DNA of 64,000 nucleotides, taken from contig NZ_CP137624.1 of the NCBI RefSeq assembly GCF_033880585.1, positions 1,418,001 to 1,482,000 of the forward strand. The letters are read 5' to 3'. The notes beneath the pieces were generated by a model. That model was not told where the DNA came from. It saw only the letters and a list, made by a program, of their open reading frames with translations, and ran no database searches. The position numbers and the translations under genes are program-made. Shown here piece by piece: positions 1 to 64,000 of the stretch (the first letter of the stretch is position 1; every line of letters begins with the position of its first letter). Origin of the DNA: Lysinibacillus louembei (GTDB lineage Bacteria; Bacillota; Bacilli; Bacillales_A; Planococcaceae).

Positions 1-1056
1 TGAAATTAATGATACGTATTCATCAATTGTATAAGCAATTGATAATGGGCTAGGCGTACCAGCAGCAGCAAGTGGTGTGCCATCGCCAACAACGACAACA
101 TTACCTTGTTGAATTGCTGGCACTTTTCCTAAGATTGGGTCAGCCTGTAATGTAGCTAATGTTGAGTCATCGCCATACACAACGAAAATTTCTGTATCAA
201 CCAAAGCGTCTGCGTTTTCAGAGCTTAATTCAAGGTAGAAGCTACTCGCATCTGTTACTAAGCTTTGAAGACCTGCTGGGAATTCCATACCTAATTCTTC
301 TAAGAATCCACCGCGTGGATCACCAGGTGTGTAAACATAGAATTTTGATAAATCATTCATCATAAACATAGCAAATGCTGCTTTTTTTCCTTTAAATTCA
401 GGGTGTTCATTCACTTTATCTTGAATTAATTTTTCAGTATCAGCAAGTAATTGCTTTCCTTCTTCTTCCATTCCCATACCTTTAGAGTTTAGGAGAATTT
501 GGTCTTGCCAAGAAGTTACCCAAGGAATGTCCTTATATGCAACTACAGGTGCAATTTGGCTTAATGTGTCGTAGTCCTCTTGGGTGATACCAGAGTATGC
601 AGCAAGAATTACGTCTGGATTAGAGTCAGCAATTGCTTCAAAATCTAAACCATCTGTATCTTGATAAATATTTGGATTTTCTTCACCAAGCTCTTTTACT
701 TTTTCAGCAGTCCAAGGAAGCATTAGTTCTCCATCTTGCACGCCATAATTTGCTGCTGAGAAACCTACAGGTACAACACCAAGTGCTAATGCTACATCAT
801 GGTTAGCCCATGCAATTGTTGCCACACGCTCAGGTTTTTTGTCAATTACTGTTTCCCCAAAGGCATGTTGAATTGTAATTGGGTATTGTTGCTCATCTGC
901 TGAAGTCTCTTTATTTGTGTCTTCAGTTTTATCATTTGTAGCTTGTTCTTCTTTTTTTGGCTCTTCCTCTTTTGATGAATCAGAGCATGCTGCTAAAGCA
1001 AAAACAGCTAATGCCATAAGCATTAAGAAAAACAAGGAATTTTTTACTTTTTTCAT
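1..1056 (-). CDS. Iron-siderophore ABC transporter substrate-binding lipoprotein (C-terminus cut by window edge)
   Basis: The minus-strand frame is open from the ATG at 1056 to the window edge, giving 352 residues and no stop. The N-terminus is a lipoprotein signal (MKKVKNSLFF, then LAVFALAAC with the lipobox LAAC). A charged Glu/Lys/Thr linker follows, then a periplasmic-binding fold of the FecB/FatB class, with KKPERVATIAWANHDVALAL and later DFEAIADSNPDVILAAYSGI, both typical of siderophore receptors. The protein should sit on the outer face of the membrane and deliver ferric siderophore to a FecCD-type permease. No permease is visible; any partner genes would lie beyond the left edge. A Fur box and promoter lie directly upstream, so iron repression is expected. 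It is the first of three siderophore-binding proteins in the window. The ligand cannot be told from sequence. Confidence 0.85.
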   Translation of the reverse strand, partial: MKKVKNSLFFLMLMALAVFALAACSDSSKEEEPKKEEQATNDKTEDTNKETSADEQQYPITIQHAFGETVIDKKPERVATIAWANHDVALALGVVPVGFSAANYGVQDGELMLPWTAEKVKELGEENPNIYQDTDGLDFEAIADSNPDVILAAYSGITQEDYDTLSQIAPVVAYKDIPWVTSWQDQILLNSKGMGMEEEGKQLLADTEKLIQDKVNEHPEFKGKKAAFAMFMMNDLSKFYVYTPGDPRGGFLEELGMEFPAGLQSLVTDASSFYLELSSENADALVDTEIFVVYGDDSTLATLQADPILGKVPAIQQGNVVVVGDGTPLAAAGTPSPLSIAYTIDEYVSLIS

Positions 1057-1086
1057 TTGAATAACCTCACTAAAGTTTGATTGATT

Positions 1087-1105
1087 GATAATGAGAATCT
1101 TTATC
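1087..1105. promoter_or_regulatory. Fur box
   Basis: GATAATGAGAATCTTTATC matches the 19-bp Fur consensus GATAATGATAATCATTATC at 17 of 19 positions. It lies just downstream of the -10 element, where bound Fur would block transcription. Iron-dependent repression of the lipoprotein gene is inferred. Confidence 0.8.
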
Positions 1106-1107
1106 AC

Positions 1108-1136
1108 TCGATAAAATCATACTATGATTTTATCGA
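1108..1136. promoter_or_regulatory. Perfect 13-bp inverted repeat overlapping the promoter
   Basis: TCGATAAAATCAT and its exact reverse complement are separated by the three bases ACT. The palindrome spans the -35/-10 spacer and -10 of the minus-strand promoter, and abuts but is distinct from the Fur box. It looks like the operator of a second regulator, identity unknown. Confidence 0.5.
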
Positions 1137-1143
1137 AAGTCAA
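1116..1143 (-). promoter_or_regulatory. Sigma-A promoter of the siderophore-binding lipoprotein gene
   Basis: On the minus strand, TTGACT (1143-1138) and TATGAT (1121-1116) are separated by 16 bases, upstream of the gene starting at 1056. The promoter is embedded in a perfect palindrome (1108-1136) and is followed at once by a Fur box (1087-1105). Confidence 0.7.
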
Positions 1144-1201
1144 TCTTTTTTTAGTGAAAAAGTATATGAATTATATGGAAAGCATATATTAATGAAAAAG
1201 G

Positions 1202-2026
1202 ATGAAAGCGATAGGCGTTATTGAAACAGCACCGATACTTGCAAATATAGTTAAGCTATGCAGCAATCAAAATGTAGTAAAGATGGCAGACATTCATTGT
1301 GATGTGCTATGTACACCATTGCAAAAAGTGTTTCCATGGGCATCTAAAGAAGCAATTCAATATGAATTATTATGTAATGGTTTATTTCAGCCATTTGAGT
1401 GGCAATGTGCAGGGCGATTATTGCAACACGAGGAAATATGGTCAATTGTTGAGCAAGAGTATGAACGTTTGCGTGCTTTATGGCAGGGACCTGATGTAGA
1501 AATTTATATTTTGCCGATTACAGCAGGTACACCAAAGAAAAATGGCGTTGCCTATCCAAACGGACTTTTTTTATTTGTATCAGAGATGCTACATGTAGAA
1601 GAATTAAGAGCATTGCTAGCGCATGAATACAACCATATTTGTCGCTTGCATTATGTAAAGCGTGAGCCTAGTCAATTAGCATTGCAGGATTCGTTGGTGA
1701 TGGAGGGGCTTGCAGAATGTGCTGTAGAGGAATTATATGGAATGCAGTGGCTGTCTCCATGGACAAGGCGCTATACAGTGGAGCAAATTCAGCCAATTTG
1801 GACAGAGCATTTTCTTCCTTCATTACAGTTAATCGATGTAGAAAAGCATCAGCCTTTTTTATTCGGAAATTATGAGAAATTACCTAGTTGGATTGGCTAC
1901 TGTATTGGGTATAGAATAGTAAAGTCTTTTCAACAAGCAAATAGCTTCACATCGATGCAGCTATTGCACATGCCAACGGAAGTAATCGTTGAAGGCTCAA
2001 TCTTACAAAAGGAGGGCTCATCATGA
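1202..2026 (+). CDS. DUF2268-type predicted zinc metalloprotease (YjaZ-like)
   Basis: This 274-residue protein has a zinc-protease signature HEYNH (His141, Glu142, His145) in the context LLAHEYNHICRLHY, followed by VMEGLAECAVEELYG, which supplies the downstream acidic ligand region (Glu in EGLAE). That arrangement is typical of DUF2268 proteins such as Bacillus YjaZ. No signal peptide or clear membrane segment is visible, so it is probably cytosolic. The ATG at 1202 has only a weak ribosome site; an internal ATG at residue 28 is a possible alternative start. Its stop overlaps the start of the following lipoprotein gene by four bases, so the two are likely translated together. The substrate is unknown. 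Confidence 0.65.
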   Translation: MKAIGVIETAPILANIVKLCSNQNVVKMADIHCDVLCTPLQKVFPWASKEAIQYELLCNGLFQPFEWQCAGRLLQHEEIWSIVEQEYERLRALWQGPDVEIYILPITAGTPKKNGVAYPNGLFLFVSEMLHVEELRALLAHEYNHICRLHYVKREPSQLALQDSLVMEGLAECAVEELYGMQWLSPWTRRYTVEQIQPIWTEHFLPSLQLIDVEKHQPFLFGNYEKLPSWIGYCIGYRIVKSFQQANSFTSMQLLHMPTEVIVEGSILQKEGSS

Positions 2027-2478
2027 AAAAATGGCTATGGATTAGCGTTTTCGCTTTCGCTTTTTTAATAGGATGTTCACCAGAAAGCTCAGCAAAAGGG
2101 AAGCAAACCATTACAGTTTATGAATCAGACGCAAATGCGGAGTATGTGATTCCACGTGAGGTAAGCTATAAAAAAGGCACGGAGGAAGCCTTAATTCATT
2201 TTATTTTTAATGAAGTGGTTGCTGAAAAAGTTAAATTAATTGATTATCAAATAGAGGACGGTACGCTTGTATTAAATTTAGATGATGGTGTGCGACTTGT
2301 ACAAGGGTCAGCTGGAGGTCAAATGTTTATGGGATCACTTGCAGAATCCTATTTTAAAAATTTCCCTGATGTTCAAGAAATCATGCTGTTGCATAATGGT
2401 TCATCAAAGGAACAGCTAGACCACGTTTTTATTGGACAACCGATTACACGTGAGCAGTCATTTCAAAAACCAAAATAG
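2023..2478 (+). CDS. Small lipoprotein, possible GerMN-type domain
   Basis: This 151-residue protein begins MKKWLWISVFAFAFLIGC, a lipoprotein signal with lipobox LIGC, so it should be anchored outside the membrane. The mature part has alternating beta and alpha segments (TITVYESDANAEYVIPREV, then GTLVLNLDDGVRLVQGSAGG and MFMGSLAESYFKNFPDVQEI). These resemble the GerMN (sporulation and germination) domain, where a short beta strand precedes a Gly-rich turn and a helix. The match is by eye and moderate. It overlaps the upstream metalloprotease gene by ATGA, so the pair forms an operon. A strong promoter for the next unit starts right after its stop. Confidence 0.55.
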   Translation: MKKWLWISVFAFAFLIGCSPESSAKGKQTITVYESDANAEYVIPREVSYKKGTEEALIHFIFNEVVAEKVKLIDYQIEDGTLVLNLDDGVRLVQGSAGGQMFMGSLAESYFKNFPDVQEIMLLHNGSSKEQLDHVFIGQPITREQSFQKPK

Positions 2479-2482
2479 ACGC

Positions 2483-2511
2483 TTGTATTCCATTTCATTT
2501 AGATGTATGAT
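2483..2511 (+). promoter_or_regulatory. Sigma-A promoter of the T-box leader / metG unit
   Basis: TTGTAT (2483-2488) and TATGAT (2506-2511) are separated by 17 bases. Transcription would begin near 2518, just before the T-box leader. Confidence 0.7.
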
Positions 2512-2517
2512 ATGTAA

Positions 2518-2800
2518 CAACTTGAAATGAAAAGCGTTGAAGAGGAAAGTACAGTAGGGGATTGTTTGATAGAGAGCTTCTGATGGTGGAAATGAAGCAA
2601 GCAAACCTAGTGGAAAATGGCCTCGGAGCTGCGTACCGAACAATAAAGTAGGCTACGACGAGAAAGGCACTCGTTATAACAGCAGCAGTATCTCGCATGC
2701 GACGTACTGATGGAGGCAAATAGTGTGAGCTATTTGTAAATATAGGTGGTACCACGTTAATTTAGGCGTCCTAATCTTTTTAGATTAGGGCGCTTTTTTA
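2518..2800 (+). ncRNA. T-box leader, Met specifier, with terminator
   Basis: Several hallmarks appear in the right order. Stem I elements include AGTA near 2550, AGAGAG and GGTG around 2570-2590. The 3' side of the specifier loop reads GGAAAATGGCCTCGGAGC, with the Met codon ATG at 2617-2619. The T-box core TAGGTGGTACCACG is at about 2743-2756. A terminator follows, with stem GCGTCCTAATC (2766-2776) and GATTAGGGCGC (2783-2793) and a T run. Uncharged tRNA-Met should pair with the specifier and the T-box bulge, favour the antiterminator and switch on the downstream methionyl-tRNA synthetase. The specifier agrees with that gene. The exact secondary structure was not computed. Confidence 0.92.
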
Positions 2801-2886
2801 TTTTGAAATGGATTTTTTCGAGCTAGCTTGAAAAAATCTGGACACAATTATGCAAAGCACAATTGATTTTAAAGGAGGATTTCAGC

Positions 2887-4527
2887 ATGGCAATTGTTAT
2901 TGGGGGAGCTTGGCCATATGCCAATGGTTCATTGCATTTAGGACATGTTGTAGCATTATTACCAGGAGATATTTTAGCGCGTTATTACCGTCAAAAGGGT
3001 GAGCATGTATTATATGTGTCAGGGAGTGATTGTAACGGTACGCCGATTTCCATTCGCGCAAGTCAAGAAAATACAACTGTCGCAGCCATTGCAGACCATT
3101 ATCACAGGGAGTTTGAAGAAAGCTTTACGAAGTTAGGCTTTTCGTATGATTTATACACAAGAACAGATGCACGACACCATCATCAAGCAGTGCAGCAGCT
3201 ATTTTTACAGCTACTTGAAAAGGGCCATTTATATAGCAAAAAAGTGGAGCAGGCATATTGTGAAACAGACAAGCAATTTTTACCTGACCGCTTTGTAGAA
3301 GGTATTTGCCCGAATTGCGGTGCAAAGGCGAGGGGAGATCAATGTGACAACTGTTCAGCCATTTTAGACCCACTTGATTTATTGGAAAAGCGCTGTAAAA
3401 TTTGTAGCAATGAGCCTGTCATTAAAGAAACAGAGCATTTATATTTTGCCTTTAGTAAATTTCAAAAAGAGTTAGAGCAATTTGTTGCACAGGCGAAGCA
3501 GGAGAAGCGCTGGCGCGATAATGCGATTGCTTTAACGACCCGCTATTTAGCAGAAGGTGTGCCAGATCGTGCAGTGACCCGCGATTTACCAAATGGTATT
3601 GCAGTACCGATTGATGGCTTTCGTGATAAAAAGATTTATGTATGGATTGAAGCTGTCGCAGGCTATTTAACGGCAAGCATAGAGTGGGCACAGCAGCATG
3701 GAGAAGAACTAAAGGATTGGTGGAATGAGGAAACGATATCCTATTATATTCACGGCAAAGACAACATTCCGTTTCATAGTGTTATTTGGCCCGCTATTTT
3801 GATGGGGTTGAATAATCCATCATTGCCAACACATATCATTTCAAATGAATATTTGACATTGGAGAAAAGAAAGCTATCGACAAGTCAAAATTGGGCAGTA
3901 TGGGTTCCTTATATGATTGAAAAATATGATGCAGATTCAATCCGTTACTTTTTAACAGTTAATGCACCTGAAAATCGCGATGCAGACTTTTCATGGCGAG
4001 AATTTATTTACAGTCATAATGGGGAATTGCTTGGTGCATATGGCAATTTCGTTAACCGAACATTAAAATTTATCGAAAAATCATTTGAAGGCATTGTGCC
4101 AAATAGGAAAATAGATGAAGCAATTCGTCAGCAAACTGTTAGGCTTTATGAAAGTGTGGGCACGCTTATTGAAAAAGGTCATTTCAAGGAGGCGTTAGAG
4201 CAAGTTTTCTATTATATACGCGGGGCAAATCGTTATTTTGATGAGCAGCAGCCGTGGCTACAAGTGAAAGAAAATGTGGAGGCAGGGAAACAAACATTAG
4301 CAACATGCACATATATCATTGCGAACTTAGCGCAGCTATTGCAGCCGTTTTTGCCATTTTCTACAGAGAAAATTCGCACAATGCTGCAACTCGAAACGAT
4401 TGAATGGCAGGAGCAAATTGTCCAGCCAACGCATTTACAAGCGATTACACCTTTATTTGATCGCATTGATATAGCACAAATTGAAGAGGAATATAATACA
4501 TTAATTTCAAATAAAGTTGACTTGTAG
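2887..4527 (+). CDS. metG: Methionyl-tRNA synthetase, short two-zinc-knuckle form
   Basis: It charges tRNA-Met with methionine. The start is the ATG at 2887 (AAAGGAGG eight bases upstream), not the in-frame 2863, giving 546 residues. The class I signature HLGH is at residues 17-20 after [10 protein letters not shown] double zinc-knuckle insertion lies at about 139-179 (CPNC, CDNC, CKIC motifs). The KMSKS-type loop is KLSTS near 328-332. The anticodon-binding helices follow, and the protein ends without the C-terminal tRNA-binding domain found in the about 660-residue Bacillus MetS. It therefore resembles the alternative (MetRS2-like) form that some Bacillota carry next to or instead of the usual enzyme. 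A Met-type T-box leader controls it. Whether another metS exists cannot be seen here. Confidence 0.9.
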
Positions 4528-4545
4528 AAAATATTCAGTTATAGT
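4517..4545 (+). promoter_or_regulatory. Sigma-A promoter of the leader-peptide / rsgA unit
   Basis: TTGACT (4517-4522), a 17-base spacer and TATAGT (4540-4545). The -35 overlaps the last codons of metG (stop 4525-4527), so rsgA appears to have its own transcript with a leader of about 210 bases starting near 4552. Confidence 0.65.
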
Positions 4546-4579
4546 TGATTTACAAATTATCGGAAGTAGGTGATGTGAC

Positions 4580-4654
4580 ATGATGAATACGATTGCGATT
4601 GACAAACTGCCATTCAGCTTGTTCACTTTCACACGCCTACAGTGTACGTTTTGA
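4580..4654 (+). CDS. Putative 24-residue leader peptide upstream of rsgA
   Basis: The ORF reads MMNTIAIDKL then PFSLFTFTRLQCTF, stop at 4652-4654, with AGGTGA six bases before the first ATG. It lies between a good promoter (4517-4545) and a terminator hairpin (4697-4737) that ends just before the rsgA ribosome site. Its last codons (4625-4639) can pair with 4687-4701, which includes the start of the terminator stem. This is the layout of translation-sensing attenuators. The peptide itself has no recognised family; the role is inferred from layout. Confidence 0.5.
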   Translation: MMNTIAIDKLPFSLFTFTRLQCTF

Positions 4655-4696
4655 CGTATGCTTGTTTAGCTTTGTAAAAAAGCTCCTATGTGTGTA

Positions 4697-4737
4697 AAAG
4701 TCTTGAACTGCTGAAATGGCAGCTCAGGACTTTTTTT
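4697..4737 (+). terminator. Terminator or attenuator hairpin before rsgA
   Basis: AAGTCTTGAACTGC and GCAGCTCAGGACTT form a long stem around TGAAATG, followed by a run of T. It may simply end metG transcripts, but it lies downstream of a separate promoter and small ORF and only about ten bases before the rsgA ribosome site, so an attenuator is also plausible. Confidence 0.8.
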
Positions 4738-4762
4738 ATATACACTTTAGGAGGAATTTACA

Positions 4763-5824
4763 TTGAATTTAGGATTAACAGCATTTTTTAGTGAGCAAAT
4801 CGAACAGTTAGAGGATAAATATAAAAAATACGTGCCAGCACGTGTGGTGTTGGAGCATAAGCATTCATATCGCGTTATAAGTGAGCATGGAGAGTGGCTA
4901 GCGACGATAGCGGGGAATTTTGCATATAACGCTTTTGCGCGCGAGGATTATCCAGCAGTAGGGGACTGGGTGTTAGTTGAGCAAATGCCTGGAGAGGAAA
5001 AGGCGATTATTCATAAGCTATTACAGCGTAAGTCAGTATTTTCACGCAAAGTGGCAGGTTTAGAAATTGAAGAGCAAATTGTTGCAGCAAATGTTGATAT
5101 TGTACTCTTAGTAATGAGCTTAAATGAGGATTTTAATATTCGCAGACTAGAGCGTTATTTAGTGGCAGCATGGGATTCTGGTGCAACGCCTGTTATTGTT
5201 TTAACAAAGGCGGATTTGTGCGATGATGTGGCACATTATGTGTCAGAGGTGGAAAGTATCGCATTTGGTGTAGAAGTAATTGTAACGAGCGTAGTAACGG
5301 GTATTGGCTTTGAGCGATTAAGCGAGCTGTTCCCAGCGGGTGTGACAGGAGCGTTACTAGGATCTTCTGGTGCGGGGAAATCTACTTTAACGAATGCCCT
5401 TTTAGGAACAGCACATATGAAAGTTTCTAGCATTCGAGAAGACGATGCCAAAGGGCGTCATACGACAACACATCGCGAGCTAGTAGCACTTGATTCAGGT
5501 GGCTGTTTAATTGACACACCAGGTATGCGCGAGCTACAGCTTTGGAATCAATCAGATAGCCTTGCTGCAAGCTTCCAAGATATTGAACAGTTAATGGAGC
5601 AATGCCGCTTTAGAGATTGTACGCATAAAGGAGAGCCGCATTGCGCTGTACAAAAAGCGATTGATGAGGGAGTACTGGAATCAGCACGTCTCCAAAGCTA
5701 TTTCAAGCTACAACGTGAGCTAGCCTATATTGAGCGCAAAACAGATGCGCAGGCAAAGCAGGCTGAACAGCGCAAATGGAAGCAAATTTCTAAAGGGATG
5801 AAATCGAACAAAAAATATAAGTAA
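4763..5824 (+). CDS. rsgA: RsgA/YjeQ-type ribosome small-subunit GTPase (long form)
   Basis: This is a circularly permuted GTPase that acts in late maturation of the 30S subunit. The start is TTG at 4763 behind AGGAGG. After an N-terminal OB-fold-like segment (residues 1-80), the GTPase motifs occur in permuted order: TKAD (148-151), the P-loop GSSGAGKST (200-208) and DTPG (251-254). A C-terminal zinc knuckle is formed by Cys281, Cys286, His288 and Cys294 (CRFRDCTHKGEPHC). At 353 residues it is about 55 longer than Bacillus YloQ and may be a second paralogue rather than the standard rsgA, which is usually beside prkC. A possible peptide-controlled attenuator precedes it. The C-terminus is very Lys-rich. 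Confidence 0.88.
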   Translation: MNLGLTAFFSEQIEQLEDKYKKYVPARVVLEHKHSYRVISEHGEWLATIAGNFAYNAFAREDYPAVGDWVLVEQMPGEEKAIIHKLLQRKSVFSRKVAGLEIEEQIVAANVDIVLLVMSLNEDFNIRRLERYLVAAWDSGATPVIVLTKADLCDDVAHYVSEVESIAFGVEVIVTSVVTGIGFERLSELFPAGVTGALLGSSGAGKSTLTNALLGTAHMKVSSIREDDAKGRHTTTHRELVALDSGGCLIDTPGMRELQLWNQSDSLAASFQDIEQLMEQCRFRDCTHKGEPHCAVQKAIDEGVLESARLQSYFKLQRELAYIERKTDAQAKQAEQRKWKQISKGMKSNKKYK

Positions 5825-5882
5825 TATTTTTTTATCTGCCAGAATTGTTGATTGAAAGAATTGAATTTTTACAAACAATTAG

Positions 5883-5922
5883 CCTTCACCTCATATTTTG
5901 AGGTGGAGGTCTTATGTTATTT
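5883..5922 (+). terminator. Possible terminator after rsgA
   Basis: CCTTCACCTCA (5883-5893) and TGAGGTGGAGG (5899-5909) form an 11-bp stem, but the following T tract is weak. The rest of the stretch to the next gene is AT-rich and holds only the promoter at 6039-6067. Confidence 0.45.
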
Positions 5923-6038
5923 ATGGATATATATGTATAATCATGAGTATTTATAAAAGTTGTGAAAATATATAGAATCTAATTTACTGCTTTAATAGTG
6001 GCAATCATTTAATTCAATTTATATATTATGAATAAGGG

Positions 6039-6067
6039 TTGATTTTTAAAGAAAATTCAGATAATAT
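6039..6067 (+). promoter_or_regulatory. Sigma-A promoter of the family 5 binding-protein gene
   Basis: TTGATT (6039-6044), 17 bases, TAATAT (6062-6067), about 50 bases before the gene start at 6118. Confidence 0.5.
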
Positions 6068-6117
6068 TTAAAAAAGATAATTCTCTGAAAAAGAGATGAT
6101 AAAGGGAGGATTTGCGA

Positions 6118-7731
6118 ATGAAGAGTAATAAACTATGGCTAGTGCTTTTAATATCGGCACTTATCGTTGTTCTTGCCGCATGCGGTAGCGATGATAAAGG
6201 GAAAGAGACAGATAAAGAAGGCGATACAGCAAGCAATGACAATGAAAATACAGAAACAGTAACTGGTGGTAATCTAGTTTTAGAAGTATTATCAGAGGCT
6301 GTTGAGCTTGACCCACACGGTTCAAATGACGTGCCGTCTAACAACGTACAAGCAAATATTTATGAAACTTTAGTAGTACGTAATTTTGACACAGGTGAAA
6401 TCGAGCCATTGTTAGCAGAATCATGGGAACAAATTGATGATTTAACATTACAATTAAAATTACGTCAAGACGTTAAATTCCATGACGGAACACCTTTCAA
6501 TGCAGAAGCTGTAAAAATTAACTTAGACCGTTTATTAGACCCAGTAGTAGCATCACCACGTGCTTCAAACTTTGAGCCTATCGAATCGGTTACAGTTGTA
6601 GATGAATATACAGTAGATATTAAGACAAAAGCACCTTATGGGCCGCTATTAGCGGTATTAACACATGCTGGTGGCTACATGATTAGTCCAGCGGTTATTG
6701 CAAAAGATTATGAAGAAGCAGGTGACGATGCTTCAAAGCTTCGCGCTTATGTAAATGCCAACCCAGTTGGTACAGGCTTCTTAAAATATGATGCATGGGT
6801 TCCAGGACAAGAAATTCGTTTAGTGAAAAATGAAGAGTATTGGGGCGAGAAAGTAGCTTATGATTCAGCAGTATTTAAAACAGTACCTGAAAGCGCAACA
6901 CGTGCAGCTGACTTAGAAGTAGGTAACGCACATATTATTGATCCAGTACAACCAACAGAAGTAGCAATGGTAGAAAACTTTGCAACAGTAAATGAGCAAC
7001 CATCGATGTCTATCGCGTACATCGGCTTTAACGCACAAAAAGCTCCATTCGATAACGAAAAAGTGCGCCTAGCAATTTCTAAAGCAATCGATCGCGAAGA
7101 AATTTTACAAGGTGTTTATGATGGCTTTGGTGTAGCTGCTAAAGGTCCATTATCACCAATGATTTGGGGCCAAAGCGACGATATTGTACCACAGGACTAC
7201 AATATTGAAGAAGCAAAAGCATTACTTGCAGAAGCTGGATATCCAGATGGCTTCAAAACAGCAATTTGGACAAATGACAATCCACAACGTCAACAAATTG
7301 CGATTGTTTTACAAGAAAAATTAAAGCAGTTAAATATTGATGTTAGCATTGAGGTAATGGAGTGGGGCGCATATTTAGAGAAAACGGGCGCTGGCGACCA
7401 TGAGATGTTCATCCTAGGCTGGTCTGCATCAACAGGTGATGCGGATGGTGCATTATATCCACTATTCCACACATCTGATATTGGTAACAACAACCGTACT
7501 CGTTTCTCAAATGCTGAAGTAGACAAATTATTGGATGCAGCACGTGTTGAAACAGATAGTGATACACGTTTAGGCTACTATAAAGAAATTCAAACGCTTC
7601 TTAACGAGAAAGCACCAGCGGCGTTTTTACACCACCAAGCTTATTTAACAGGTGTAAGCAAAAAAGTAACGGACTTTACAGTTGATCCAACAGGTATTTA
7701 CAAAATTCAACATGTGAAATTAACCGAATAA
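6118..7731 (+). CDS. ABC transporter substrate-binding lipoprotein, family 5 (peptide/glutathione/nickel class)
   Basis: This 537-residue solute-binding protein starts at the ATG at 6118, eight bases after GGAGG; the in-frame TTG at 6112 is too close to the ribosome site. A lipoprotein signal ends in VLAAC, followed by an Asp/Lys/Glu-rich linker. The mature protein shows family 5 signatures: ELDPHGSNDVPSNNVQANIY, LAESWE, LKLRQDVKFHDGTPFNAEAV, then APFDNEKVRLAISKAIDREE and GYPDGFKT. Such proteins capture oligopeptides, glutathione or metal chelates for an Opp/Dpp-type importer. The gene stands alone, with its own promoter and terminator and no permease or ATPase genes near it, so it must share a transporter encoded elsewhere. 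Ligand not determinable. Confidence 0.9.
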   Translation: MKSNKLWLVLLISALIVVLAACGSDDKGKETDKEGDTASNDNENTETVTGGNLVLEVLSEAVELDPHGSNDVPSNNVQANIYETLVVRNFDTGEIEPLLAESWEQIDDLTLQLKLRQDVKFHDGTPFNAEAVKINLDRLLDPVVASPRASNFEPIESVTVVDEYTVDIKTKAPYGPLLAVLTHAGGYMISPAVIAKDYEEAGDDASKLRAYVNANPVGTGFLKYDAWVPGQEIRLVKNEEYWGEKVAYDSAVFKTVPESATRAADLEVGNAHIIDPVQPTEVAMVENFATVNEQPSMSIAYIGFNAQKAPFDNEKVRLAISKAIDREEILQGVYDGFGVAAKGPLSPMIWGQSDDIVPQDYNIEEAKALLAEAGYPDGFKTAIWTNDNPQRQQIAIVLQEKLKQLNIDVSIEVMEWGAYLEKTGAGDHEMFILGWSASTGDADGALYPLFHTSDIGNNNRTRFSNAEVDKLLDAARVETDSDTRLGYYKEIQTLLNEKAPAAFLHHQAYLTGVSKKVTDFTVDPTGIYKIQHVKLTE

Positions 7732-7737
7732 TCCTGT

Positions 7738-7772
7738 TATAGACAAAGCCGATTTCGGCTTTGTCTATAAAT
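7738..7772 (+). terminator. Rho-independent terminator of the family 5 binding-protein gene
   Basis: TATAGACAAAGCCGA (7738-7752) and its exact reverse complement (7755-7769) flank a two-base turn. It is a very stable hairpin, though the T tract behind it is short. Confidence 0.75.
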
Positions 7773-7833
7773 ATTTTCTGCATTATATAAATGATTGGTA
7801 TACTAAATGTACAAACAAAAGTAGGTGAGAATT

Positions 7834-8334
7834 GTGCGACAAAATAGTTTACCACCCATTATTGATGAAAATACGAAAGTGCTGATTGTTGGGTCAATGC
7901 CAAGTGTACAATCATTAGAGAAACAACAATACTATGGCAATGCTCGTAATCATTTTTGGCCAATTATTGCTGTACTTGTAGATGAGGAAATGCCCGACGA
8001 TTATGCACAGCGTGTTGCTCTGTTGAAAAAGAACGGAATTGGCTTGTGGGATTCGATTCAATCATGTGAACGGCAAGGGAGCTTAGATACCAATATTCGC
8101 AACGAGGTAGCAAATGATTTCACATGGTTATTTCGAGAATATCCTCACATAAAAGCAGTGCTATTTAATGGAGCGAAAGCATTTGATGTATTTAAAAAGC
8201 ATGTAGGGTTAGATATATTAGCTGGATATGATTATCAAAAAATGCCATCGACAAGCCCGATACCAGGAAAAAATATTAAGACATTTGAGCAAAAAATAGA
8301 AGCTTGGCGTGTTATAGAACAATATATTGTATAG
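7834..8334 (+). CDS. DNA-deoxyinosine (hypoxanthine) glycosylase, UDG superfamily
   Basis: It is predicted to excise deaminated bases such as hypoxanthine from DNA. The protein has 166 residues from the GTG at 7834 (AGGTGA upstream; the in-frame GTG at 7825 would overlap that site). Family signatures are VLIVGSMPSVQSL, followed by QQYYGNARNHFWPII and GIGLWDSIQSCERQGSLD, a pattern seen in the UDG family 6 / Mug-like glycosylases. It ends with STSPIPGKN, near the catalytic-pocket motif. It is the first of three repair-type genes in a row (with a DinB-like protein and an O6-alkylguanine methyltransferase), each with separate signals. Substrate is inferred from family only. Confidence 0.82.
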   Translation: MRQNSLPPIIDENTKVLIVGSMPSVQSLEKQQYYGNARNHFWPIIAVLVDEEMPDDYAQRVALLKKNGIGLWDSIQSCERQGSLDTNIRNEVANDFTWLFREYPHIKAVLFNGAKAFDVFKKHVGLDILAGYDYQKMPSTSPIPGKNIKTFEQKIEAWRVIEQYIV

Positions 8335-8337
8335 TTT

Positions 8338-8368
8338 AGCAAACTGTTTGAAATTTGCTGTTTTTTTG
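8338..8368 (+). terminator. Probable terminator after the glycosylase gene
   Basis: AGCAAA (8338-8343) and TTTGCT (8354-8359) with a following run of seven T. The stem is short but well placed. Confidence 0.5.
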
Positions 8369-8512
8369 ATTATGCTGTAATAAAGTGAAGCTTTTAATAG
8401 GGACTTGTCTCTATTGCTTGTTAGTGGAAAGAATCGAGTAGCTTACATCGTAAAATGGCTTTTTGGTGCAAATGTTTTATTGGATAAGGTGACGATTGAA
8501 AGGGGATTTTTT

Positions 8513-8983
8513 ATGTATCGTACAATAGAGGATTTTTCAAAAGATTGGCATGTCTCTTCAAAAGGAACGCTGAATGTATTCAAAGCGATTACAGATGAAA
8601 AAATGGGCCAACCCATTGTAGAAGGTCACAATACACTAGGTTGGTTAGCGTGGCATTTAGTTGGAGTAGCCGGCGCATTTGGACACTTTGCGGGCTTACA
8701 AATACCTGCTCCTGGACCAGATATGGAGATGCCTAATAATATGGCAGATATTGTTGAAGCATATGAGGCAGTTATTGACGCATACCAAAAGGAAATCGCT
8801 ACATTGTCTGATGAACAGCTGACAGAGGAGGTAGCTGCATTTGGCGGCTCCATGCAACGTGGTGCTCTGTTTAGAGTACTAATCGACCACCAAACACATC
8901 ACCGTGGTCAAATGACAGTATTATTACGTCAAGCAGGCTTAGCTGTGCCACCAGTAATGGGACCAACTGCTGAAATGAGTTAA
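8513..8983 (+). CDS. DinB-like (DUF664/YfiT-type) protein
   Basis: This is a 156-residue four-helix-bundle protein of the DinB/YfiT superfamily. The start is the ATG at 8513 (AGGGGAT upstream); an in-frame upstream extension from 8405 lacks a ribosome site. Metal-binding signatures of the family are visible: a histidine in NTLGWLAWHLVGV near the N-terminal third, and the C-terminal pair in LIDHQTHHRGQMTVLLRQAG. Members bind Ni or Zn, and many are damage-inducible or act as thiol-dependent transferases; the reaction here is unknown. It is followed after 18 bases by the Ogt gene on the same strand and is probably cotranscribed with it. Confidence 0.85.
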   Translation: MYRTIEDFSKDWHVSSKGTLNVFKAITDEKMGQPIVEGHNTLGWLAWHLVGVAGAFGHFAGLQIPAPGPDMEMPNNMADIVEAYEAVIDAYQKEIATLSDEQLTEEVAAFGGSMQRGALFRVLIDHQTHHRGQMTVLLRQAGLAVPPVMGPTAEMS

Positions 8984-9001
8984 CATAATGGGGGTATTCA
9001 A

Positions 9002-9514
9002 ATGTCTAAAAAAATCTATTGGACAAATTTCTGCTATGAAAATATACAATTCGTGATTGCGGCAACAGAACAGGGCTTATGTTACACAGGCTCATTAAAT
9101 GAAAATGAAGAAGAATTGCTTGTATGGGCAAAAAAGCGTTATAAAGATAGCGAAGTAAAAGAAGATGAGCGTAAATTAAAGCCTTACACAGAGCAATTTA
9201 TCGAATATTTTCAAGGGCAAAGACAGCAGTTTGATTTTGCAATAGATTATAAAGGTACCCCTTTCCAAGAAAGTGTATGGAAGGAATTGCAGAAAATTCC
9301 TTATGGAGAAGTCTGTACATATTCAGACATTGCAAGTCGTATTGGAAACCCGAAGGCAGTACGAGCTGTAGGTGGAGCAATTGGAGCAAATCCAGTAATT
9401 ATCGTGATACCATGTCATCGAGTTATTGGGAAAGACGGCTCTTTAACAGGATTTAGCTCAGGTATGGAGCTGAAAAAAGCTTTATTGGTAGTTGAGGGAA
9501 AACTATACGTATAG
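9002..9514 (+). CDS. ogt: Methylated-DNA-protein-cysteine methyltransferase
   Basis: It repairs O6-alkylguanine by suicidal transfer of the alkyl group to a cysteine. The 170-residue protein has the active site IPCHRV with Cys138, the preceding GNPKAVRAVGGAIGANP DNA-binding region and the helix-turn-helix segment IPYGEVCTYSDIASRIG. The N-terminal 80 residues form the usual weakly conserved domain. The gene lies 18 bases after the DinB-like gene, supporting a shared alkylation-repair transcript. Length and motifs are standard for Ogt/YwqB-like bacterial enzymes. Confidence 0.95.
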   Translation: MSKKIYWTNFCYENIQFVIAATEQGLCYTGSLNENEEELLVWAKKRYKDSEVKEDERKLKPYTEQFIEYFQGQRQQFDFAIDYKGTPFQESVWKELQKIPYGEVCTYSDIASRIGNPKAVRAVGGAIGANPVIIVIPCHRVIGKDGSLTGFSSGMELKKALLVVEGKLYV

Positions 9515-9617
9515 CAAAATAATGTTAATTAAGATGGCGCTTTTCACAAATATTTAGATAAAAGTAATGGATTATTCAACAATTGTAGCATTATAGAAAG
9601 CTAAGGAGAGGGTTTTC

Positions 9618-10190
9618 GTGCTAATAAACGACTTTGATCAAAGGCTCCAAGAGGTTAGGCAGTTAATTTTTATTGATGAGAATGATTTTTTACGTGAAAA
9701 ATGTCCAGACACAGACAAGTTATACGCTGCTCTCCGTTTAGGTGATGCTCTTTTACTGCAACCAACGATAGAAAATGATTTAAAGTATAAAACATATCGT
9801 AAAGTTGGTTATTTAAATAGACTAGTAGGATGTATCGCAACATCGTTATATTACTTAAAGGAAGCGTTAGATTATTTTGAGCCAAGGGGCGGAGAAGAGT
9901 ATGTGCTAACGCTTATTAATTATGGAGAAACAATCAAGCATACGAAAGAATATGAAAAATCACTACATATATTTGAACAAGTATTAACATATTGCAATGA
10001 ACATAATTTACCACAGTTTGAGGATAGCGTATGGCAGTTTAAAGGGAAATGTTATTTAGAGCAGGGCGATGTAGCAAGTGCAGAGCGCTGTTTTTATAAA
10101 GCATATACAATCCGTAAAAAGCGCAATGATAAAAAAATGCTTATTCCATCTGAAAATGCCTTGAAATATATCGGTAAAATTAAGCGTTAA
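9618..10190 (+). CDS. Tetratricopeptide-like protein, function unknown
   Basis: This 190-residue protein is likely cytosolic, with helical-pair repeats that read like TPRs: YLNRLVGCIATSLYYLKEAL, then EYVLTLINYGETIKHTKEYE, and WQFKGKCYLEQGDVASAERC followed by FYKAYTIRKK. The start is GTG at 9618 after AAGGAGAGG. Such modules usually mediate protein-protein contacts; no catalytic motif is visible. It stands alone between the ogt gene and a terminator. No specific family was recognised. Confidence 0.7.
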   Translation: MLINDFDQRLQEVRQLIFIDENDFLREKCPDTDKLYAALRLGDALLLQPTIENDLKYKTYRKVGYLNRLVGCIATSLYYLKEALDYFEPRGGEEYVLTLINYGETIKHTKEYEKSLHIFEQVLTYCNEHNLPQFEDSVWQFKGKCYLEQGDVASAERCFYKAYTIRKKRNDKKMLIPSENALKYIGKIKR

Positions 10191-10192
10191 AA

Positions 10193-10242
10193 GGCAGCCT
10201 GACAAGTAGTCAAATGAGCTATTTGCTAGGCTGTCTTTTTTT
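10193..10242 (+). terminator. Rho-independent terminator after the TPR-like gene
   Basis: GGCAGCCT and AGGCTGTC close a longer hairpin with a second internal stem (AAGTAG / CTATTT), followed by TTTTTTT. Confidence 0.85.
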
Positions 10243-10313
10243 ATAATTCAGCCCCTGAAGAATGAGGCATGTTCGCAAAAATCTGGACGCAATTATACGA
10301 AGAGTCAATTGAA

Positions 10314-11081
10314 TTATTTAAAGAAATCATAAGTATTTTTAGCTAATAATGTAATCGTTACAATGATAAATAATATGCGTACATAGCCGCTTCCACGTTT
10401 AATAGCATATTTTGAACCACATATAGCTCCTGCAATTTGTGCTGCTCCCATAATAAGACCATATGCATAATTCATTTGTCCAAGTGACATAAACATCAAC
10501 AATCCGCCAATGTTGCTCCCAAAGTTTAAAAACTTTGCATTGCCTGCTGCTTTTAAAAAATCAAAGCCAATGATAAGAAAGGCAAAAATTAAAAATGAGC
10601 CTGTTCCAGGGCCTAAAAAGCCATCGTAAAAGCCGATAGCAAATAATACAAACAAAAAGGCAATAAGCTTTTTAGTCGATAAGCTTTTATAGGTAGATAG
10701 CTGTCCCCAATCCTTTTTGAAAATTGTATAAATTGCTACAGCAGCTAGCATGACCAGCATTAATGGCTTTAAAACTTCTGGGTTGATTAAATGAACAACC
10801 CATGCTCCAAGCATTGAGCCGAAAAATGATAAAGGAAACCATTTATAAACAGATTTCATATCGAGCTTTCCAGAACGATAAAAGGTAATCGTACTAGTCA
10901 GAGAACCTAAGGAACCTGCAAGCTTATTAGTTGCAACAGCAGAAGCAGGGCTCATTCCTGTAAAAAGCAATGCAGGCAGTGTAATAAGGCCACCCCCACC
11001 AACAACAGAGTCAACGAATGCGGCTAAAAAGCCGAAGAAAATTAAAATAATAATTAGTGAAATATCTAAATCAAAGGGCAT
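10314..11081 (-). CDS. TauE/SafE (TSUP) family membrane transporter
   Basis: This 255-residue, strongly hydrophobic protein has about eight membrane segments. The two TSUP half-repeats are visible: FGFLAAFVDSVVGGGGLITL with PALLFTGMSPASAVATNKLA near the N-terminus, and GFYDGFLGPGTGSFLIFAF in the second half. Family members export sulfite, sulfoacetate or other organosulfonate anions, or import sulfur compounds; substrate cannot be told. It is a single gene, convergent with the upstream TPR-like gene, starting at the ATG at 11081 with AGAAGG upstream. Confidence 0.9.
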   Translation of the reverse strand: MPFDLDISLIIILIFFGFLAAFVDSVVGGGGLITLPALLFTGMSPASAVATNKLAGSLGSLTSTITFYRSGKLDMKSVYKWFPLSFFGSMLGAWVVHLINPEVLKPLMLVMLAAVAIYTIFKKDWGQLSTYKSLSTKKLIAFLFVLFAIGFYDGFLGPGTGSFLIFAFLIIGFDFLKAAGNAKFLNFGSNIGGLLMFMSLGQMNYAYGLIMGAAQIAGAICGSKYAIKRGSGYVRILFIIVTITLLAKNTYDFFK

Positions 11082-11179
11082 TGTTCAACCTTCTTTCTAT
11101 TGTACAATTGAATCGTACCTGAAAATAGCTCATCATCACAACAATATTTTGCTATAGTAAAAAGGTGAGGTGAAAGTGA

Positions 11180-11866
11180 TTGAAAAAATATCAACATTTA
11201 TTATTTGATTTAGATGACACATTACTCGATTTTGGAGCGGCAGAGGATTTGGCACTGCATCGTTTATTTGAGGAGCAAAAAATTCCTTTAACTGAAGAGG
11301 TAGAAGAAAAATACCGTCAAATTAATAGCAGCTTATGGACACAATTTGAGCATGGCGAAATTACACGTGATGAAGTGATTACGACGCGCTTTGCTAAATT
11401 ATTTGCAGCATACGATCAAGGAGTTGATGGGGTACTATTTGATACGAAATATCGCAATTATTTAGCGGAAAGCAAAGTGTTTGTGAAGGGAGCATGGGAG
11501 ATTGTCAATGAGCTAGCGCGTCAATTTGATTTATATTTAGTGACCAATGGTGTATCTGTAACTCAATATAAACGTTTGCAAGTAACGGGATTAGCTCCAT
11601 TTTTTAAAAATGTCTTCGTATCTGAGGATACAGGCTATCAAAAGCCAATGAAAGGCTATTTTGATTATGTATTTGAACGTATTCCCAATTTCCGCATAGA
11701 AGAGGCATTGATTATTGGTGACTCTTTTTCGGCAGATATAGTAGGCGGTATTCAGGCAGGTATCGACACTTGCTGGTTCAACCAGCATGGCAAAGCGCCA
11801 GTTGAAAATTACAAACCTACATATGAAATAGCAGAGTTACAGCAGCTAGCGAAAATTTTATTATAA
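11180..11866 (+). CDS. HAD-superfamily pyrimidine nucleotidase, YjjG/YfnB type
   Basis: This 228-residue phosphatase has the four HAD motifs in order: motif I LLFDLDDTLLDF near residues 7-18 (nucleophile Asp in FDLDD), motif II LVTNGVS, motif III Lys in GYQKPMKGYFDYVF, and motif IV IIGDSFSADIVGGIQAGID. The cap is a type C1 helical bundle. The YjjG/YfnB branch dephosphorylates nucleoside 5'-monophosphates, notably non-canonical pyrimidines. The start codon is TTG at 11180 after AGGTGAGG. It is divergent from the TSUP gene, with 98 bases between them, and ends in a strong terminator. Confidence 0.88.
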   Translation: MKKYQHLLFDLDDTLLDFGAAEDLALHRLFEEQKIPLTEEVEEKYRQINSSLWTQFEHGEITRDEVITTRFAKLFAAYDQGVDGVLFDTKYRNYLAESKVFVKGAWEIVNELARQFDLYLVTNGVSVTQYKRLQVTGLAPFFKNVFVSEDTGYQKPMKGYFDYVFERIPNFRIEEALIIGDSFSADIVGGIQAGIDTCWFNQHGKAPVENYKPTYEIAELQQLAKILL

Positions 11867-11912
11867 AAAAGTCGATGTACACCAAAAGCTTTGGTATGTA
11901 CATCGATTTTTT
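11864..11912 (+). terminator. Rho-independent terminator after the HAD gene
   Basis: AAAAAGTCGATGTACACCA pairs with TGGTATGTACATCGATTTTTT around AAAGCTT. The A/T flanks make it usable in both directions. Confidence 0.85.
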
Positions 11913-11969
11913 AGTTTCGATTACAATATAAAACACTGTAATGTTTTTGATTTTCTTTGTAGTTCGTAG

Positions 11970-12119
11970 TTTATTATTTTCATCTTTGTCACCGCATATG
12001 AGCAAGCTGTGCCGCAAATTGAGCAGATGCCTGTACAGTTTGATGCTGCGGTGGTGATTTTGATTCAAGTAGCCATAAAGAAGAGTAGTAGGCATCTGAA
12101 ATCGCAATTAGATACATGA
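11970..12119 (+). pseudogene. Possible remnant of a coding region
   Basis: Between the HAD terminator and the ABC permease gene there are about 300 bases without an intact gene. One plus-strand frame reads AYEQAVPQIEQMPVQF then DAAVVILIQVAIKK, ending at TGA 12117-12119. This has protein-like composition, but no start codon or ribosome site and no recognisable family. It may be the tail of a decayed gene. The overlapping 96-codon minus-strand frame is less protein-like. Confidence 0.25.
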
Positions 12120-12221
12120 TAAATAATAAATATTTGGTTCAATGATTCAACAAAAATTTCTCCTTATATTTGAAAATTGGTGCCCTAATTATTGTACGGC
12201 TATCGTAACAAAAGGTTTCAA

Positions 12222-12902
12222 TTAATCTACCATGCGTTTTTTACAAAGGATAATTGCCACAACCCAAGCGAGGATTGTCCATAGTGCAATACCAATTAAC
12301 GGTATAACCATTTCACCTTGAGCTAAGTCGGCTAATTGTGTACTTGGCAGCCATTTAGCGATTTTTAGGAATTCAAAACGTTCGGATAACATCATAACAA
12401 ATGGACCGAATGGGAAAATAATAGCAACTGGTAATATCGTAAATGTTGTTTCCAATGTTGACTTAGCAAATAAGCCACAAATTGTGCCTAAAGCTGCATA
12501 AAATAATATGGAAAGAAACATCGCAACGATAGAGGCAATGCTTGGCATATAGTCAACAACATAGCAACAAACAGCAATAACGATAGCAGATATAGCTGAA
12601 ACTAACGCACTTTTACCAATTAAAATATCTGCAAGTGAGGCAGGGGAAAGCAATAAGCTACGCAGTGTATTGCGTTCCTTTTCCTCGGCAATCAGAGCAG
12701 CTTGCACAAAGGCTGTTACCATACCGAAAGTGAAGGCAAGCGGGAACAATAGTTGTTGTGCTGGTTCTACCCCATCCATTCTATATAAAAATGCCATAAT
12801 GATTGGGAAAAATACCATGATTGAAATCGCATAGTTGCGAGAAAACTCCTTGTAATCCTTCATAAAAATGGCTTGAATACGTGTAATTGAAATGTTCATC
12901 AT
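12222..12902 (-). CDS. ABC-2 type transporter permease
   Basis: This 226-residue integral membrane protein has about six membrane helices (for example ISIMVFFPIIMAFLY, ALIAEEKERNTLRSLLLSPA as the cytoplasmic loop, then SAISAIVIAVCCYVVDYM). The loop EEKERNTLRSLLLSP is characteristic of the ABC2 membrane family (compare DrrB/CcmB/NatB-like). It pairs with the ATPase encoded directly upstream; their reading frames overlap by four bases (ATGA), so they are translationally coupled. The transporter most likely exports a hydrophobic compound, drug or peptide; substrate unknown. Confidence 0.88.
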   Translation of the reverse strand: MMNISITRIQAIFMKDYKEFSRNYAISIMVFFPIIMAFLYRMDGVEPAQQLLFPLAFTFGMVTAFVQAALIAEEKERNTLRSLLLSPASLADILIGKSALVSAISAIVIAVCCYVVDYMPSIASIVAMFLSILFYAALGTICGLFAKSTLETTFTILPVAIIFPFGPFVMMLSERFEFLKIAKWLPSTQLADLAQGEMVIPLIGIALWTILAWVVAIILCKKRMVD

Positions 12903-13747
12903 TGTAAGTCACTCCCTGTTATTTTCATAAAAATATCGCCTAAAGTCGGTTCGTTTGAAAAGATGCGAGCAATTTGATTATTTGCCATCCAATTGTGTAC
13001 AATTTGAGCATTTTGCGCTTCGTTTTTAATCACATGAGATGAGCCATCGACCAGTTCAACCGTGATTGTTTGCTCGCTATATTGCTCCTTTAATTGCTTT
13101 GGTGTGCCGATTGCTTGAATCGCACCTTTATTTAAAAAAGCAACACGATGGCACAGTGTTTCAGCTTCTTGCATATCATGCGTTGTTAAAAAGATGGTTG
13201 TACCTAGCTCATTTAAAGCGCGCAACCCTTTGTAAATATGGGCTGTGTTGACAGGGTCTAATGCAGAAGTTGGCTCATCTAAAAATAGAAGCTCTGGTTT
13301 ATGCAAAATGGCTCTTGCTAATAAAACCCGCTGTGTCATTCCCTTTGATAACATATTTACTTTTTTCTTGTGCTCGCCATATAAATTGACAAATTCAAGC
13401 GCTTCTTTAATAGCTGTTGTTGGGACATCATATAGCTTGCAATAGAGCGCTAAATTTTCCTCGATTGATAAACGTGTATAAAGACCACTGTTATCCGTTA
13501 AAATTCCAAATTTTTTCCTATTTTCGCTGTTTTGCATTGCACTAACAGGCATATTGAACACATTTGCTTCACCACCATCTTTATGGAGCTGTGCTGTTAA
13601 AACTTTAATTGTAGTTGTTTTGCCAGAACCACTTGGACCTAAGAAGCCAAAAATTTCCCCTTTTTGAATAGAAAATGTTACATCTGCTAAAGCGTTTGAT
13701 TGTTGGAATGCCTTTTTTAAATGATGAACATCAATAATTGTTGTCAT
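12899..13747 (-). CDS. ABC exporter ATP-binding protein
   Basis: This 282-residue nucleotide-binding subunit contains Walker A GPSGSGKTT near residue 36, the signature MLSKGMTQRVLLARAI (a SKGM variant of LSGGQ), Walker B LLFLDEPTSALDP and the switch His in LTTHDMQEAE. Its C-terminal 65 residues form the extension common in DrrA/CcmA-like exporters. It energises the ABC-2 permease encoded next. A LytTR regulator gene lies 146 bases upstream on the same strand, suggesting a regulated export unit. Confidence 0.92.
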   Translation of the reverse strand: MTTIIDVHHLKKAFQQSNALADVTFSIQKGEIFGFLGPSGSGKTTTIKVLTAQLHKDGGEANVFNMPVSAMQNSENRKKFGILTDNSGLYTRLSIEENLALYCKLYDVPTTAIKEALEFVNLYGEHKKKVNMLSKGMTQRVLLARAILHKPELLFLDEPTSALDPVNTAHIYKGLRALNELGTTIFLTTHDMQEAETLCHRVAFLNKGAIQAIGTPKQLKEQYSEQTITVELVDGSSHVIKNEAQNAQIVHNWMANNQIARIFSNEPTLGDIFMKITGSDLQ

Positions 13748-13893
13748 ATCGTATTTCCCCTCCGTATTCGTTATGCCTTAAATATAATGCAAGATTAGAA
13801 GCATCGCATTCATTTCGTGACGAAAAGAGGGGAAATAAAGGTGATTGGAGCTATATGAGGATAAATGGAGCAAATTATTTCCCCGGAAATTCG

Positions 13894-14835
13894 CTAAATT
13901 CCGATAAGCTCTTTTAATGTGGCGAGTTTATTTTTAGATAAAGGGACTGTTGTTTTTGTTGTTGTATGAATGGATAAGCTATAGCTATTTTTTGTCCAAG
14001 TAATAATTTCACGTACCTTTTGTAAATTGACAATATATGAACGATGACAGCGAAAGAAGCCTAAAGGTAAAAGACGCTGTTCAAGCTCTGTTAAAGTTAA
14101 TGAACAAGGATATGCTTCACCTGCTACATAAATAGAAACATCGCCCTCCACACTTTCTATATAGTCAATTTCAGGTGGATTAAATAAAATAATTTTGTCA
14201 TTTTTCTTTGTTGGGATTTTCTCGATTTTGATCGGAGAAAATGAAGCAATGTCGTTTGGTGTTGTATCTTGTCCCACAACATCTAATAAACATAAGCCCT
14301 GCGCATCTAAACGATTCGTTTCGTGACACGAAATAAATAAATCCTCTAAATTATTAGATAGCAATAAAAGCATTTTTTGTGTCATTTTTTCAAATAATTG
14401 TACTGTTAATTGTTTTGAAAAATCCTCCATATTTTGTAGAGGTTCTTCCACAACAATAATTGAGGCAGGTGTTAAATAAAGCTTTAAATAATGAAGTAAT
14501 TGACGATTACTATTGGATAATTGATGGACTTTCATTTTTTGGAAATCAGTTAAATGAATAAGCTGCAATAATGCTTCCGTCGTTTCAGCGGAATTAAATA
14601 GCTTTTTGAAAAAGGCAACATGCTCCTTTACTGTTAAACGATCATACAAATTATCATCTTTTAAATGGATATAGCTATTTGGTAGTTTCATCAACATCTT
14701 TAATACATATTGTATTTTTGCTTGGTCTGTATAAATACCCATAATAAACTCTGGATGGTATGGAATTGCTAACGAAGGGCAAATAATATTGCCAGCTTCA
14801 ACATAAGCAGGAATATCGATTGTTGTTGTGTGCAT
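13894..14835 (-). CDS. LytTR-family regulator fused to a degenerate ABC-ATPase-like domain
   Basis: This 313-residue protein ends in a LytTR DNA-binding domain (about 213-313) with the hallmark FFRCHRSYIVNLQKVREI and a PLSKNKLATLKEL tail. In place of a receiver domain, residues 1-200 look like a decayed ABC ATPase: LTVKEHVAFFKKLF (the usual region before the helical domain), HQLSNSNRQLLHYLKLYL where LSGGQ..R would be, and IIVVEEPLQNME at the Walker B position. No Walker A is present (GIYTDQAK sits where the P-loop would be). It probably senses a ligand or the neighbouring transporter rather than hydrolysing ATP. It is encoded just upstream of the ABC exporter, its likely target. Confidence 0.85.
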   Translation of the reverse strand: MHTTTIDIPAYVEAGNIICPSLAIPYHPEFIMGIYTDQAKIQYVLKMLMKLPNSYIHLKDDNLYDRLTVKEHVAFFKKLFNSAETTEALLQLIHLTDFQKMKVHQLSNSNRQLLHYLKLYLTPASIIVVEEPLQNMEDFSKQLTVQLFEKMTQKMLLLLSNNLEDLFISCHETNRLDAQGLCLLDVVGQDTTPNDIASFSPIKIEKIPTKKNDKIILFNPPEIDYIESVEGDVSIYVAGEAYPCSLTLTELEQRLLPLGFFRCHRSYIVNLQKVREIITWTKNSYSLSIHTTTKTTVPLSKNKLATLKELIGI

Positions 14836-14933
14836 GGAAAAACCTCACTTTTAGTAAGCTAATCTTATTATATAATAGAGAAGAGCATGTTAAAATAAAT
14901 AGTTAATGCTGAAAGTAAAGGAAGTGCTATATA

Positions 14934-15566
14934 ATGACACCATTTTTAACAGTTGCAGAAGTTCGTTTAATTGAGCAGCAGCTAATGAAAATTGTAAATG
15001 CCAAGGCCTCGTCAAAGGATGCCAATATATTGGCGACAGTAAGAGAGCTTGCAATGGCTACATTGAATGAAAAATTGCCACTTGGAGAAGACAAGGAGAC
15101 GCTATTAAAAGCTGCTGAGGCTGTAGAGGATCGACTAGATGTCACATTATTTCTAGAAAATTTGCATGTTTATACGATTCCATTTAAAGCAATTTCAGAA
15201 AAAGGGATTGAAAAACTATTTAAAAAAGAGAAAAAGCTAAAAATGCCTAAGTTAGATGAAGTGAACTGGAAGGGCATTAGCTATTTATCATGGCAAGATA
15301 TCGGCACACATCGTCAATATATGATTATTGAGAGAGAAGGGCAGTTTACAGGCTTGAAGGGAACAGTAAGTGGCACGAATGCGAAAGGTATTTGTGCGAT
15401 TTGTAATGAGCATTCAGATGTCCACCTGTTTACAGCGAAAGTAAAGGGACAGGCTGATGCCTATAAATCATATAGCCAATATATTTGTGATGATGTGGAG
15501 AAATGTAATCATCGCATTAAAGATTATGAACGACTTGTTCAATTTGTTGAAAATAACTTGGTTTAA
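14934..15566 (+). CDS. FusB/FusC-type EF-G-binding protein
   Basis: This 210-residue protein has the two-domain layout of the FusB family: a helical N-terminal half (FLTVAEVRLIEQQLMKIV onward) and a C-terminal zinc-binding domain with Cys154-x2-Cys157 and Cys185-x5-Cys191 (CAICNEH and YICDDVEKCNH), then RIKDYERLVQFV. Characterised members bind elongation factor G and free it from fusidic-acid-stalled ribosomes, giving low-level fusidic acid resistance. Chromosomal homologues are common in Listeria and bacilli. A multidrug-type MFS gene follows after 15 bases on the same strand. Resistance activity here is an inference from the family. Confidence 0.88.
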   Translation: MTPFLTVAEVRLIEQQLMKIVNAKASSKDANILATVRELAMATLNEKLPLGEDKETLLKAAEAVEDRLDVTLFLENLHVYTIPFKAISEKGIEKLFKKEKKLKMPKLDEVNWKGISYLSWQDIGTHRQYMIIEREGQFTGLKGTVSGTNAKGICAICNEHSDVHLFTAKVKGQADAYKSYSQYICDDVEKCNHRIKDYERLVQFVENNLV

Positions 15567-15581
15567 ATAAGGAGATACGTG

Positions 15582-16745
15582 ATGAATAAAGCTATTCTTT
15601 TACTCGTATCCGTGCAATTCTTTGTTTATGTAGGATTCGGTTTAATTATTCCTGTTTTACCAGAGGTCATTGTCCAGCAAGGCTTTCATCCAATGCATGT
15701 CGGGGGCTTACTGACAATTTATTCACTTGCAAGCTTTTTTACAGCCCCTTTATGGGGACGTTTATCTGATAAAGTAGGGCGTAAAAAATTAATTTTAGTA
15801 GGCTTGCTTGGTTTTAGCTTAAGCTTTATGCTAGTTTCCATATTTATTGATTCATTGCCAATGCTTTATGCTTCACGTGTTGTGGGGGGCTTGTTTTCAG
15901 GTGCATTGTATACAGCCGTAACAGGCTTTATTGGCGATATTTCAAATGAGGACAACCGCAATAAATATATGGGCTTTATGGGAATGTCGATTGGGTTAGG
16001 CTTTATTTTTGGTCCAGCAATCGGTGGTTTACTTGGAGAAATTAGCGTACGGATGCCATTTACTGTATCGGCGATTTTAATTTTTGCGCTATTCTTTTAT
16101 GCTTTAGCTATATTGAAGGAGCCGGAAACATATCGCAAGACAGAGGGGCGCGTCATTATTCCGCTGGCTGCTGGCAAGCTATTTAGCTATCGCATCCGCT
16201 ATTTATTTATCTTTTCGTTTTCAGTGACATTTTTATTAGCGGGTGTTGAATCGACATTGCAGCTATTCCAAATGGATGCGATTCAAATTACCTCTGCGCA
16301 AATTGGCTCGCTATTTTTATTTAGTGGCTTTGTCGACTTTTTCATTCAAGGAATGGTCGTGCGCAAAGTAAAGGATGGACAAGAACCAAAGTGGTTAATG
16401 CTGGCACAAATTATTACAGCAATCGGCTTATTGATGCTACCATTTACGAATAGCTTAGCCTTTGCTGGTGTCGCATTATGTGTATTTACAGCAGGCAATG
16501 CACTTGCCAGAACGTTAAATACATCGCTTGCCTCGAAGGAGTCTGGCGGAATGTATGGCACTGCTGCGGGAGTTATTTATTCAATGGATAGCTTAGGGCG
16601 CATTATCGGGCCATTATTTTTCACATGGCTGCTGACAATGGAAGGTGGAAAAACATATTATTTATCAGCAAGTATTGCGGTTGCCAGCATCATGCTGTTG
16701 TGGGTTTTTACAAAAAGTGTGAAGTCTTTAAGGCAAGCAAAATAG
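15582..16745 (+). CDS. MFS transporter, drug/H+ antiporter-like
   Basis: This 387-residue protein has about twelve membrane helices. Motif A is clear in the loop between helices 2 and 3 (LWGRLSDKVGRKKLILVG), and a motif C-like Gly/Pro segment follows (GLGFIFGPAIGGLLGE), which is the antiporter motif of drug exporters of the TetA/Bmr group. The ATG at 15582 fits the AAGGAGA ribosome site better than the GTG three bases earlier. It is cotranscribed with the FusB-type gene 15 bases upstream, so the pair may form an antibiotic-tolerance unit. Substrate unknown. Confidence 0.88.
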   Translation: MNKAILLLVSVQFFVYVGFGLIIPVLPEVIVQQGFHPMHVGGLLTIYSLASFFTAPLWGRLSDKVGRKKLILVGLLGFSLSFMLVSIFIDSLPMLYASRVVGGLFSGALYTAVTGFIGDISNEDNRNKYMGFMGMSIGLGFIFGPAIGGLLGEISVRMPFTVSAILIFALFFYALAILKEPETYRKTEGRVIIPLAAGKLFSYRIRYLFIFSFSVTFLLAGVESTLQLFQMDAIQITSAQIGSLFLFSGFVDFFIQGMVVRKVKDGQEPKWLMLAQIITAIGLLMLPFTNSLAFAGVALCVFTAGNALARTLNTSLASKESGGMYGTAAGVIYSMDSLGRIIGPLFFTWLLTMEGGKTYYLSASIAVASIMLLWVFTKSVKSLRQAK

Positions 16746-16776
16746 GGCTACTAAAAAAGTAGTCCTATTGTTTTTG
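16741..16776 (+). terminator. Rho-independent terminator after the MFS gene
   Basis: AATAGGGCTACT (16741-16752) and AGTAGTCCTATT (16758-16769), then GTTTTT. Confidence 0.85.
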
Positions 16777-16786
16777 GATTAGTACC

Positions 16787-16815
16787 TTGCATTGAACAAT
16801 AGTAGATGCTATACT
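16787..16815 (+). promoter_or_regulatory. Sigma-A promoter of the PadR/HAAS operon
   Basis: TTGCAT (16787-16792), 17-base spacer, TATACT (16810-16815). The -10 is buried in inverted TAGTAG/CTACTA elements. Confidence 0.7.
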
Positions 16816-16834
16816 ACTAATTAATAAATAGTAG
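16800..16834. promoter_or_regulatory. Candidate PadR operator with three half-sites
   Basis: TAGTAG (16800-16805), CTACTA (16814-16819) and TAGTAG (16829-16834) alternate in orientation around the -10 and the start of the transcript. A repressor bound here would block its own promoter, which is how many PadR proteins are controlled. Confidence 0.55.
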
Positions 16835-16850
16835 TGAAGGGGGGAGCCAA

Positions 16851-17165
16851 ATGAATCCACAATTTAAAAAAGGTGTATTGAATTTATGTGTGCTTGCATT
16901 GCTTGAACAGCGTGATATGTATGGTTATGAGCTGGTGCAAGCTATTTCCAGTAAAATCAATATTTCAGAAGGTGCAGTTTATCCATTGCTACGTCGTCTA
17001 ACAGCAGAAGGCTATTTTACAACCTATATGGTGGAATCGACAGAAGGACCTGCTAGAAAGTATTATCAAATTACGGAAGATGGCAAGGCGCAATTGCGTA
17101 TACAAAAGATGGAATGGGAACATTTTTATCAAGCAGTAAACAGTTTAATAAATGAGGGGGAGTAA
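16851..17165 (+). CDS. PadR-family transcriptional regulator
   Basis: This 104-residue winged-helix regulator begins MNPQFKKGVLNLCVLALLEQ and contains the PadR core RDMYGYELVQAISSKINISE, then GAVYPLLRRLTAEGYF and the wing region GPARKYYQITEDGKAQL. It should act as a dimeric repressor of its own operon through the half-sites around 16800-16834. The next gene, only three bases away, encodes a HAAS/DUF4097 protein. PadR-HAAS pairs are a recurrent membrane- or envelope-stress arrangement in Bacillota. Confidence 0.93.
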   Translation: MNPQFKKGVLNLCVLALLEQRDMYGYELVQAISSKINISEGAVYPLLRRLTAEGYFTTYMVESTEGPARKYYQITEDGKAQLRIQKMEWEHFYQAVNSLINEGE

Positions 17166-17168
17166 TTA

Positions 17169-18206
17169 ATGATGGAACAACAATTTTTAAATAAGCTAGA
17201 GCAAGCGTTAGTAAAATTAAATGATGGTGAACGTCAAGATATATTGCGTGATTTTAAGGAATATTTTGCAAGCGGTCAGGCTGAAGGAAAATCGATTGAA
17301 GAAATGATTGCTTCCTTAGGTGATGTGAATGAATTAGCAGCAGAGCTATTAAAGGCATATTCAGAGCAAGAATTTGTGCAAACATCAAAAGCTGTTAAGG
17401 AAGAGGAATTCAGCTATATTAAAATTGACAGTGAGCTTGCTGCTGTTGAATTGCTACCATCGCCTACTGGGAAATTTTATACAGAATTAAAAAGCAAAGG
17501 TGAGCAATATACGATGGATGTGGAAATTGCTAATAACACACTAACAATAGATATTCAGCGTGAGGAAGGCAACTTTAAGATTTTTGGTGTAAATATTAAT
17601 TTTAATTTCAATATAAATAACGGGGCAACTGCATTCGTTTATGTACCAGAAAAGCTTTATGAGAGCATTGTTATTAAAAATGAAATTGGCGGCACAGTGA
17701 TTGAAAGGCTACAAGCGAAAGATATTAAATGCCGCACATCTGTTGGGAAGGCTAAGCTAAAAAATATTTTAGCAAGTGATTTAAATATCAAATCAAGCGT
17801 TGGGAAAGCGGAGCTTCAATCTGTTCATGCCACAACAGCTACCGTTAAAAGTGATGCTGGAAAAGTCGTAATTGAGGACTCTATTGCTGAGGTTTGGCAT
17901 GTTAAATCAGAGGCGGGGCGTGTCGATTTAGTCAATGTACAAGGAGAAATTGATGCCCGTACAGAGGCAGGTAAGGTGACATTAAATGTTGAAAGCATTA
18001 CAAAGCCACTCAGCTTGAAAACAAGTGTAGGGAAGATTGAAGTGTTAACAGATAAAAAGATTGATAATGCGACGATTGAGGCGAAATCAGAGCTAGGGAA
18101 AATTTCGATTTATGGCGAGCGTAGTAAGCGTCTGGTCTATGGTGCAGGAGAGAATTTGATTAAGCTAAAAACGGAGCTAGGCAGCATCACGATTGATCAA
18201 AAATGA
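17169..18206 (+). CDS. HAAS-domain protein with DUF4097-like beta-repeat region
   Basis: This 345-residue protein begins with a HAAS (DUF1700-like) helical domain, about residues 1-65 (FLNKLEQALVKLNDGERQDI, then SIEEMIASLGDVNELAAELL). From about residue 80 to the end it is a series of short beta-strand repeats (TSVGKAKLKN, SSVGKAELQS, SDAGKVVIED, SEAGRVDLVN, TEAGKVTLNV, TSVGKIEVLT), typical of the DUF4097 beta-helix. No signal peptide or membrane span is seen, which is unusual as many relatives are membrane-anchored. It is coexpressed with the PadR gene. Function unknown; probably a partner that signals to PadR or forms a scaffold. Confidence 0.8.
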   Translation: MMEQQFLNKLEQALVKLNDGERQDILRDFKEYFASGQAEGKSIEEMIASLGDVNELAAELLKAYSEQEFVQTSKAVKEEEFSYIKIDSELAAVELLPSPTGKFYTELKSKGEQYTMDVEIANNTLTIDIQREEGNFKIFGVNINFNFNINNGATAFVYVPEKLYESIVIKNEIGGTVIERLQAKDIKCRTSVGKAKLKNILASDLNIKSSVGKAELQSVHATTATVKSDAGKVVIEDSIAEVWHVKSEAGRVDLVNVQGEIDARTEAGKVTLNVESITKPLSLKTSVGKIEVLTDKKIDNATIEAKSELGKISIYGERSKRLVYGAGENLIKLKTELGSITIDQK

Positions 18207-18289
18207 TAGTTCGAAACGTACGTAGTCAAGTAGCTGTTAGTTTGTTACAATAGCAGTAAGAAACAATTGTCTACGAGGTGACGCACAAA

Positions 18290-18937
18290 ATGGTATGGAT
18301 ACTGCTAGGTATTTTTCTATTAATAGTAATAGTGATGTTAGTTATTTATAAATATGATGATTCTTTGTTTAGTAAGGCTACATCGTATTCAATTTTTGAT
18401 GTGCTAAGCAGTAGTAGAATTCGAACATTATATACGTTAACAAATGAATTAAAAGCTACAAAAGAAAAGTATGATATTTTATTTGATGTGCAACTTCAAT
18501 CGGACGAAGCGCCTGTTGATGCGCTGATTATGCATACTTCAGGTATTTATATTATAAGAGTAGAACAGAAAAAGGGCTGGATTGCAGGGCGTGAGCAAGA
18601 TCTTGAATGGTCACAGCTTTTATATAAAGACCGAAAAGAAGCTTTTCCAAATCCAATTCACCAAGTGCAGCGTAGCATTTATGCATTGCGTGATTTATTG
18701 CCTAATATTGATGTTGAAGCTTATAAAACAATTGTTGTTTTTACAAATGAATGCTCCTTCCAAAAAATTGAGCTACATTCCGATAAAATTGATGTATTGA
18801 AGGCAAAGGATTTGAAAAGCTGGATTACCGATTTACGTGGACAGAAAGATCAATTATCGCCTGAAAATGTGCAGGCGATTTATGACACATTGAAGGACCG
18901 AAAAGATGCGGTACATTTAACAACAAAAACAGCTTAA
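18290..18937 (+). CDS. Membrane-anchored NERD-domain protein
   Basis: This 215-residue protein starts at the ATG at 18290 (GAGGTG nine bases upstream). Residues 2-24 form one membrane anchor (WILLGIFLLIVIVMLVI). The remainder resembles the NERD nuclease-related domain: FDVQLQSDEAPVDALIMHTS then GIYIIRVEQKKGWIAGREQD and IHQVQRSIYALRDLL. NERD proteins share the fold of endonucleases of the restriction superfamily, with an Asp (VDALI) and a Q/E-x-K (EQKKG) active-site-like pattern. Activity and partner are unknown. It is a single gene followed by a terminator. Confidence 0.72.
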   Translation: MVWILLGIFLLIVIVMLVIYKYDDSLFSKATSYSIFDVLSSSRIRTLYTLTNELKATKEKYDILFDVQLQSDEAPVDALIMHTSGIYIIRVEQKKGWIAGREQDLEWSQLLYKDRKEAFPNPIHQVQRSIYALRDLLPNIDVEAYKTIVVFTNECSFQKIELHSDKIDVLKAKDLKSWITDLRGQKDQLSPENVQAIYDTLKDRKDAVHLTTKTA

Positions 18938-18942
18938 TTATG

Positions 18943-18986
18943 AAAATGCCAGAAAAGTAGATAGCTGCTTTTTTGGCATTTTTTAT
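18943..18986 (+). terminator. Rho-independent terminator after the NERD gene
   Basis: AAAATGCCAGAAAAGTAG and CTGCTTTTTTGGCATTTT form a long stem around ATAG, followed by T. Confidence 0.85.
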
Positions 18987-19057
18987 TTGAATGAGCATCT
19001 ATTTTTGTTAAGGGCTATTTTCCTGTACAATAAAGAAAACAGTTGTAGGAGAGCACG

Positions 19058-19894
19058 ATGAAACAATTATCAAAAAGAGCAGCAAGCATTCATTGTATAA
19101 AGCAGCATATCAGCTTATTTGCCTGTCCATTTTGTCATACGCAAATGCAGCTAAATGACTCAGGAACAATGAGCTGTAGTCAAAAGCATTCATTCGATAT
19201 GGCGAAGCAGGGCTATATGAATTTTATGACAAGGCCTGTCGCTTCGATGTATAGCAAGGAGTTATTTGAGGCACGTCAAGAAGTGATTGCGAGCGGTCTT
19301 TATGACCCGCTGCAAAGGAGAATTGCCGAGCTACTTAAGAATGAGCAAATGATTTTAGACACAGGCTGTGGTGAAGGGTCACATTTAGCTCGTATTTGCG
19401 CACAGCTACCGCAAGCAGTCGGTGTTGGAATTGATATTTCAAAAGAGGGGATTATTGCTGCCGCTAAGTTTTATAGTGATAAAATTTGGTGTGTTGGTGA
19501 CTTAGCGAATAGCCCATTCCAATCAAAGAGTTTTACAACGATTTTAAATATTTTATCGCCTGCTAATTATGAGGAATTTAAGCGCCTGCTTCAGCCCGAT
19601 GGCAAGGTAATTAAAGTTGTGCCACAGGAAGGCTATTTGCAGGAGCTACGACGCCAAGCATTTGCGGATTCTGAGAAGGAAAGCTATTCTAATGCGCAGA
19701 CGGTGGAGCGTTTTAAAGATAGCTTTGCGAAAGTGGATGTGCAACGGCTTACTTATACTGTGCAATTATCAACAGAGCTTGTGCCAAAATTGCTGCAAAT
19801 GACGCCAATGGGTTGGCATATTGAAAATAGCACAGCAGTCGAGCTGCCACAAATTACGATTGATGTTGATATTTTAGTTGGGGAAGGGGAATAA
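19058..19894 (+). CDS. RlmA-type 23S rRNA (guanine-N1) methyltransferase
   Basis: This 278-residue SAM-dependent methyltransferase has an N-terminal zinc finger (Cys23, Cys26, Cys40, His44; CPFC...C...H) followed by FDMAKQGYMNFMTRP, a signature of RlmA. The SAM-binding motif I is ILDTGCGEGSHLARI near residues 102-117, with GVGIDISKEGI as motif II. Gram-positive members (RlmA-II) methylate G748 of 23S rRNA, affecting tylosin/macrolide binding; Gram-negative ones methylate G745. The gene is followed four bases later by an SDR gene. The exact site cannot be assigned from sequence alone. Confidence 0.87.
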   Translation: MKQLSKRAASIHCIKQHISLFACPFCHTQMQLNDSGTMSCSQKHSFDMAKQGYMNFMTRPVASMYSKELFEARQEVIASGLYDPLQRRIAELLKNEQMILDTGCGEGSHLARICAQLPQAVGVGIDISKEGIIAAAKFYSDKIWCVGDLANSPFQSKSFTTILNILSPANYEEFKRLLQPDGKVIKVVPQEGYLQELRRQAFADSEKESYSNAQTVERFKDSFAKVDVQRLTYTVQLSTELVPKLLQMTPMGWHIENSTAVELPQITIDVDILVGEGE

Positions 19895-19897
19895 ACA

Positions 19898-20779
19898 ATG
19901 GGAACAGTTTTAGTATTAGGTGGTACGCGATTTTTCGGACGTAAATTAGTAGAACTACTATTAGGAGAAGGGCATCAGGTGACAATTGCAACGAGAGGGC
20001 AGTCAGGTAATCCATTTGGAGATAAGGTGGAGCATGTTGTTATTGACCGAACAAACGCAAGTGATTTACAGGCATTGATGGCAAATCGCACATTCGATAT
20101 TGTGTACGATAATATTTGCTACTCACCAAATGAAGCGAAGGCATTTTGCGATGTATTTAATGGCAAGATAGGCAAGCTTGTGTTCACTTCTACATTATCC
20201 ACATATGAAATCGATGGTGCTGTAAAAGTAGAGGAAGATTTTGACCCGTATAATTATGAAATTCGCATGGGTGATACAGCTGATTTCACGTATGGGGAAG
20301 GGAAGCGTCAGGCGGAGGCAGTGTTTTTCAAATACGCGAAGTTTCCTGTTGTAGCAGTAAGATTCCCAATCGTCATGGGTGTAGATGATTATACAGAGCG
20401 ATTACATTTTCATGTAAAGCGTGTAGCGCAGGGAGAACCGATTGGCTTTGTCAATATGGATGCGGAAATGTCATTTATTCAAGCAGAGGAAGCCGCACGC
20501 TTTTTGTTATGGGCGGGGCAAACGTCAGTGGAAGGTCCATTTAATGCAACGGCAACGGGTGCAATAACATTGCAAGCATTAATGAATTTAGTGGAAAAGG
20601 CGACAGGCAAACGAGCAAAAATTGCTCTTTTAGGGGATGATAAAATTCGCTCACCATATGCGATTCCTGCATCATGGTATATGAAAAATGATAAAGCGAC
20701 AATGGCAGGATTTGAATTTTCACAGCTTGATAGCTGGCTAGAAAACTTGGTGCAACATATTGCACAGCAGTATGCTTAA
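19898..20779 (+). CDS. NAD-dependent epimerase/dehydratase-like (SDR) protein
   Basis: This 293-residue protein has an atypical extended-SDR fold. The nucleotide-binding motif TGxxGxxG appears as GGTRFFGRKLVELLL near residues 8-22. STLSTYE stands in for the Ser/Thr catalytic position, but YxxxK is recognisable only as YGEGKRQAE (Tyr-Lys spacing of 4). Relatives are often called isoflavone-reductase-like or chloroplast stem-loop-binding-like reductases. It probably acts on a sugar nucleotide or small metabolite, or is non-catalytic. It lies four bases after the rlmA-type gene and is likely in the same transcript. Confidence 0.8.
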   Translation: MGTVLVLGGTRFFGRKLVELLLGEGHQVTIATRGQSGNPFGDKVEHVVIDRTNASDLQALMANRTFDIVYDNICYSPNEAKAFCDVFNGKIGKLVFTSTLSTYEIDGAVKVEEDFDPYNYEIRMGDTADFTYGEGKRQAEAVFFKYAKFPVVAVRFPIVMGVDDYTERLHFHVKRVAQGEPIGFVNMDAEMSFIQAEEAARFLLWAGQTSVEGPFNATATGAITLQALMNLVEKATGKRAKIALLGDDKIRSPYAIPASWYMKNDKATMAGFEFSQLDSWLENLVQHIAQQYA

Positions 20780-20840
20780 TTGAAAAAGTGCCTCTTTTTG
20801 ATTAAAATAAAAGTATTAAAATATAAGGTAGGGCAATGAT

Positions 20841-21431
20841 GTGTATAAATTAGCAGCAAATATCTGTAAAGTAATTTTAAAAATGAATGGTTCGAAGGCA
20901 AAGGTTTACGGTGCAGAAAATGTGCCTGAGGGAGGTGGCTTTGTCATCGCATGTACACATACAGGCTATATTGACATTATTAATTTAGGCTTATCCATTT
21001 ACCCACGTGAAATTCATTTCATGGCGAAAAAGCAGCTATTTGAAATGAAAGGTCTTGGTTGGCTTATCAATAATTTAAATGCTTTTCCTGTTGACCGTGA
21101 TAATCCAGGACCAAGCGTGATTAAAATTCCACGTCAGCTTATTAAAGAGGATAAAATCGTTGGTATTTTCCCAAGCGGTACTCGCTCAACCGAAAGCAAT
21201 GATTTGAAGCAGGGGGCTGTCACAATCGCACAGCTAGCAAAGACGCAAATTGTTCCTGCTGCTTATATCGGCCCACGTAGTGCAGGAGAAGTATTTAAAC
21301 GCCAAAAAGGTTATTTAATTTATGGTAAGCCATTTACAGTGGAAAGTGGCAAGGAAGCACGCGATGAGGCAACGAAGTTTTTAGAGCAGGAATTTCAGCG
21401 TTTAACAGCCGAGCTACAAGCAAAAATATAG
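20841..21431 (+). CDS. plsC: 1-acyl-sn-glycerol-3-phosphate acyltransferase
   Basis: This 196-residue membrane-associated acyltransferase converts lysophosphatidate to phosphatidate in phospholipid synthesis. The catalytic H(X4)D motif is HTGYID, in CTHTGYIDIINL. The acceptor-binding block is FPSGTRSTES (normally FPEGTRS). The intermediate block FPVDRDNPGP carries the conserved Arg. The start is GTG at 20841 after AGGTAGGG. The low-molecular-weight phosphatase gene follows after a few bases, so both are likely cotranscribed. Confidence 0.92.
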   Translation: MYKLAANICKVILKMNGSKAKVYGAENVPEGGGFVIACTHTGYIDIINLGLSIYPREIHFMAKKQLFEMKGLGWLINNLNAFPVDRDNPGPSVIKIPRQLIKEDKIVGIFPSGTRSTESNDLKQGAVTIAQLAKTQIVPAAYIGPRSAGEVFKRQKGYLIYGKPFTVESGKEARDEATKFLEQEFQRLTAELQAKI

Positions 21432-21447
21432 GATGGTGTCGAATGAG

Positions 21448-21909
21448 ATGCGTATATTATTTGTATGCTTAGGTAATATTTGCAGGTCGCCTATGGCAGA
21501 GGCTGTTATGCGTAATTTACTGGAGCAGCGTGGGTTAAGCGAGCAAATTACAGTCGATTCGGCAGGCACAAGCAGCTGGCATGTTGGTGAAGCGCCACAT
21601 AAAGGGACGCAGGCGAAGCTAGGAGAGTATGGAATTACAACAACAGGTATGCAATGCCGTCAGCTAACGAGCAGCGATTTTACGGAATTTGATTATATTG
21701 TTGGAATGGATGCGAGCAATGTGGACAATATTCGCACAATGCTTAGGCAGCCAGATGACGCAAAAATCTTCCGCTTTTTAGATTTGACATCGCATCAAAA
21801 GGATGTACCAGACCCTTGGTATACAGATGATTTTCAAGAAACATATGATCTTTGCTTAGAGGGCTGTGAGGCTTTGCTGAAGAAGGCTTTAAAAGCGCGT
21901 TCACGATAA
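21448..21909 (+). CDS. Low-molecular-weight protein tyrosine phosphatase
   Basis: This 153-residue enzyme has the P-loop C(X5)RS near its start, CLGNICRS at residues 7-14 in ILFVCLGNICRSPMAEAVM, and the general-acid Asp motif in VPDPWYTDDFQETYD. It hydrolyses phosphotyrosine or possibly phosphoarginine; bacillus relatives include YfkJ and YwlE. The start at 21448 is chosen because the in-frame ATG at 21433 sits on its own ribosome-like GG and the family begins directly at this strand. It overlaps a strong terminator at its stop codon. Confidence 0.9.
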   Translation: MRILFVCLGNICRSPMAEAVMRNLLEQRGLSEQITVDSAGTSSWHVGEAPHKGTQAKLGEYGITTTGMQCRQLTSSDFTEFDYIVGMDASNVDNIRTMLRQPDDAKIFRFLDLTSHQKDVPDPWYTDDFQETYDLCLEGCEALLKKALKARSR

Positions 21910-21929
21910 TTGTCGTGAACGCGTTTTTT
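21896..21929 (+). terminator. Rho-independent terminator overlapping the phosphatase stop codon
   Basis: CGCGTTCACGA (21896-21906) and TCGTGAACGCG (21913-21923), then TTTTTT. The stop codon TAA (21907-21909) lies in the loop, so the stem uses the last codons of the gene. Confidence 0.88.
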
Positions 21930-22032
21930 ATCAAGCTTAAAATAAAGTTCCTTATAATTTGCACGATAAAAGGAGTAGCACACTTGTAAAACGGGTACGA
22001 ATATAGAAAAAGATTAATCGGAGGGACATTGT

Positions 22033-22890
22033 ATGGATGTGAAGGGAAGACGTAAAAGTAGCAATGTGGAAGACCGCCGTGGCATGAGTGCCGGAAAAGT
22101 TGGGGGTGGCTTAGGCGGTATCGGGATTATTATTGTTATTATTTATACATTGCTAAGTGGTGGCGATGCGGGCGATGTGTTAAATACAGTGACGAAAAGC
22201 ATTACACAAAATGGACAAGTAGCTGAGGAATATACACCGACACCTGAAGAGGAGGAGTTAGCGGAATTTGTATCAGTCGTGTTAGCAGATACAGAGGATG
22301 TATGGGCGAAAGTTTTTGAAGAAAATGATATGACCTATACAAATCCAACGCTTGTGCTGTTTACGGAAAGTGTTAGCTCAGGTTGCGGGATGCAAAGCGC
22401 GGCGGTTGGACCATTTTATTGTCCAGCAGACCATAAGCTATATATTGATTTAAGTTTTTACGGTGAATTGAAAAATCGCTTTAAAGCACCTGGCGATTTT
22501 GCGATGGCATACGTTGTGGCACACGAGGTTGGGCATCATGTCCAAACATTATTAGGCACTTCGCAAAAGGTGCATGCATTAAATGGAAAAGTGACAGATG
22601 TAGAATATAATGAGCAAGTGAAGCGCCTTGAATTGCAGGCAGATTATTTAGCTGGTGTGTGGGCACATCATGTGAAAAATCAAGGTTATTTAGAGGAAGG
22701 CGATTTTGAAGAAGCATTGACTGCTGCCAATGCGATTGGTGATGATACATTGCAAATGGAGGCGCGCGGCTATGTTGTGCCAGAAAGCTTCACACATGGT
22801 ACGAGTGAGCAACGCATGCGCTGGTTTAAGAAAGGCTACCAAAATGGCACATTGCAAGGTAGCGATACGTTTAATGCAAAGGACTTGTAA
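22033..22890 (+). CDS. YpfJ-family neutral zinc metallopeptidase
   Basis: This 285-residue protein begins with a short basic segment and one membrane anchor (about residues 28-48, GGLGGIGIIIVIIYTLLSGG). The rest is the YpfJ/KPN_02809 peptidase-like domain, with the zinc motif HEVGHH (His164, Glu165, His168) in YVVAHEVGHHVQTLLG, the Cys pair CGMQSAAVGPFYCP, and the downstream Asp/Glu ligand region LELQADYLAGVWAHH. Activity and substrates are poorly known. It stands alone. Confidence 0.87.
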   Translation: MDVKGRRKSSNVEDRRGMSAGKVGGGLGGIGIIIVIIYTLLSGGDAGDVLNTVTKSITQNGQVAEEYTPTPEEEELAEFVSVVLADTEDVWAKVFEENDMTYTNPTLVLFTESVSSGCGMQSAAVGPFYCPADHKLYIDLSFYGELKNRFKAPGDFAMAYVVAHEVGHHVQTLLGTSQKVHALNGKVTDVEYNEQVKRLELQADYLAGVWAHHVKNQGYLEEGDFEEALTAANAIGDDTLQMEARGYVVPESFTHGTSEQRMRWFKKGYQNGTLQGSDTFNAKDL

Positions 22891-22983
22891 TTACCATTTT
22901 CATTTCCTGACTTTTTATGTATAATTAATAGGTTAAAATTTCATTACTACAATTTTTATATAAATGAAAGAGAGTGAATCCTA

Positions 22984-23703
22984 ATGGGGCGTAAATGGAA
23001 TAACATTAAGGACAAAAAAGCAGGGAAAGATGCAGCAAATAGCCGAGTTTATGCAAAGTTTGGTCGTGAGATTTATGTAGCTGCAAAATCTGGGGAGCCA
23101 AATCCAGAATCAAATCGCGCATTAAAAACAGTTTTAGAGCGCGCAAAAACATACTCTGTACCGAAGCATATTATTGAAAAAGCAATCGACAAAGCAAAAG
23201 GTGGCGGCGATGAGCAATTTGACGAGCTACGCTACGAGGGCTTTGGTGTAGGTGGCACAATGGTCATCGTTGATGCTTTAACAAATAACGTTAACCGTAC
23301 TGCTTCAGAAGTGCGTGCTGCATTTGGTAAAAACGGAGGAAACATGGGCGTAAGTGGTTCAGCTGCACATATGTTCCAAAGCACAGCAGTATTCGGCATT
23401 GAAGGCAAAACAGAGGATGAAGTGCTAGAAATTTTAATGGAAGCGGATTTAGATGCACGTGACATTATCGATGAAGATGGTACAATCATTATTTATGCAG
23501 AGCCAGACCAATTCCATGCAACACAGGAAGTATTCAAAGAAGCAGGCATTGAAGAATTCGCAGTAGCCGAATTATCAATGCTACCAATGACAGAAGTTGC
23601 TTTAACAGATGATGATTTAGCAAAATTCGAAAAAATGATTGATGCGTTAGAAGACTTAGAGGATGTACAACGTGTTTACCATAATGCAGATTTAGGAGAA
23701 TAA
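22984..23703 (+). CDS. YebC/PmpR-family protein, YeeI (YebC2) type
   Basis: This 239-residue protein has the YebC fold and the Bacillus YeeI-like start [20 protein letters not shown], then [39 protein letters not shown] and [20 protein letters not shown]. The family was long annotated as a DNA-binding regulator; recent work on bacterial and mitochondrial (TACO1) members indicates a ribosome-associated role in relieving stalling at proline stretches. Both views should be kept open. It is a single gene with its own terminator. Confidence 0.92.
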
Positions 23704-23715
23704 ATAGCAATATAT

Positions 23716-23753
23716 AAGACATTGTGAATTAAAAATTTCACAGTGTCTTTTTT
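23716..23753 (+). terminator. Rho-independent terminator after the YebC-type gene
   Basis: AAGACATTGTGAA and TTCACAGTGTCTT around TTAAAAATT, followed by TTTTTATA. Confidence 0.85.
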
Positions 23754-23862
23754 ATATGACAATATTGTGAAATATTTAGCTAAAAAAATTTGACTATTGT
23801 GAATTTTGTCGAAGTAAGTCACAATATTTAGTAACGTTTAAGAAAAGGAAGGGAGATTATTT

Positions 23863-25617
23863 ATGCGACGCAAGGATAGATTAGCAAGCCGCATTGTAGC
23901 AATTACTATTGCCGTTTTTATTGTCCTAATAGCAATGAATGTTTTTATGACAATTTATAGCACAGAAAAATCTGTGAAAGCCACTTTAGGAGAGCATAGT
24001 GTAACGGTAGCTCAAAATATAGCTGAGTATTTAGATATTGAGGGCTATAAGCAGTTAGTAAATGCACCAGAAGAGAGTACATTATATTGGGAATTACGCG
24101 AGCAATTAAATGATTTACGTGAAAAAAATGGTGTGTTGTATGCTTATACATTTGCTCCACCTACAAACGGTAAAGAAGGAAAGGCTGTTTTTTTAGTTGA
24201 TGGCATGCCAGCGGATGATCATGAAAATGCAGCCACTATTGGTGATGAATCTAGCGCGACATCAAATGCTGACCTTGTACAAGCACTAAAGGATGATTAT
24301 TACTATACAAATATAATTGAAAGTGAATATGGACAATTTATTTCAGGAACAATTCCCGTAAAGGATGCAAATGGTGAGGTTGTCTTTTATTTAGGAATCG
24401 ATATGGATGCTGGCTATGTTGACGTCATTAGCGGTTTAATTGCAAAGGAAGTTATTCCTACTATAGTTATTATATTTAGCGTTATTGCTATTTTAGGTCT
24501 AGTGATTCTTTACTATTATATTAATAAATCACTCCGTCCTTTAAAATCATTGAAGGAGTCCGCAACATACTTAGCTGAGGGCAATATTAAAGAGGCTAAT
24601 CATGTGGTTTCTAACATCGATATGGCAAATGGCAATGAAATTTCTTTATTTGCAAAGGATTTTACAAATGCATTAAAACAGCTTACAAAGACATTTGACA
24701 CGATTCATGTAAAGGTAAACAGCTTGGAGCAGGCAGTTGAAGATATTAATTCGACGGCACACCATGTAAATAATTCGAATAATGCCATCGCTGCAAGTGT
24801 CACGCAAATTGCAGAGGGTAGTGGTAAGCAGCAAGTTAGCAATGATGAAGTTATGCAAGCAATGAGCGAAATGACAATTGGCATTCAAAGATTAGCTGAT
24901 TCAACAAGCGATATTGCCGAATCCTCGAATGATATGACAGAGTTAGTTGAGAAAAGCACGTCGAACTCAAAGCAAGTGGTTCAGCAAATTCAAAGTGTGG
25001 AAACATCGGTTATTCGCACATCCGAGCAAGTGCGTGAGATGGGTGAACGGTTCCATTCGATTGAAGAAATGATTAATGTCATTACAAGCATCGCAGATCA
25101 AACAAATTTATTAGCATTAAATGCTGCAATTGAAGCAGCAAGAGCAGGTGAAGCTGGTAAAGGCTTTGCTGTAGTAGCGGATGAGGTGCGCAAGCTAGCA
25201 GAAATGTCACGCACATCGGCGGATGATATTCACAGTCATTTACAAAGCTTCTTAGAAATTGCAGAGCGCGCATTAAGCGAAATGGCTGTTAGCACACAGG
25301 ATGTTAAAGAAGGAAGTTTAGCTGTAACTGCAATCGGTGAAAACTTAGAAAATATTTTACAGGCTGTTTTGCGAGTAAATAATAATATTCAAGAAAACTC
25401 GGCAGTGATTGAGCAAATGTCAGCAAGCTCTGAGGAAATATTAGCGTCTGCTGAAGACATGAGCCAGCTCGTTAACAATACGACAGCGCAAACACAGGAA
25501 GTCGCAAAATCAATCGATGTTCAAGTTGATATGGTAGAAAAATTAAATGAAGTAGTAGAAAAGCTTGATACTACTTCAAAAGATGTTGTAAATGAGATTG
25601 AGAAATTTAAATTATAA
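23863..25617 (+). CDS. Methyl-accepting chemotaxis protein (first of two)
   Basis: This 584-residue chemoreceptor has membrane helix 1 at residues 13-33 ([18 protein letters not shown]) and an extracellular sensing domain of about 165 residues, probably a Cache-like fold. Helix 2 is near 200-222 ([18 protein letters not shown]), followed by a HAMP linker ([20 protein letters not shown]) and a cytoplasmic signalling domain. The signalling hairpin tip reads [20 protein letters not shown] then [19 protein letters not shown], the universal CheA/CheW-binding region. It should feed the CheA kinase; its ligand is unknown. It is followed by a GC-rich terminator and then the lanthipeptide cluster. Confidence 0.95.
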
Positions 25618-25696
25618 TTAGGATGGCTGGAAATAGGCTAGTGTATTTTGAAACATAGTTACTTTATAATACTAGATTTAAGTTTTTAAATAAATA

Positions 25697-25742
25697 AACC
25701 GTCCCCTCTGTGATTGTATATCGCAGAGGGGGCGGTTTTGTT
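25697..25742 (+). terminator. Rho-independent terminator after the first chemoreceptor gene
   Basis: AACCGTCCCCTCTGTG and CGCAGAGGGGGCGGTT form a GC-rich stem followed by TTGTT. It isolates the lanthipeptide cluster from upstream transcription. The following stretch 25743-25920 is very AT-rich; I see no further precursor ORF or RNA in it. Confidence 0.85.
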
Positions 25743-25920
25743 AATTTACCATTTAGAAAATAATTTTTTTCTCTGAAAACCAAAACTAAAATGATTTAAG
25801 TATATGCTTTAGAAAAGATATCGTAAAAAGTGAAGGGAATTTGCCTATTTGCAAAATATATACCATTTTATATATGCTTAAACCCATAATTATCTATTTA
25901 TTCAAAAATTACAGAAATGT

Positions 25921-25949
25921 TTGAATTTATAGGTTTTATGATATATAAT
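25921..25949 (+). promoter_or_regulatory. Sigma-A promoter of the lanthipeptide cluster
   Basis: TTGAAT (25921-25926), exactly 17 bases, TATAAT (25944-25949). The TSS is expected near 25956, about 24 bases before the precursor start. No regulator gene is part of the cluster. Confidence 0.75.
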
Positions 25950-25979
25950 GGAAATATATTCAGGTAGGAGGTGAATCAT

Positions 25980-26102
25980 ATGAAGTTACGTGAACAATTA
26001 GAGCGTTTAGAAGTTTCAGATACTAAACAAAAAGTTGCAGCTAACTCAGGTGTTAGCAATAGCTGCACAAGCGGTGGCTGTCACACTATCGTAATCAGTT
26101 AA
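25980..26102 (+). CDS. Class III lanthipeptide precursor peptide (LanA)
   Basis: This 40-residue ORF with a strong ribosome site (TAGGAGGTGA) was too short for automatic calling. The N-terminal half is a charged, helical leader with the class III-type hydrophobic/acidic box (LREQLERLEVSDTKQKVAAN). The C-terminal part is a Ser/Thr/Cys-rich core SGVSNSCTSGGCHTIVIS. It contains two overlapping S-x2-S-x2-C arrangements: Ser23-Ser26-Cys29 and Ser28-Ser31-Cys34, the kind of pattern used to form labionin or lanthionine rings. Only two cysteines are present, so at most two ring systems form. The LanKC synthetase gene follows after 107 bases containing a perfect stem-loop. No leader protease gene is adjacent, which is usual for class III clusters. 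Product structure and activity are unknown. Confidence 0.88.
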   Translation: MKLREQLERLEVSDTKQKVAANSGVSNSCTSGGCHTIVIS

Positions 26103-26133
26103 ATATTCATGTGTTAATCACTTTGTTACATCC

Positions 26134-26179
26134 ATAAATGAACGATTTTTATTATTTTTAATAAAAATCGTTCATTTAT
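26134..26179 (+). terminator. 21-bp perfect stem-loop between lanA and lanKC (partial terminator / mRNA stabiliser)
   Basis: ATAAATGAACGATTTTTATTA (26134-26154) is followed by TTTT and its exact reverse complement (26159-26179), then TTACTTTTT. Hairpins at this place in RiPP operons usually let abundant precursor mRNA form while limited read-through supplies the synthetase. This role is inferred. Confidence 0.75.
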
Positions 26180-26209
26180 TTACTTTTTAAGACGAGGAGG
26201 TAAGTTCTT

Positions 26210-28909
26210 ATGAAAGAATTTATGCATGAATTCGAAACAAAATACCTAAAAGTAGATATAAATAACTTCTATTTCAAAGCTAATTTAAAAAATGAGAAAC
26301 ATATGACCATTAGTGATGCGTTTCCTTTTAGATATACTATATTTGATAATGCACAGCATCTTCAGGGGTGGAAAATACATCTTTCTCCCACATTGGATCA
26401 ATACCCTTTAGTATTAAGCCAAGTAACTAAAATTCTTCAAAATAAAAGAATTTCTTTTAAATATGTTGCGGATATGAGGGCATTCACATTTTTATCAAGT
26501 AAAAACACAAGCATTAGCCAATTCGGTAAATACATAACTATTTACCCTTCGGATAAAGCAGAATTTATAGAAATAATTGAGAGAATATATTCAGAAATTA
26601 GCTGTGAAACTGGGGTGCAGGTTCCTTCAGATCAAAGATATAAAAATAGTAGCTTTATTTATTATAGATACGGAGCTGCTTTTCCTAAATATGAAATTTC
26701 TAATGAAAATGAGAGAAACTATAATATAATGAATGGGTTTGCGGAACTAAAGGAAGATGTTAGAAAAGGGTATTTCACTCTTCCTTCAGGCATTGAAGAT
26801 CCTTTTGAGAATAGCACATGGAGCGATGAAATTATTCAAGAAGTTCCAGTAAAAGGACACCTAACTAATAACACTTTTTCAGTCAATAAAATATTGAGAC
26901 ACTGTGCTACTGGAAATGTTTATGAAGGATATAATGATGTAAATAATGAAGCGGTTATTATAAAGGAAGGGCGATTGGGAGGAATTCCTTCTATGGAAGA
27001 GCCTTTGTATAGAGCTCAAAAAGCTCGAATGAACGAATTTCAATTCTTCAACGAAAATAGCGATAAATATAATATGTTATTTCCTAAAGCGATAGATTAT
27101 TTTTACGATGAAGATTCTGTATTTATCATAATGGAGAAACTTGAAGGTAAATCTCTAAAAGAATTTATTACTGAAAGTCCCATTTTAAAACCTGAAAAAT
27201 CGGAAGAGGAAAAGGCGGATTTCATAAAATCCCTTAAGGATATTTTTAATCAGATTTTTGATTTCATATTACAGTTACATTCAAATGATCTTGTTTTCAA
27301 TGACATTTCTGATGACAATTTTTTTATAACAGCTGAAAATAAAGTTGCTTTAATTGATGCAGAAGGAATTTCTAATATTCAAGATAACAAATGGTATGGT
27401 ATGGGCACAGATAGATTTATGTATAGAATGCCAAAGGGTATTAAAAGTGAGGCTAAAGATTTATACATGTTTTCACAGCTCATTTTATACTCTGTAATAG
27501 GGAGAAATAAAGGTTATTCCTTTGATGAAAAGTATTACGAAAAAGAATATAGTGCAATCTTGTACAAACTTCCTATAGGCACACGAGGTTTATTTAATGC
27601 TGGCATGATGTTAATGAATCATGTATTAAAAGGGAATTTAACTAGTGATGTTAGTGCAGAATTTAAAGAACTTTTATTCACTGATGAAGAAACATCCCCT
27701 TTAAATGAAAATAGCTTACAGCCAAAAGATCTTATTGCACGTATTGGCAATATTGAAAAAATTTTATTAAGATATTACTCTAATTTATTTGCAGATAATC
27801 CAAACAACATATTTAAGTTTGCTACTTCTGACTATCATCACAATAGATTATCTTTAGTATATGGATTGCCAGGTGTTTCTTTATGCTTGCGGGATTTCAA
27901 CATCATTGATGATCAGCAGTTGCTAGACGTAGCCCATATACTACAAGAGTATGCTTTAAAAAACGAAAATATAAGTAGACTAAATGATGGTTTAGTTTTT
28001 GGTAAAGCTGGGTTTACACTGTATCTCTCACAGGCTGGAGTGCCTATGGAAAATAATCATTTCTTTTTTAATTTGATAAAAGCTTTAAGTAAATACAATT
28101 TTGTGAATTTAGATTTTGCTAATGGCTTATCTGGCATTTATGTGAGCCTAAAGCTAATTAATCAATCTGGCAATTATCCAGATCTAAGTAAATGGATTAC
28201 TATAGTCAAACAACACTTAGGAAGTACAACGTGGCCGATTAGTAAATATCAAGGATTAGAGTATGGCAACACAGGTTTAGCATTTTCGTTAATATTTGCA
28301 GAGGAAAATATTGATAATTGGGATATTGCATACAAAAATATTGGGGAAGATTTACAGACAGTTAAAGATGACTCAATTTTCTCAGGCTTGTCGTATAGTG
28401 TTCAGGAGTGGCCAAATATTAGATCTCCGTATCTTTTTTCAGGTAGTGCAGGATCAATTTTAGTTTTACTTCACTATTATCACAATACAGGAGAGCCAGA
28501 TTGGGCTTTTTTAAAGGAATTAGTTTTATCTTTAAAATCACCATTCTTCTACAATTATGGAGTGACATATGGAACTACTGGATTAGCACTAGTTATTATG
28601 GGAATTTTATTACTTCCTAATATCCCTCAGGACTTTAAAGAAGAATTAGAGGATATGCTTACTCACAAAATAAACTATGTAGCAACACATTTTCAAAGTA
28701 ATAATGGCGCAATAGGGTTTTTAGGAGATAAGCAATCATTTTATGCAGATGATTTTGGAAATGGGGGCTTAGGCATTCTTAAAGTCTTCAAATTATACAA
28801 AGAATATGTAGCAGATAAATTGACATGGGATAATTTAAGTTTCAGCTCATTACCGATACTTCCATGTAAACAAGAAAATCTCGTAAATAACAAGGAGTAC
28901 GTTTTATAA
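26210..28909 (+). CDS. Class III lanthipeptide synthetase (LanKC)
   Basis: This 899-residue three-domain enzyme dehydrates Ser/Thr of the precursor and forms the rings. Residues 1-215 are the phospho-Ser/Thr lyase domain. Residues about 220-480 are a Ser/Thr-kinase-like domain: catalytic Lys252 in AVIIKEGR, Glu276 in helix C, the catalytic loop NDISDDN with Asp365 and Asn370, and the metal-binding Asp383 in LIDAEG. Residues about 520-880 are a LanC-like barrel with Gly-rich turns (FANGLSGIY, YGNTGLAF, FSGSAGSI, YGTTGLAL, GNGGLGIL). The zinc-ligating Cys/Cys/His of LanC and LanL enzymes are absent from these turns, which places it in class III rather than class IV. It lies between precursor and exporter genes. 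AGA and ATA codons are unusually frequent compared with neighbours, suggesting transfer. Confidence 0.93.
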   Translation: MKEFMHEFETKYLKVDINNFYFKANLKNEKHMTISDAFPFRYTIFDNAQHLQGWKIHLSPTLDQYPLVLSQVTKILQNKRISFKYVADMRAFTFLSSKNTSISQFGKYITIYPSDKAEFIEIIERIYSEISCETGVQVPSDQRYKNSSFIYYRYGAAFPKYEISNENERNYNIMNGFAELKEDVRKGYFTLPSGIEDPFENSTWSDEIIQEVPVKGHLTNNTFSVNKILRHCATGNVYEGYNDVNNEAVIIKEGRLGGIPSMEEPLYRAQKARMNEFQFFNENSDKYNMLFPKAIDYFYDEDSVFIIMEKLEGKSLKEFITESPILKPEKSEEEKADFIKSLKDIFNQIFDFILQLHSNDLVFNDISDDNFFITAENKVALIDAEGISNIQDNKWYGMGTDRFMYRMPKGIKSEAKDLYMFSQLILYSVIGRNKGYSFDEKYYEKEYSAILYKLPIGTRGLFNAGMMLMNHVLKGNLTSDVSAEFKELLFTDEETSPLNENSLQPKDLIARIGNIEKILLRYYSNLFADNPNNIFKFATSDYHHNRLSLVYGLPGVSLCLRDFNIIDDQQLLDVAHILQEYALKNENISRLNDGLVFGKAGFTLYLSQAGVPMENNHFFFNLIKALSKYNFVNLDFANGLSGIYVSLKLINQSGNYPDLSKWITIVKQHLGSTTWPISKYQGLEYGNTGLAFSLIFAEENIDNWDIAYKNIGEDLQTVKDDSIFSGLSYSVQEWPNIRSPYLFSGSAGSILVLLHYYHNTGEPDWAFLKELVLSLKSPFFYNYGVTYGTTGLALVIMGILLLPNIPQDFKEELEDMLTHKINYVATHFQSNNGAIGFLGDKQSFYADDFGNGGLGILKVFKLYKEYVADKLTWDNLSFSSLPILPCKQENLVNNKEYVL

Positions 28910-28954
28910 AATTAGTACTCGCTATGGAGGCAAATATTTACGAGGAGGAAAGAA

Positions 28955-30532
28955 ATGATTAAATTGGTTATCAACTTATTTCAAGGAAAGTGGAAACTCA
29001 CATTTATCAGCTTTCTCATGTTAATCGTACTCTCTTTAGATGGGATTGTTCTTCCATATTTTTTAGGTAAATTTACAGATGTGATGACCAATCAAGAATA
29101 TAGTCAAATACCCTTATTACTGTTTATATGGTTTATATTGTGGCTGCTAATTATAGCAGCCCAATTATCGAATGCCTATTTCTTTGGTAAAGTGAGAAGC
29201 AAGATAAATATTGATCTAAAAGATAAAATGTTTAAAAAGTCATATGATGCTGGCAATAGCAAAGTTCCAGCTAGCCAGTACATATCGACTATTACTTCGG
29301 ATATAAAGCAGATTGAACAAGATTTTATCAATAACACAATGAATTTTGTCTATAGTATATTACAAGGTGGTATTACGTTAGTATTTTTATTGTTTATCAA
29401 CTGGAAAGTTGGCATTATCTTTGTGTTACTTGGAACCCTGCCTACCTTTATTCCTAAGCTGACATCACGTTGGCTTCAAAAAGGAACAGAGAATTGGCAG
29501 GAAGCAAATCAACAGTATATAGGGCAACTTGAAGATGGCTTGAATGCAAGGAATTTAGTGAAACGTTATGGTGCTCAAAATTTCATATTTAAACAATTGC
29601 TAGTGGGAGTAACAACAGAACAAAATAAATACTTTTCTATGAACTTTAAAAGGTCCACATCTGCATTCTATGTTGGTGCACTATATGTCGTCTCGGCAAT
29701 GGGGTCATTATCATATGGTGCATGGTCCGTTATCAATGGGGAAATATCTGCTGGTATGCTCATCACCATTTATATGGCTGCTGATCGAGTAGTAACACCA
29801 CTTATTTCCTTGGCGAATATTTATAATGCGATGACAGCTTCGGAACCTTTACTTAGAAAAGTGCTAAATGAAGAACCAAGTCATACACAACCAACAGAGC
29901 CAGTGTTTACTAAAAACAATGATTATTTAATATCTTTGGAAAATGTGAATATTGGATTTAAAGAGAACAAGCCAATTTTAGAAAGTATTAATCTTCAAGT
30001 CGAACAAGGTGATCGTATTTTAATAGAAGGGGCTTCGGGATCTGGTAAATCAACATTGTTAAAAACGATGATGAATGAGCAGGATGTATTGTCAGGGGAA
30101 ATTCAATATAGTAGCAACTTACAAGGAAATTTAACAGAAGCATTTGCAGTTGTTGAGCAACAGCCGTTTGTTTTCCGTAATACATTAAAATACAATTTAA
30201 TAATTGGCCAAGAAATAGCTGATGAAAAATTGTATGAGGTTTTGCACCAAGTAGGTTTGAATCGCCTAGCGAATGAAGAAGGTTTACAAATCCAACTAGG
30301 TAGTGATGCTCACCAGCTATCTGGCGGGGAGTTGAAGCGATTAGAGGTAGCACGTGCAATGCTATCTAATAAGGAGATTCTTGTTGTAGATGAGGCACTT
30401 TCAGGGTTGGACGGGGAGAGTGCGGACCGTTTGAATCAGCTAATTACAAGCTATCCTGGAACTATTATCAATATTGAACATAGAATAGATGAAGAAATAC
30501 GAGAGCGATTTAACAAAAAACTGAAGCTTTAG
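28955..30532 (+). CDS. ABC exporter of the lanthipeptide cluster (LanT-like)
   Basis: This 525-residue half-transporter fuses a six-helix membrane domain (about residues 1-290, starting LTFISFLMLIVLSLDGIVLP) to an ATPase domain with Walker A GASGSGKST (359-367), signature LSGGELKRLEVARAM (from 455) and Walker B ILVVDEALSG (Asp479, Glu480). There is no N-terminal C39 peptidase, so it does not cleave the leader. The usual switch histidine is found in NIEHRID. It starts 45 bases after lanKC behind GAGGAGGAAAG and most likely exports the modified peptide, possibly also giving self-protection. It ends in a terminator that closes the cluster. Confidence 0.88.
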   Translation: MIKLVINLFQGKWKLTFISFLMLIVLSLDGIVLPYFLGKFTDVMTNQEYSQIPLLLFIWFILWLLIIAAQLSNAYFFGKVRSKINIDLKDKMFKKSYDAGNSKVPASQYISTITSDIKQIEQDFINNTMNFVYSILQGGITLVFLLFINWKVGIIFVLLGTLPTFIPKLTSRWLQKGTENWQEANQQYIGQLEDGLNARNLVKRYGAQNFIFKQLLVGVTTEQNKYFSMNFKRSTSAFYVGALYVVSAMGSLSYGAWSVINGEISAGMLITIYMAADRVVTPLISLANIYNAMTASEPLLRKVLNEEPSHTQPTEPVFTKNNDYLISLENVNIGFKENKPILESINLQVEQGDRILIEGASGSGKSTLLKTMMNEQDVLSGEIQYSSNLQGNLTEAFAVVEQQPFVFRNTLKYNLIIGQEIADEKLYEVLHQVGLNRLANEEGLQIQLGSDAHQLSGGELKRLEVARAMLSNKEILVVDEALSGLDGESADRLNQLITSYPGTIINIEHRIDEEIRERFNKKLKL

Positions 30533-30548
30533 AGAATAGATTTAAAAT

Positions 30549-30592
30549 TAACTAGCGCCTACCACTTAGATGGTATGTGCTAGTTGTTTTTT
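30549..30592 (+). terminator. Rho-independent terminator of the lanthipeptide cluster
   Basis: AACTAGCGCCTACCA and TGGTATGTGCTAGTT around CTTAGA, then GTTTTTT. Confidence 0.85.
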
Positions 30593-30702
30593 ACTTACGA
30601 GAGCATTTTGTAATAATTATTAGGTTTTCTTCCTCGCAGTCCCTATTTATGTAATAATATTAGTTATATGTTATTGGAATAGAAATATAGGAGATGGTGA
30701 AA

Positions 30703-32463
30703 ATGACACGTTTTTTAAAATCTATACAAGGTAAGTTGCTTGTCTTCTCATTTTTAATTTTTTTTATACCAAGTCTTATTATTAGTGTTATCAGTTATAT
30801 GACGGCAAAGCAAGGAATGGACGAGCTAGGAGAAACGGTTATTAAAAATAGCGTAGAAACAGCTTTGCAATTAATTGAATCGACCAATTACGAAGTGGAA
30901 CAAGGGGTATTAACGCTTGAGGAAGCGAAGGAACGTGTGAAAACACAGCTGATTGGTGCAATGGATGCAGAAGGAAAGCGTTTACTTACATATCCAGCAA
31001 ACCTAGGAGAAAACGGCTACATTTATATTTTAGGCCATGACGGAACATTGCTGGGGCACCCTACACGCGAAGGGGAAAGCTTATGGGAAAGTAAGGATAG
31101 CTCAGGAAATTATTTTATTAGGGAAGTAAAAGATAAAGCATTAGCAGGTGGGGGATTTACCCATTATGATTTTGAGCTGCCAGGACAAACGGTTGTCGCA
31201 CCAAAATTGATTTATTCAAAGTTAGACCCGCATTGGGATTGGATTGTAGCCTCAGGCACATATATGCAAGATTTCAATGAACCGGTTAACGACTTAGTTA
31301 AAGTTATTATAGTAACTCTTATTATTTCAGCTATAGCAGGTGGTATTGTAGCAGTGATCTTCTCTCGCTATTTAGCCATTCCATTAGTACGCTTGTCGAG
31401 ACGAGTGAGTCAAGTAGCAAAAGGAAATTTGATGGTAACGATTGACCAGCTTAATCGACAGGATGAGGTTGGGACTTTGAACGAGGGCTTTAATAATATG
31501 GTTATTCAATTAAAGGAGCTTATTTCAAATGTGGAGCATTCAATCTCCGAAATTCAAACGACCTCTAGCAATTTATCTGCGGTTGCAGAAGAAACGACGG
31601 CATTAGGAGAAACGATTGTTCAGTCAGTAGGAGAGGTTACAACAGGTGCTGCACAACAGGCAATAGACACTGAGCAAGCAAGTCGTTCGACAACTGAGTT
31701 TGCTACTCAAATTGAAGTATTACATGCGAAAAACGAAACGATGCTAACAGCATCTGGTGAGATGCGTAGTTCCAATGAGCGAGGGGTAGCGAATTTAGAA
31801 CAACTACAGCAAAGCTCTGAGGAATCAAATGAGTTAATGATACAAATGCAAAAAGTATTTCATAATTTAATGCAAAAGTTAGATGAAATTGAAGGAATCG
31901 TTAGTACAATTAATGAAATTTCTGACCAAACAAATTTATTAGCATTGAATGCCTCAATTGAAGCGGCGAGAGCCGGGGAGCATGGAAAAGGTTTTGCGGT
32001 TGTAGCAGAGGAAGTGCGCAAATTAGCTGATCAAACACAGCAAGCAACAGGAGAAGTAAGAGGTACGCTACGTGGAATTGAAGAAGAAACAAGCCGAGTA
32101 ACAAATGAAATGGAAAAAGCAGCAGTAATTGTCCAAAAGCAACGACAGTCTGTGATGACAACGCAAGGCTCATTTGAAGCAATTGAAAAATCAGTCGAGC
32201 ACATTACAGCGATTATTTATGATATATCGAAGAGCGTCAATCAATTGAATGCCTCGAAAAATGAAATGTTAGTGTCGATGGAGAGCATCGCCAATATTAG
32301 TGAGAAAAACGCAACTGTAACGAAGGAAGTCACTGCATCGGTAGAAGAGCAGCAACATGCAGTGGAGGTTGTTACAAATTCCGCAAATGAGTTGACGAAT
32401 GAAATTACGAGATTACAAGAGGCGATTATAAGTGCCTGGCACACAAACAATTCTGACAATTGA
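30703..32463 (+). CDS. Methyl-accepting chemotaxis protein with sCache-type sensor (second of two)
   Basis: This 586-residue chemoreceptor starts at the ATG at 30703, nine bases after AGGAG; the in-frame ATG at 30694 abuts that site. Membrane helix 1 is near residues 10-33 ([20 protein letters not shown]). The extracellular domain carries single-Cache hallmarks ([20 protein letters not shown] and [14 protein letters not shown]). Helix 2 ([20 protein letters not shown]) leads into HAMP ([20 protein letters not shown]) and the signalling domain, with the tip [20 protein letters not shown] then [19 protein letters not shown]. sCache receptors often sense small organic acids or amino acids. It is not closely similar to the other chemoreceptor outside the signalling hairpin. 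Confidence 0.95.
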
Positions 32464-32537
32464 CGACAATTCAAGATATTATTCTTCGGAATAGTTGCAA
32501 AATAGCGAATAGTAGTAAATAATTAAAAGCGAATTGA

Positions 32538-32558
32538 ATGTTCTTGATTTAAGAACAT
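32538..32558. repeat. Short inverted repeat upstream of the M3 peptidase gene
   Basis: ATGTTCTT (32538-32545) and AAGAACAT (32551-32558) around GATTT. It could be a weak hairpin or a regulator site; no T tract follows and no strong promoter is apparent next to it. Confidence 0.3.
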
Positions 32559-32610
32559 AGCTTTAGTTAAGGCGTCATTGATTCAAACACAATTTGAAGG
32601 TGGGGACATC

Positions 32611-34311
32611 ATGGGAGTAACATTTAAAGATTACGAGTATAAGCGTCCAAATTTAGATGAAATGAAAGTGGCTGTACGTGCGTTGATTGAGGAGTTCAAA
32701 AATGCACAAAGCGTGGAGGAACAAAGCGCAGTTATTGAAAAAATTAATGAACATCGCAATAATTTCTCAACGCAAGCGAATTTAGTTTATATTCGCGCAT
32801 CAATTGATACGAACGATACTTTTTATCAAGCAGAGCGTGATTATTTAGATGAGGCAACACCACAGGCGGAAGAAATCGTATTTGAATATTATCAAGAGCT
32901 TGTGAAATCACCCTTCCGTGCACAGCTTGAAGAAAAATGGGGAACACAGCTTTTTGCATTAGCTGAAAATCAAATTAAAGGCTTTTCACCAGAAGTGATT
33001 GGACTAATGCAACAGCAAAATAAGCTAGTTTCAGAATATAGTAAGCTTGTAGCATCTGCACAAATTGAATTTGATGGTAAAACATTAACCTTGGCACAGT
33101 TAGGACCATACGGTGAATCATTAGATCGCAATGTTCGTAAAGAGGCACGTGAGGCAAGTGTTAATTTCTATGCACAGAACGGTGAAAAATTCGATGAAAT
33201 TTACGATAAACTAGTAAAGCTACGTCATGAAATTGCGACAAAGCTAGGCTTTAAAAATTATGTAGAATTAGGCTATGTGAATATGAATCGCATTGATTAC
33301 AATGCCGAGATGGTGGAAAAGTTCCGTAACCAAGTGCGCGACTTTATCGTGCCGGTCGCAACAGAGCTTTATAAACGTCAAGCGAAGCGTATTGGCGTTG
33401 AAGACTTTAAATATTATGATGAGGGCTTGAATTTCTTAACAGGTAATGCAAAGCCACAAGGTACTCCTGAATGGATTATTGAAAATGGTAAGAAAATGTA
33501 TGAGGAGCTGTCAAAGGAAACAGGCGAGTTCTTCAACTTTATGATTGACCATGAGCTAATGGATTTAGTAGCGAAAACTGGAAAAGAAAGTGGCGGCTAT
33601 TGTACGTTTATCGATGACTACAATTCACCATTTATTTTCTCGAACTTCAATGGTACATCAGGCGATATCGATGTATTAACACATGAGGCTGGTCATGCAT
33701 TCCAAGTATACTCTAGCCGCAATATCGGTATTCCAGAGTATCTATGGCCAACATATGAATCAGCAGAAATTCATTCAATGAGTATGGAATTCTTTACATG
33801 GCCATGGATGGAGCTATTCTTTAAAGAGCAAACAGATAAATATAAATTCTCTCATCTAAGCAGCTCATTATTATTTTTACCATATGGTGTTGCAGTAGAT
33901 GAATTCCAGCATGTCGTTTATGCAAACCCAGAGATGACACCTGCTGAGCGTAAAGCTGCTTGGAAGGAAATCGAAGCGAAATACTTACCACATCGTGATT
34001 TTGACGGCAATGCCTATTTAGAGGCTGGTGGCTTCTGGCAACGTCAAGGGCATATTTATGCAAGCCCATTCTATTATATCGATTACACATTAGCGCAAAT
34101 TTGTGCATTCCAATTCTGGAAACGTTCACGTGAGGACTTTGCCAGTGCGTGGAAGGATTATGTACATTTATGTGGCTTAGGTGGCTCGCAATCATTTACA
34201 AATTTAGTACGTGAAGCAGGCTTAATCTCGCCATTTGAAAGTGGCTGTGTGGAATCGGTAATCGGCACAATTCAAGACTACTTAAACTCAATTGACGATA
34301 CACAATTATAA
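32611..34311 (+). CDS. M3-family oligoendopeptidase
   Basis: This 566-residue zinc peptidase of the M3 (PepF/thimet) clan cuts short peptides in the cytosol. The start is the ATG at 32611 (AGGTGGGGA upstream), matching the family length; an in-frame extension back to 32578 is unlikely. The zinc motif is HEAGHAF (His358, Glu359, His362) with the third ligand in YESAEIHSMSMEFF. The upstream block GGYCTFIDDYNSPFIFSNFN and the C-terminal FYYIDYTLAQICAFQFW are typical of the TIGR02289-like branch. It is a single gene with a strong terminator. Confidence 0.93.
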   Translation: MGVTFKDYEYKRPNLDEMKVAVRALIEEFKNAQSVEEQSAVIEKINEHRNNFSTQANLVYIRASIDTNDTFYQAERDYLDEATPQAEEIVFEYYQELVKSPFRAQLEEKWGTQLFALAENQIKGFSPEVIGLMQQQNKLVSEYSKLVASAQIEFDGKTLTLAQLGPYGESLDRNVRKEAREASVNFYAQNGEKFDEIYDKLVKLRHEIATKLGFKNYVELGYVNMNRIDYNAEMVEKFRNQVRDFIVPVATELYKRQAKRIGVEDFKYYDEGLNFLTGNAKPQGTPEWIIENGKKMYEELSKETGEFFNFMIDHELMDLVAKTGKESGGYCTFIDDYNSPFIFSNFNGTSGDIDVLTHEAGHAFQVYSSRNIGIPEYLWPTYESAEIHSMSMEFFTWPWMELFFKEQTDKYKFSHLSSSLLFLPYGVAVDEFQHVVYANPEMTPAERKAAWKEIEAKYLPHRDFDGNAYLEAGGFWQRQGHIYASPFYYIDYTLAQICAFQFWKRSREDFASAWKDYVHLCGLGGSQSFTNLVREAGLISPFESGCVESVIGTIQDYLNSIDDTQL

Positions 34312-34313
34312 TC

Positions 34314-34358
34314 AAAAGGATTGCTAGGGCATAATCTTATGCATTAGCAATCCTTTTT
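34314..34358 (+). terminator. Rho-independent terminator after the M3 peptidase gene
   Basis: AAAAGGATTGCTA and TTAGCAATCCTTTTT with a second inner stem GGGCATAA/TTATGC. Confidence 0.88.
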
Positions 34359-34432
34359 CGCCTTCAAAGATTGTATTTTTTAAGCCTATATGCGATTATT
34401 GCTAGTAGATAGATGATGATCGAGGTGGAAAT

Positions 34433-35512
34433 ATGATAAAGAAATTATGGTTTCAAGTAGCGATTGGCATGCTATTATCGCTATTAATTGTGAAGTACTT
34501 CATGGAAATTCGCACCATCTTTAAGCCGTTTGTCATTATTTTGAAAACGGTATTCATCCCATTATTATTAGGTGGGGTACTTTACTATGTTACGGAGCCG
34601 ATACAGCGTTTTCTCGAAAAGCGTAAAGTCCCGAGGTGGGGAAGTATCATTATTATTATTGTCCTGCTAGCAAGTGCGCTTACAGGCTTTTTATTCTCAA
34701 TAGGTAATCCGATTGCGAAAGAGGTTAATAAATTAGTCGATAATGCCCCTTACATTGGTGAGAAAATGCAGGAAGCAACAGAGTTCATAAAGGATCATCA
34801 AGACCATTTGCCACCGCAAGTGGATAAGTTTATTGATTCTGTTTCAAACTCTGTTCAAGAAATAGCCGTAACAGGTAGCAAAATGATTGTAACCTTTGTT
34901 AGTGGTGCAGTATCTGCCACATTTACATTAATTTTAGTGCCATTCTTCTTTATCTTTATGTTGAAGGATCACGAAAAATTTGCTCCACGCATTTATGGCT
35001 TATTTACAGGGGAGCGCCGCTCATGGATTAAGAAAACATTAAAGGATATCGATGATGCACTAAGCAGCTATGTACAGGGACAAGTATTGATTAGCTTTTT
35101 ACTTGCGTTGATGATGTTTATCGGTTATTTAATTATTGATTTAGAATATGCGTTATTATTATCGATATTGGCATTCTTTATGAATATGATACCATTTATT
35201 GGTCCATGGGTATCATTGATTCCAGCATTGATTGTAGCGCTTATTCAAGACCCAATTTTAGTGATTTGGGTAGCGGTAATTACGCTTGCAGCCCAGCAAA
35301 TTGAAAGTAATTTTATTACACCAAACATTATGGGGAAATCGCTGGATATTCATCCATTAACGGTTATTACAATTGTTTTGGCTGCAGGAAATATTGCAGG
35401 ATTTATCGGAATTTTAATTGCAATTCCAACATATGCGGTCATTAAAGCGATTGTTAAAAATATTTACGAAGAGCGCAAAAAAATTAAAGAAGCAGCGACG
35501 AAAACATTATAA
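34433..35512 (+). CDS. AI-2E (UPF0118/PerM) family transporter
   Basis: This 359-residue membrane protein has about seven to eight helices and a soluble central region (residues about 90-145). Family signatures are ILKTVFIPLLLGGVLYYVTE, the loop KDIDDALSSYVQGQVLISFL and NMIPFIGPWVSLIPALIVAL, then QQIESNFITPNIMGKSLDIH. Members transport or efflux diverse solutes: quorum-sensing AI-2, Na+/H+ exchange, indole acetate. The substrate here is not inferable. It starts a four-gene run (to 36812) with small gaps and one strand, likely an operon. Confidence 0.92.
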   Translation: MIKKLWFQVAIGMLLSLLIVKYFMEIRTIFKPFVIILKTVFIPLLLGGVLYYVTEPIQRFLEKRKVPRWGSIIIIIVLLASALTGFLFSIGNPIAKEVNKLVDNAPYIGEKMQEATEFIKDHQDHLPPQVDKFIDSVSNSVQEIAVTGSKMIVTFVSGAVSATFTLILVPFFFIFMLKDHEKFAPRIYGLFTGERRSWIKKTLKDIDDALSSYVQGQVLISFLLALMMFIGYLIIDLEYALLLSILAFFMNMIPFIGPWVSLIPALIVALIQDPILVIWVAVITLAAQQIESNFITPNIMGKSLDIHPLTVITIVLAAGNIAGFIGILIAIPTYAVIKAIVKNIYEERKKIKEAATKTL

Positions 35513-35523
35513 AGGAGCATTTT

Positions 35524-35985
35524 ATGCTAACATTTGAACAAAAACAGGCGATTATTGAAACATTCCCCGAATTAACGAAAAAGGAAGTTTCATTAAAACG
35601 CTTAAATTATCACTACGAAAATAGTCTATATGAAAAAACGATTGTTGTGGAAAAATTACATCCTAATGGCAATGGCTTCGTCTTCGTTGGCGATTTATTG
35701 CAATATGAGGCAGAGGCAAATGACAAAGGTCTCGTCAATATTCGCGATTATGATGAATCAGCATTGCGTGCCATTATTGCAGCAGCTATTAGCTATTTAT
35801 CCGAAGATGTGGAGGAAGAGCCAATTATAGAAATTTGGCGCTCACGTGAAGGGGCTATGCTAGAGCTAATTTATGAAAATCGCTCGTGGGCAATTTACCA
35901 TCAAGATAATTTAGAGGAAGCCTTTGGCACGCGAGAGGCAGCTATAGAATATTTACGAGAAGAAGGATTTAGACCTTCGAAATAA
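35524..35985 (+). CDS. Conserved-looking hypothetical protein
   Basis: This 153-residue acidic, soluble protein has mixed alpha/beta composition (IVVEKLHPNGNGFVFVGDLL, then SALRAIIAAAISYLSEDVEE and SWAIYHQDNLEEAFGTREAA). No signal peptide, membrane span or known motif was recognised. It starts 12 bases after the AI-2E-type gene with AAAGGAGC and is followed 14 bases later by a small membrane protein gene, so it probably belongs to the same operon. Codon use agrees with the neighbours. Confidence 0.65.
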   Translation: MLTFEQKQAIIETFPELTKKEVSLKRLNYHYENSLYEKTIVVEKLHPNGNGFVFVGDLLQYEAEANDKGLVNIRDYDESALRAIIAAAISYLSEDVEEEPIIEIWRSREGAMLELIYENRSWAIYHQDNLEEAFGTREAAIEYLREEGFRPSK

Positions 35986-35998
35986 GGAGAGACCAGAA

Positions 35999-36193
35999 AT
36001 GGATGGAAAGAAATTTGCATTAACCATCGTTAGCATTGTTGTTGGTGTATCGCTATTAATCGTTATCGCGATGTTATTATTTTTTAAATATTATGAGCCA
36101 AAAACGCCAGAGGGCGAGACAGTAGAGCTACATGAATCAAGTTTATTGACACCTGAGCAAGCACCGATTATAATTGTCTTGAATTCGAGATAA
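35999..36193 (+). CDS. Small single-span membrane protein
   Basis: This 64-residue ORF has AAGGAGAG upstream. Residues 6-30 form one hydrophobic helix (FALTIVSIVVGVSLLIVIAM), followed by a short Pro/Glu-rich tail (PKTPEGETVELHESSLLTPE). It resembles small membrane anchors or peptide regulators. It lies between the hypothetical protein and the esterase in the same run. Function unknown. Confidence 0.6.
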   Translation: MDGKKFALTIVSIVVGVSLLIVIAMLLFFKYYEPKTPEGETVELHESSLLTPEQAPIIIVLNSR

Positions 36194-36209
36194 TGAGAGG
36201 GTGGAGAAC

Positions 36210-36812
36210 ATGCAGCATATTTTTGAGCATGGCACAAATGGGCGTACACTATTATTGCTACACGGTACAGGTGGCACAGAGCGAGATTTAATTGGGTTAG
36301 CGAAGGAAATTGATGCCGATGCGAATATTTTAAGCGTTCGTGGCAATGTGTTAGAAAACGGTATGCCACGCTTTTTCCGTCGAGTTGCAGAGGGCATATT
36401 TGATATGGAGGATTTACTTTTCCGTACAAAGGAATTAGATGATTTTGTGCAGCAAGCATCAGTGGATTATCAGTTTGACCGTAACCAAGTCATTGCAATT
36501 GGCTATTCTAACGGAGCGAATATTGCTGGTAGCCTATTGTTCCATCATGAAAATGCATTACGTGCCGCAATTTTACATCACCCAATGGTACCGAATCGCG
36601 ATGCCAAAATTCCCAATTTGGCAAATGTAGACGTATGGATTGGTGCTGGAACGAATGACTTCATGTGTCCACCGCAAGAATCAGAGCAGCTAGAGCAAAT
36701 GCTACAGGCGCATGGTGCAAAGGTAGAAACTGCATGGTTCAACCAAGGTCACCAATTAGCGATGCCAGAAGTACAAGCTTCAAAAGCTTGGTACACAGGG
36801 ATTTTTAAATAA
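36210..36812 (+). CDS. MhqD-like carboxylesterase/hydrolase
   Basis: This 200-residue alpha/beta-hydrolase starts at the ATG at 36210 rather than the GTG at 36201. The oxyanion-hole region is LLLLHGTGGTERDL. The nucleophile elbow is GYSNGANIAGS (Gly-x-Ser-x-Gly). The acid Asp lies in TNDFMCPP and the catalytic His in GHQLAMPEVQ. The sequence resembles Bacillus MhqD (YodD), a predicted phospholipase/carboxylesterase linked to quinone and electrophile resistance; the specific role is not shown here. It is the last gene of the AI-2E-type run. Confidence 0.85.
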   Translation: MQHIFEHGTNGRTLLLLHGTGGTERDLIGLAKEIDADANILSVRGNVLENGMPRFFRRVAEGIFDMEDLLFRTKELDDFVQQASVDYQFDRNQVIAIGYSNGANIAGSLLFHHENALRAAILHHPMVPNRDAKIPNLANVDVWIGAGTNDFMCPPQESEQLEQMLQAHGAKVETAWFNQGHQLAMPEVQASKAWYTGIFK

Positions 36813-36815
36813 AGG

Positions 36816-36854
36816 AAAGCGCATGAATTCAAATTGATTTCATGCGCTTTTTCT
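36816..36854. terminator. Bidirectional terminator between convergent genes
   Basis: AAAGCGCATGAA and TTTCATGCGCTTTTT around TTCAAATTGA. It serves the esterase run on the plus strand, and A-runs allow it to end the MMPL gene on the minus strand. Confidence 0.82.
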
Positions 36855-36864
36855 TGGGAGTGAG

Positions 36865-38964
36865 TCATTTATCCTTTTTCATAAACGGCAGCCACCAGTT
36901 CCAGTCGCCGAACAGCTTCATTAAACTTGGCACAAGCATTAAGCGAATAACCGTTGCATCAATTGCAATCGCAATTGCAATGCCAACCCCAATTTGTTTA
37001 ACAGGCATTACATCTGTAAAAGCAAATGCCCCAGTAATAACGATCATAATTAAGGCAGCAGATGTAATAATTTTGCTTGTTGAAACAAGTCCATCGACTG
37101 TAGCCTTTGTATTATCCGCGCCTTTTAAATATTCCTCTTGAATGCGGGAAATTAAAAACACTTCATAGTCCATGCTAAGTCCAAATACTAAGCAAAAGAC
37201 GATAACAGGCATGATCAAGACAACGGTTCCTGCTTCAATACCAAAATGCCCATATTGGAATATATAAACGATAAGCCCGAATGTTGAAGCAAGCCCAATA
37301 ATATTCATAATAATCGCCTTCACAGGAATTAAAATGGAGCGGAAGGCAATCATTAAAATAATAAATGTCGTAATCATAATAATCATTAAAGCAAGTCCAA
37401 TTTTATTGGCAATTTCATCGAAAATTTCTTGATTAAATTTCGGTGCACCTGCTAATGTAAAGGAGACATCTAAATCTTTGTCTTTCCATTCACGTACAAA
37501 ATCTTGAGCTTCAGTCGATGAGCCGCTTGTATTTAAATGAACAGCCATATACATTTTATCTTCCTGCATAAAATGCGATTGCACTGCTTGTAGCTGCGGG
37601 TTACTGCTAGCAGCTTGCCATATCTCAACAGAATCAATTTGCGCTGTCGTAAAGAGTGAATCAACCTTTTTCACGAGTGCGTTTTGCTCAAGCGCTTGTT
37701 GAATATCGAGCATTTTTGTTAAGCCATCCTCATCATCCCAGCCTTTAGAGCGTTCTGCCAACAAATAAACAACCGCATCTGCACCGAAATCAAAAGCTTT
37801 TTCCATTTTATCAAATGTTGCCCGTGATTCATAAGAGGTAGGCAACGATTCCTTTGAGGGGATAGTTAAGTCCATGTCCTTCACTGGAATCATCGCAGCC
37901 CCTAGTAAAATCAATGCTACTACAATAATCATTAATGGTCTGCGCATAACAAAGGCAGCAAATGCTTGCCATTTCGTCGCTTTTTGTGACACGCGTAATA
38001 TGCGCCATTTATTTAAGCGGTCGCCTAACAGCATAATTGTCGCTGGCAGCAATGTTAACCCTGAAATAATTGCTAAAAAGACAACGATTGAGCCACCTAA
38101 TGCGATGTTTTGGAAGATCTCTACTTTAATTACGACCATCGCTCCAAGCCCAATCATGACACATAACGCTGAGAAAATGATAGAGCGACCAGCTGTTTGA
38201 ATCGCAATTTGCACAGCCTGTTCGATACTTTTTGTTTGACGCTCCTCGCGATAACGATTAATAAATAGCAAGGCAAAATCAATGCTCAAAGCGAGCCCAA
38301 GCATCGGTACAATATTTAAAATGAAAATGGATAAATTGAATGTGCCACTAAATAAAGTTAATACTCCAAATGATACGATAACTGTTGCTGCACCGATAAT
38401 AACAGGCAAGAGCGATGCAACAACTGTACCAAATGCTAGTAAAAGGACGATTAATGCAATAGGTAAGCCAATTGCCTCAGCCTGCATTAAGTCTTTCTGG
38501 CTTGCCACATTAATATCCTTTGAAATGGCTGGCTCACCTGTAATAGAAATATCATTGTCATAAGATAAAATTTCGCGAATCTCATCGACTATAGGGAAAT
38601 AGTCGGTTACATCATTGCCGAAATGCAGCATGGCATAAGAGAAATTGCCATTTTGCAATTGCTCAATGCCGATAGGGGAGACAATTTCCTGAATAGCCTC
38701 AACTTGCTCAAGTTTATTAAGCGCTATTGTAATTTCATCATCTGTTTTATTTTCAAATAGAACAAAGATTGTTTTCGCTGGTAAATCAAATGTCTCACTT
38801 AATTCCTGCATCGTTCGACTATGGTCATCTTTCACAAAAAAGCCATCACCTTGTAATTTGCTTGGTAATTGTAGTGCGAAATAACCCATAATAAGAAAAA
38901 AGATAATCCAAATGCGCACAATTGCTTTAGCATGTTTTGTAACAAAAATAGAAAATTTCTGCAT
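36865..38964 (-). CDS. MMPL/RND-family membrane transporter
   Basis: This 699-residue transporter starts at the ATG at 38964 (AAAGGGG upstream); a further in-frame extension to 39135 has no ribosome site. It has two similar halves, each with one helix, a large extracellular domain and five more helices. Motifs include FAQ-like segments, GLALSIDFALLFINRYREER in the first half and FGLSMDYEVFLISRIQEEYL in the second, where the Asp residues carry protons. MMPL proteins export lipids, siderophores or hydrophobic compounds. The C-terminal GDWNWWLPF is typical. It is a lone gene; substrate unknown. Confidence 0.92.
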   Translation of the reverse strand: MQKFSIFVTKHAKAIVRIWIIFFLIMGYFALQLPSKLQGDGFFVKDDHSRTMQELSETFDLPAKTIFVLFENKTDDEITIALNKLEQVEAIQEIVSPIGIEQLQNGNFSYAMLHFGNDVTDYFPIVDEIREILSYDNDISITGEPAISKDINVASQKDLMQAEAIGLPIALIVLLLAFGTVVASLLPVIIGAATVIVSFGVLTLFSGTFNLSIFILNIVPMLGLALSIDFALLFINRYREERQTKSIEQAVQIAIQTAGRSIIFSALCVMIGLGAMVVIKVEIFQNIALGGSIVVFLAIISGLTLLPATIMLLGDRLNKWRILRVSQKATKWQAFAAFVMRRPLMIIVVALILLGAAMIPVKDMDLTIPSKESLPTSYESRATFDKMEKAFDFGADAVVYLLAERSKGWDDEDGLTKMLDIQQALEQNALVKKVDSLFTTAQIDSVEIWQAASSNPQLQAVQSHFMQEDKMYMAVHLNTSGSSTEAQDFVREWKDKDLDVSFTLAGAPKFNQEIFDEIANKIGLALMIIMITTFIILMIAFRSILIPVKAIIMNIIGLASTFGLIVYIFQYGHFGIEAGTVVLIMPVIVFCLVFGLSMDYEVFLISRIQEEYLKGADNTKATVDGLVSTSKIITSAALIMIVITGAFAFTDVMPVKQIGVGIAIAIAIDATVIRLMLVPSLMKLFGDWNWWLPFMKKDK

Positions 38965-39104
38965 GATTGAAGCCCCTTTCCTTAGTAAAGAGTTTACAAG
39001 GTTTCTATGTATAAAGAAAGAGATATTGAGGCAATTAAGTAGAATGTATAATAAAAATTTGAAAACATAGAATAAACCCCCAAAAACGTAGAATAAAGCT
39101 CCTC

Positions 39105-39140
39105 TAAAAAAATAGGAGTTGCCGTTTTTCGGCAACCCCC
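39105..39140 (-). terminator. Rho-independent terminator of the YkaA-Pit operon
   Basis: On the minus strand, GGGGTTGCCG and CGGCAACTCC flank AAAAA, followed by TATTTTTTT. Confidence 0.88.
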
Positions 39141-39145
39141 AATGT

Positions 39146-40162
39146 TTAAAAGAAAATATTTAATAAGAAATAGAAGCCTGCTGCCATGATTGCTGAAATA
39201 GGCATTGTAATAATCCATGTAACGACGATTTTACGGGCTGTTCCCCATTTTACGTCTTTTACACGCTGTGCAGTACCTACCCCCATAATCGCAGAGGAAA
39301 TAACATGCGTTGTTGAAACTGGTAAATGCAATAGTGTTGCACCAAAAATCACTGTTGCAGATGATAAATCAGCTGCCGCTCCGTTAATTGGGCGGATTTT
39401 CATGATTTTACCACCAACAGTTTTGATGATTTTATAACCACCAATAGATGTACCTAGCCCCATTGCGACAGCACAGGCTAAACGTACCCAGCCTTGTACT
39501 TCATCATGTGTTTGCAGACCGCCAGCGATTAAAGCCATCGTAATGATACCCATTGCTTTTTGCGCGTCGTTCGTACCATGTGTGAATGCTTGTAATGCTG
39601 CCGTACCGATTTGCATTGTACGGAAGCCTTTATTTGTTTTATAAAGGTTCATGTTTTTAAAGACTACTTTAAACAATGACATCATTAAGAAACCAACTGC
39701 TAATGCAATAAATGGTGAGAAAACAAGTGCCTGAATAATTTTAATGAAGCCAGAGTAATTTAAAATATTAAAACCAGCAGCGGCAATTGCTGCACCTGCG
39801 ATTGAGCCGATTAATGTATGTGATGAGCTTGATGGAATACCGTAGTACCAAGTTAATAAATTCCATGTAATAGCTGCACATAATGCTGCTAAAATCACGA
39901 CAGAGCCAATCATTGGTGTTTCAGGTGTTGATAACGAGAATGGGTCAACGATATCTTTAGCAATTGCTTTAGCTACACCGACGAATGTAATCGCCCCAAC
40001 AAAGTTCATAATGGCTGCCATTAATACTGCTGTACGTGGTGGTAATGCACGTGTAGATACGGAAGTTGCAATGGCGTTTGCTGTATCATGGAAGCCGTTA
40101 ATAAAGTCGAATGCTAGCGCAAAAATAACGACTAAAATTGTAAGGATTAATATTGTTTCCAT
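39146..40162 (-). CDS. pit: PiT-family inorganic phosphate transporter
   Basis: This 338-residue low-affinity phosphate permease has about ten helices and the two PiT signature repeats: FDFINGFHDTANAIATSVST near residues 15-35 and GTNDAQKAMGIITMALIAGG in the second half. The DFxNGxxDxANxxAT pattern is diagnostic. It follows a DUF47 (YkaA) gene after 18 bases on the same strand. This is the ykaA-pit operon order of Bacillus, where the DUF47 partner is thought to control the permease. Confidence 0.94.
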   Translation of the reverse strand: METILILTILVVIFALAFDFINGFHDTANAIATSVSTRALPPRTAVLMAAIMNFVGAITFVGVAKAIAKDIVDPFSLSTPETPMIGSVVILAALCAAITWNLLTWYYGIPSSSSHTLIGSIAGAAIAAAGFNILNYSGFIKIIQALVFSPFIALAVGFLMMSLFKVVFKNMNLYKTNKGFRTMQIGTAALQAFTHGTNDAQKAMGIITMALIAGGLQTHDEVQGWVRLACAVAMGLGTSIGGYKIIKTVGGKIMKIRPINGAAADLSSATVIFGATLLHLPVSTTHVISSAIMGVGTAQRVKDVKWGTARKIVVTWIITMPISAIMAAGFYFLLNIFF

Positions 40163-40180
40163 TAGTTATTTCTCCTACTT

Positions 40181-40801
40181 TTATGCGTTGCGCATAATGA
40201 TTGTTTCAATTGTATTCGCTACGTTTTGACAGTAGTCAGCAATTTCTTCTAATTGCTCGTAAATATCTTTGAACTTGATTAAACGAATTGGGTCTTTTTC
40301 ATTTAAGAATAATTTTTTAATCGATGAGCGCAATACTTCATCACATTGACGCTCATAATCCTTTACTAAAATGGCGTGTTGGCGCATGCCAACTAAATCT
40401 TTTTTATTCAAAAGCTCCATTGCCTTTACAAGCTCATCGGCACTTTTTACGATATAGCCTAAGAAGTTGCGCATTGAATCATCGATTTCATTTAATGAGA
40501 ACATTTCAAAGTGGGCGATACAACCTTCTGTACCATCTAAAATATCGTCCATACGGATGGCTAATGCTAAAATATCTTCACGCTCGATTGGTGTCATAAA
40601 CGATTTATTTAACATAACGATTAATTCATGAATTAATTTATCGCCAGCCGTTTCATATTCCTTCATACGAATGCTGATTTCTTTTAAATCTGCTACTGTT
40701 TCGATGCGGTAGTCGTTAGCGTAATGCACAGCTTCTCTCATATTTTCTGCAATTTTATGAAGGGCTGTGAAAAATGGATCTGATTTTCTTGAACTAAACA
40801 T
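40181..40801 (-). CDS. ykaA: DUF47 (PhoU-like) protein, pit accessory protein
   Basis: This 206-residue protein is all-helical and PhoU-like: FFTALHKIAENMREAVHYAN at the start and ALAIRMDDILDGTEGCIAHF with its acidic metal-binding residues. The start is the ATG at 40801 (TAGGAGG seven bases before); an upstream in-frame ATG at 40819 lies ahead of that site. The family partners the PiT permease encoded right after it, probably limiting phosphate flux. Cytosolic or peripheral membrane location is expected. Confidence 0.92.
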   Translation of the reverse strand: MFSSRKSDPFFTALHKIAENMREAVHYANDYRIETVADLKEISIRMKEYETAGDKLIHELIVMLNKSFMTPIEREDILALAIRMDDILDGTEGCIAHFEMFSLNEIDDSMRNFLGYIVKSADELVKAMELLNKKDLVGMRQHAILVKDYERQCDEVLRSSIKKLFLNEKDPIRLIKFKDIYEQLEEIADYCQNVANTIETIIMRNA

Positions 40802-41120
40802 GGAATGCCTCCTAAGCATATATGAAAATTTTCTCTTTTAATAAAATAATAACAAAAGCTTAACGAAATCAATATATTTTTATGTTAGCATTAACAACTT
40901 TTACATTGCTGTAATATTTATTTTGTTCATATTGTATATATATACATAAAAATATAGGGATAATATGCTGCGACTTTTGAAATAATAAGATTTTCGGCTA
41001 TATTGTATGCAATGTTGATATAGTATATACAATTGCATATTTTGGATTGTAAAGATAATGTAAATTCAATGAAATGGAAGGAAAGGTAGATAAATTCCGA
41101 TTTCCCCTATCGCTTCTTTT
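40802..41120. other. 319-base AT-rich intergenic region
   Basis: This stretch between the divergent tail of the methyltransferase gene and the YkaA-Pit promoter side holds no ORF. It contains an inverted repeat ATGCAAT (41007-41013) / ATTGCAT (41032-41038) of unknown meaning. A TTAACA-type element resembles half of a Pho box, but the 11-bp-spaced repeat needed for PhoP is not present. Confidence 0.4.
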
Positions 41121-42281
41121 TTACAAAAGATTTTCTAGTTCCTTTTGCAAAAATGGTTTAGCATTTAAAAATTGAATAAAGCTATCATATTGTGCTCGTT
41201 CTTCAGCGGCGGGTTTTTTGCCTGTGTAGTATGCACGAATTAAAATATTTTTTGGTGTGTTTTCCATATCGATAAATTCAAGTAGCTGTGCCTCGTAGCC
41301 TACGAGCGATAGCAATTGAGCTCGAATGGAGTCAGTTGCCAATGCGGCAAAGCGTTCACGAATTAAGCCATGCTGTGTCATAATTTCTAATGCAGGTGAT
41401 TGCAATTGGCGATTTAGCTCATGCTGGCAGCAAGGGACGCTTAAAATAACGCTTGCTCCCCATTTAACAGCGCGTGCAAGTGCCATATCTGTTGCTACAT
41501 CGCAGGCATGTAATGTTACGACCATATCGACAGTCGTTTCATCATTAAAATCTTGAATGTCACCAACTAAAAATTGTAAATCTTCATAACCTAAATCTTG
41601 TGCGATTTCATTACATTCCTCAATAACTTCCTTTTTTAAATCCAGTCCTGTTACGTGAATATCTAATTTCTTAATAATTTTTAAATAATGGTAAAGGGCA
41701 AAGGTTAAATAAGACTTGCCAGAGCCAAAGTCTAAAATGCGAATTTGACGGTTCTTTGGTAAGTAATCTAAGGCATCATCAATAAATTCTACAAAGCGGT
41801 TGATTTGCTTAAATTTATCGTACTTTTGCTTTTTGATTGTGCCATTTTCAGCTTGAACACCGAGGCGAACGAGAAAAGGGTGGATGATGGTATCATCTAA
41901 TAAATATTGCTTTTTACGATTATGTGCTAAATCCACTTTTTTATTAGTCCGTACTTTTTCAGACTTCCATAACACTTTATTCTTCTTGGACAGTTGAATG
42001 TGAATCGTTTGCTCAGTAAATTGAGCATGAATTTGGCGGAATTGCTCAAGCAGTAAATCAAAATGCTCTGCAAATGCCTCTAAAGGAACGTTTTCATGCT
42101 TCAAAATGCGCTCGTATTGATATTCAACTTGAATTGTGTAAATGCCTTTTAGCTCGACAGGTTTGAGCTTCACTCGTTTTATTTCATTAGATTTTAAACG
42201 GGGCTGACTAATGGTTGCAGCGATTAATGCTTTCTCATTTAACAGTGCTAAAAACTGTTCTTTCATCTGTTGGAATTCCAT
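41121..42281 (-). CDS. Class I SAM-dependent methyltransferase (Methyltransf_32-like)
   Basis: This 386-residue protein has a 140-residue N-terminal region of unclear fold and a Rossmann methyltransferase domain. Motif I is IRILDFGSGKSYLTFALYHY near residues 180-200, then VTGLDLKKEVIEECNEIAQ, VTLHACDVATDMALARAV and SVPCCQHEL. The LHACD and PCCQHEL blocks match the Methyltransf_32 family (with TRM13-like and GSTCD proteins). This family is linked to RNA modification, but the substrate here is unknown. A single gene on its own transcript. Confidence 0.85.
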   Translation of the reverse strand: MEFQQMKEQFLALLNEKALIAATISQPRLKSNEIKRVKLKPVELKGIYTIQVEYQYERILKHENVPLEAFAEHFDLLLEQFRQIHAQFTEQTIHIQLSKKNKVLWKSEKVRTNKKVDLAHNRKKQYLLDDTIIHPFLVRLGVQAENGTIKKQKYDKFKQINRFVEFIDDALDYLPKNRQIRILDFGSGKSYLTFALYHYLKIIKKLDIHVTGLDLKKEVIEECNEIAQDLGYEDLQFLVGDIQDFNDETTVDMVVTLHACDVATDMALARAVKWGASVILSVPCCQHELNRQLQSPALEIMTQHGLIRERFAALATDSIRAQLLSLVGYEAQLLEFIDMENTPKNILIRAYYTGKKPAAEERAQYDSFIQFLNAKPFLQKELENLL

Positions 42282-42433
42282 AGTAATATACCTTCTTTAT
42301 TATAAAATTGACATTAGTTTAACATAAATATTTGTGTGAAAGCTAAAGATAATGGGTATAACAAATAAACAGAGGACAATTGGTTGAATTACGGCTTGTT
42401 TTACAATGAAATAAATTATATGTTTATTATAAG

Positions 42434-42475
42434 ACTTTTCGATAGATAGCCTCTATACGAAAAGTGAATTTTTTT
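42434..42475 (+). promoter_or_regulatory. Hairpin with T tract in the putP leader (attenuator or operator)
   Basis: ACTTTTCG-ATAGA (42434 on) pairs with TCTAT-ACGAAAAGT (42465), and a run of seven T follows immediately before the ribosome site. The gene upstream is divergent, so there is nothing on this strand for it to terminate, which argues for a role in putP control. Confidence 0.5.
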
Positions 42476-42490
42476 AAGGAGGGAAACAGT

Positions 42491-43987
42491 ATGTCAGATC
42501 ACGGATTTCAATTATTAGCAATTATTATTTACATGGTGGCGATGGTCGTAATCGGCTGGTATGCGTATAAGAGAACTTCTAACTTAAACGATTATATGCT
42601 TGGCGGACGTGGGCTAGGTCCTGCTGTAACAGCATTAAGTGCAGGGGCAGCTGATATGTCAGGCTGGCTACTAATGGGGCTACCAGGAGCGATTTATCTG
42701 TCAGGTTTAGTGGAGGCATGGATTGCCATTGGTTTAACGGTTGGTGCTTATTTAAACTGGTTGATTGTAGCACCTCGCTTACGTGTTTACACACAAGTAT
42801 CAAATGACTCGATTACGATTCCAAGTTATTTGGATAACCGTCTTCGAGACAATACAAAATTAATTCGTATCGCATCTGGTATTATTATTTTAGTATTTTT
42901 CACGTTTTATGTATCATCAGGTATGGTAGCAGGTGGAAAGTTTTTCGATAGCTCTTTCGGCTATGATTATCATGTTGGATTACTGGTTGTTGTTGCAGTA
43001 ACAGTAGGTTACACACTATTTGGTGGATTTTTAGCTGTAAGCTATACAGATTTTTTACAAGGCTTAATTATGTTTTTAGCGTTAGTTTCAGTGCCATTGG
43101 TAGGCGTGTTTTACACAGGTGGTATCGGTGAAACGATTGATGCCATTAAATCCGTTAACCCTGAAAACTTAAGTTTATTTGCTTCAACAGCTACAGCAGC
43201 AGGTGTCATATCTTCACTTGCATGGGGCTTCGGCTATTTCGGGCAGCCGCATATTATTGTTCGTTTTATGGCGATTAATTCGGTAAAAGAAACGAAGGAA
43301 GCACGTCGAATCGGTATTGGTTGGATGATTTTAAGCTTAGCGGGTGCGATTGGTACTGCTTTAGTAGGTGTGGCTTACTATCAGCAAAATGCAGCAACTT
43401 TAGGTGAGTTAAAGGATGCAGAGACGATATTTATCGTAATGGGGCAATTATTATTCCATCCATTTATTGCAGGAATTATGCTTGCAGCAATTTTAGCAGC
43501 GGTAATGAGTACAATTTCTTCGCAGCTGATTGTAACATCTTCAGCGCTTGTAGAGGATATTTACAAAGCTTTATTTAATAAATCAGCAACGGATAAGCAC
43601 TATGTATTTATGGGACGCTTAGCGGTATTAGTTGTTTCAATTATCGCTGTTGTGCTAGCGTGGAACCCAGAAAACTCAATTTTAAAATTAGTGTCGTTCG
43701 CATGGGCAGGCTTCGGTGCGGCGTTTGGACCTGTTATTTTATTATCACTTTATTGGCGCAAGCTAACGAATATCGGCGCATTAGCGGGGATGGTGACAGG
43801 TGCTGTAATAGCATTTGTATGGGGAAGAATCCCTGCATTATCAGAGGCGCTTTATGAAATTGTACCAGGTTTCTTCGGTGCTTTAATCGTTGCGGTAGTC
43901 GTATCTCTTGCAACATATAAGAAGAACCCTCAAATCGAGGCGGAGTTTGATGAAACATTGCGCCTGATGAAAGAAGAAAGAAAATAA
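42491..43987 (+). CDS. putP: Sodium/proline symporter
   Basis: This 498-residue SSS-family transporter has about 13 helices and starts at the ATG at 42491, seven bases after AAGGAGGG. PutP motifs include NDYMLGGRGLGPAVTALSAG, AADMSGWLLMGLPGAIYLSG, with the sodium-site segment near FGGFLAVSYTDFLQGLIMF, and AILAAVMSTISSQLIVTSSA (family signature). It imports proline with Na+, for nutrition or osmoprotection. A hairpin with T tract directly precedes its ribosome site. Confidence 0.93.
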   Translation: MSDHGFQLLAIIIYMVAMVVIGWYAYKRTSNLNDYMLGGRGLGPAVTALSAGAADMSGWLLMGLPGAIYLSGLVEAWIAIGLTVGAYLNWLIVAPRLRVYTQVSNDSITIPSYLDNRLRDNTKLIRIASGIIILVFFTFYVSSGMVAGGKFFDSSFGYDYHVGLLVVVAVTVGYTLFGGFLAVSYTDFLQGLIMFLALVSVPLVGVFYTGGIGETIDAIKSVNPENLSLFASTATAAGVISSLAWGFGYFGQPHIIVRFMAINSVKETKEARRIGIGWMILSLAGAIGTALVGVAYYQQNAATLGELKDAETIFIVMGQLLFHPFIAGIMLAAILAAVMSTISSQLIVTSSALVEDIYKALFNKSATDKHYVFMGRLAVLVVSIIAVVLAWNPENSILKLVSFAWAGFGAAFGPVILLSLYWRKLTNIGALAGMVTGAVIAFVWGRIPALSEALYEIVPGFFGALIVAVVVSLATYKKNPQIEAEFDETLRLMKEERK

Positions 43988-44020
43988 AAAATTGTGTTAA
44001 TGATGTAAATAGTAGGTAAC

Positions 44021-44068
44021 GGCTGTTTGAAAAGAGAAAATCTTTTCAAACAGCCACTTTTTCTTTTT
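44021..44068 (+). terminator. Rho-independent terminator after putP
   Basis: GGCTGTTTGAAAAG and CTTTTCAAACAGCC around AGAAAAT, then a T-rich run. A dyad TAACATAA (44072-44079) / TTATGTTA (44098-44105) follows before hflX and may belong to the hflX promoter. Confidence 0.85.
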
Positions 44069-44135
44069 GTATAACATAATAGCCGTGCATCCCTTTGTTA
44101 TGTTAGGATTATGACAACTAGGAGGACGATAATTA

Positions 44136-45413
44136 ATGAAAGAAATTGAAAGCATACAAGAGCGTGGCGTATTAGTTGGTGTGAATTTAAAAAATGATGA
44201 GCATTTTGATTACTCAATGGAGGAACTGGCGAATTTAGCAGAGGCACTCGATGTAGAAGTAATCGGGAGCGTGACGCAAAATTTAGAGCGCGTGACCCCG
44301 TCTCATTATGTAGGCACAGGGAAGATTGAAGAAATTAAAGCATTTTATGAGGAAGCAGATGCGAATATTATTATTTTTAATGATGAGCTGACACCCTCAC
44401 AAATTCGCAACTTGGAGCGCGATTTAGAATGTAAAGTAATTGATCGCACAATGCTTATCCTTGATATTTTTAGCCGTCGTGCAAAGACAAAAGAAGCTCA
44501 AATGCAAGTAGAGCTAGCGCAATTACAATATATGCTACCGCGCTTAGTTGGCTTGCATGCTTCTTTATCACGTCAAGGTGGTGGTACAGGCGGCGGCTTT
44601 AAAAACCGTGGTGCAGGGGAAACAAAGCTAGAGCTTGACCGTCGAAAAATCGAGGATCAAATTGCGAAATTGCGTCGAGATTTAGAGCATGTAAAGGCAC
44701 AGCGTGATACACAGCGCAAGCAACGACGAAAAAATGCAGTGCCTATTGTCTCGATTGTCGGCTATACGAATGCTGGAAAATCTACGATTATGAATCAGCT
44801 CTTAGCAAAAGTAGGGCAGCAAGAGGAGAAGCAAGTATTTGAAAAGGATATGCTGTTTGCCACGTTAGACACTTCTGTTCGTCACATTGAGCTAGAGGAT
44901 CGCAAAGCATTTTTATTAACAGATACAGTTGGCTTTGTTAGTAAGCTACCTCACCATTTAGTAAAAGCATTCCGTTCAACGCTAGAAGAGGCTCGTGAAG
45001 CAGATTTGCTATTGCATGTTGTGGACGTTTCAAATGAGGAATATCGCTTTATGATGGATGTCACAAACGCTACATTAAAAGCGGTCGGTGTAGAGGATAT
45101 TCCGACAATTTATGTTTATAATAAGTCAGATTTAGCGAGTGTCGAGTACCCACTTATGAGCGGAGATAATTTGTGGATTGCCGCTAAAGAAGGTGTTGGC
45201 TTAGATGAGCTTTTAACAATGATTCGCCAGCATATTTTTGCGGACTATGTGACATGTAAAATGCTCGTTCCGTATGAGGCAGGTTCAGTTGTTTCTTATT
45301 TAAATGAGCATGCATCCATTTTTAGCACAGAATATGAGGAGCAAGGAACATTGCTACAACTTGAATTGAAGGCAGCAGATTATCACAAATATGAGCAATA
45401 TGTAGTAGAATAA
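44136..45413 (+). CDS. hflX: HflX ribosome-splitting GTPase
   Basis: This 425-residue GTPase binds stalled 70S and 50S ribosomes and can split them after heat or antibiotic stress. The N-terminal HflX domain covers about residues 1-190 (PSHYVGTGKIEEIKAFYEEA and AQLQYMLPRLVGLHASLSRQ, then a GGGTGGGFKNRGAGETKLE loop). The G domain has the P-loop GYTNAGKST near 208-216, DTVGFVSKLPHHLVKAFRST as G3 and NKSD as G4. The start is the ATG at 44136 behind GGAGG. In some Bacillota hflX lies in antibiotic-induced units with upstream attenuators; a terminator hairpin lies upstream here, but it more likely serves putP. Confidence 0.95.
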   Translation: MKEIESIQERGVLVGVNLKNDEHFDYSMEELANLAEALDVEVIGSVTQNLERVTPSHYVGTGKIEEIKAFYEEADANIIIFNDELTPSQIRNLERDLECKVIDRTMLILDIFSRRAKTKEAQMQVELAQLQYMLPRLVGLHASLSRQGGGTGGGFKNRGAGETKLELDRRKIEDQIAKLRRDLEHVKAQRDTQRKQRRKNAVPIVSIVGYTNAGKSTIMNQLLAKVGQQEEKQVFEKDMLFATLDTSVRHIELEDRKAFLLTDTVGFVSKLPHHLVKAFRSTLEEAREADLLLHVVDVSNEEYRFMMDVTNATLKAVGVEDIPTIYVYNKSDLASVEYPLMSGDNLWIAAKEGVGLDELLTMIRQHIFADYVTCKMLVPYEAGSVVSYLNEHASIFSTEYEEQGTLLQLELKAADYHKYEQYVVE

Positions 45414-45452
45414 AGAGCTTGTCTGGAAAGTATCTTTCCAGACAGCTCTTTA
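45413..45452. terminator. Bidirectional terminator between hflX and the MATE gene
   Basis: AAGAGCTTGTCTGGAAAG and CTTTCCAGACAGCTCTT around TAT lie between convergent genes. Confidence 0.8.
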
Positions 45453-45469
45453 TCCACGTTTTTAAAAGT

Positions 45470-46804
45470 TTATTCCTTTATTCCATATTTAGATTTCCAA
45501 ATAAAGAGGGCAATCAATAAAGCAGTTAAGCCTTCTACAACAGGGAATGTCCACCAAATCGCTTGCGCACCGAAAATTTTAGGGAGCACTATAAGAACAG
45601 GAATAAACAAAACCGCACTTCGCAATAGCATAATCGTTGTAGCGAGGCGAATTTTTTCAATGGATTGGAAAAACTCTGCAAATACCATGTTAACACCAAG
45701 GAATATATAGCCTATCGCAAAATAAGCAAAGCCTTGAATAGCCATTGATTGGACTTCTGCACTTCCTTTATCACCAAAGACACCGATGAGCTGGGAAGGA
45801 AAGAGCATCGCAATAATGGCTGTAGACAAGCCAAGAATAATAGCTGTTTTCACACCAATTTTCAATAAGGCAATTAAGCGTTTCTTTAGCCCTGCACCGT
45901 GGTGATAACTAACTAAAGGCTGTAATGCCATACCGATGCCGAAAAATACTGTTAATAAGACAGCATGAATATAGTTGACCATTGCGTAGGCAGTGACACC
46001 GTCTGAGCCTAAATAACGTAAAAATGTAACATTATAAAGGATAATAATAAACGCCATAGAGGCTTCAACGATAAAGCTAGGGAAGCCGATTGTCATGATT
46101 TTTTTCATATCAATGACAGCAAAAAAATGACGGACGAATTTTAGCTCGCATTGCTTATTAAAAAAATGGAGGAACAATACAAGCATACCAAAAATCGTTG
46201 ATAGTGCTGTTGCTAAAGCACAACCCTTTACCCCGTAGTCCAGTATGAAAATAAAAATATAGTTAAAAATAATATTTAATACGGACGTAGTAATAAGCCC
46301 CAGCATTGCAAGCTTTGGACTACCGTCATTGCGAATAAAAATACTCAATAAATTTTCAATCGTATAAAACAGGCCAAATAATAAAATAATATACAAGTAC
46401 TGTTGCACATAAGGGTATGTTGTGTGATCAGCCCCGAAAATATAGGCAATATCCCTTAAATTGAATAGCAGCACAGCAATGATTGCCGTAACAATCCCAA
46501 TCATCATCACAAAAGATAATGTAAATATTTGATGTGCACGCTTTTTATTACCTTCGCCAAGAGAGATGGAAAAGAGCGTAGCGCCACCCATTCCAATCCA
46601 CAGAGAAATAGATAGTAAAACAGAAAAAATAGGAACCGCAATATTGACCCCTGCTAAAGCAGTTGCACCGACACCTCGACTGACGAAAATACCATCGACT
46701 AAAATGTTGACGGACATGAGTAGCATCCCAACCATTGCTGGGTATAGGTACGAGAAAAATAGCGGTCTTACAGGTCTTGTTTCGATTGCATTAACGGTAG
46801 TCAT
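45470..46804 (-). CDS. MATE-family multidrug efflux transporter
   Basis: This 444-residue protein has about twelve helices in two similar bundles. Signatures are FFSYLYPAMVGMLLMSVNIL, SRGVGATALAGVNIAVPIFS and VMMIGIVTAIIAVLLFNLRD; the C-terminal half repeats the pattern (VAFTVF-like FFGIGMALQPLVSYHHGAGL). It exports cationic drugs in exchange for Na+ or H+. The start ATG at 46804 is preferred over the adjacent TTG at 46807 and has AGGAGG upstream. A MerR regulator is encoded divergently, with a MerR-type 19-bp-spacer promoter. A 45-codon ORF overlaps its start. Confidence 0.92.
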   Translation of the reverse strand: MTTVNAIETRPVRPLFFSYLYPAMVGMLLMSVNILVDGIFVSRGVGATALAGVNIAVPIFSVLLSISLWIGMGGATLFSISLGEGNKKRAHQIFTLSFVMMIGIVTAIIAVLLFNLRDIAYIFGADHTTYPYVQQYLYIILLFGLFYTIENLLSIFIRNDGSPKLAMLGLITTSVLNIIFNYIFIFILDYGVKGCALATALSTIFGMLVLFLHFFNKQCELKFVRHFFAVIDMKKIMTIGFPSFIVEASMAFIIILYNVTFLRYLGSDGVTAYAMVNYIHAVLLTVFFGIGMALQPLVSYHHGAGLKKRLIALLKIGVKTAIILGLSTAIIAMLFPSQLIGVFGDKGSAEVQSMAIQGFAYFAIGYIFLGVNMVFAEFFQSIEKIRLATTIMLLRSAVLFIPVLIVLPKIFGAQAIWWTFPVVEGLTALLIALFIWKSKYGIKE

Positions 46805-46928
46805 CAAGAATGACCTCCTTTACAATCGTTTTTTCTCCTTTAATATTTAGCTCTCCAATACGCCATTCACCATACAATTGAGCAATTGTATGGAAGTTGA
46901 TGGTGGGTGAAAATAATTTTGTAAACAT
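46791..46928 (-). CDS. Small upstream ORF overlapping the MATE start
   Basis: This 45-residue ORF reads MFTKLFSPTINFHTIAQL, YGEWRIGELNIKGEKTIV, KEVILDDYR. It has AAAGG ten bases before its ATG (46928) and its stop overlaps the MATE start codon by about 14 bases, which would allow translational coupling. The sequence reads like a real small beta-rich protein, not a random frame, but no family was recognised. It was too short for the usual length cut-off. Confidence 0.45.
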   Translation of the reverse strand: MFTKLFSPTINFHTIAQLYGEWRIGELNIKGEKTIVKEVILDDYR

Positions 46929-46961
46929 GTTATCAAAACCTTTCTCTATATAATCACGTAT

Positions 46962-46992
46962 AATATATGGTATATAGTAACTATATAGTCAA
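46962..46992 (-). promoter_or_regulatory. MerR-type promoter (19-bp spacer) with dyad, MATE operon
   Basis: On the minus strand TTGACT (46992-46987) and TATATT (46967-46962) are separated by 19 bases. The spacer holds the palindrome TATATAGT-A-ACTATATA (46971-46987). Long spacers are remodelled by ligand-bound MerR proteins; the divergent MerR gene is the obvious regulator. Confidence 0.72.
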
Positions 46993-47004
46993 GGGGGATA
47001 CAGC

Positions 47005-47838
47005 ATGTTTAATAAAAATATAAAATATTTTACAACTGGCGAGTTCGCAAAAATATGTAAGGTGAATAAGCAAACACTCATTTATTATGATCAAATTGGA
47101 TTATTATCTCCTATTGTTAAAGATGATAACGGCTATCGCTATTATTCGATTGCGCAATACGATCTTTTCAGTGTAATCGAGCTCTTAAAAACACTTGGGA
47201 TGTCCTTAAAAGGCATTCAAAATTATTTAGCAGAGCAGTCACCTAATGCATTTCTCACATTAATGCGTCAACAGCAGCAAATTGTTGCACAAAAAAGGAA
47301 AGAGCTCGAACTGATTGAGGGCATGATAAAAGTAAAAATCGGTTCACTTGAGGAGGCAGCGAATATTGATTTTAACGAGATAACAATTGAACGCTATCCA
47401 GAGGCTACATTTTATTTAAGTAGAAATATCGAAAATGTAACAGAGGAGCAATTTGTACAGGCAGTTGCTGATTTTATTGATGAGCTCGATCGCTCACAAT
47501 TAGATACAGGACATCCAATTGGAGGAATGACGAGACGAGAGCAGGTGCTAGCTGGCAATTATACGAATTATAGCCATTTATATATGGAGCAGCCATTACC
47601 AAGGGCAGGACATCCATATTTTAAGGCAATTGCTGGAGATTGCCTCGTTGGTTATCATATTGGGACGACAGAAACATTGCCAAAAACTTATGCGCGTTTG
47701 TTTAAGGTGATGGAGGAGCAAGGGTATAAGCTAGGGCAATATGTCTATGAAGAATATATTTATGATGCAATTGTTAAAAAGCGTGAAGAGGATTATGTTA
47801 CAAAAATTATGTTAGAAATTGAAAATGCAAGCGAATAA
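47005..47838 (+). CDS. MerR-family regulator with effector-binding domain (BltR/BmrR-like)
   Basis: This 277-residue activator has an N-terminal MerR winged helix (FTTGEFAKICKVNKQTLIYY, DQIGLLSPIVKDDNGYRYYS), a coiled-coil linker (about 80-115, RQQQQIVAQKRKELELIEGM) and a GyrI-like effector-binding domain (from about 120, ERYPEATFYLSRNIENV onward, with GDCLVGYHIGTTETLPKTYA). This layout is that of BmrR/BltR, which bind lipophilic cations and activate drug pumps. It is divergent from the MATE pump and likely activates it; own promoter is weak. Confidence 0.92.
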   Translation: MFNKNIKYFTTGEFAKICKVNKQTLIYYDQIGLLSPIVKDDNGYRYYSIAQYDLFSVIELLKTLGMSLKGIQNYLAEQSPNAFLTLMRQQQQIVAQKRKELELIEGMIKVKIGSLEEAANIDFNEITIERYPEATFYLSRNIENVTEEQFVQAVADFIDELDRSQLDTGHPIGGMTRREQVLAGNYTNYSHLYMEQPLPRAGHPYFKAIAGDCLVGYHIGTTETLPKTYARLFKVMEEQGYKLGQYVYEEYIYDAIVKKREEDYVTKIMLEIENASE

Positions 47839-48033
47839 ATTATTTATTTAAGTAGCATTAATAATAATTTGTTTTCAGAAAATACCGAAAATAAATTATA
47901 TAATCAAATTTCTAACAAATAATATTATACTTGAAAAATAAATTCATATGCTTTAATGTAATGAAATATAGTTATTTGGCGATCACTTTATTGTCAGAAA
48001 CTTTAGAAACATTAAACGGAAGAAGGCATTTGT

Positions 48034-49521
48034 ATGTATAGTAAGGAAGAAATAGTCAAATCCGTTCCGCAAAAAGGTTTCTTTGGACATCCTAAAGGTC
48101 TGTTTACATTGTTCTTTACAGAATTTTGGGAGCGCTTTTCTTATTATGGAATGCGCGCCATTTTAATCTTTTACATGTACTATGAGTTACATGAAGGTGG
48201 ACTTGGCTTAGATCGTGTAACAGCGAACTCGATTATGGCGATTTATGGATCGTTAGTTTATATGTCAGGTGTAATTGGTGGTTGGCTAGCTGACCGCGTT
48301 TGGGGAACACGTAAAGCTGTATTTTATGGTGGTATTTTAATTATGCTTGGGCATATTGTTTTATCGTTCCCAGGTGCTTTAACTTCATTATTCATTTCGA
48401 TGTTCTTTATCGTTATGGGGACAGGATTATTAAAGCCAAACGTATCAGCGGTTGTTGGTGATATGTATGCACCAAACGATAGCCGTCGCGATGCAGGCTT
48501 CAGCATTTTCGTTATGGGTATCAACATGGGTGCCTTTATTGCACCATTAATTGTTGGTGCTGTCTCTAAAAAATTGAATTTCCATTATGGCTTTGCGATT
48601 GCAGCTATTGGGATGCTGCTTGGCTTAATCATCTTCTGGTTTACTGCTAAGAAAAATTTAGGCTTAGCTGGTAGTGCACCAACAAACCCAATGGACAAAA
48701 ATGATAAGAAAAAAGCAGCACGCAACTTTGTTATTGGAATTATCGCAATTATTGCACTTGGATATGTTGCCTATGCAACAGATAATTTAACTGTAAAAGC
48801 ATTTAGTTTATTAATTACAACATTAGGTATTTTATTACCAACTATATTCTTTATTGTCATGTATCGCAGTCCAAAAACAACAGCGGATGAAAAGTCACGT
48901 CTGTTAGCATATATTCCATTATTTATTGCAGCAGTTATGTTCTGGGCAATTCAAGAGCAAGGTGCAACAATATTAGCAACATATGCGGATACACGTACAA
49001 ACCTAATGGTCGGTAGCTTTGAAATTCCAGCAGCATGGTTCCAATCATTAAACCCATTATTTATCATTGCACTAGCACCACTGTTTGCATTGTTATGGGT
49101 GAAATGGGGAGATAAAGGACCATCAACACCAGTGAAATTTGTGTTTGCATTATTTTTCGCAGGTCTTTCGTTCATCGTTATGGTCATTCCATCACTTTTA
49201 TCTGGTGGCGAAGCATTAATTAGCCCTTGGTGGTTAGTATTATCATTCTTCCTAGTAGTAATAGGGGAGTTGTTATTATCACCTGTTGGACTATCTGCAA
49301 CAACGAAGCTAGCACCAGCGGCATTTGCAGCGCAAACAATGTCACTATGGTTTTTAGCAAGTGCTGCGGCACAAGCGGTAAATGCACAGCTTGTTCAAGT
49401 CTATGAGGTTGTGAACGACATTACTTACTTCGGTATGATTGGCGGCGCATCCATCGTTTTAGGTTTAATTTTATTAGTATGTACACCACTTATTTCGAAG
49501 GCGATGCGTGGTGTAAAATAA
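48034..49521 (+). CDS. dtpT: POT/PTR-family di-/tripeptide transporter
   Basis: This 495-residue proton-coupled peptide importer has about twelve to fourteen helices. The family motif FFTEFWERFSYYGMRAILIF lies near residues 30-50, and GGWLADRVWGTRKAVFYGGI near 85-105; the second POT signature is FSIFVMGINMGAFIAPLIVG. It imports small peptides for nutrition. The start is the ATG at 48034 with AAGAAGG upstream. It is a single gene ended by a strong terminator; upstream 195 bases are AT-rich without a clear signal. Confidence 0.94.
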   Translation: MYSKEEIVKSVPQKGFFGHPKGLFTLFFTEFWERFSYYGMRAILIFYMYYELHEGGLGLDRVTANSIMAIYGSLVYMSGVIGGWLADRVWGTRKAVFYGGILIMLGHIVLSFPGALTSLFISMFFIVMGTGLLKPNVSAVVGDMYAPNDSRRDAGFSIFVMGINMGAFIAPLIVGAVSKKLNFHYGFAIAAIGMLLGLIIFWFTAKKNLGLAGSAPTNPMDKNDKKKAARNFVIGIIAIIALGYVAYATDNLTVKAFSLLITTLGILLPTIFFIVMYRSPKTTADEKSRLLAYIPLFIAAVMFWAIQEQGATILATYADTRTNLMVGSFEIPAAWFQSLNPLFIIALAPLFALLWVKWGDKGPSTPVKFVFALFFAGLSFIVMVIPSLLSGGEALISPWWLVLSFFLVVIGELLLSPVGLSATTKLAPAAFAAQTMSLWFLASAAAQAVNAQLVQVYEVVNDITYFGMIGGASIVLGLILLVCTPLISKAMRGVK

Positions 49522-49527
49522 TTTGAT

Positions 49528-49570
49528 AAAGCTACCATATAAATGTTTCGATTTATATGGTAGCTTTTTG
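49528..49570 (+). terminator. Rho-independent terminator after the peptide transporter gene
   Basis: AAAGCTACCATATAAAT and ATTTATATGGTAGCTTT around GTTTCG, then TTG. Confidence 0.88.
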
Positions 49571-49684
49571 TTATCTAACCCTAAAGTAAAATCTTTTTAT
49601 TTTTATTGTTCTGTATATTCTGTTAAAAGATGATTTTCTACTATATAATAGAAGCAGAGCTATATCAAAGGAGGCTGTAAAGGT

Positions 49685-50515
49685 ATGTTAGAATCTGTAC
49701 AAATTAAGCAAGTAGAGGCCTTAGAGGAATTGGAGCAAATTCGTCAATTAGAGCAGGCTATTTGTGGAGAAGCGACACCGATTTATCAGCTTACTGCATA
49801 TATGCAAAATGGAGGGTTTATCCTAGGGGCATATATAGAAGAACAGCTAATAGGCTTTAATTATAGCTATGCAGGCTTTGCGGATGAGGAGTATTACTTA
49901 TATTCGCATTTAACAGCTGTAGCACGAGACTACAGAGAGCAAGGCGTGGCAGAGCTGTTAAAGCTTTATCAAAAGGATATAGCTAGAGCATATGGCTATA
50001 AAAAGTGCAAATGGATTATTGATCCGCTCGAAGCAGTTCATGGGCAAGGTAGCTTTACAAAATTGCGTGGCTACACATCGACTTATAAAAAAGACGTTCA
50101 TGGTCCATTGCAGGAAAGCTATAATAGCAAAATTCCATCGGACCGCTTAGTTGTTGAGCGTCTATTAAATGATGATGATATTGCACGCTGGGATGCACAA
50201 ATTGAGGAGTTATTGGAGGGAGCGCAGGAGCTTGTCGAGTGGTCTTATACAGTGGATGGCTTACCGATGTTAAATAAGCAAGCACCGTTTGATGCAACGC
50301 TAAATTATTATAGCGATGCTTATTTAGTGCCAATTCCTCAATATTTTTCAAAAATAAAAATAGAAAACCTAGCATTGGCAGAGGATTGGCGCTATAAAAC
50401 GCGCACGATTTTCGAGACGCTGTTCAAGCAAGGCTATGCGATTGTACATTTAGTAAAAGGGCAGGAGCCGATGCATTTTTATTTATTTGTGAAAAAGAGC
50501 TTGTTTGCTTTATAA
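49685..50515 (+). CDS. GNAT-family acetyltransferase-like protein (COG3375 type)
   Basis: This 276-residue protein has an N-terminal GNAT domain (about residues 1-150): GAYIEEQLIGFNYSYAGFAD, then YLYSHLTAVARDYREQGVAE (motif A, with RDYREQGV in place of R/Q-x2-G-x-G/A) and KCKWIIDPLEAVHGQGSFTK. The second half is less conserved. It resembles the predicted acetyltransferases of COG3375; some neighbours act in menaquinone or chorismate-related pathways, but no link is visible here. Start ATG at 49685 after AAAGGAGG. Convergent with the M20 peptidase gene. Confidence 0.8.
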   Translation: MLESVQIKQVEALEELEQIRQLEQAICGEATPIYQLTAYMQNGGFILGAYIEEQLIGFNYSYAGFADEEYYLYSHLTAVARDYREQGVAELLKLYQKDIARAYGYKKCKWIIDPLEAVHGQGSFTKLRGYTSTYKKDVHGPLQESYNSKIPSDRLVVERLLNDDDIARWDAQIEELLEGAQELVEWSYTVDGLPMLNKQAPFDATLNYYSDAYLVPIPQYFSKIKIENLALAEDWRYKTRTIFETLFKQGYAIVHLVKGQEPMHFYLFVKKSLFAL

Positions 50516-50569
50516 AATAAGAAAGAGGGCTGGAGTAGCACGATAGATGGTTATCTTCTTAAAATAAAG

Positions 50570-50606
50570 AAATGTTAGGCCGATAAAATCGACCTAACAT
50601 TTTTTC
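50570..50606. terminator. Bidirectional terminator between convergent genes
   Basis: AAATGTTAGG-CGAT and ATCG-CCTAACATTT with T and A tracts on both sides. Confidence 0.85.
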
Positions 50607-50607
50607 T

Positions 50608-51771
50608 TTATGGACATAAGGTACGTGCAATATTTTCGAAGTAGCGGGCTCCGTAAATCAGCGCTTCTTCATCTAGCTTAAAGCGAGGGTGATGGAGTGG
50701 GAATACTTCACCAAAGCTTGGGTTATGCACCCCGATAAATTGCATAGAAGATGGAACAGCTTCAGAGAAGTCCGCAAAGTCTTCTGTGCCAAACATCGGG
50801 GCAGGTAGCTCGATGACACCTTTTTCGCCAACAATATCACCTGCAATTTGACGAGATAATTCAGTTAGCTTTGCATCATTTGTAACAGATGGGCAGCCTA
50901 ACTCCCATGAAATTTCTGCACGTGCACCGTGCATTGTTGCAATACTTGTAACAATTGTTTCTAAATGTTGACGAGCGTCCACACGCACTTTAGCATCTAA
51001 TGAGCGAATCGTGCCACCTAGCTCTGCTGTATCTGCGATAATATTTAATGCTGTTCCGCAATGGAATTTAGCAACTGTTAAAACAGGGGCTGAAAGGATT
51101 GGCATTTTGCGCGATACGATGGTTTGTAAAGCCATCACGATTTCTGATCCAATCACTAAAGGGTCGACAGCCACTTCTGGCATGGATGCGTGGCTACCTC
51201 TGCCGAAAATTTTAATTTCAAAATCATCTGCTGCCGATGTTAATTTTCCATCCTTCATTGCAAATTGACCTGCTTCATAGTCTGGATTTACATGCAAAGC
51301 GAAGGCATAATCAACACCTTCTGTAATCCCTAATGCAACTAGCTCGGCTGCACCGCCAGGCGTTACCTCCTCTGCATGCTGGAAAACAAAACGAATCTCT
51401 CCATTAAAGTCTGTACCACGTTCAGCTAAAGCCTTTGCTGCCCCTAATAGCATAGCTGGATGTGCGTCATGCCCACAAGCGTGCATAACACCTGGATTTT
51501 GCGATTTAAACGGTACATCCGCTTCCTCTTGAATTGGTAATGCATCAATGTCTGCACGTAGCAAAATCGTATGCCCAGTGCCTTCTGTTTTTGTTCCTTT
51601 TAAAAAAGCACAAACGCTCGTTTTTGTCATACGCTTCACTTCTAAATTAGGGAATGTTATCAATTGATCGTATATATACTGCGATGTTTGGTACTCTTGA
51701 TGTGATAGCTCTGGATGGCTATGTAAATGCCTTCTCCATGCAATGACTTGCTGTTTTAAATCCGCTGACAA
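50608..51771 (-). CDS. M20-family amidohydrolase (aminoacylase/deacylase)
   Basis: This 387-residue di-metal hydrolase starts at TTG 51771, six bases after AAAGGAGGA; the longer frame to 51795 includes the ribosome site itself. Metal-ligand blocks are ILLRADIDALPIQEEADVPF with the Asp ligand, MHACGHDAHPAM, and VFQHAEEVTPGGA with the catalytic Glu. The dimerisation/lid domain follows, then the His ligand region near FADFSEAVPSSMQF and VFPLHHPRF. Members hydrolyse N-acyl or N-acetyl amino acids, hippurate or IAA-amino acids. It follows a YfcC-type carrier gene on the same strand and they likely work together: the carrier imports the substrate, this enzyme releases amino acid. Confidence 0.92.
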   Translation of the reverse strand: MSADLKQQVIAWRRHLHSHPELSHQEYQTSQYIYDQLITFPNLEVKRMTKTSVCAFLKGTKTEGTGHTILLRADIDALPIQEEADVPFKSQNPGVMHACGHDAHPAMLLGAAKALAERGTDFNGEIRFVFQHAEEVTPGGAAELVALGITEGVDYAFALHVNPDYEAGQFAMKDGKLTSAADDFEIKIFGRGSHASMPEVAVDPLVIGSEIVMALQTIVSRKMPILSAPVLTVAKFHCGTALNIIADTAELGGTIRSLDAKVRVDARQHLETIVTSIATMHGARAEISWELGCPSVTNDAKLTELSRQIAGDIVGEKGVIELPAPMFGTEDFADFSEAVPSSMQFIGVHNPSFGEVFPLHHPRFKLDEEALIYGARYFENIARTLCP

Positions 51772-51806
51772 AATAATTCCTCCTTTTATTATCAATTATG
51801 CCGAGG

Positions 51807-51892
51807 TTTTAACTTCTTGCCACAAGCGTTTGTACACCTACTGAAAAGCAACCTAAATTGAGGTGGGCTACTTCTACTGAAAGAAGTTAAAA
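51807..51892. repeat. 86-bp inverted-repeat element between the M20 and YfcC-type genes
   Basis: TTTTAACTTCTT (51807-51818) and its exact reverse complement AAGAAGTTAAAA (51881-51892) enclose about 62 bases that can form a further stem (CAACCT/AGGTGG). The right arm overlaps the stop codon of the YfcC-type gene. In the transcript it would make a long stem-loop between the two genes. It may be a small mobile-type element or an RNA structure for differential expression. Confidence 0.45.
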
Positions 51893-53290
51893 TGGGCCAT
51901 AGTTCATCGCATGAGCGATAATTAATAAAACAATCGCTAAAGCTGTTTGGATAAGGAAATAAGGGAATACCCATTTTACCCATTTAGCAAACGGAATACC
52001 TGCAATTGCAAGCCCGGCTAATAATACACCGCTTGTTGGGATGACCATGTTTGAAATCCCATCACCAAATTGGAAGGCTAACACTGCTGTTTGTCGTGAT
52101 ACCCCAATTAAATCGGCTAAAGGTGTCATAATTGGCATTGTTAAAGCAGCTTGTCCACTACCAGATGGTACTAAGAAGTTCAAGCATAGCTGCAATAGGA
52201 ACATCCCAATTGCATTAATTGAAGCTGGTAGCGAGCTAACGATACCTGCTACATAATAAAGAATTGTATCAATTAAACCACCTGTTGTTGTGATCACTAA
52301 TATTGCTTGAGCGAAACCAATAATTAATGCGCCTTCAACCATTTCACGAGCACCGCCAATGAAGCCATCTGCCATATCATTAAGGCGCATACCACAAATA
52401 AGGCTCATAATAATACTGCTTAAAAGGAAGATTCCTCCTATTTCACTAATATACCATTGGAATTTAATAACCCCTACAACTAAAGCAATGAAATTCAGTA
52501 ATAAGACAATCAATGCTAATAAATGGCGCGTGCTCATTTTGAAGCTAAGGTCGATTTTTACTGTCTCTTCTCGCTTGAATTTTCCGTAGATACCTAACTC
52601 AGGATTCTTTTTCACCTTTTTCGCATGACGATAAATATAAGCGACCGTTAAAATGTAAAATACGATAAATACAATGATGCGGTAGCCCATACCTGAATAC
52701 ATAGGTAATTCAGCAATTGTTTGCGCCACCCCAATATTGAAGGGGTTAGTAATTCCGGATGTAAAGCCTGTTGCTAATGTGCCAAGCATCACAATCGCAA
52801 AACCTGTCAGTGCATCCATGCCGAGCGCCATTGTTAAGGGAATGATAATCGCAATGTAAACAAGCGTATCCTCCGCAGAACCAATTAGCGAGCCTAAACA
52901 AGCAAAGATAAAAACAAAAATAGGAATGAGTATGTATTCCTGTTTACCGAATTTAGCGGCAGTGACTTTAATAAACGAATCAATCGCCCCTGTTTTTTGC
53001 ATAATGCCTAACGCACCGCCAAATAAAAATACGAATAAAATAATGGAAGCCCCTTCAAGCATACCTAAATGTACGCTATTGAACATTTCCAAAAAGCCAA
53101 CAGGGCTTGATTCAACAAACTGGAATGACTCAGGGTCTACGACTGTACGTCCGTTATTGTCGACCCTTTCATATTTACCAGCAGGAACAATATACGTTAA
53201 AATCGTCATAATGATAATAATAATGAACATTAATACAAACGCATTGAGCCCCTTAGGCTTTTGGTCTTCTGTAGATTGTGGATGATTCAT
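51887..53290 (-). CDS. YfcC/ArcD-like (DcuC superfamily) carrier
   Basis: This 467-residue membrane protein has about twelve helices and no signal peptide. Motifs of the YfcC family include FVLMFIIIIIMTILTYIVPA then GKYERVDNNGRTVVDPESF, the segment LGTLATGFTSGITNPFNIGV and NFLVPSGSGQAALTMPIMTP, which form the two re-entrant halves. Members carry arginine/ornithine, amino acids or C4-dicarboxylates. It lies upstream of the M20 hydrolase gene in an apparent two-gene operon, which fits uptake of an acyl amino acid. The exact substrate is unknown. Confidence 0.9.
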   Translation of the reverse strand: MNHPQSTEDQKPKGLNAFVLMFIIIIIMTILTYIVPAGKYERVDNNGRTVVDPESFQFVESSPVGFLEMFNSVHLGMLEGASIILFVFLFGGALGIMQKTGAIDSFIKVTAAKFGKQEYILIPIFVFIFACLGSLIGSAEDTLVYIAIIIPLTMALGMDALTGFAIVMLGTLATGFTSGITNPFNIGVAQTIAELPMYSGMGYRIIVFIVFYILTVAYIYRHAKKVKKNPELGIYGKFKREETVKIDLSFKMSTRHLLALIVLLLNFIALVVGVIKFQWYISEIGGIFLLSSIIMSLICGMRLNDMADGFIGGAREMVEGALIIGFAQAILVITTTGGLIDTILYYVAGIVSSLPASINAIGMFLLQLCLNFLVPSGSGQAALTMPIMTPLADLIGVSRQTAVLAFQFGDGISNMVIPTSGVLLAGLAIAGIPFAKWVKWVFPYFLIQTALAIVLLIIAHAMNYGPF

Positions 53291-53424
53291 ATTATCGCCT
53301 CCCTATATTTTCCGATAAGCGGAAATGATTTTCGTACAACAGAAATTATAGTTTTAAGTATAGAAAGTTCTTTTGCTTTAGTCAATTAAATTTTCAGATT
53401 ATTCTATGAACTGTTGTTGGAGAG

Positions 53425-53471
53425 AAAGAAAAAGTAGATGTACGCTAAAAAATTAACGATACATCTACTTA
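53425..53471 (-). terminator. Rho-independent terminator of the CzrA-CzcD operon
   Basis: AAGTAGATGTA and TACATCTACTT on both sides of an AT-rich loop, followed on the minus strand by a T-rich run. Confidence 0.82.
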
Positions 53472-53477
53472 ATTGAA

Positions 53478-54410
53478 TTAATGATGATGCTCAGGAGCTG
53501 CTTCTAGTGTGCAAAGAATTGCCTCATCGTGATGATGATTTGCTGGCTCCATTTGCAATGCAATATGATGAATCCCTTTATGCTGTAGCAAATGCTCAAT
53601 CGAATGTGTGATTTTATTGCTTTCAGCAACTGTTAGCTGTTCATCAACTACGATATGACAGGAGAAGGCATGAAAGCCACTTGTGATTGTCCAAGCATGG
53701 ACATCGTGAATGCCTTTAACACCTTCTACTTTTGCTATTGCTTGAACGACTTGATTAATATCAACATCTGCTGGTGTGCCCTCCATTAAAATATGAATCG
53801 CCTTTTTGGCTACGAAATAGCCGCTACGTAACACAAGAATAGCTACAATAACACTTGCTAACGGGTCAGCCCAGCCCCAACCAAAAAACATGATGAACAA
53901 TGCAGCAATAATTGCACCAACTGAGCCGAGCATATCGCTTATTACATGTAAAAAAGCGCCTCGCATATTTAAATTTTCCTCTGTATCAGCACCTCTCATC
54001 ATAATCCATGCGACTAAAATATTTACAGCAAGTCCAATGGAGCTAATAATAAGCATACCTACTGTGGCTACCTCTGGTGGATTAACAAAACGCTCAATTG
54101 CTTCATAAAAAATAATTAAGGCAATCGCAACTAATGTAACACCGTTAAATAATGCTGCTAAAACTTCAAAGCGTTTATAGCCGAATGTTTTATTATACGT
54201 AACGGCTTTTTCACCCAATTTAAAAGCAATCAAGGCAATAGCTAATGAAATTGAGTCACTGAACATATGTCCAGCATCAGACAGTAAGGCGAGACTTTTT
54301 GTCAGGACGCCCCCAACTGCTTCAACGAGCATATATGTCGTAATAATTAAAAAGGAAATGAGCAATATTTTTTTGTTATTTGTGTGTGCATGGCTGTGTT
54401 CATGTCCCAT
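53478..54410 (-). CDS. czcD: Cation diffusion facilitator (Zn/Cd/Co efflux)
   Basis: This 310-residue CDF transporter has six helices. The metal site signature appears in LALLSDAGHMFSDSISLAIA (HxxxD with Asp residues), the second in GAFLHVISDMLGSVGAIIAA. The N-terminus (MGHEHSHAHTNNKK) and C-terminus (NHHHDEAILCTLEAAPEHHH) are His-rich, as in CzcD/ZitB. The cytoplasmic domain begins near HILMEGTPADVDINQVVQAI. It expels Zn2+ and related metals in exchange for H+ or K+. It is translated from the same operon as CzrA, 12 bases downstream of it, and so induced by the metal. Confidence 0.94.
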   Translation of the reverse strand: MGHEHSHAHTNNKKILLISFLIITTYMLVEAVGGVLTKSLALLSDAGHMFSDSISLAIALIAFKLGEKAVTYNKTFGYKRFEVLAALFNGVTLVAIALIIFYEAIERFVNPPEVATVGMLIISSIGLAVNILVAWIMMRGADTEENLNMRGAFLHVISDMLGSVGAIIAALFIMFFGWGWADPLASVIVAILVLRSGYFVAKKAIHILMEGTPADVDINQVVQAIAKVEGVKGIHDVHAWTITSGFHAFSCHIVVDEQLTVAESNKITHSIEHLLQHKGIHHIALQMEPANHHHDEAILCTLEAAPEHHH

Positions 54411-54422
54411 CTGTCATTCCTC

Positions 54423-54737
54423 CTAATGTGCAGCATGCTCAATTGCTTGCTGTAGTAAGTTCATAATATGGTCATCGTCCTTTGTGTAGTAAAGTGTTGT
54501 GCCTTCACGTCGGAACTTTACTAATCGCAGGTTTTTTAAAAAGCGTAGCTGATGAGATACTGTCGATTGGCTTAAATCCAACGTTTCAGCGATATGGTTG
54601 ACAGAATGTTCACCGCAGCAAAGTAAATTTAAAATGCGTATCCTTGTTGGATCACTTAATGCTTTAAATGTTTGAGATACAACGAATAAAGTTTCCTCGT
54701 CTAAATGATTTATTTGTTGATGATCGTTATTTTGCAT
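54423..54737 (-). CDS. czrA: ArsR/SmtB-family metal-sensing repressor, CzrA-like
   Basis: This 104-residue winged-helix repressor contains the HTH core [40 protein letters not shown] and the wing [20 protein letters not shown]. The C-terminal alpha-5 helix has [18 protein letters not shown], with the Asp/His pattern of the zinc sensor site (DxH...HxxH), as in CzrA and SmtB. It should release its operator when Zn2+, Cd2+ or Co2+ binds. A 34-bp palindrome lies just upstream and czcD downstream. Confidence 0.93.
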
Positions 54738-54753
54738 GTATGTGCGCCCCCTA

Positions 54754-54787
54754 TATTAATATATGAACATTTGCTCATATATTAATA
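54754..54787. promoter_or_regulatory. CzrA-type operator (34-bp near-perfect palindrome)
   Basis: The arms TATTAATATATGAACA (54754-54769) and TGCTCATATATTAATA (54772-54787) match at 15 of 16 positions. The core ATGAACA-TT-TGCTCAT is the ArsR/CzrA 12-2-12 operator type. It overlaps the promoter region of czrA-czcD. Confidence 0.88.
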
Positions 54788-54821
54788 TACATATTTTACG
54801 TATTTGTGTCAATTTAAATAA

Positions 54822-54850
54822 TTGACCTTTTCATAGGATTTTCATATATA
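54822..54850 (+). promoter_or_regulatory. Promoter of the orphan response regulator with 11-bp direct repeats
   Basis: TTGACC (54822-54827), 17 bases, TATATA (54845-54850). The spacer holds TTTTCATA twice (54828-54835 and 54839-54846), exactly 11 bases apart, an OmpR-type site. The leader is about 105 bases long. Confidence 0.5.
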
Positions 54851-54960
54851 TTAGAATTATATTTACTTAGTAGGCTGATTATCTAAATCGATTTAACATG
54901 ATAATAGTCTATTAGCAATTTAAACTTTATAAATCCAATATTTTTAGAGGTGAATCATAG

Positions 54961-55638
54961 TTGAAGCAAGTGTTGGTAATTAAAAATGAACGGTCTTTAA
55001 CAAAGAAAATCGTAAGTGGTCTAAAGCAAGAAGGCCATTTCAATTTAACGCTTCATAATGAAAATAAAGGTTTAAATATAGTATATGAGCAAGATTGGGA
55101 TATTATAGTACTGGATTGGGATTTATTAAGTATATCTGGAATAGAAATTTGCAGACAAATAAGGGCTGTTAAAACGACGCCAATTATTATTGTGACAAAC
55201 AATATATCTAGCCAAGATTGCATAGCAGGATTACAAGCAGGAGCAGATGATTATATAAGAAAACCATTTGTGAAAGAAGAATTGGTAGCAAGAATAAAAG
55301 TTGTTTTAAGAAGATGGGAAGGGAGCCAGTCAGGCGAGCCTGATTTTTTCCGTTTTAAAGAGCTACTGGTTGATACATCGCGCAATATTGTAACAAAAGA
55401 TGGCGAAACCCTCCCACTTACTAGGCGGGAGTATGACCTACTTGTATTTTTAATTAAGAATAAAAATAAAATATTGAGCCGTGAAATGCTATTGAACCAG
55501 GTTTGGGGATATGATGTTGCAGTAAATCCTAATGTAGTAGATTTATATATTGGTTATTTAAGAAAAAAGCTAAAGGGCGAGAAGAAAGACCAATATATTC
55601 AAACAATACATGGCAGAGGCTATTCAATGATTGAGTAG
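54961..55638 (+). CDS. Orphan OmpR/PhoB-family response regulator
   Basis: This 225-residue regulator starts at TTG 54961 after AGGTGA. The receiver domain (about 1-118) has the phosphoacceptor Asp52 in IIVLDWDLLS, the conserved Thr/Ser switch region and Lys101 in IRKPF. One acidic-pocket residue is Asn9 instead of Asp (VIKNER), which may lower phosphorylation. The DNA-binding winged helix (about 125-225) has LLVDTSRNIVTKDGETLPLT, RREYDLLVFLIKNKNKILSR and WGYDVAVNPNVVDLYIGYLR. No histidine kinase gene lies nearby, so it is an orphan. The siderophore operon directly downstream shares direct repeats with its own promoter, and is the likely target. Confidence 0.9.
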   Translation: MKQVLVIKNERSLTKKIVSGLKQEGHFNLTLHNENKGLNIVYEQDWDIIVLDWDLLSISGIEICRQIRAVKTTPIIIVTNNISSQDCIAGLQAGADDYIRKPFVKEELVARIKVVLRRWEGSQSGEPDFFRFKELLVDTSRNIVTKDGETLPLTRREYDLLVFLIKNKNKILSREMLLNQVWGYDVAVNPNVVDLYIGYLRKKLKGEKKDQYIQTIHGRGYSMIE

Positions 55639-55680
55639 TAAAATCAGATAATAGACAAAGGCCACATTAAACATAATCGA

Positions 55681-55727
55681 AAAACATGAGTAAAACAGTT
55701 TTAACTTGTTTTGCTCATGTTTTTTTA
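55681..55727 (+). terminator. Rho-independent terminator after the response regulator gene
   Basis: AAAACATGAGTAAAACA and TGTTTTGCTCATGTTTT around GTTTTAACT, then TTTTT. Confidence 0.85.
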
Positions 55728-55845
55728 TTAAATGTGACAATCAAACTAAGGGTATTGAAGAATAAAAAATTGTAAGTTATGTGTTATTTTTTGCGTTTTA
55801 TCTACAAGATGATAAAAAAAGTAAATTTAATTAATTAATTCACAT

Positions 55846-55881
55846 CTTTCACAAGATTTTCACAGAATTAATGTCTATACT
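55846..55881 (+). promoter_or_regulatory. Promoter region of siderophore operon A with OmpR-type direct repeats
   Basis: CTTTCACA (55846-55853) and TTTTCACA (55857-55864) are 11 bases apart; TATACT (55876-55881) is the -10. The -35 is poor, which fits an activator. A third TTCACA (55839-55844) lies 9 bases before. The repeats match those in front of the response regulator gene. Confidence 0.5.
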
Positions 55882-55901
55882 AATCAACAGAACGTTCAAA
55901 T

Positions 55902-55920
55902 GAAAATGATTATCAATATC
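55902..55920. promoter_or_regulatory. Fur box of siderophore operon A
   Basis: GAAAATGATTATCAATATC matches the 19-bp Fur consensus at 16 of 19; the 7-1-7 core TGAAAATGATTATCA (55901-55915) matches at 14 of 15. It lies downstream of the -10, where repression is effective. Confidence 0.8.
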
Positions 55921-56004
55921 GAATAGATGGATAACAACAACTATCCAATGTAATCGATGGGCTACATCATTTTCGAAATAAACTAAATTTTAAGGAGTAT
56001 ATGT

Positions 56005-57063
56005 ATGAAAAAATCAATGTTATTAAAGCTAGTTAGTATTCTAGCAGTTTTGACTTTGCTATTAGTCGCTTGCTCAGATTCAAGTAAGGACAGTAATGGA
56101 GCTAAGGAGACTGAAGAAACAAATCAAGAATCAAATTCTACTGGAGCAGATGAGACTGAAGAGGCTACTGAACCTACGACAGTAGAAATTACTGATATTC
56201 ATGGAACTGTTACTGTTCCTGTAAATCCAAAGAATGTAGTTGCTTTAGATAATAGAACTTTTGAAACTTTACAAGATTGGGGAATTGAATTAGTAGCTGT
56301 GCCAAAGGATGTAATGCCTGCGGATTTATCATATGTAAAAGATGAGTCAGTTCAAAATATCGGGAACCACCGTGAACCAAATCTTGAAATTTTAGCAGCG
56401 GCAAATCCTGAGCTTGTAATTGTAGGTCAACGATTTGCAGACTACTATGAAGATATCAAAAAATTAGTACCAAATGCTACAGTGATTGACCTTAGCTTTG
56501 ATGTTTCTGGTGAAACTGGCGCACCTGGAGAAAGCTTTGTAAATGGATTTAAGGATACTACAATTGCTTTAGGTCAAGTTTTTGATAAAAATGACGAAGC
56601 TAAACAATTAGTAGCTGATTTTGATAAAGCTATCGAAGATGCTAAGTCTGCATATAACGGAACGGATACAGTGATGAGTGTCATCGTTTCTGGTGGAAAT
56701 ATCGGTTTTGCAGCTCCTCATTCTGGACGTGTTTGGGGACCAATGTATGAAATTTTTGGATGGACTCCAGCATTAGAAGTTACTGAGTCTACATCAGATC
56801 ACCAAGGTGATGAAGTTTCTGTTGAAGCGATTGCACAAAGCAATCCTGATTGGCTGTTCGTTTTAGATCGTGATGCTGCAATAGCTGGCGAAGAGGAATT
56901 AGTACCTGCTCAGGATGTTATTAGTAACTCACCAGCTCTTCAAAACACAACAGCTGTTTCTAAAGAACAAATTGTTTATGCACCAGCGGATACTTACACA
57001 AATGAATCTATTCAAACTTATATAGAGCTATTTGAAAACCTTGCAAATACTTTAGCTAAGTAA
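56005..57063 (+). CDS. Siderophore-binding lipoprotein, operon A (FatB/YclQ-like)
   Basis: This 352-residue lipoprotein has a signal ending in LLLVAC and an acidic, Asn/Glu/Thr-rich linker. The binding fold starts with VEITDIHGTVTVPVNPKNVV, and the FatB/YclQ-like blocks ALDNRTFETLQDWGIELVAV, NLEILAAANPELVIVGQRFA and NPDWLFVLDRDAAI follow. Family members bind petrobactin or related catecholate/carboxylate siderophores. Two permeases and an ATPase follow with short gaps or overlaps, forming a complete importer. Regulated by Fur and perhaps by the orphan response regulator. Confidence 0.92.
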   Translation: MKKSMLLKLVSILAVLTLLLVACSDSSKDSNGAKETEETNQESNSTGADETEEATEPTTVEITDIHGTVTVPVNPKNVVALDNRTFETLQDWGIELVAVPKDVMPADLSYVKDESVQNIGNHREPNLEILAAANPELVIVGQRFADYYEDIKKLVPNATVIDLSFDVSGETGAPGESFVNGFKDTTIALGQVFDKNDEAKQLVADFDKAIEDAKSAYNGTDTVMSVIVSGGNIGFAAPHSGRVWGPMYEIFGWTPALEVTESTSDHQGDEVSVEAIAQSNPDWLFVLDRDAAIAGEEELVPAQDVISNSPALQNTTAVSKEQIVYAPADTYTNESIQTYIELFENLANTLAK

Positions 57064-57082
57064 TGTAAAGGAGTATACAATA

Positions 57083-58099
57083 GTGCCAAAAAATATAACT
57101 TCTAGGGTTGAGAATCTTTCTCAACCCCAGTTTTATAACCACAATAAGATATGGACCAAGTCTTTTATAGTAACGATTATAGTTGTTGTAATTTTAGGCA
57201 TTATTTCACTGTTCACTGGGGTTTACGATATACGTGGACAAGAGGATGGCACGGAGATGTTTTTCATTACTCGTGTTCCAAGAACGGTGGCATTAATGCT
57301 TACTGGGGCAGCAATGGCAATGGCAGGACTCGTCATGCAATTGCTTACACAAAATCGCTTTGTGGAACCTACCACAACAGGAACAATTGAATGGGCAGGT
57401 TTAGGGCTTCTTCTTGTTTATTTATTAGTTCCAGCTCCAACTTTAGTTATGAGAATGACAGGGGCAATCATTTTTTCTTTTATAGGAACAATGATTTTCT
57501 TTTTATTTTTAAGAAGAGTGAAGCTACGTTCTTCTTTAATTGTCCCGATTATTGGATTGATGCTTGGTGCAGTCATTTCAGCAGTCTCCACCTTTATTGG
57601 ACTTCTTTTTCAAATGACACAAAGCATTGAAAATTGGTTCGTCGGTTCTTTTGCGGCCGTACAAGTTGGGCGATATGAATATTTATGGATAATTGTTATT
57701 GTTACTTTGTTTATTTTTATTTATGCGAATCGATTGACATTAGCAGGACTAGGTGAAGATGTTGCGACAAGCCTTGGCGCTAATTATAATAGAATCGTTT
57801 TTGTAGGTACAGGTCTTATTTCTTTAGCAGTTGGAATTGTTGCAGCAGTTATTGGAAACCTACCTTTTTTAGGTTTAATTGTCCCAAATATTGTTTCCAT
57901 GTTTAGAGGAGATGACCTTAGAAGTAATTTGCCTTGGGTATGTCTGATAGGAATGGGTACTATCACTACTTGTGATATCATTTCTCGAACAATTATTATG
58001 CCTTTTGAAGTGCCTGTTTCTTTAATACTTGGAACAGTAGGGGCAGTTGTATTTATTACTATTTTATTGAGACAAAGAAAACCAAGGAGGCTAAGATGA
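57083..58099 (+). CDS. FecCD-family siderophore permease 1, operon A
   Basis: This 338-residue permease has about nine to ten helices. It starts at GTG 57083 after AAAGGAG. Family motifs are FFITRVPRTVALMLTGAAMA, MAGLVMQLLTQNRFVEPTTT and the helix NLPFLGLIVPNIVSMFRGDD, where the GLxxPxxxR-like segment contacts the ATPase. It pairs with the second permease, whose start overlaps its stop by four bases. Closest layout in Bacillus is YclN. Confidence 0.92.
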   Translation: MPKNITSRVENLSQPQFYNHNKIWTKSFIVTIIVVVILGIISLFTGVYDIRGQEDGTEMFFITRVPRTVALMLTGAAMAMAGLVMQLLTQNRFVEPTTTGTIEWAGLGLLLVYLLVPAPTLVMRMTGAIIFSFIGTMIFFLFLRRVKLRSSLIVPIIGLMLGAVISAVSTFIGLLFQMTQSIENWFVGSFAAVQVGRYEYLWIIVIVTLFIFIYANRLTLAGLGEDVATSLGANYNRIVFVGTGLISLAVGIVAAVIGNLPFLGLIVPNIVSMFRGDDLRSNLPWVCLIGMGTITTCDIISRTIIMPFEVPVSLILGTVGAVVFITILLRQRKPRRLR

Positions 58100-59160
58100 G
58101 CACATTGGAATATAGAAATAAAGAAAATGTCGAAATTGATTCTAGCCTCCATCATAAAAGTAGGTCAGCGAGGGCTTTTCGTTCTAAGAAAGAAGAAAGA
58201 CGTTATTGGATTTTACTGATAACATTTATTGCTTGCGGTCTACTTGCTTCATATGGGCTTTTAGTTTATAACAATCCAGTTCCAATCGATTCACCTTCTT
58301 TTATCCCAGTTGTGATAAGAAGGATTGTAGCGATTGTTGCAATGATTATTGCTGCGATTTGTCATAGCTTGTCAACTGTTGCTTTCCAATCGATTACAAA
58401 TAACAAAATTATTACGCCTTCACTTTTAGGCTTTGAATCACTTTACTCAACAATACATACGAGTACCATATTTTTCTTTGGTGCTAGTGCATTAATCAAT
58501 TTTAGTGGGATTAGTTCATTTATTTTTCAAGTTATCCTAATGGTCTTGATGAGTTTAATCCTTTACGGATGGCTTCTTTCCGGGAAATATGGTAATTTAC
58601 AACTTATGCTTTTGGTCGGCATTATTATTGGAACTGGGCTGAATTCTGTGTCAACTTTTATGAGAAGATTGCTTGCTCCTTCTGAGTTTGATATTTTACA
58701 GGCAAAATTGTTTGGTTCTGTCAATCATGCAGATGCGGCATATTTCCCGATTGTCATTCCGATGGTAATCATTATTGGGTTATTACTGATTGCTCATTCT
58801 AAAAACTTAAATGTATTGTCACTTGGGAAGGATGTTTCTACTTCTTTTGGCGTTAGACATCAATCTAGTGTAATTTATACGCTAATATTAGTTGCAATTT
58901 TGATGTCCATTTCAACCGCTTTGATTGGACCACTTACCTTCTACGGATTTTTAGTAGCAACTTTGAGTTATCAAGCAGCACCAACGTATGATCATCGATA
59001 TATTTTTCCAATGGCTTTTGCTATAGGATTTTTGATTATAACAAGCGCATACTTTTTGATGTATCATGTATTTAATGCACAAGGTGTGGTTTCAGTTATT
59101 ATTGAACTATTTGGTGGCGTCATCTTTTTAATTGTGATTTTAAGGAAGAGGGCTTTATGA
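58096..59160 (+). CDS. FecCD-family siderophore permease 2, operon A
   Basis: This 354-residue protein is longer than typical permeases because of a 30-40 residue charged N-terminal extension (STLEYRNKENVEIDSSLHHK, then SRSARAFRSKKEERRY) before the first helix. The membrane part has the family helices: CHSLSTVAFQSITNNKIITP and GPLTFYGFLVATLSYQAAPT. It overlaps both neighbours, so the unit is translationally coupled. It corresponds to YclO in layout. The charged extension may be real or reflect an upstream start; an internal ATG is less well placed. Confidence 0.9.
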   Translation: MSTLEYRNKENVEIDSSLHHKSRSARAFRSKKEERRYWILLITFIACGLLASYGLLVYNNPVPIDSPSFIPVVIRRIVAIVAMIIAAICHSLSTVAFQSITNNKIITPSLLGFESLYSTIHTSTIFFFGASALINFSGISSFIFQVILMVLMSLILYGWLLSGKYGNLQLMLLVGIIIGTGLNSVSTFMRRLLAPSEFDILQAKLFGSVNHADAAYFPIVIPMVIIIGLLLIAHSKNLNVLSLGKDVSTSFGVRHQSSVIYTLILVAILMSISTALIGPLTFYGFLVATLSYQAAPTYDHRYIFPMAFAIGFLIITSAYFLMYHVFNAQGVVSVIIELFGGVIFLIVILRKRAL

Positions 59161-59909
59161 TAAAAATTGATAATGTGAAAAAGTCATATACGGATAAAGT
59201 AGAAATAGGACCTTTGAATATTGAAATACCAAAAGCAGGTTTTACTTCTTTAATTGGGCCAAATGGTGCCGGAAAGTCTACGACACTATTGATGATTGGC
59301 AGACTCTTGGATATGGAAGAAGGACAAATTCAGGTAGCGAATATGAATGTGTCAGATTCCAAATCAAAAGACTTAGCAAAAATCTTGACGATATTGCGAC
59401 AAGAAAATCATTTCGTCACTCGATTGACGATTAGACAGCTCGTTGGGTTTGGGCGTTTTCCCTATTCGAAGGGAAGGTTAACGAAAGAGGATGAGATGAT
59501 TATCTCTAAATATATCGATTTTTTAGACTTGACGGATTTAGAAAATAGATATTTAGATGAGCTTTCTGGTGGTCAAAGGCAACGGGCATATGTGGCAATG
59601 GTTTTATGTCAAGAAACAGAATATGTACTTTTGGATGAACCACTAAACAATCTGGATGTTGCTCGTTCTGTTCAAATGATGGAACACTTGAGACGAGCAG
59701 CGAATGAATTTGGACGAACGATTCTGACTGTTATGCATGATATAAATTTTGCAGCCAAATACTCTGATAGAATTTGTGCGATGAAGGATGGACAAATTGC
59801 TGCCTTCGGAACAGTTGAAGAAGTGATGAAGCCAGATATTTTAACAGATATTTTTGAAACGAAAATTGAAATTATTGAAGGGCCTTATGGGCCAATCGCT
59901 GTTTATTAG
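59157..59909 (+). CDS. Siderophore transporter ATPase, operon A
   Basis: This 250-residue ATPase contains Walker A GPNGAGKST near residue 37, signature LSGGQRQRAYVAMVL, Walker B YVLLDEPLNNLDVA and switch His in TVMHDINFAAKYSD. The D-loop is NNLD. It powers the two permeases encoded upstream (start overlaps by four bases). It closely resembles its counterpart in operon B and both are YclP-like. Confidence 0.94.
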   Translation: MIKIDNVKKSYTDKVEIGPLNIEIPKAGFTSLIGPNGAGKSTTLLMIGRLLDMEEGQIQVANMNVSDSKSKDLAKILTILRQENHFVTRLTIRQLVGFGRFPYSKGRLTKEDEMIISKYIDFLDLTDLENRYLDELSGGQRQRAYVAMVLCQETEYVLLDEPLNNLDVARSVQMMEHLRRAANEFGRTILTVMHDINFAAKYSDRICAMKDGQIAAFGTVEEVMKPDILTDIFETKIEIIEGPYGPIAVY

Positions 59910-59929
59910 CTTAAAATATGACAAAATTT

Positions 59930-60005
59930 AGACAGATATACTCTTTCGGTAAATGGCTGTGTTCACACTTTCATTTGCGCTGAAAAGAGGGTTTCTGTCT
60001 TTTTG
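59930..60005 (+). terminator. Probable terminator of siderophore operon A
   Basis: AGACAGATATACTCTTT and AAAAGAGGGTTTCTGTCT form a long imperfect stem with an inner structure, ending in TTTT. The remainder to 60271 holds the operon B promoter and Fur boxes. Confidence 0.55.
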
Positions 60006-60051
60006 CTTTCTGTCAAAAATCTTGTTAGTTATATAATAGATCTAATTAATT

Positions 60052-60066
60052 TAAGAATAATTCTCA
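60052..60066. promoter_or_regulatory. Second Fur-like site, operon B
   Basis: TAAGAAT-A-ATTCTCA resembles the 7-1-7 Fur site (11 of 14 arm positions). It lies just upstream of the -35 element. Confidence 0.5.
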
Positions 60067-60074
60067 ATTAGCTG

Positions 60075-60103
60075 TTGACTGCTGAGAAAAAGGTGCTTAT
60101 AAT
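60075..60103 (+). promoter_or_regulatory. Sigma-A promoter of siderophore operon B
   Basis: TTGACT (60075-60080), 17 bases, TATAAT (60098-60103); near-consensus. A transcript starting near 60110 would have a 5' leader of about 160 bases. Confidence 0.8.
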
Positions 60104-60113
60104 GGGGACTGTT

Positions 60114-60132
60114 GATAGTGATAATTGTTCTC
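60114..60132. promoter_or_regulatory. Fur box of siderophore operon B
   Basis: GATAGTGATAATTGTTCTC matches the 19-bp consensus at 15 of 19 and sits at about +5 of the predicted transcript. Confidence 0.72.
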
Positions 60133-60271
60133 AACATACTGTTGTCACTAGTTTAAATGTAATGGTGTTAGATTTCTTCTTGTAAAATGAGAGATTTGCA
60201 TTTGTTACGACGAGCTTTGTCTTGATTCAGAGGAATTGAGATAAACAATAATAAATCTACCGGGGATTGTT

Positions 60272-61222
60272 ATGAAAATAAGATATCTTTTAACTGCAAC
60301 AATTGTTTTATCAATTCTGTCACTTTTTATTGGGGTTATCAATATTAAGCCGACTGATTTGCTTGATTTCCAATCTGAGGAAACAAGGTTATTCCTTATA
60401 AGCCGTGTACCTAGACTTGTCGCTATTTTGCTAGCAGGCGCAGGGATGAGTATTGCTGGTTTAATTATGCAAAGCTTAAGTCGCAATAAATTCGTGTCAC
60501 CAACAACAGCAGGTACACTTGATGCGACAAAATTAGGCGTGCTAGTTTCGATGATGATATTTACAAGCGCAAGCTATTTACAAAAAATATCGCTTGCTTT
60601 CATATTTGCATTAGCTGGAACGCTGCTATTTATGCAAATACTAAACCGCATTAAATTCAAAGATGCGATTTTCATTCCATTGATCGGCTTAATGTTTGGT
60701 AATATTTTATCTTCTATTACGACATTCTTTGCGTACAAAGCAAATATTATACAAAATATGTCAGCTTGGCTACAGGGGAATTTTGCATTAATTATGAAAG
60801 GTCGTTATGAGCTTTTATACATAAGTGTACCAGTGCTTATATTAGCATACATTTATGCTAACCGCTTTACTGTTGCGGGTATGGGAGAGGACTTTGCAAA
60901 AAATTTAGGTCTATCCTATAAATTTGTTGTGAATTTAGGCTTAGTGCTAGTAGCTCTTATTTCAACAACAGTAGTGCTAACTGTCGGCATGATTCCATTC
61001 CTTGGATTAATTATTCCGAACATGGTCTCTTTATTTAAAGGAGATAATTTAGCGAAAACATTACCGCATACGGCATTGCTTGGGATGTCATTCTTATTAA
61101 TATGCGATATTTTAGGACGCGTTATTATTTATCCTTATGAAATACCGATTAGCATGACAGTCGGTGTGATTGGCAGTGCCATCTTCCTAATCATGTTGTT
61201 TAGGGGGAGAGCATATGCGTAA
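60272..61222 (+). CDS. yclN: FecCD-family siderophore permease 1, operon B (YclN-like)
   Basis: This 316-residue permease has about nine helices: LISRVPRLVAILLAGAGMSI, AGLIMQSLSRNKFVSPTTAG and GMIPFLGLIIPNMVSLFKGD. The ribosome site is weak (GGGGAT). Operon order permease, permease, ATPase, binding protein equals yclNOPQ of Bacillus subtilis, the petrobactin importer. Substrate identity is an inference. Its neighbour overlaps by eight bases. Confidence 0.9.
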   Translation: MKIRYLLTATIVLSILSLFIGVINIKPTDLLDFQSEETRLFLISRVPRLVAILLAGAGMSIAGLIMQSLSRNKFVSPTTAGTLDATKLGVLVSMMIFTSASYLQKISLAFIFALAGTLLFMQILNRIKFKDAIFIPLIGLMFGNILSSITTFFAYKANIIQNMSAWLQGNFALIMKGRYELLYISVPVLILAYIYANRFTVAGMGEDFAKNLGLSYKFVVNLGLVLVALISTTVVLTVGMIPFLGLIIPNMVSLFKGDNLAKTLPHTALLGMSFLLICDILGRVIIYPYEIPISMTVGVIGSAIFLIMLFRGRAYA

Positions 61223-62168
61223 TCGTACGAAAATGTTGGTGTTATTGGGCTTAGCGATTATAAGTGTGGCACTTTACGTTTTTTATCAACTAAATGGAAA
61301 TTATCATTATGCATTTCCACGCCGCCTTGTGAAAGTATCTGCTATGGCATTAACAGGTGTTGCCATTGCCTATTCGACTGTTGTCTTCCAAACAATTACA
61401 CATAATCGTATTTTAACACCGAGTGTAATGGGGCTTGATGCACTTTATATGATGGTGCAAACAATCATTTTTTTCCTTTTTGGCTCTGTTTCAATTTTTG
61501 TGTTAAATGCGTATGTTAACTTTTTGACAGCAACAGCAGCAATGATTTTATTTGCAATGATTTTCTATCGCTTGCTATTTAAAGAAGGTAAGCGCCCAAT
61601 TTATTTTTTATTATTAGTAGGGATGATTGTTGGTACATTTTTAGGTAGTGTCACAACATTCATGCAAGTATTGATTGACCCTAATGAGTTTTTAAACTTA
61701 CAAAGCAAAATGTTTGCTAGCTTTAATAATGTCAATACGAATTTAGTTTGGCTAGCAGGTATTGTTATTTTGTTAACATTTATTTATGGCTGGCGTCATA
61801 TGAGACAGCTTGATGTTATGTCTCTTGGACGCGATACAGCGATTAACTTAGGTGTGCCGTATGATAAGCTTGTCCAACGTATGTTGATTATTTCTTCTAT
61901 ATTAATTGCTGTTTCAACTGCGCTTGTTGGACCTATCACTTTCTTCGGTTTAATCGTAGCGAATTTGTCTTATCAATACTTTAAAACGTATAAACATTCT
62001 ATATTAATTGTAGGCTCTTGTTTAATGAGCGTTGTTGCTTTAGTTGGTGGACAGTTTGTCGTAGAGCGAATTTTTAGCTTTACAACAACATTGAGTGTGA
62101 TTATAAACTTTATAGGTGGCGTATACTTTATCTACCTATTATTAAAGGAAAGTAGGTCTGCAGCATGA
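61215..62168 (+). CDS. yclO: FecCD-family siderophore permease 2, operon B (YclO-like)
   Basis: This 317-residue permease has hydrophobic helices from residue 8 on (MLVLLGLAIISVALYVFYQL) and the family blocks AIAYSTVVFQTITHNRILTP and GPITFFGLIVANLSYQYFKT. Unlike the operon A counterpart it lacks the charged N-terminal extension. It overlaps both neighbours by 4-8 bases, consistent with coupled translation of equal amounts of subunits. Confidence 0.9.
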   Translation: MRNRTKMLVLLGLAIISVALYVFYQLNGNYHYAFPRRLVKVSAMALTGVAIAYSTVVFQTITHNRILTPSVMGLDALYMMVQTIIFFLFGSVSIFVLNAYVNFLTATAAMILFAMIFYRLLFKEGKRPIYFLLLVGMIVGTFLGSVTTFMQVLIDPNEFLNLQSKMFASFNNVNTNLVWLAGIVILLTFIYGWRHMRQLDVMSLGRDTAINLGVPYDKLVQRMLIISSILIAVSTALVGPITFFGLIVANLSYQYFKTYKHSILIVGSCLMSVVALVGGQFVVERIFSFTTTLSVIINFIGGVYFIYLLLKESRSAA

Positions 62169-62926
62169 TTCAAGTAAAGGAAATTACGAAATACTTTGGG
62201 AAGAAGCCAGTTGTGCAAGATGTCAGCATCGATATCGCACCACGTAAGATTACATCATTTATCGGTCCTAATGGTGCAGGTAAATCAACCCTTTTATCAA
62301 TGGTAAGCCGTTTAATGAATGCTGATACTGGCGAAGTATTACTTGATAAATCAGATGTACGTCGTTGGAAATCAGAGGAATTTGCAAAGCGTGTATCCAT
62401 TTTAAAGCAGTCTAATTTTATGAATGTTCGCTTAACGATTCGTGAACTAGTAGGCTTTGGCCGTTTTCCATATTCAAAAGGGCATTTAAAGCCTGAGGAT
62501 GAAGTGAAAATTGATGAAGCGATTGAATACATGAATTTAGCTGATATTCAGCATAATTATTTAGATGAATTATCTGGCGGTCAACGCCAACGTGCCTTCA
62601 TCGCAATGGTTATTGCACAGGACACAGAGTACATTTTATTAGACGAACCTTTAAACAATTTGGATATGAAACACTCTGTACAAATAATGAAAATTTTGCG
62701 TAAGCTTGTAGATGAATTAGGGAAAACGGTTATTATTGTTCTACATGATATTAACTTTGCTTCAGTTTACTCAGACTATATCGTCGCATTAAAAGATGGG
62801 CGAGTTGTCAAAAATGGTCCAACACAGGACATTATTAATTCAATTGCATTAAAAGAAATTTATGATATGGACATCCCCGTTCAAGAACAGAATGGTTGTC
62901 GCATTTGCGTATATTTTAATTCATAA
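62165..62926 (+). CDS. yclP: Siderophore transporter ATPase, operon B (YclP-like)
   Basis: This 253-residue ATPase contains Walker A GPNGAGKSTLLSMVSRLM, signature LSGGQRQRAFIAMVIAQD, Walker B YILLDEPLNNLDMK and switch His in IVLHDINFASVYSD. It is very similar to the operon A ATPase over its whole length, a sign of an old duplication. Confidence 0.94.
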   Translation: MIQVKEITKYFGKKPVVQDVSIDIAPRKITSFIGPNGAGKSTLLSMVSRLMNADTGEVLLDKSDVRRWKSEEFAKRVSILKQSNFMNVRLTIRELVGFGRFPYSKGHLKPEDEVKIDEAIEYMNLADIQHNYLDELSGGQRQRAFIAMVIAQDTEYILLDEPLNNLDMKHSVQIMKILRKLVDELGKTVIIVLHDINFASVYSDYIVALKDGRVVKNGPTQDIINSIALKEIYDMDIPVQEQNGCRICVYFNS

Positions 62927-62946
62927 AAATGGAGGAATATTTCAAA

Positions 62947-63963
62947 ATGAAAAACTGGAAATTACTTACTTTGTTAATGGCTATGATGCTGTTAGTATTA
63001 GCAGCTTGTGGTTCAAAGGATAAAGAAGAAGGAACAACTTCAACAGAAGGCGAAGGTCAACAAGAGGAAAATAAAACTGAAGAAGCAGCATATTCAGTAA
63101 CAATCCCAGGTAGCACAATCGAAGGTCGTGATGGTAACACAGTATTTGAAGAAGTAACACTTGATAAAAAACCAGAAAAAGTAGTTGTATTTGACAATGG
63201 TTTCCTTGATACTTTAGATGCTTTAGGTGTAGAAGTAACAGCAGTAGTTCAAGGTTCTATGCCAGCATATTTAAGCAAATTTGAAGACTCTAAATATGAA
63301 AATGCAGGTACTTTATTCGAGCCAGATTATGAAAAATTATCTTCAATTCAACCAGATATCATTTTCATCTCTGGTCGTGCAGCAGCAGCATACGCAGAGC
63401 TTTCTAAAATTGCACCAACTGTTTATGTAGGTGTTGATAACAAAAACTTCTTAGAGTCATTTAAAGCGAATGTTGAATTAGCAGGTAAAATTTTTGACAA
63501 AGAACAAGAAGCAGCAGATGCATTTGCTGCATATCAAGCAAAAGTAGATGAAGTAAAAGCTGCAACAGGTGCTTCTGAAGAAAAAGCATTAGTTGTTTTA
63601 GGTAGCGAAGGTGCGTTATCTGCATATGGTAGCGGTTCACGTTTTGGCGTAGTACATGATGTATTTGGTGCAAAACAAGCTGATGACAAGATCGAAGCTT
63701 CAACACATGGTATGGAAGCATCATTTGAATATGTACTTGATGTAAACCCAGATATTTTATTTGTAGTTGACCGTGATGCAGTTGTAAATGAAAACGGCGA
63801 ATCAGGTACAAAAGGTGCAATCGAAAATGAAATCGTTAGTGGTACTAATGCTGTGAAAAACGGCAAAGTATTCTACTTAAATCCAGAAACTTGGTACTTA
63901 TCAGGTGGCGGTTTACAATCAGAAACTTCAAAAGCTGAAGATGTGTTAAAGGCATATAAATAA
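62947..63963 (+). CDS. yclQ: Siderophore-binding lipoprotein, operon B (YclQ-like)
   Basis: This 338-residue lipoprotein starts at the ATG at 62947 (GGAGG upstream); the ATG at 62929 overlaps that site. Signal peptide ends LLVLAAC, with a Glu/Gln/Lys-rich linker. Binding-fold blocks are TVFEEVTLDKKPEKVVVFDN, GFLDTLDALGVEVTAVVQGS, DYEKLSSIQPDIIFISGRAA and VNPDILFVVDRDAVV, which match YclQ/FatB. It completes the four-gene importer with YclNOP, and its gene lies last, unlike operon A. Confidence 0.93.
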   Translation: MKNWKLLTLLMAMMLLVLAACGSKDKEEGTTSTEGEGQQEENKTEEAAYSVTIPGSTIEGRDGNTVFEEVTLDKKPEKVVVFDNGFLDTLDALGVEVTAVVQGSMPAYLSKFEDSKYENAGTLFEPDYEKLSSIQPDIIFISGRAAAAYAELSKIAPTVYVGVDNKNFLESFKANVELAGKIFDKEQEAADAFAAYQAKVDEVKAATGASEEKALVVLGSEGALSAYGSGSRFGVVHDVFGAKQADDKIEASTHGMEASFEYVLDVNPDILFVVDRDAVVNENGESGTKGAIENEIVSGTNAVKNGKVFYLNPETWYLSGGGLQSETSKAEDVLKAYK

Positions 63964-63964
63964 T

Positions 63965-64000
63965 ATGTTTGTACAAATCAAACGTATCGTAGTCACTGAA
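63965..64000 (+). CDS. Partial ORF at the right edge (possible heme-degrading monooxygenase start)
   Basis: Twelve codons MFVQIKRIVVTE run off the window right after the yclQ stop. The start resembles the first beta strand of IsdG-like / antibiotic-biosynthesis monooxygenases, which would fit an iron-acquisition locus. The ribosome site is weak (AAAGG 13 bases upstream), and twelve residues cannot establish the family. Confidence 0.3.
   Translation, partial: MFVQIKRIVVTE

Follow-up and report, generated by a model that had tools for sequence, protein, structure and literature searches.

Between two chemoreceptor genes of the window (the whole 64-kb stretch of DNA analysed), each with an MCPsignal domain (Pfam), lies what is almost certainly a compact and intact three-gene operon for a class III lanthipeptide (Table 1). 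The explanation that best fits the evidence combines this operon with a product carrying a labionin and a second thioether ring, transcriptional attenuation, export, maturation by M16B peptidases and a bacteriocin-like role, and we give it a probability of roughly 0.7. We found no publication on this branch of clusters in the main texts of the open-access literature searched.

Operon layout and the LanKC synthetase

The promoter, precursor, hairpin, LanKC, exporter and terminators listed in the initial annotation were all recovered in place. Inspection of the ORFs between the two chemoreceptor genes also agreed with it in finding no regulator, dedicated immunity gene or protease there. The three reading frames are open in five genomes: G000 (the window's own), G002 (a MAG of the same species with a near-identical locus), G004 ('Bacillus ndiopicus', same genus), and G192 and G241 (another genus of the same family). 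The Pfam matches of the exporter do not include a peptidase domain, and its best NCBIfam match, GggC (210 bits against a cut-off of 750), is judged to reflect general ABC kinship. The hairpin 3' of lanT was found by folding and is missing from the list of the consensus terminator scan. Rfam gave no match at gathering score in positions 25600-30720. A defence system was considered and rejected, as the PADLOC matches cover only the kinase and ABC-ATPase stretches and were read as generic similarity.

Table 1. Features of the lanthipeptide locus (window positions)
Feature	Positions	Strand	Basis
Intrinsic terminator of the upstream chemoreceptor gene	25696..25738	+	19-pair stem, T-rich tail
Sigma-70 type promoter, TTGAAT-N17-TATAAT	25921..25949	+	10/12 consensus positions; 17-nt spacing in 5/5 loci
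Ribosome-binding site of the precursor gene, AGGAGG	25966..25971	+	Sequence; 8 nt upstream of ATG
lanA, 40-aa precursor MKLREQLERLEVSDTKQKVAANSGVSNSCTSGGCHTIVIS, probable core from ~Ser23	25980..26102	+	ORF, alignment, profile search, codon comparison
Hairpin between lanA and lanKC, a perfect 21-bp stem with a T-rich tail; probably an attenuator (read-through terminator)	26134..26179	+	
lanKC, class III lanthionine synthetase, 899 aa (lyase, kinase, zinc-free cyclase)	26210..28909	+	Domains, residues, model
lanT, ABC exporter, 525 aa, ABC_membrane + ABC_tran	28955..30532	+	Pfam, NCBIfam matches
Terminator-like hairpin 3' of lanT	~30549..30592	+	Folding z = -5.6

LanKC has Pfam matches to RamC_N, Pkinase and LANC_like. 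Against NCBIfam it scores 332 bits with the class III model NF038151 (E 8e-99, below the curated cut-off of 575) and a lower 224 bits with the class IV LanL model NF038150. In LanC proteins the zinc site lies in W-C-x-G and C-H-G contexts. The enzyme has four Cys (132, 232, 559, 886), none of them in a zinc-ligand context (the ligands of NisC are named in PMC10604976), which places it in class III rather than class IV. All eight lyase residues listed for ThurKC in section 9 of PMC10604976 (K65, H67, K94, K108, K117, D152, R163, R191) are identical in the alignment. Among 13 further ThurKC positions mapped in the kinase and leader sites, eight are identical, including Lys252, Asp365, Asp383, Glu385 and Thr400, and five are not (R275, E279, W302, N366, F383); in the printed PDB chain, too, position 366 has a residue other than Asn. 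A multiple alignment offers Glu276 as the candidate helix-C Glu, and across its 14 sequences Glu276, Asp365, Asn370 and Asp383 are invariant and Lys252 is nearly so. The kinase motif is DAE in place of DFE, as in five of the 14 sequences, all from this clade; the remaining nine have DFE (three), DLE (five) or DMD (one).

An AlphaFold2 model built from the 14 sequences has a mean pLDDT of 73.3 and a pTM of 0.73. Among the 50 Foldseek rows listed for it, the first five are ThurKC and the next 12 are SalKC, CuvL and PneKC (E 1e-32 to 5e-14). Domain packing is poorly fixed, since these 17 rows have whole-chain TM of 0.50-0.59 and rmsd above 10. Together the domains, the lyase residues and the ThurKC-like model bear out the class III assignment first proposed.

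Among the closest known systems is that of andalusicin (AncKC/ThurKC, Bacillus thuringiensis), with which the system shares the three-domain LanKC fold, the zinc-free cyclase, all eight lyase residues and ABC export; the andalusicin leader protease is an M16B enzyme outside the cluster, as proposed here, and the andalusicin product contains labionin (PMC10604976, PMC11557216). Unlike that of andalusicin, the system described here has DAE rather than DFE, no methyltransferase, another leader motif and a further Cys beyond the labionin motif, and its LanKC is only 19-20% identical to ThurKC (Foldseek rows).

The precursor, its expression and the predicted rings

The precursor, described as unannotated at the outset, escapes the family models: no Pfam or NCBIfam model matched it, including NF038154 (lanthi_III_a) and NF038159 (lanthi_III_b). 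It shares with these families a short precursor beside lanKC and a labionin-type core; unlike their members, the window precursor, one of the four copies in G004 and the G241 precursor (locus L013) match neither model. The NCBIfam class III precursor models do match all four precursors tested from other Bacilli loci (L017, L058). Each lanKC examined in the clade has homologous precursor genes upstream of it: G000, G002, G192 and G241 have a single copy each, and G004 has a tandem array of four (L003, 3231-3890) that differ from one another at positions 22, 24, 31 and 40. One of these copies matched a streptosactin model of NCBIfam at 13 bits against a cut-off of 50, which we judged to be chance. 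A search of open-access text matched the core or leader letters in no lanthipeptide paper by title.

Promoter-like sites are common in this sequence (35 found, 31.1 expected in shuffles), and upstream of the precursor TTGA-- and TA(T/C)AAT with 17-nt spacing recur in all five loci. The hairpin after the precursor also folds in all five, with z of -7.0 (the window), -6.6, -4.5, -2.6 and -2.9, and 0, 0, 0, 2 and 0 of 200 shuffles folding as well in the same order; for L013 the ten bases directly before lanKC were omitted. In G192 and G241 the hairpin has the same place and a different sequence, which argues that structure rather than letters is kept. Codon changes between the window precursor and each G004 copy are 9-11 silent and 4-7 replacement. 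Against G241 the window has 14 silent and 11 replacement changes. The G004 copies against G241 have 10-11 silent and 12-13 replacement, and these latter counts alone do not show constraint. The recurrent promoter and hairpin, together with mostly silent changes within the genus, argue that the precursor is real. By the ordinary reading of such a hairpin, partial termination would stop some transcripts after lanA and so raise precursor mRNA over enzyme mRNA.

We aligned the precursors of eight genes from five genomes, those of the window and G002 being identical. The invariant positions include Ser23, Ser26, Asn27, Ser28, Cys29, Thr30, Gly32 and Cys34, so that the labionin-type core Ser23/Ser26/Cys29 stands next to lanKC in 8/8 genes. 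Position 31 is Ser in three and Gly in five, position 35 His in six and Asn in two, and position 36 Thr in seven and Ser in one. The leader reads L-E-R-L-E in 8/8 and lacks the V-x-x-L-Q / LELQ motif of class III leaders (PMC11251773), of which it is a conservative variant. If the core begins at Ser23, its calculated [M+H]+ before modification is 1708.76, less 18.01 for each water lost.

The initial annotation had noted two overlapping S-x2-S-x2-C patterns in the core, Ser23/Ser26/Cys29 and Ser28/Ser31/Cys34. Both are present as letters, and two interlocked labionins would follow if both were used; the patterns occur together in the window, G002 and one of the four G004 copies, and LanIII-43, a class III product of Bacillus cereus, reportedly has two labionins (PMC9576775). 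Overlapping labionins are nevertheless quite improbable: Ser31 is Gly in five of the eight genes, and the second motif encloses Cys29, although the regular expression published for labionins, S[^C]{2}S[^C]{2,5}C, allows no internal Cys (PMC11251773).

The spacing of the first pattern, initially thought unusual, is not so, because the labionin motif is defined as S-x2-S-x2-5-C (PMC8960859 section 9; PMC11251773) and both x2 and x3 occur at other Bacilli LanKC loci: the two L012 precursors have SLLSIVC (x2), and the L015 precursor and the first one of L058 have x3. At L017 (4082-5225; the locus ends at 5388) a Bacilli LanKC is followed downstream by a row of at least six precursor genes. Those listed, taken as small plus-strand ORFs with a labionin-type motif or an LQ leader, have S-x2-S-x2-C at or near the C-terminus in 6/6, as STISNNC in four. 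For andalusicin, a protected labionin fragment of 755 Da (PMC10604976 section 11) and a difference of 683.84 Da (PMC11557216) are given. Calculated from the L017 letters, Ala plus STISNNC less 3 H2O has [M+H]+ 755.31, and STISNNC alone is 683.27 neutral; by this mass match, rather than by the letters of the andalusicin precursor, the andalusicin labionin may itself be S-x2-S-x2-C.

Since Cys29 lies within the second motif and Ser31 is missing from that motif in 5/8 genes, we favour a labionin from Ser23/Ser26/Cys29 with a separate thioether from Thr30 (or Ser31) to Cys34. Under the bridging rule, by which a Cys joins a Ser/Thr that precedes it by more than two residues (PMC11251773), the partner of Cys34 would be Ser31 here and Thr30 where residue 31 is Gly; Thr30 is favoured because it is invariant. 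A labionin followed by a second ring on Cys34, most likely from Thr30, stands at about even odds. Nocardiopeptins, likened here by title only, reportedly combine labionin and lanthionine in one peptide. Paenithopeptins differ in having a disulfide-bridged ring around the labionin; the precursor here has two Cys only. More tentatively, and with less than an even chance, the clade would form a distinct class III subfamily within this family of Bacillota, with an LQ-less leader and an S-x2-S-x2-C labionin joined at Cys29-Thr30 to a five-residue T-x3-C methyllanthionine ring; Ser28, inside the labionin, could then remain as Dha or form an interlocked bond with Cys34. Such a compact two-ring core was not found described in the papers considered.

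Simple lanthionines alone, from Ser23 or Ser26 to Cys29 and from Thr30/Ser31 to Cys34, are an unlikely outcome. The class III S-x2-S-x2-5-C motif can yield labionin or lanthionine (PMC11251773, PMC7268733), and the low identity of this LanKC to ThurKC leaves room for a different product; on the other hand Ser23 and Ser26 are invariant in 8/8, as expected if both are used, and the Bacillus and Paenibacillus class III products considered carry labionin (including those of PMC8960859, PMC10604976 and PMC9576775). Noursin (LanKC-Hbt) shares with this system a class III LanKC, a labionin (predicted here) and a core His near Thr (PMC10206099), and enzymes making a histidine-to-butyrine crosslink beside the labionin do exist (PMC10206099). 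His35 lies near Thr30/Thr36 in six of the eight precursors and would be the residue used. We consider such a crosslink hardly probable: judged by conservation, His35 gives way to Asn in 2/8 while the core is otherwise conserved, the known enzymes are reported from the actinobacteria Streptomyces and Saccharothrix, and the noursin core has one Cys (PMC10206099), whereas here a second is invariant. The preferred reading remains the labionin with a second thioether on Cys34.

Distribution and history of the cluster

Five of 261 order genomes (G000, G002, G004, G192, G241) have a LanKC above 60% identity, and eight, the window's own included, match at E <= 1e-20. Among 398 evenly drawn class genomes five match at E <= 1e-30, again with the own included, which alone belongs to this clade; since the other four clade genomes are not among the matches of this sample, the clade may have further members elsewhere. 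A precursor profile search likewise led to accepted genes in 5/261 order genomes. Matches in five further order genomes were rejected (E 0.0017-0.0093 over 14-30 positions, three of the five with stops). By leader and enzyme, the cluster belongs to a divergent subfamily found in 5/261 order genomes. Separately, a different contig of G004 encodes a further LanKC, only distantly similar (28% identity; L008, 1303-3933).

Composition had first been taken as a sign of horizontal entry. The AT-richness itself holds for LanKC, with GC 0.310 against a mean of 0.382 (sd 0.028) and GC3 0.239 against 0.307 (sd 0.044) for 53 other long ORFs, a baseline of mechanical ORFs of the 64-kb window rather than of the whole genome. 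It does not hold for the exporter (GC/GC3 0.353/0.306) or the precursor (0.390/0.293), neither of which is unusual. Recent horizontal entry is not supported, since the same site carries the cluster in a second species and an exporter remnant in a third.

In G000, G002 and G004 the same pair of orthologous chemoreceptor genes flanks the cluster. In G001 and G003, of the same genus, these genes are adjacent and the cluster is absent, and in these two of the five genus genomes the LanKC search gave nothing beyond weak matches of kinase type (E 7e-4 and 9e-4). Cluster loss has left a trace in G003: its 351-nt gap (L039, 10537-10888) matches the exporter gene over 36 columns on the expected strand, with two mismatches and one gap (one extra base), scoring 55 against a best of 39 among 500 dinucleotide shuffles. 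This 36-nt remnant maps to what we take to be the Walker B coding region of the exporter. The G001 gap contained no exporter-gene remnant (133 of 200 shuffles were as good). The unrooted tree of seven flanking proteins, ((G000,G002),G003,(G004,G001)), has 100% bootstrap. On the simplest reading the cluster was present in the ancestor of the genus and was lost in G003 and probably in G001. G192 and G241 carry it without any tested flanking gene and share flanks of their own, which indicates that it moved between loci at some time.

Between G000 and G004, dS is 0.52 for lanKC and 0.63 for lanT against 0.71-1.31 for seven flanking genes, so exchange at the site after the species split is possible. 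These low values, the low GC of LanKC and the absence of the cluster from two of the five genus genomes, one with a remnant, could also point to a recently acquired or decaying, silent cluster. We regard this as very unlikely, given the three open frames in five genomes, dN/dS of 0.11 (lanKC) and 0.08 (lanT) between G000 and G004, and the promoter and hairpin kept in 5/5 loci.

Mobile-element origins were considered and rejected. LanKC had no match in 50,697 phage records and no pattern match in viral_contigs; its matches in 71 plasmid records are all below 60% identity (best listed 22-31%). The precursor gave no match in the plasmid records, and of 68 pattern stretches in viral_contigs none was confirmed. 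A tRNA insertion site was also rejected, there being no tRNA within 20000-36000.

The loci differ in some further details. That of G002 (L041, ~8376-8620) has ~250 extra bases between mcpA and the terminator compared with the window, which may be an inserted repeat element. The gap between lanKC and lanT is several hundred bases in G192 and G241 (L042, L043), and in G192 a short-repeat ORF, TTDSRAVTTASQVF-like, follows lanT (L042, 12371-12691, reverse complement).

Proposed maturation, role and significance

In the pathway that we propose, LanKC would bind the leader helix, LERLE replacing the usual V-x-x-LQ, phosphorylate core Ser/Thr and eliminate phosphate to give Dha/Dhb. Zinc-free cyclisation would then form the labionin from Ser23/Ser26/Cys29 and afterwards a second thioether onto Cys34, likeliest from Thr30 (methyllanthionine, T-x3-C), though in some lineages Ser31 could take its place. 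The ABC exporter would secrete the peptide and may confer self-protection, and a genome-encoded M16B peptidase pair would cut off the leader near VAAN/S.

That a leader protease is missing had been observed correctly for the cluster itself; it is usual for class III, where most clusters have none and unclustered M16B pairs are described (PMC8960859 section 9), and a pair of this kind stands elsewhere in the genome. G000 has three M16_C matches, two of them adjacent at L044, where a 439-aa protein with HFLEH (HXXEH) and a 426-aa protein without it resemble the described pair. All seven genomes searched, with or without the cluster, have three M16_C matches each; the pair is weak evidence, because cluster-free relatives have such pairs too. 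Bacinapeptin and paenithopeptin (Pre_24; bcn, ptt) share with this system a class III cluster in Bacillota, one S-x2-S-x2-5-C and an unclustered M16B pair (PMC8960859), and differ in having a methyltransferase in the cluster and, for ptt, a further M16B pair inside it. PttP1/P2 cleave at Q-A-(A/V)-(D/E); the stretch here reads x-V-A-A-N/Y, a difference that counts against the proposed maturation.

The product is most likely a narrow-spectrum bacteriocin-like peptide, a role to which we give an evenly balanced chance. The picture of class III lanthipeptides is unchanged by this cluster, an ordinary kind of system that is divergent and apparently uncharacterised, from a branch for which we found no characterised member in the papers considered. 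Similar clusters may be overlooked, because the precursor escapes the family models and the enzyme scores under the cut-off. With three genes in 4.6 kb, the cluster offers a small LanKC/precursor pair that is easy to refactor, and its natural core variants, with four tandem copies in one relative, would probe how a zinc-free LanKC acts on a second Cys soon after a labionin.
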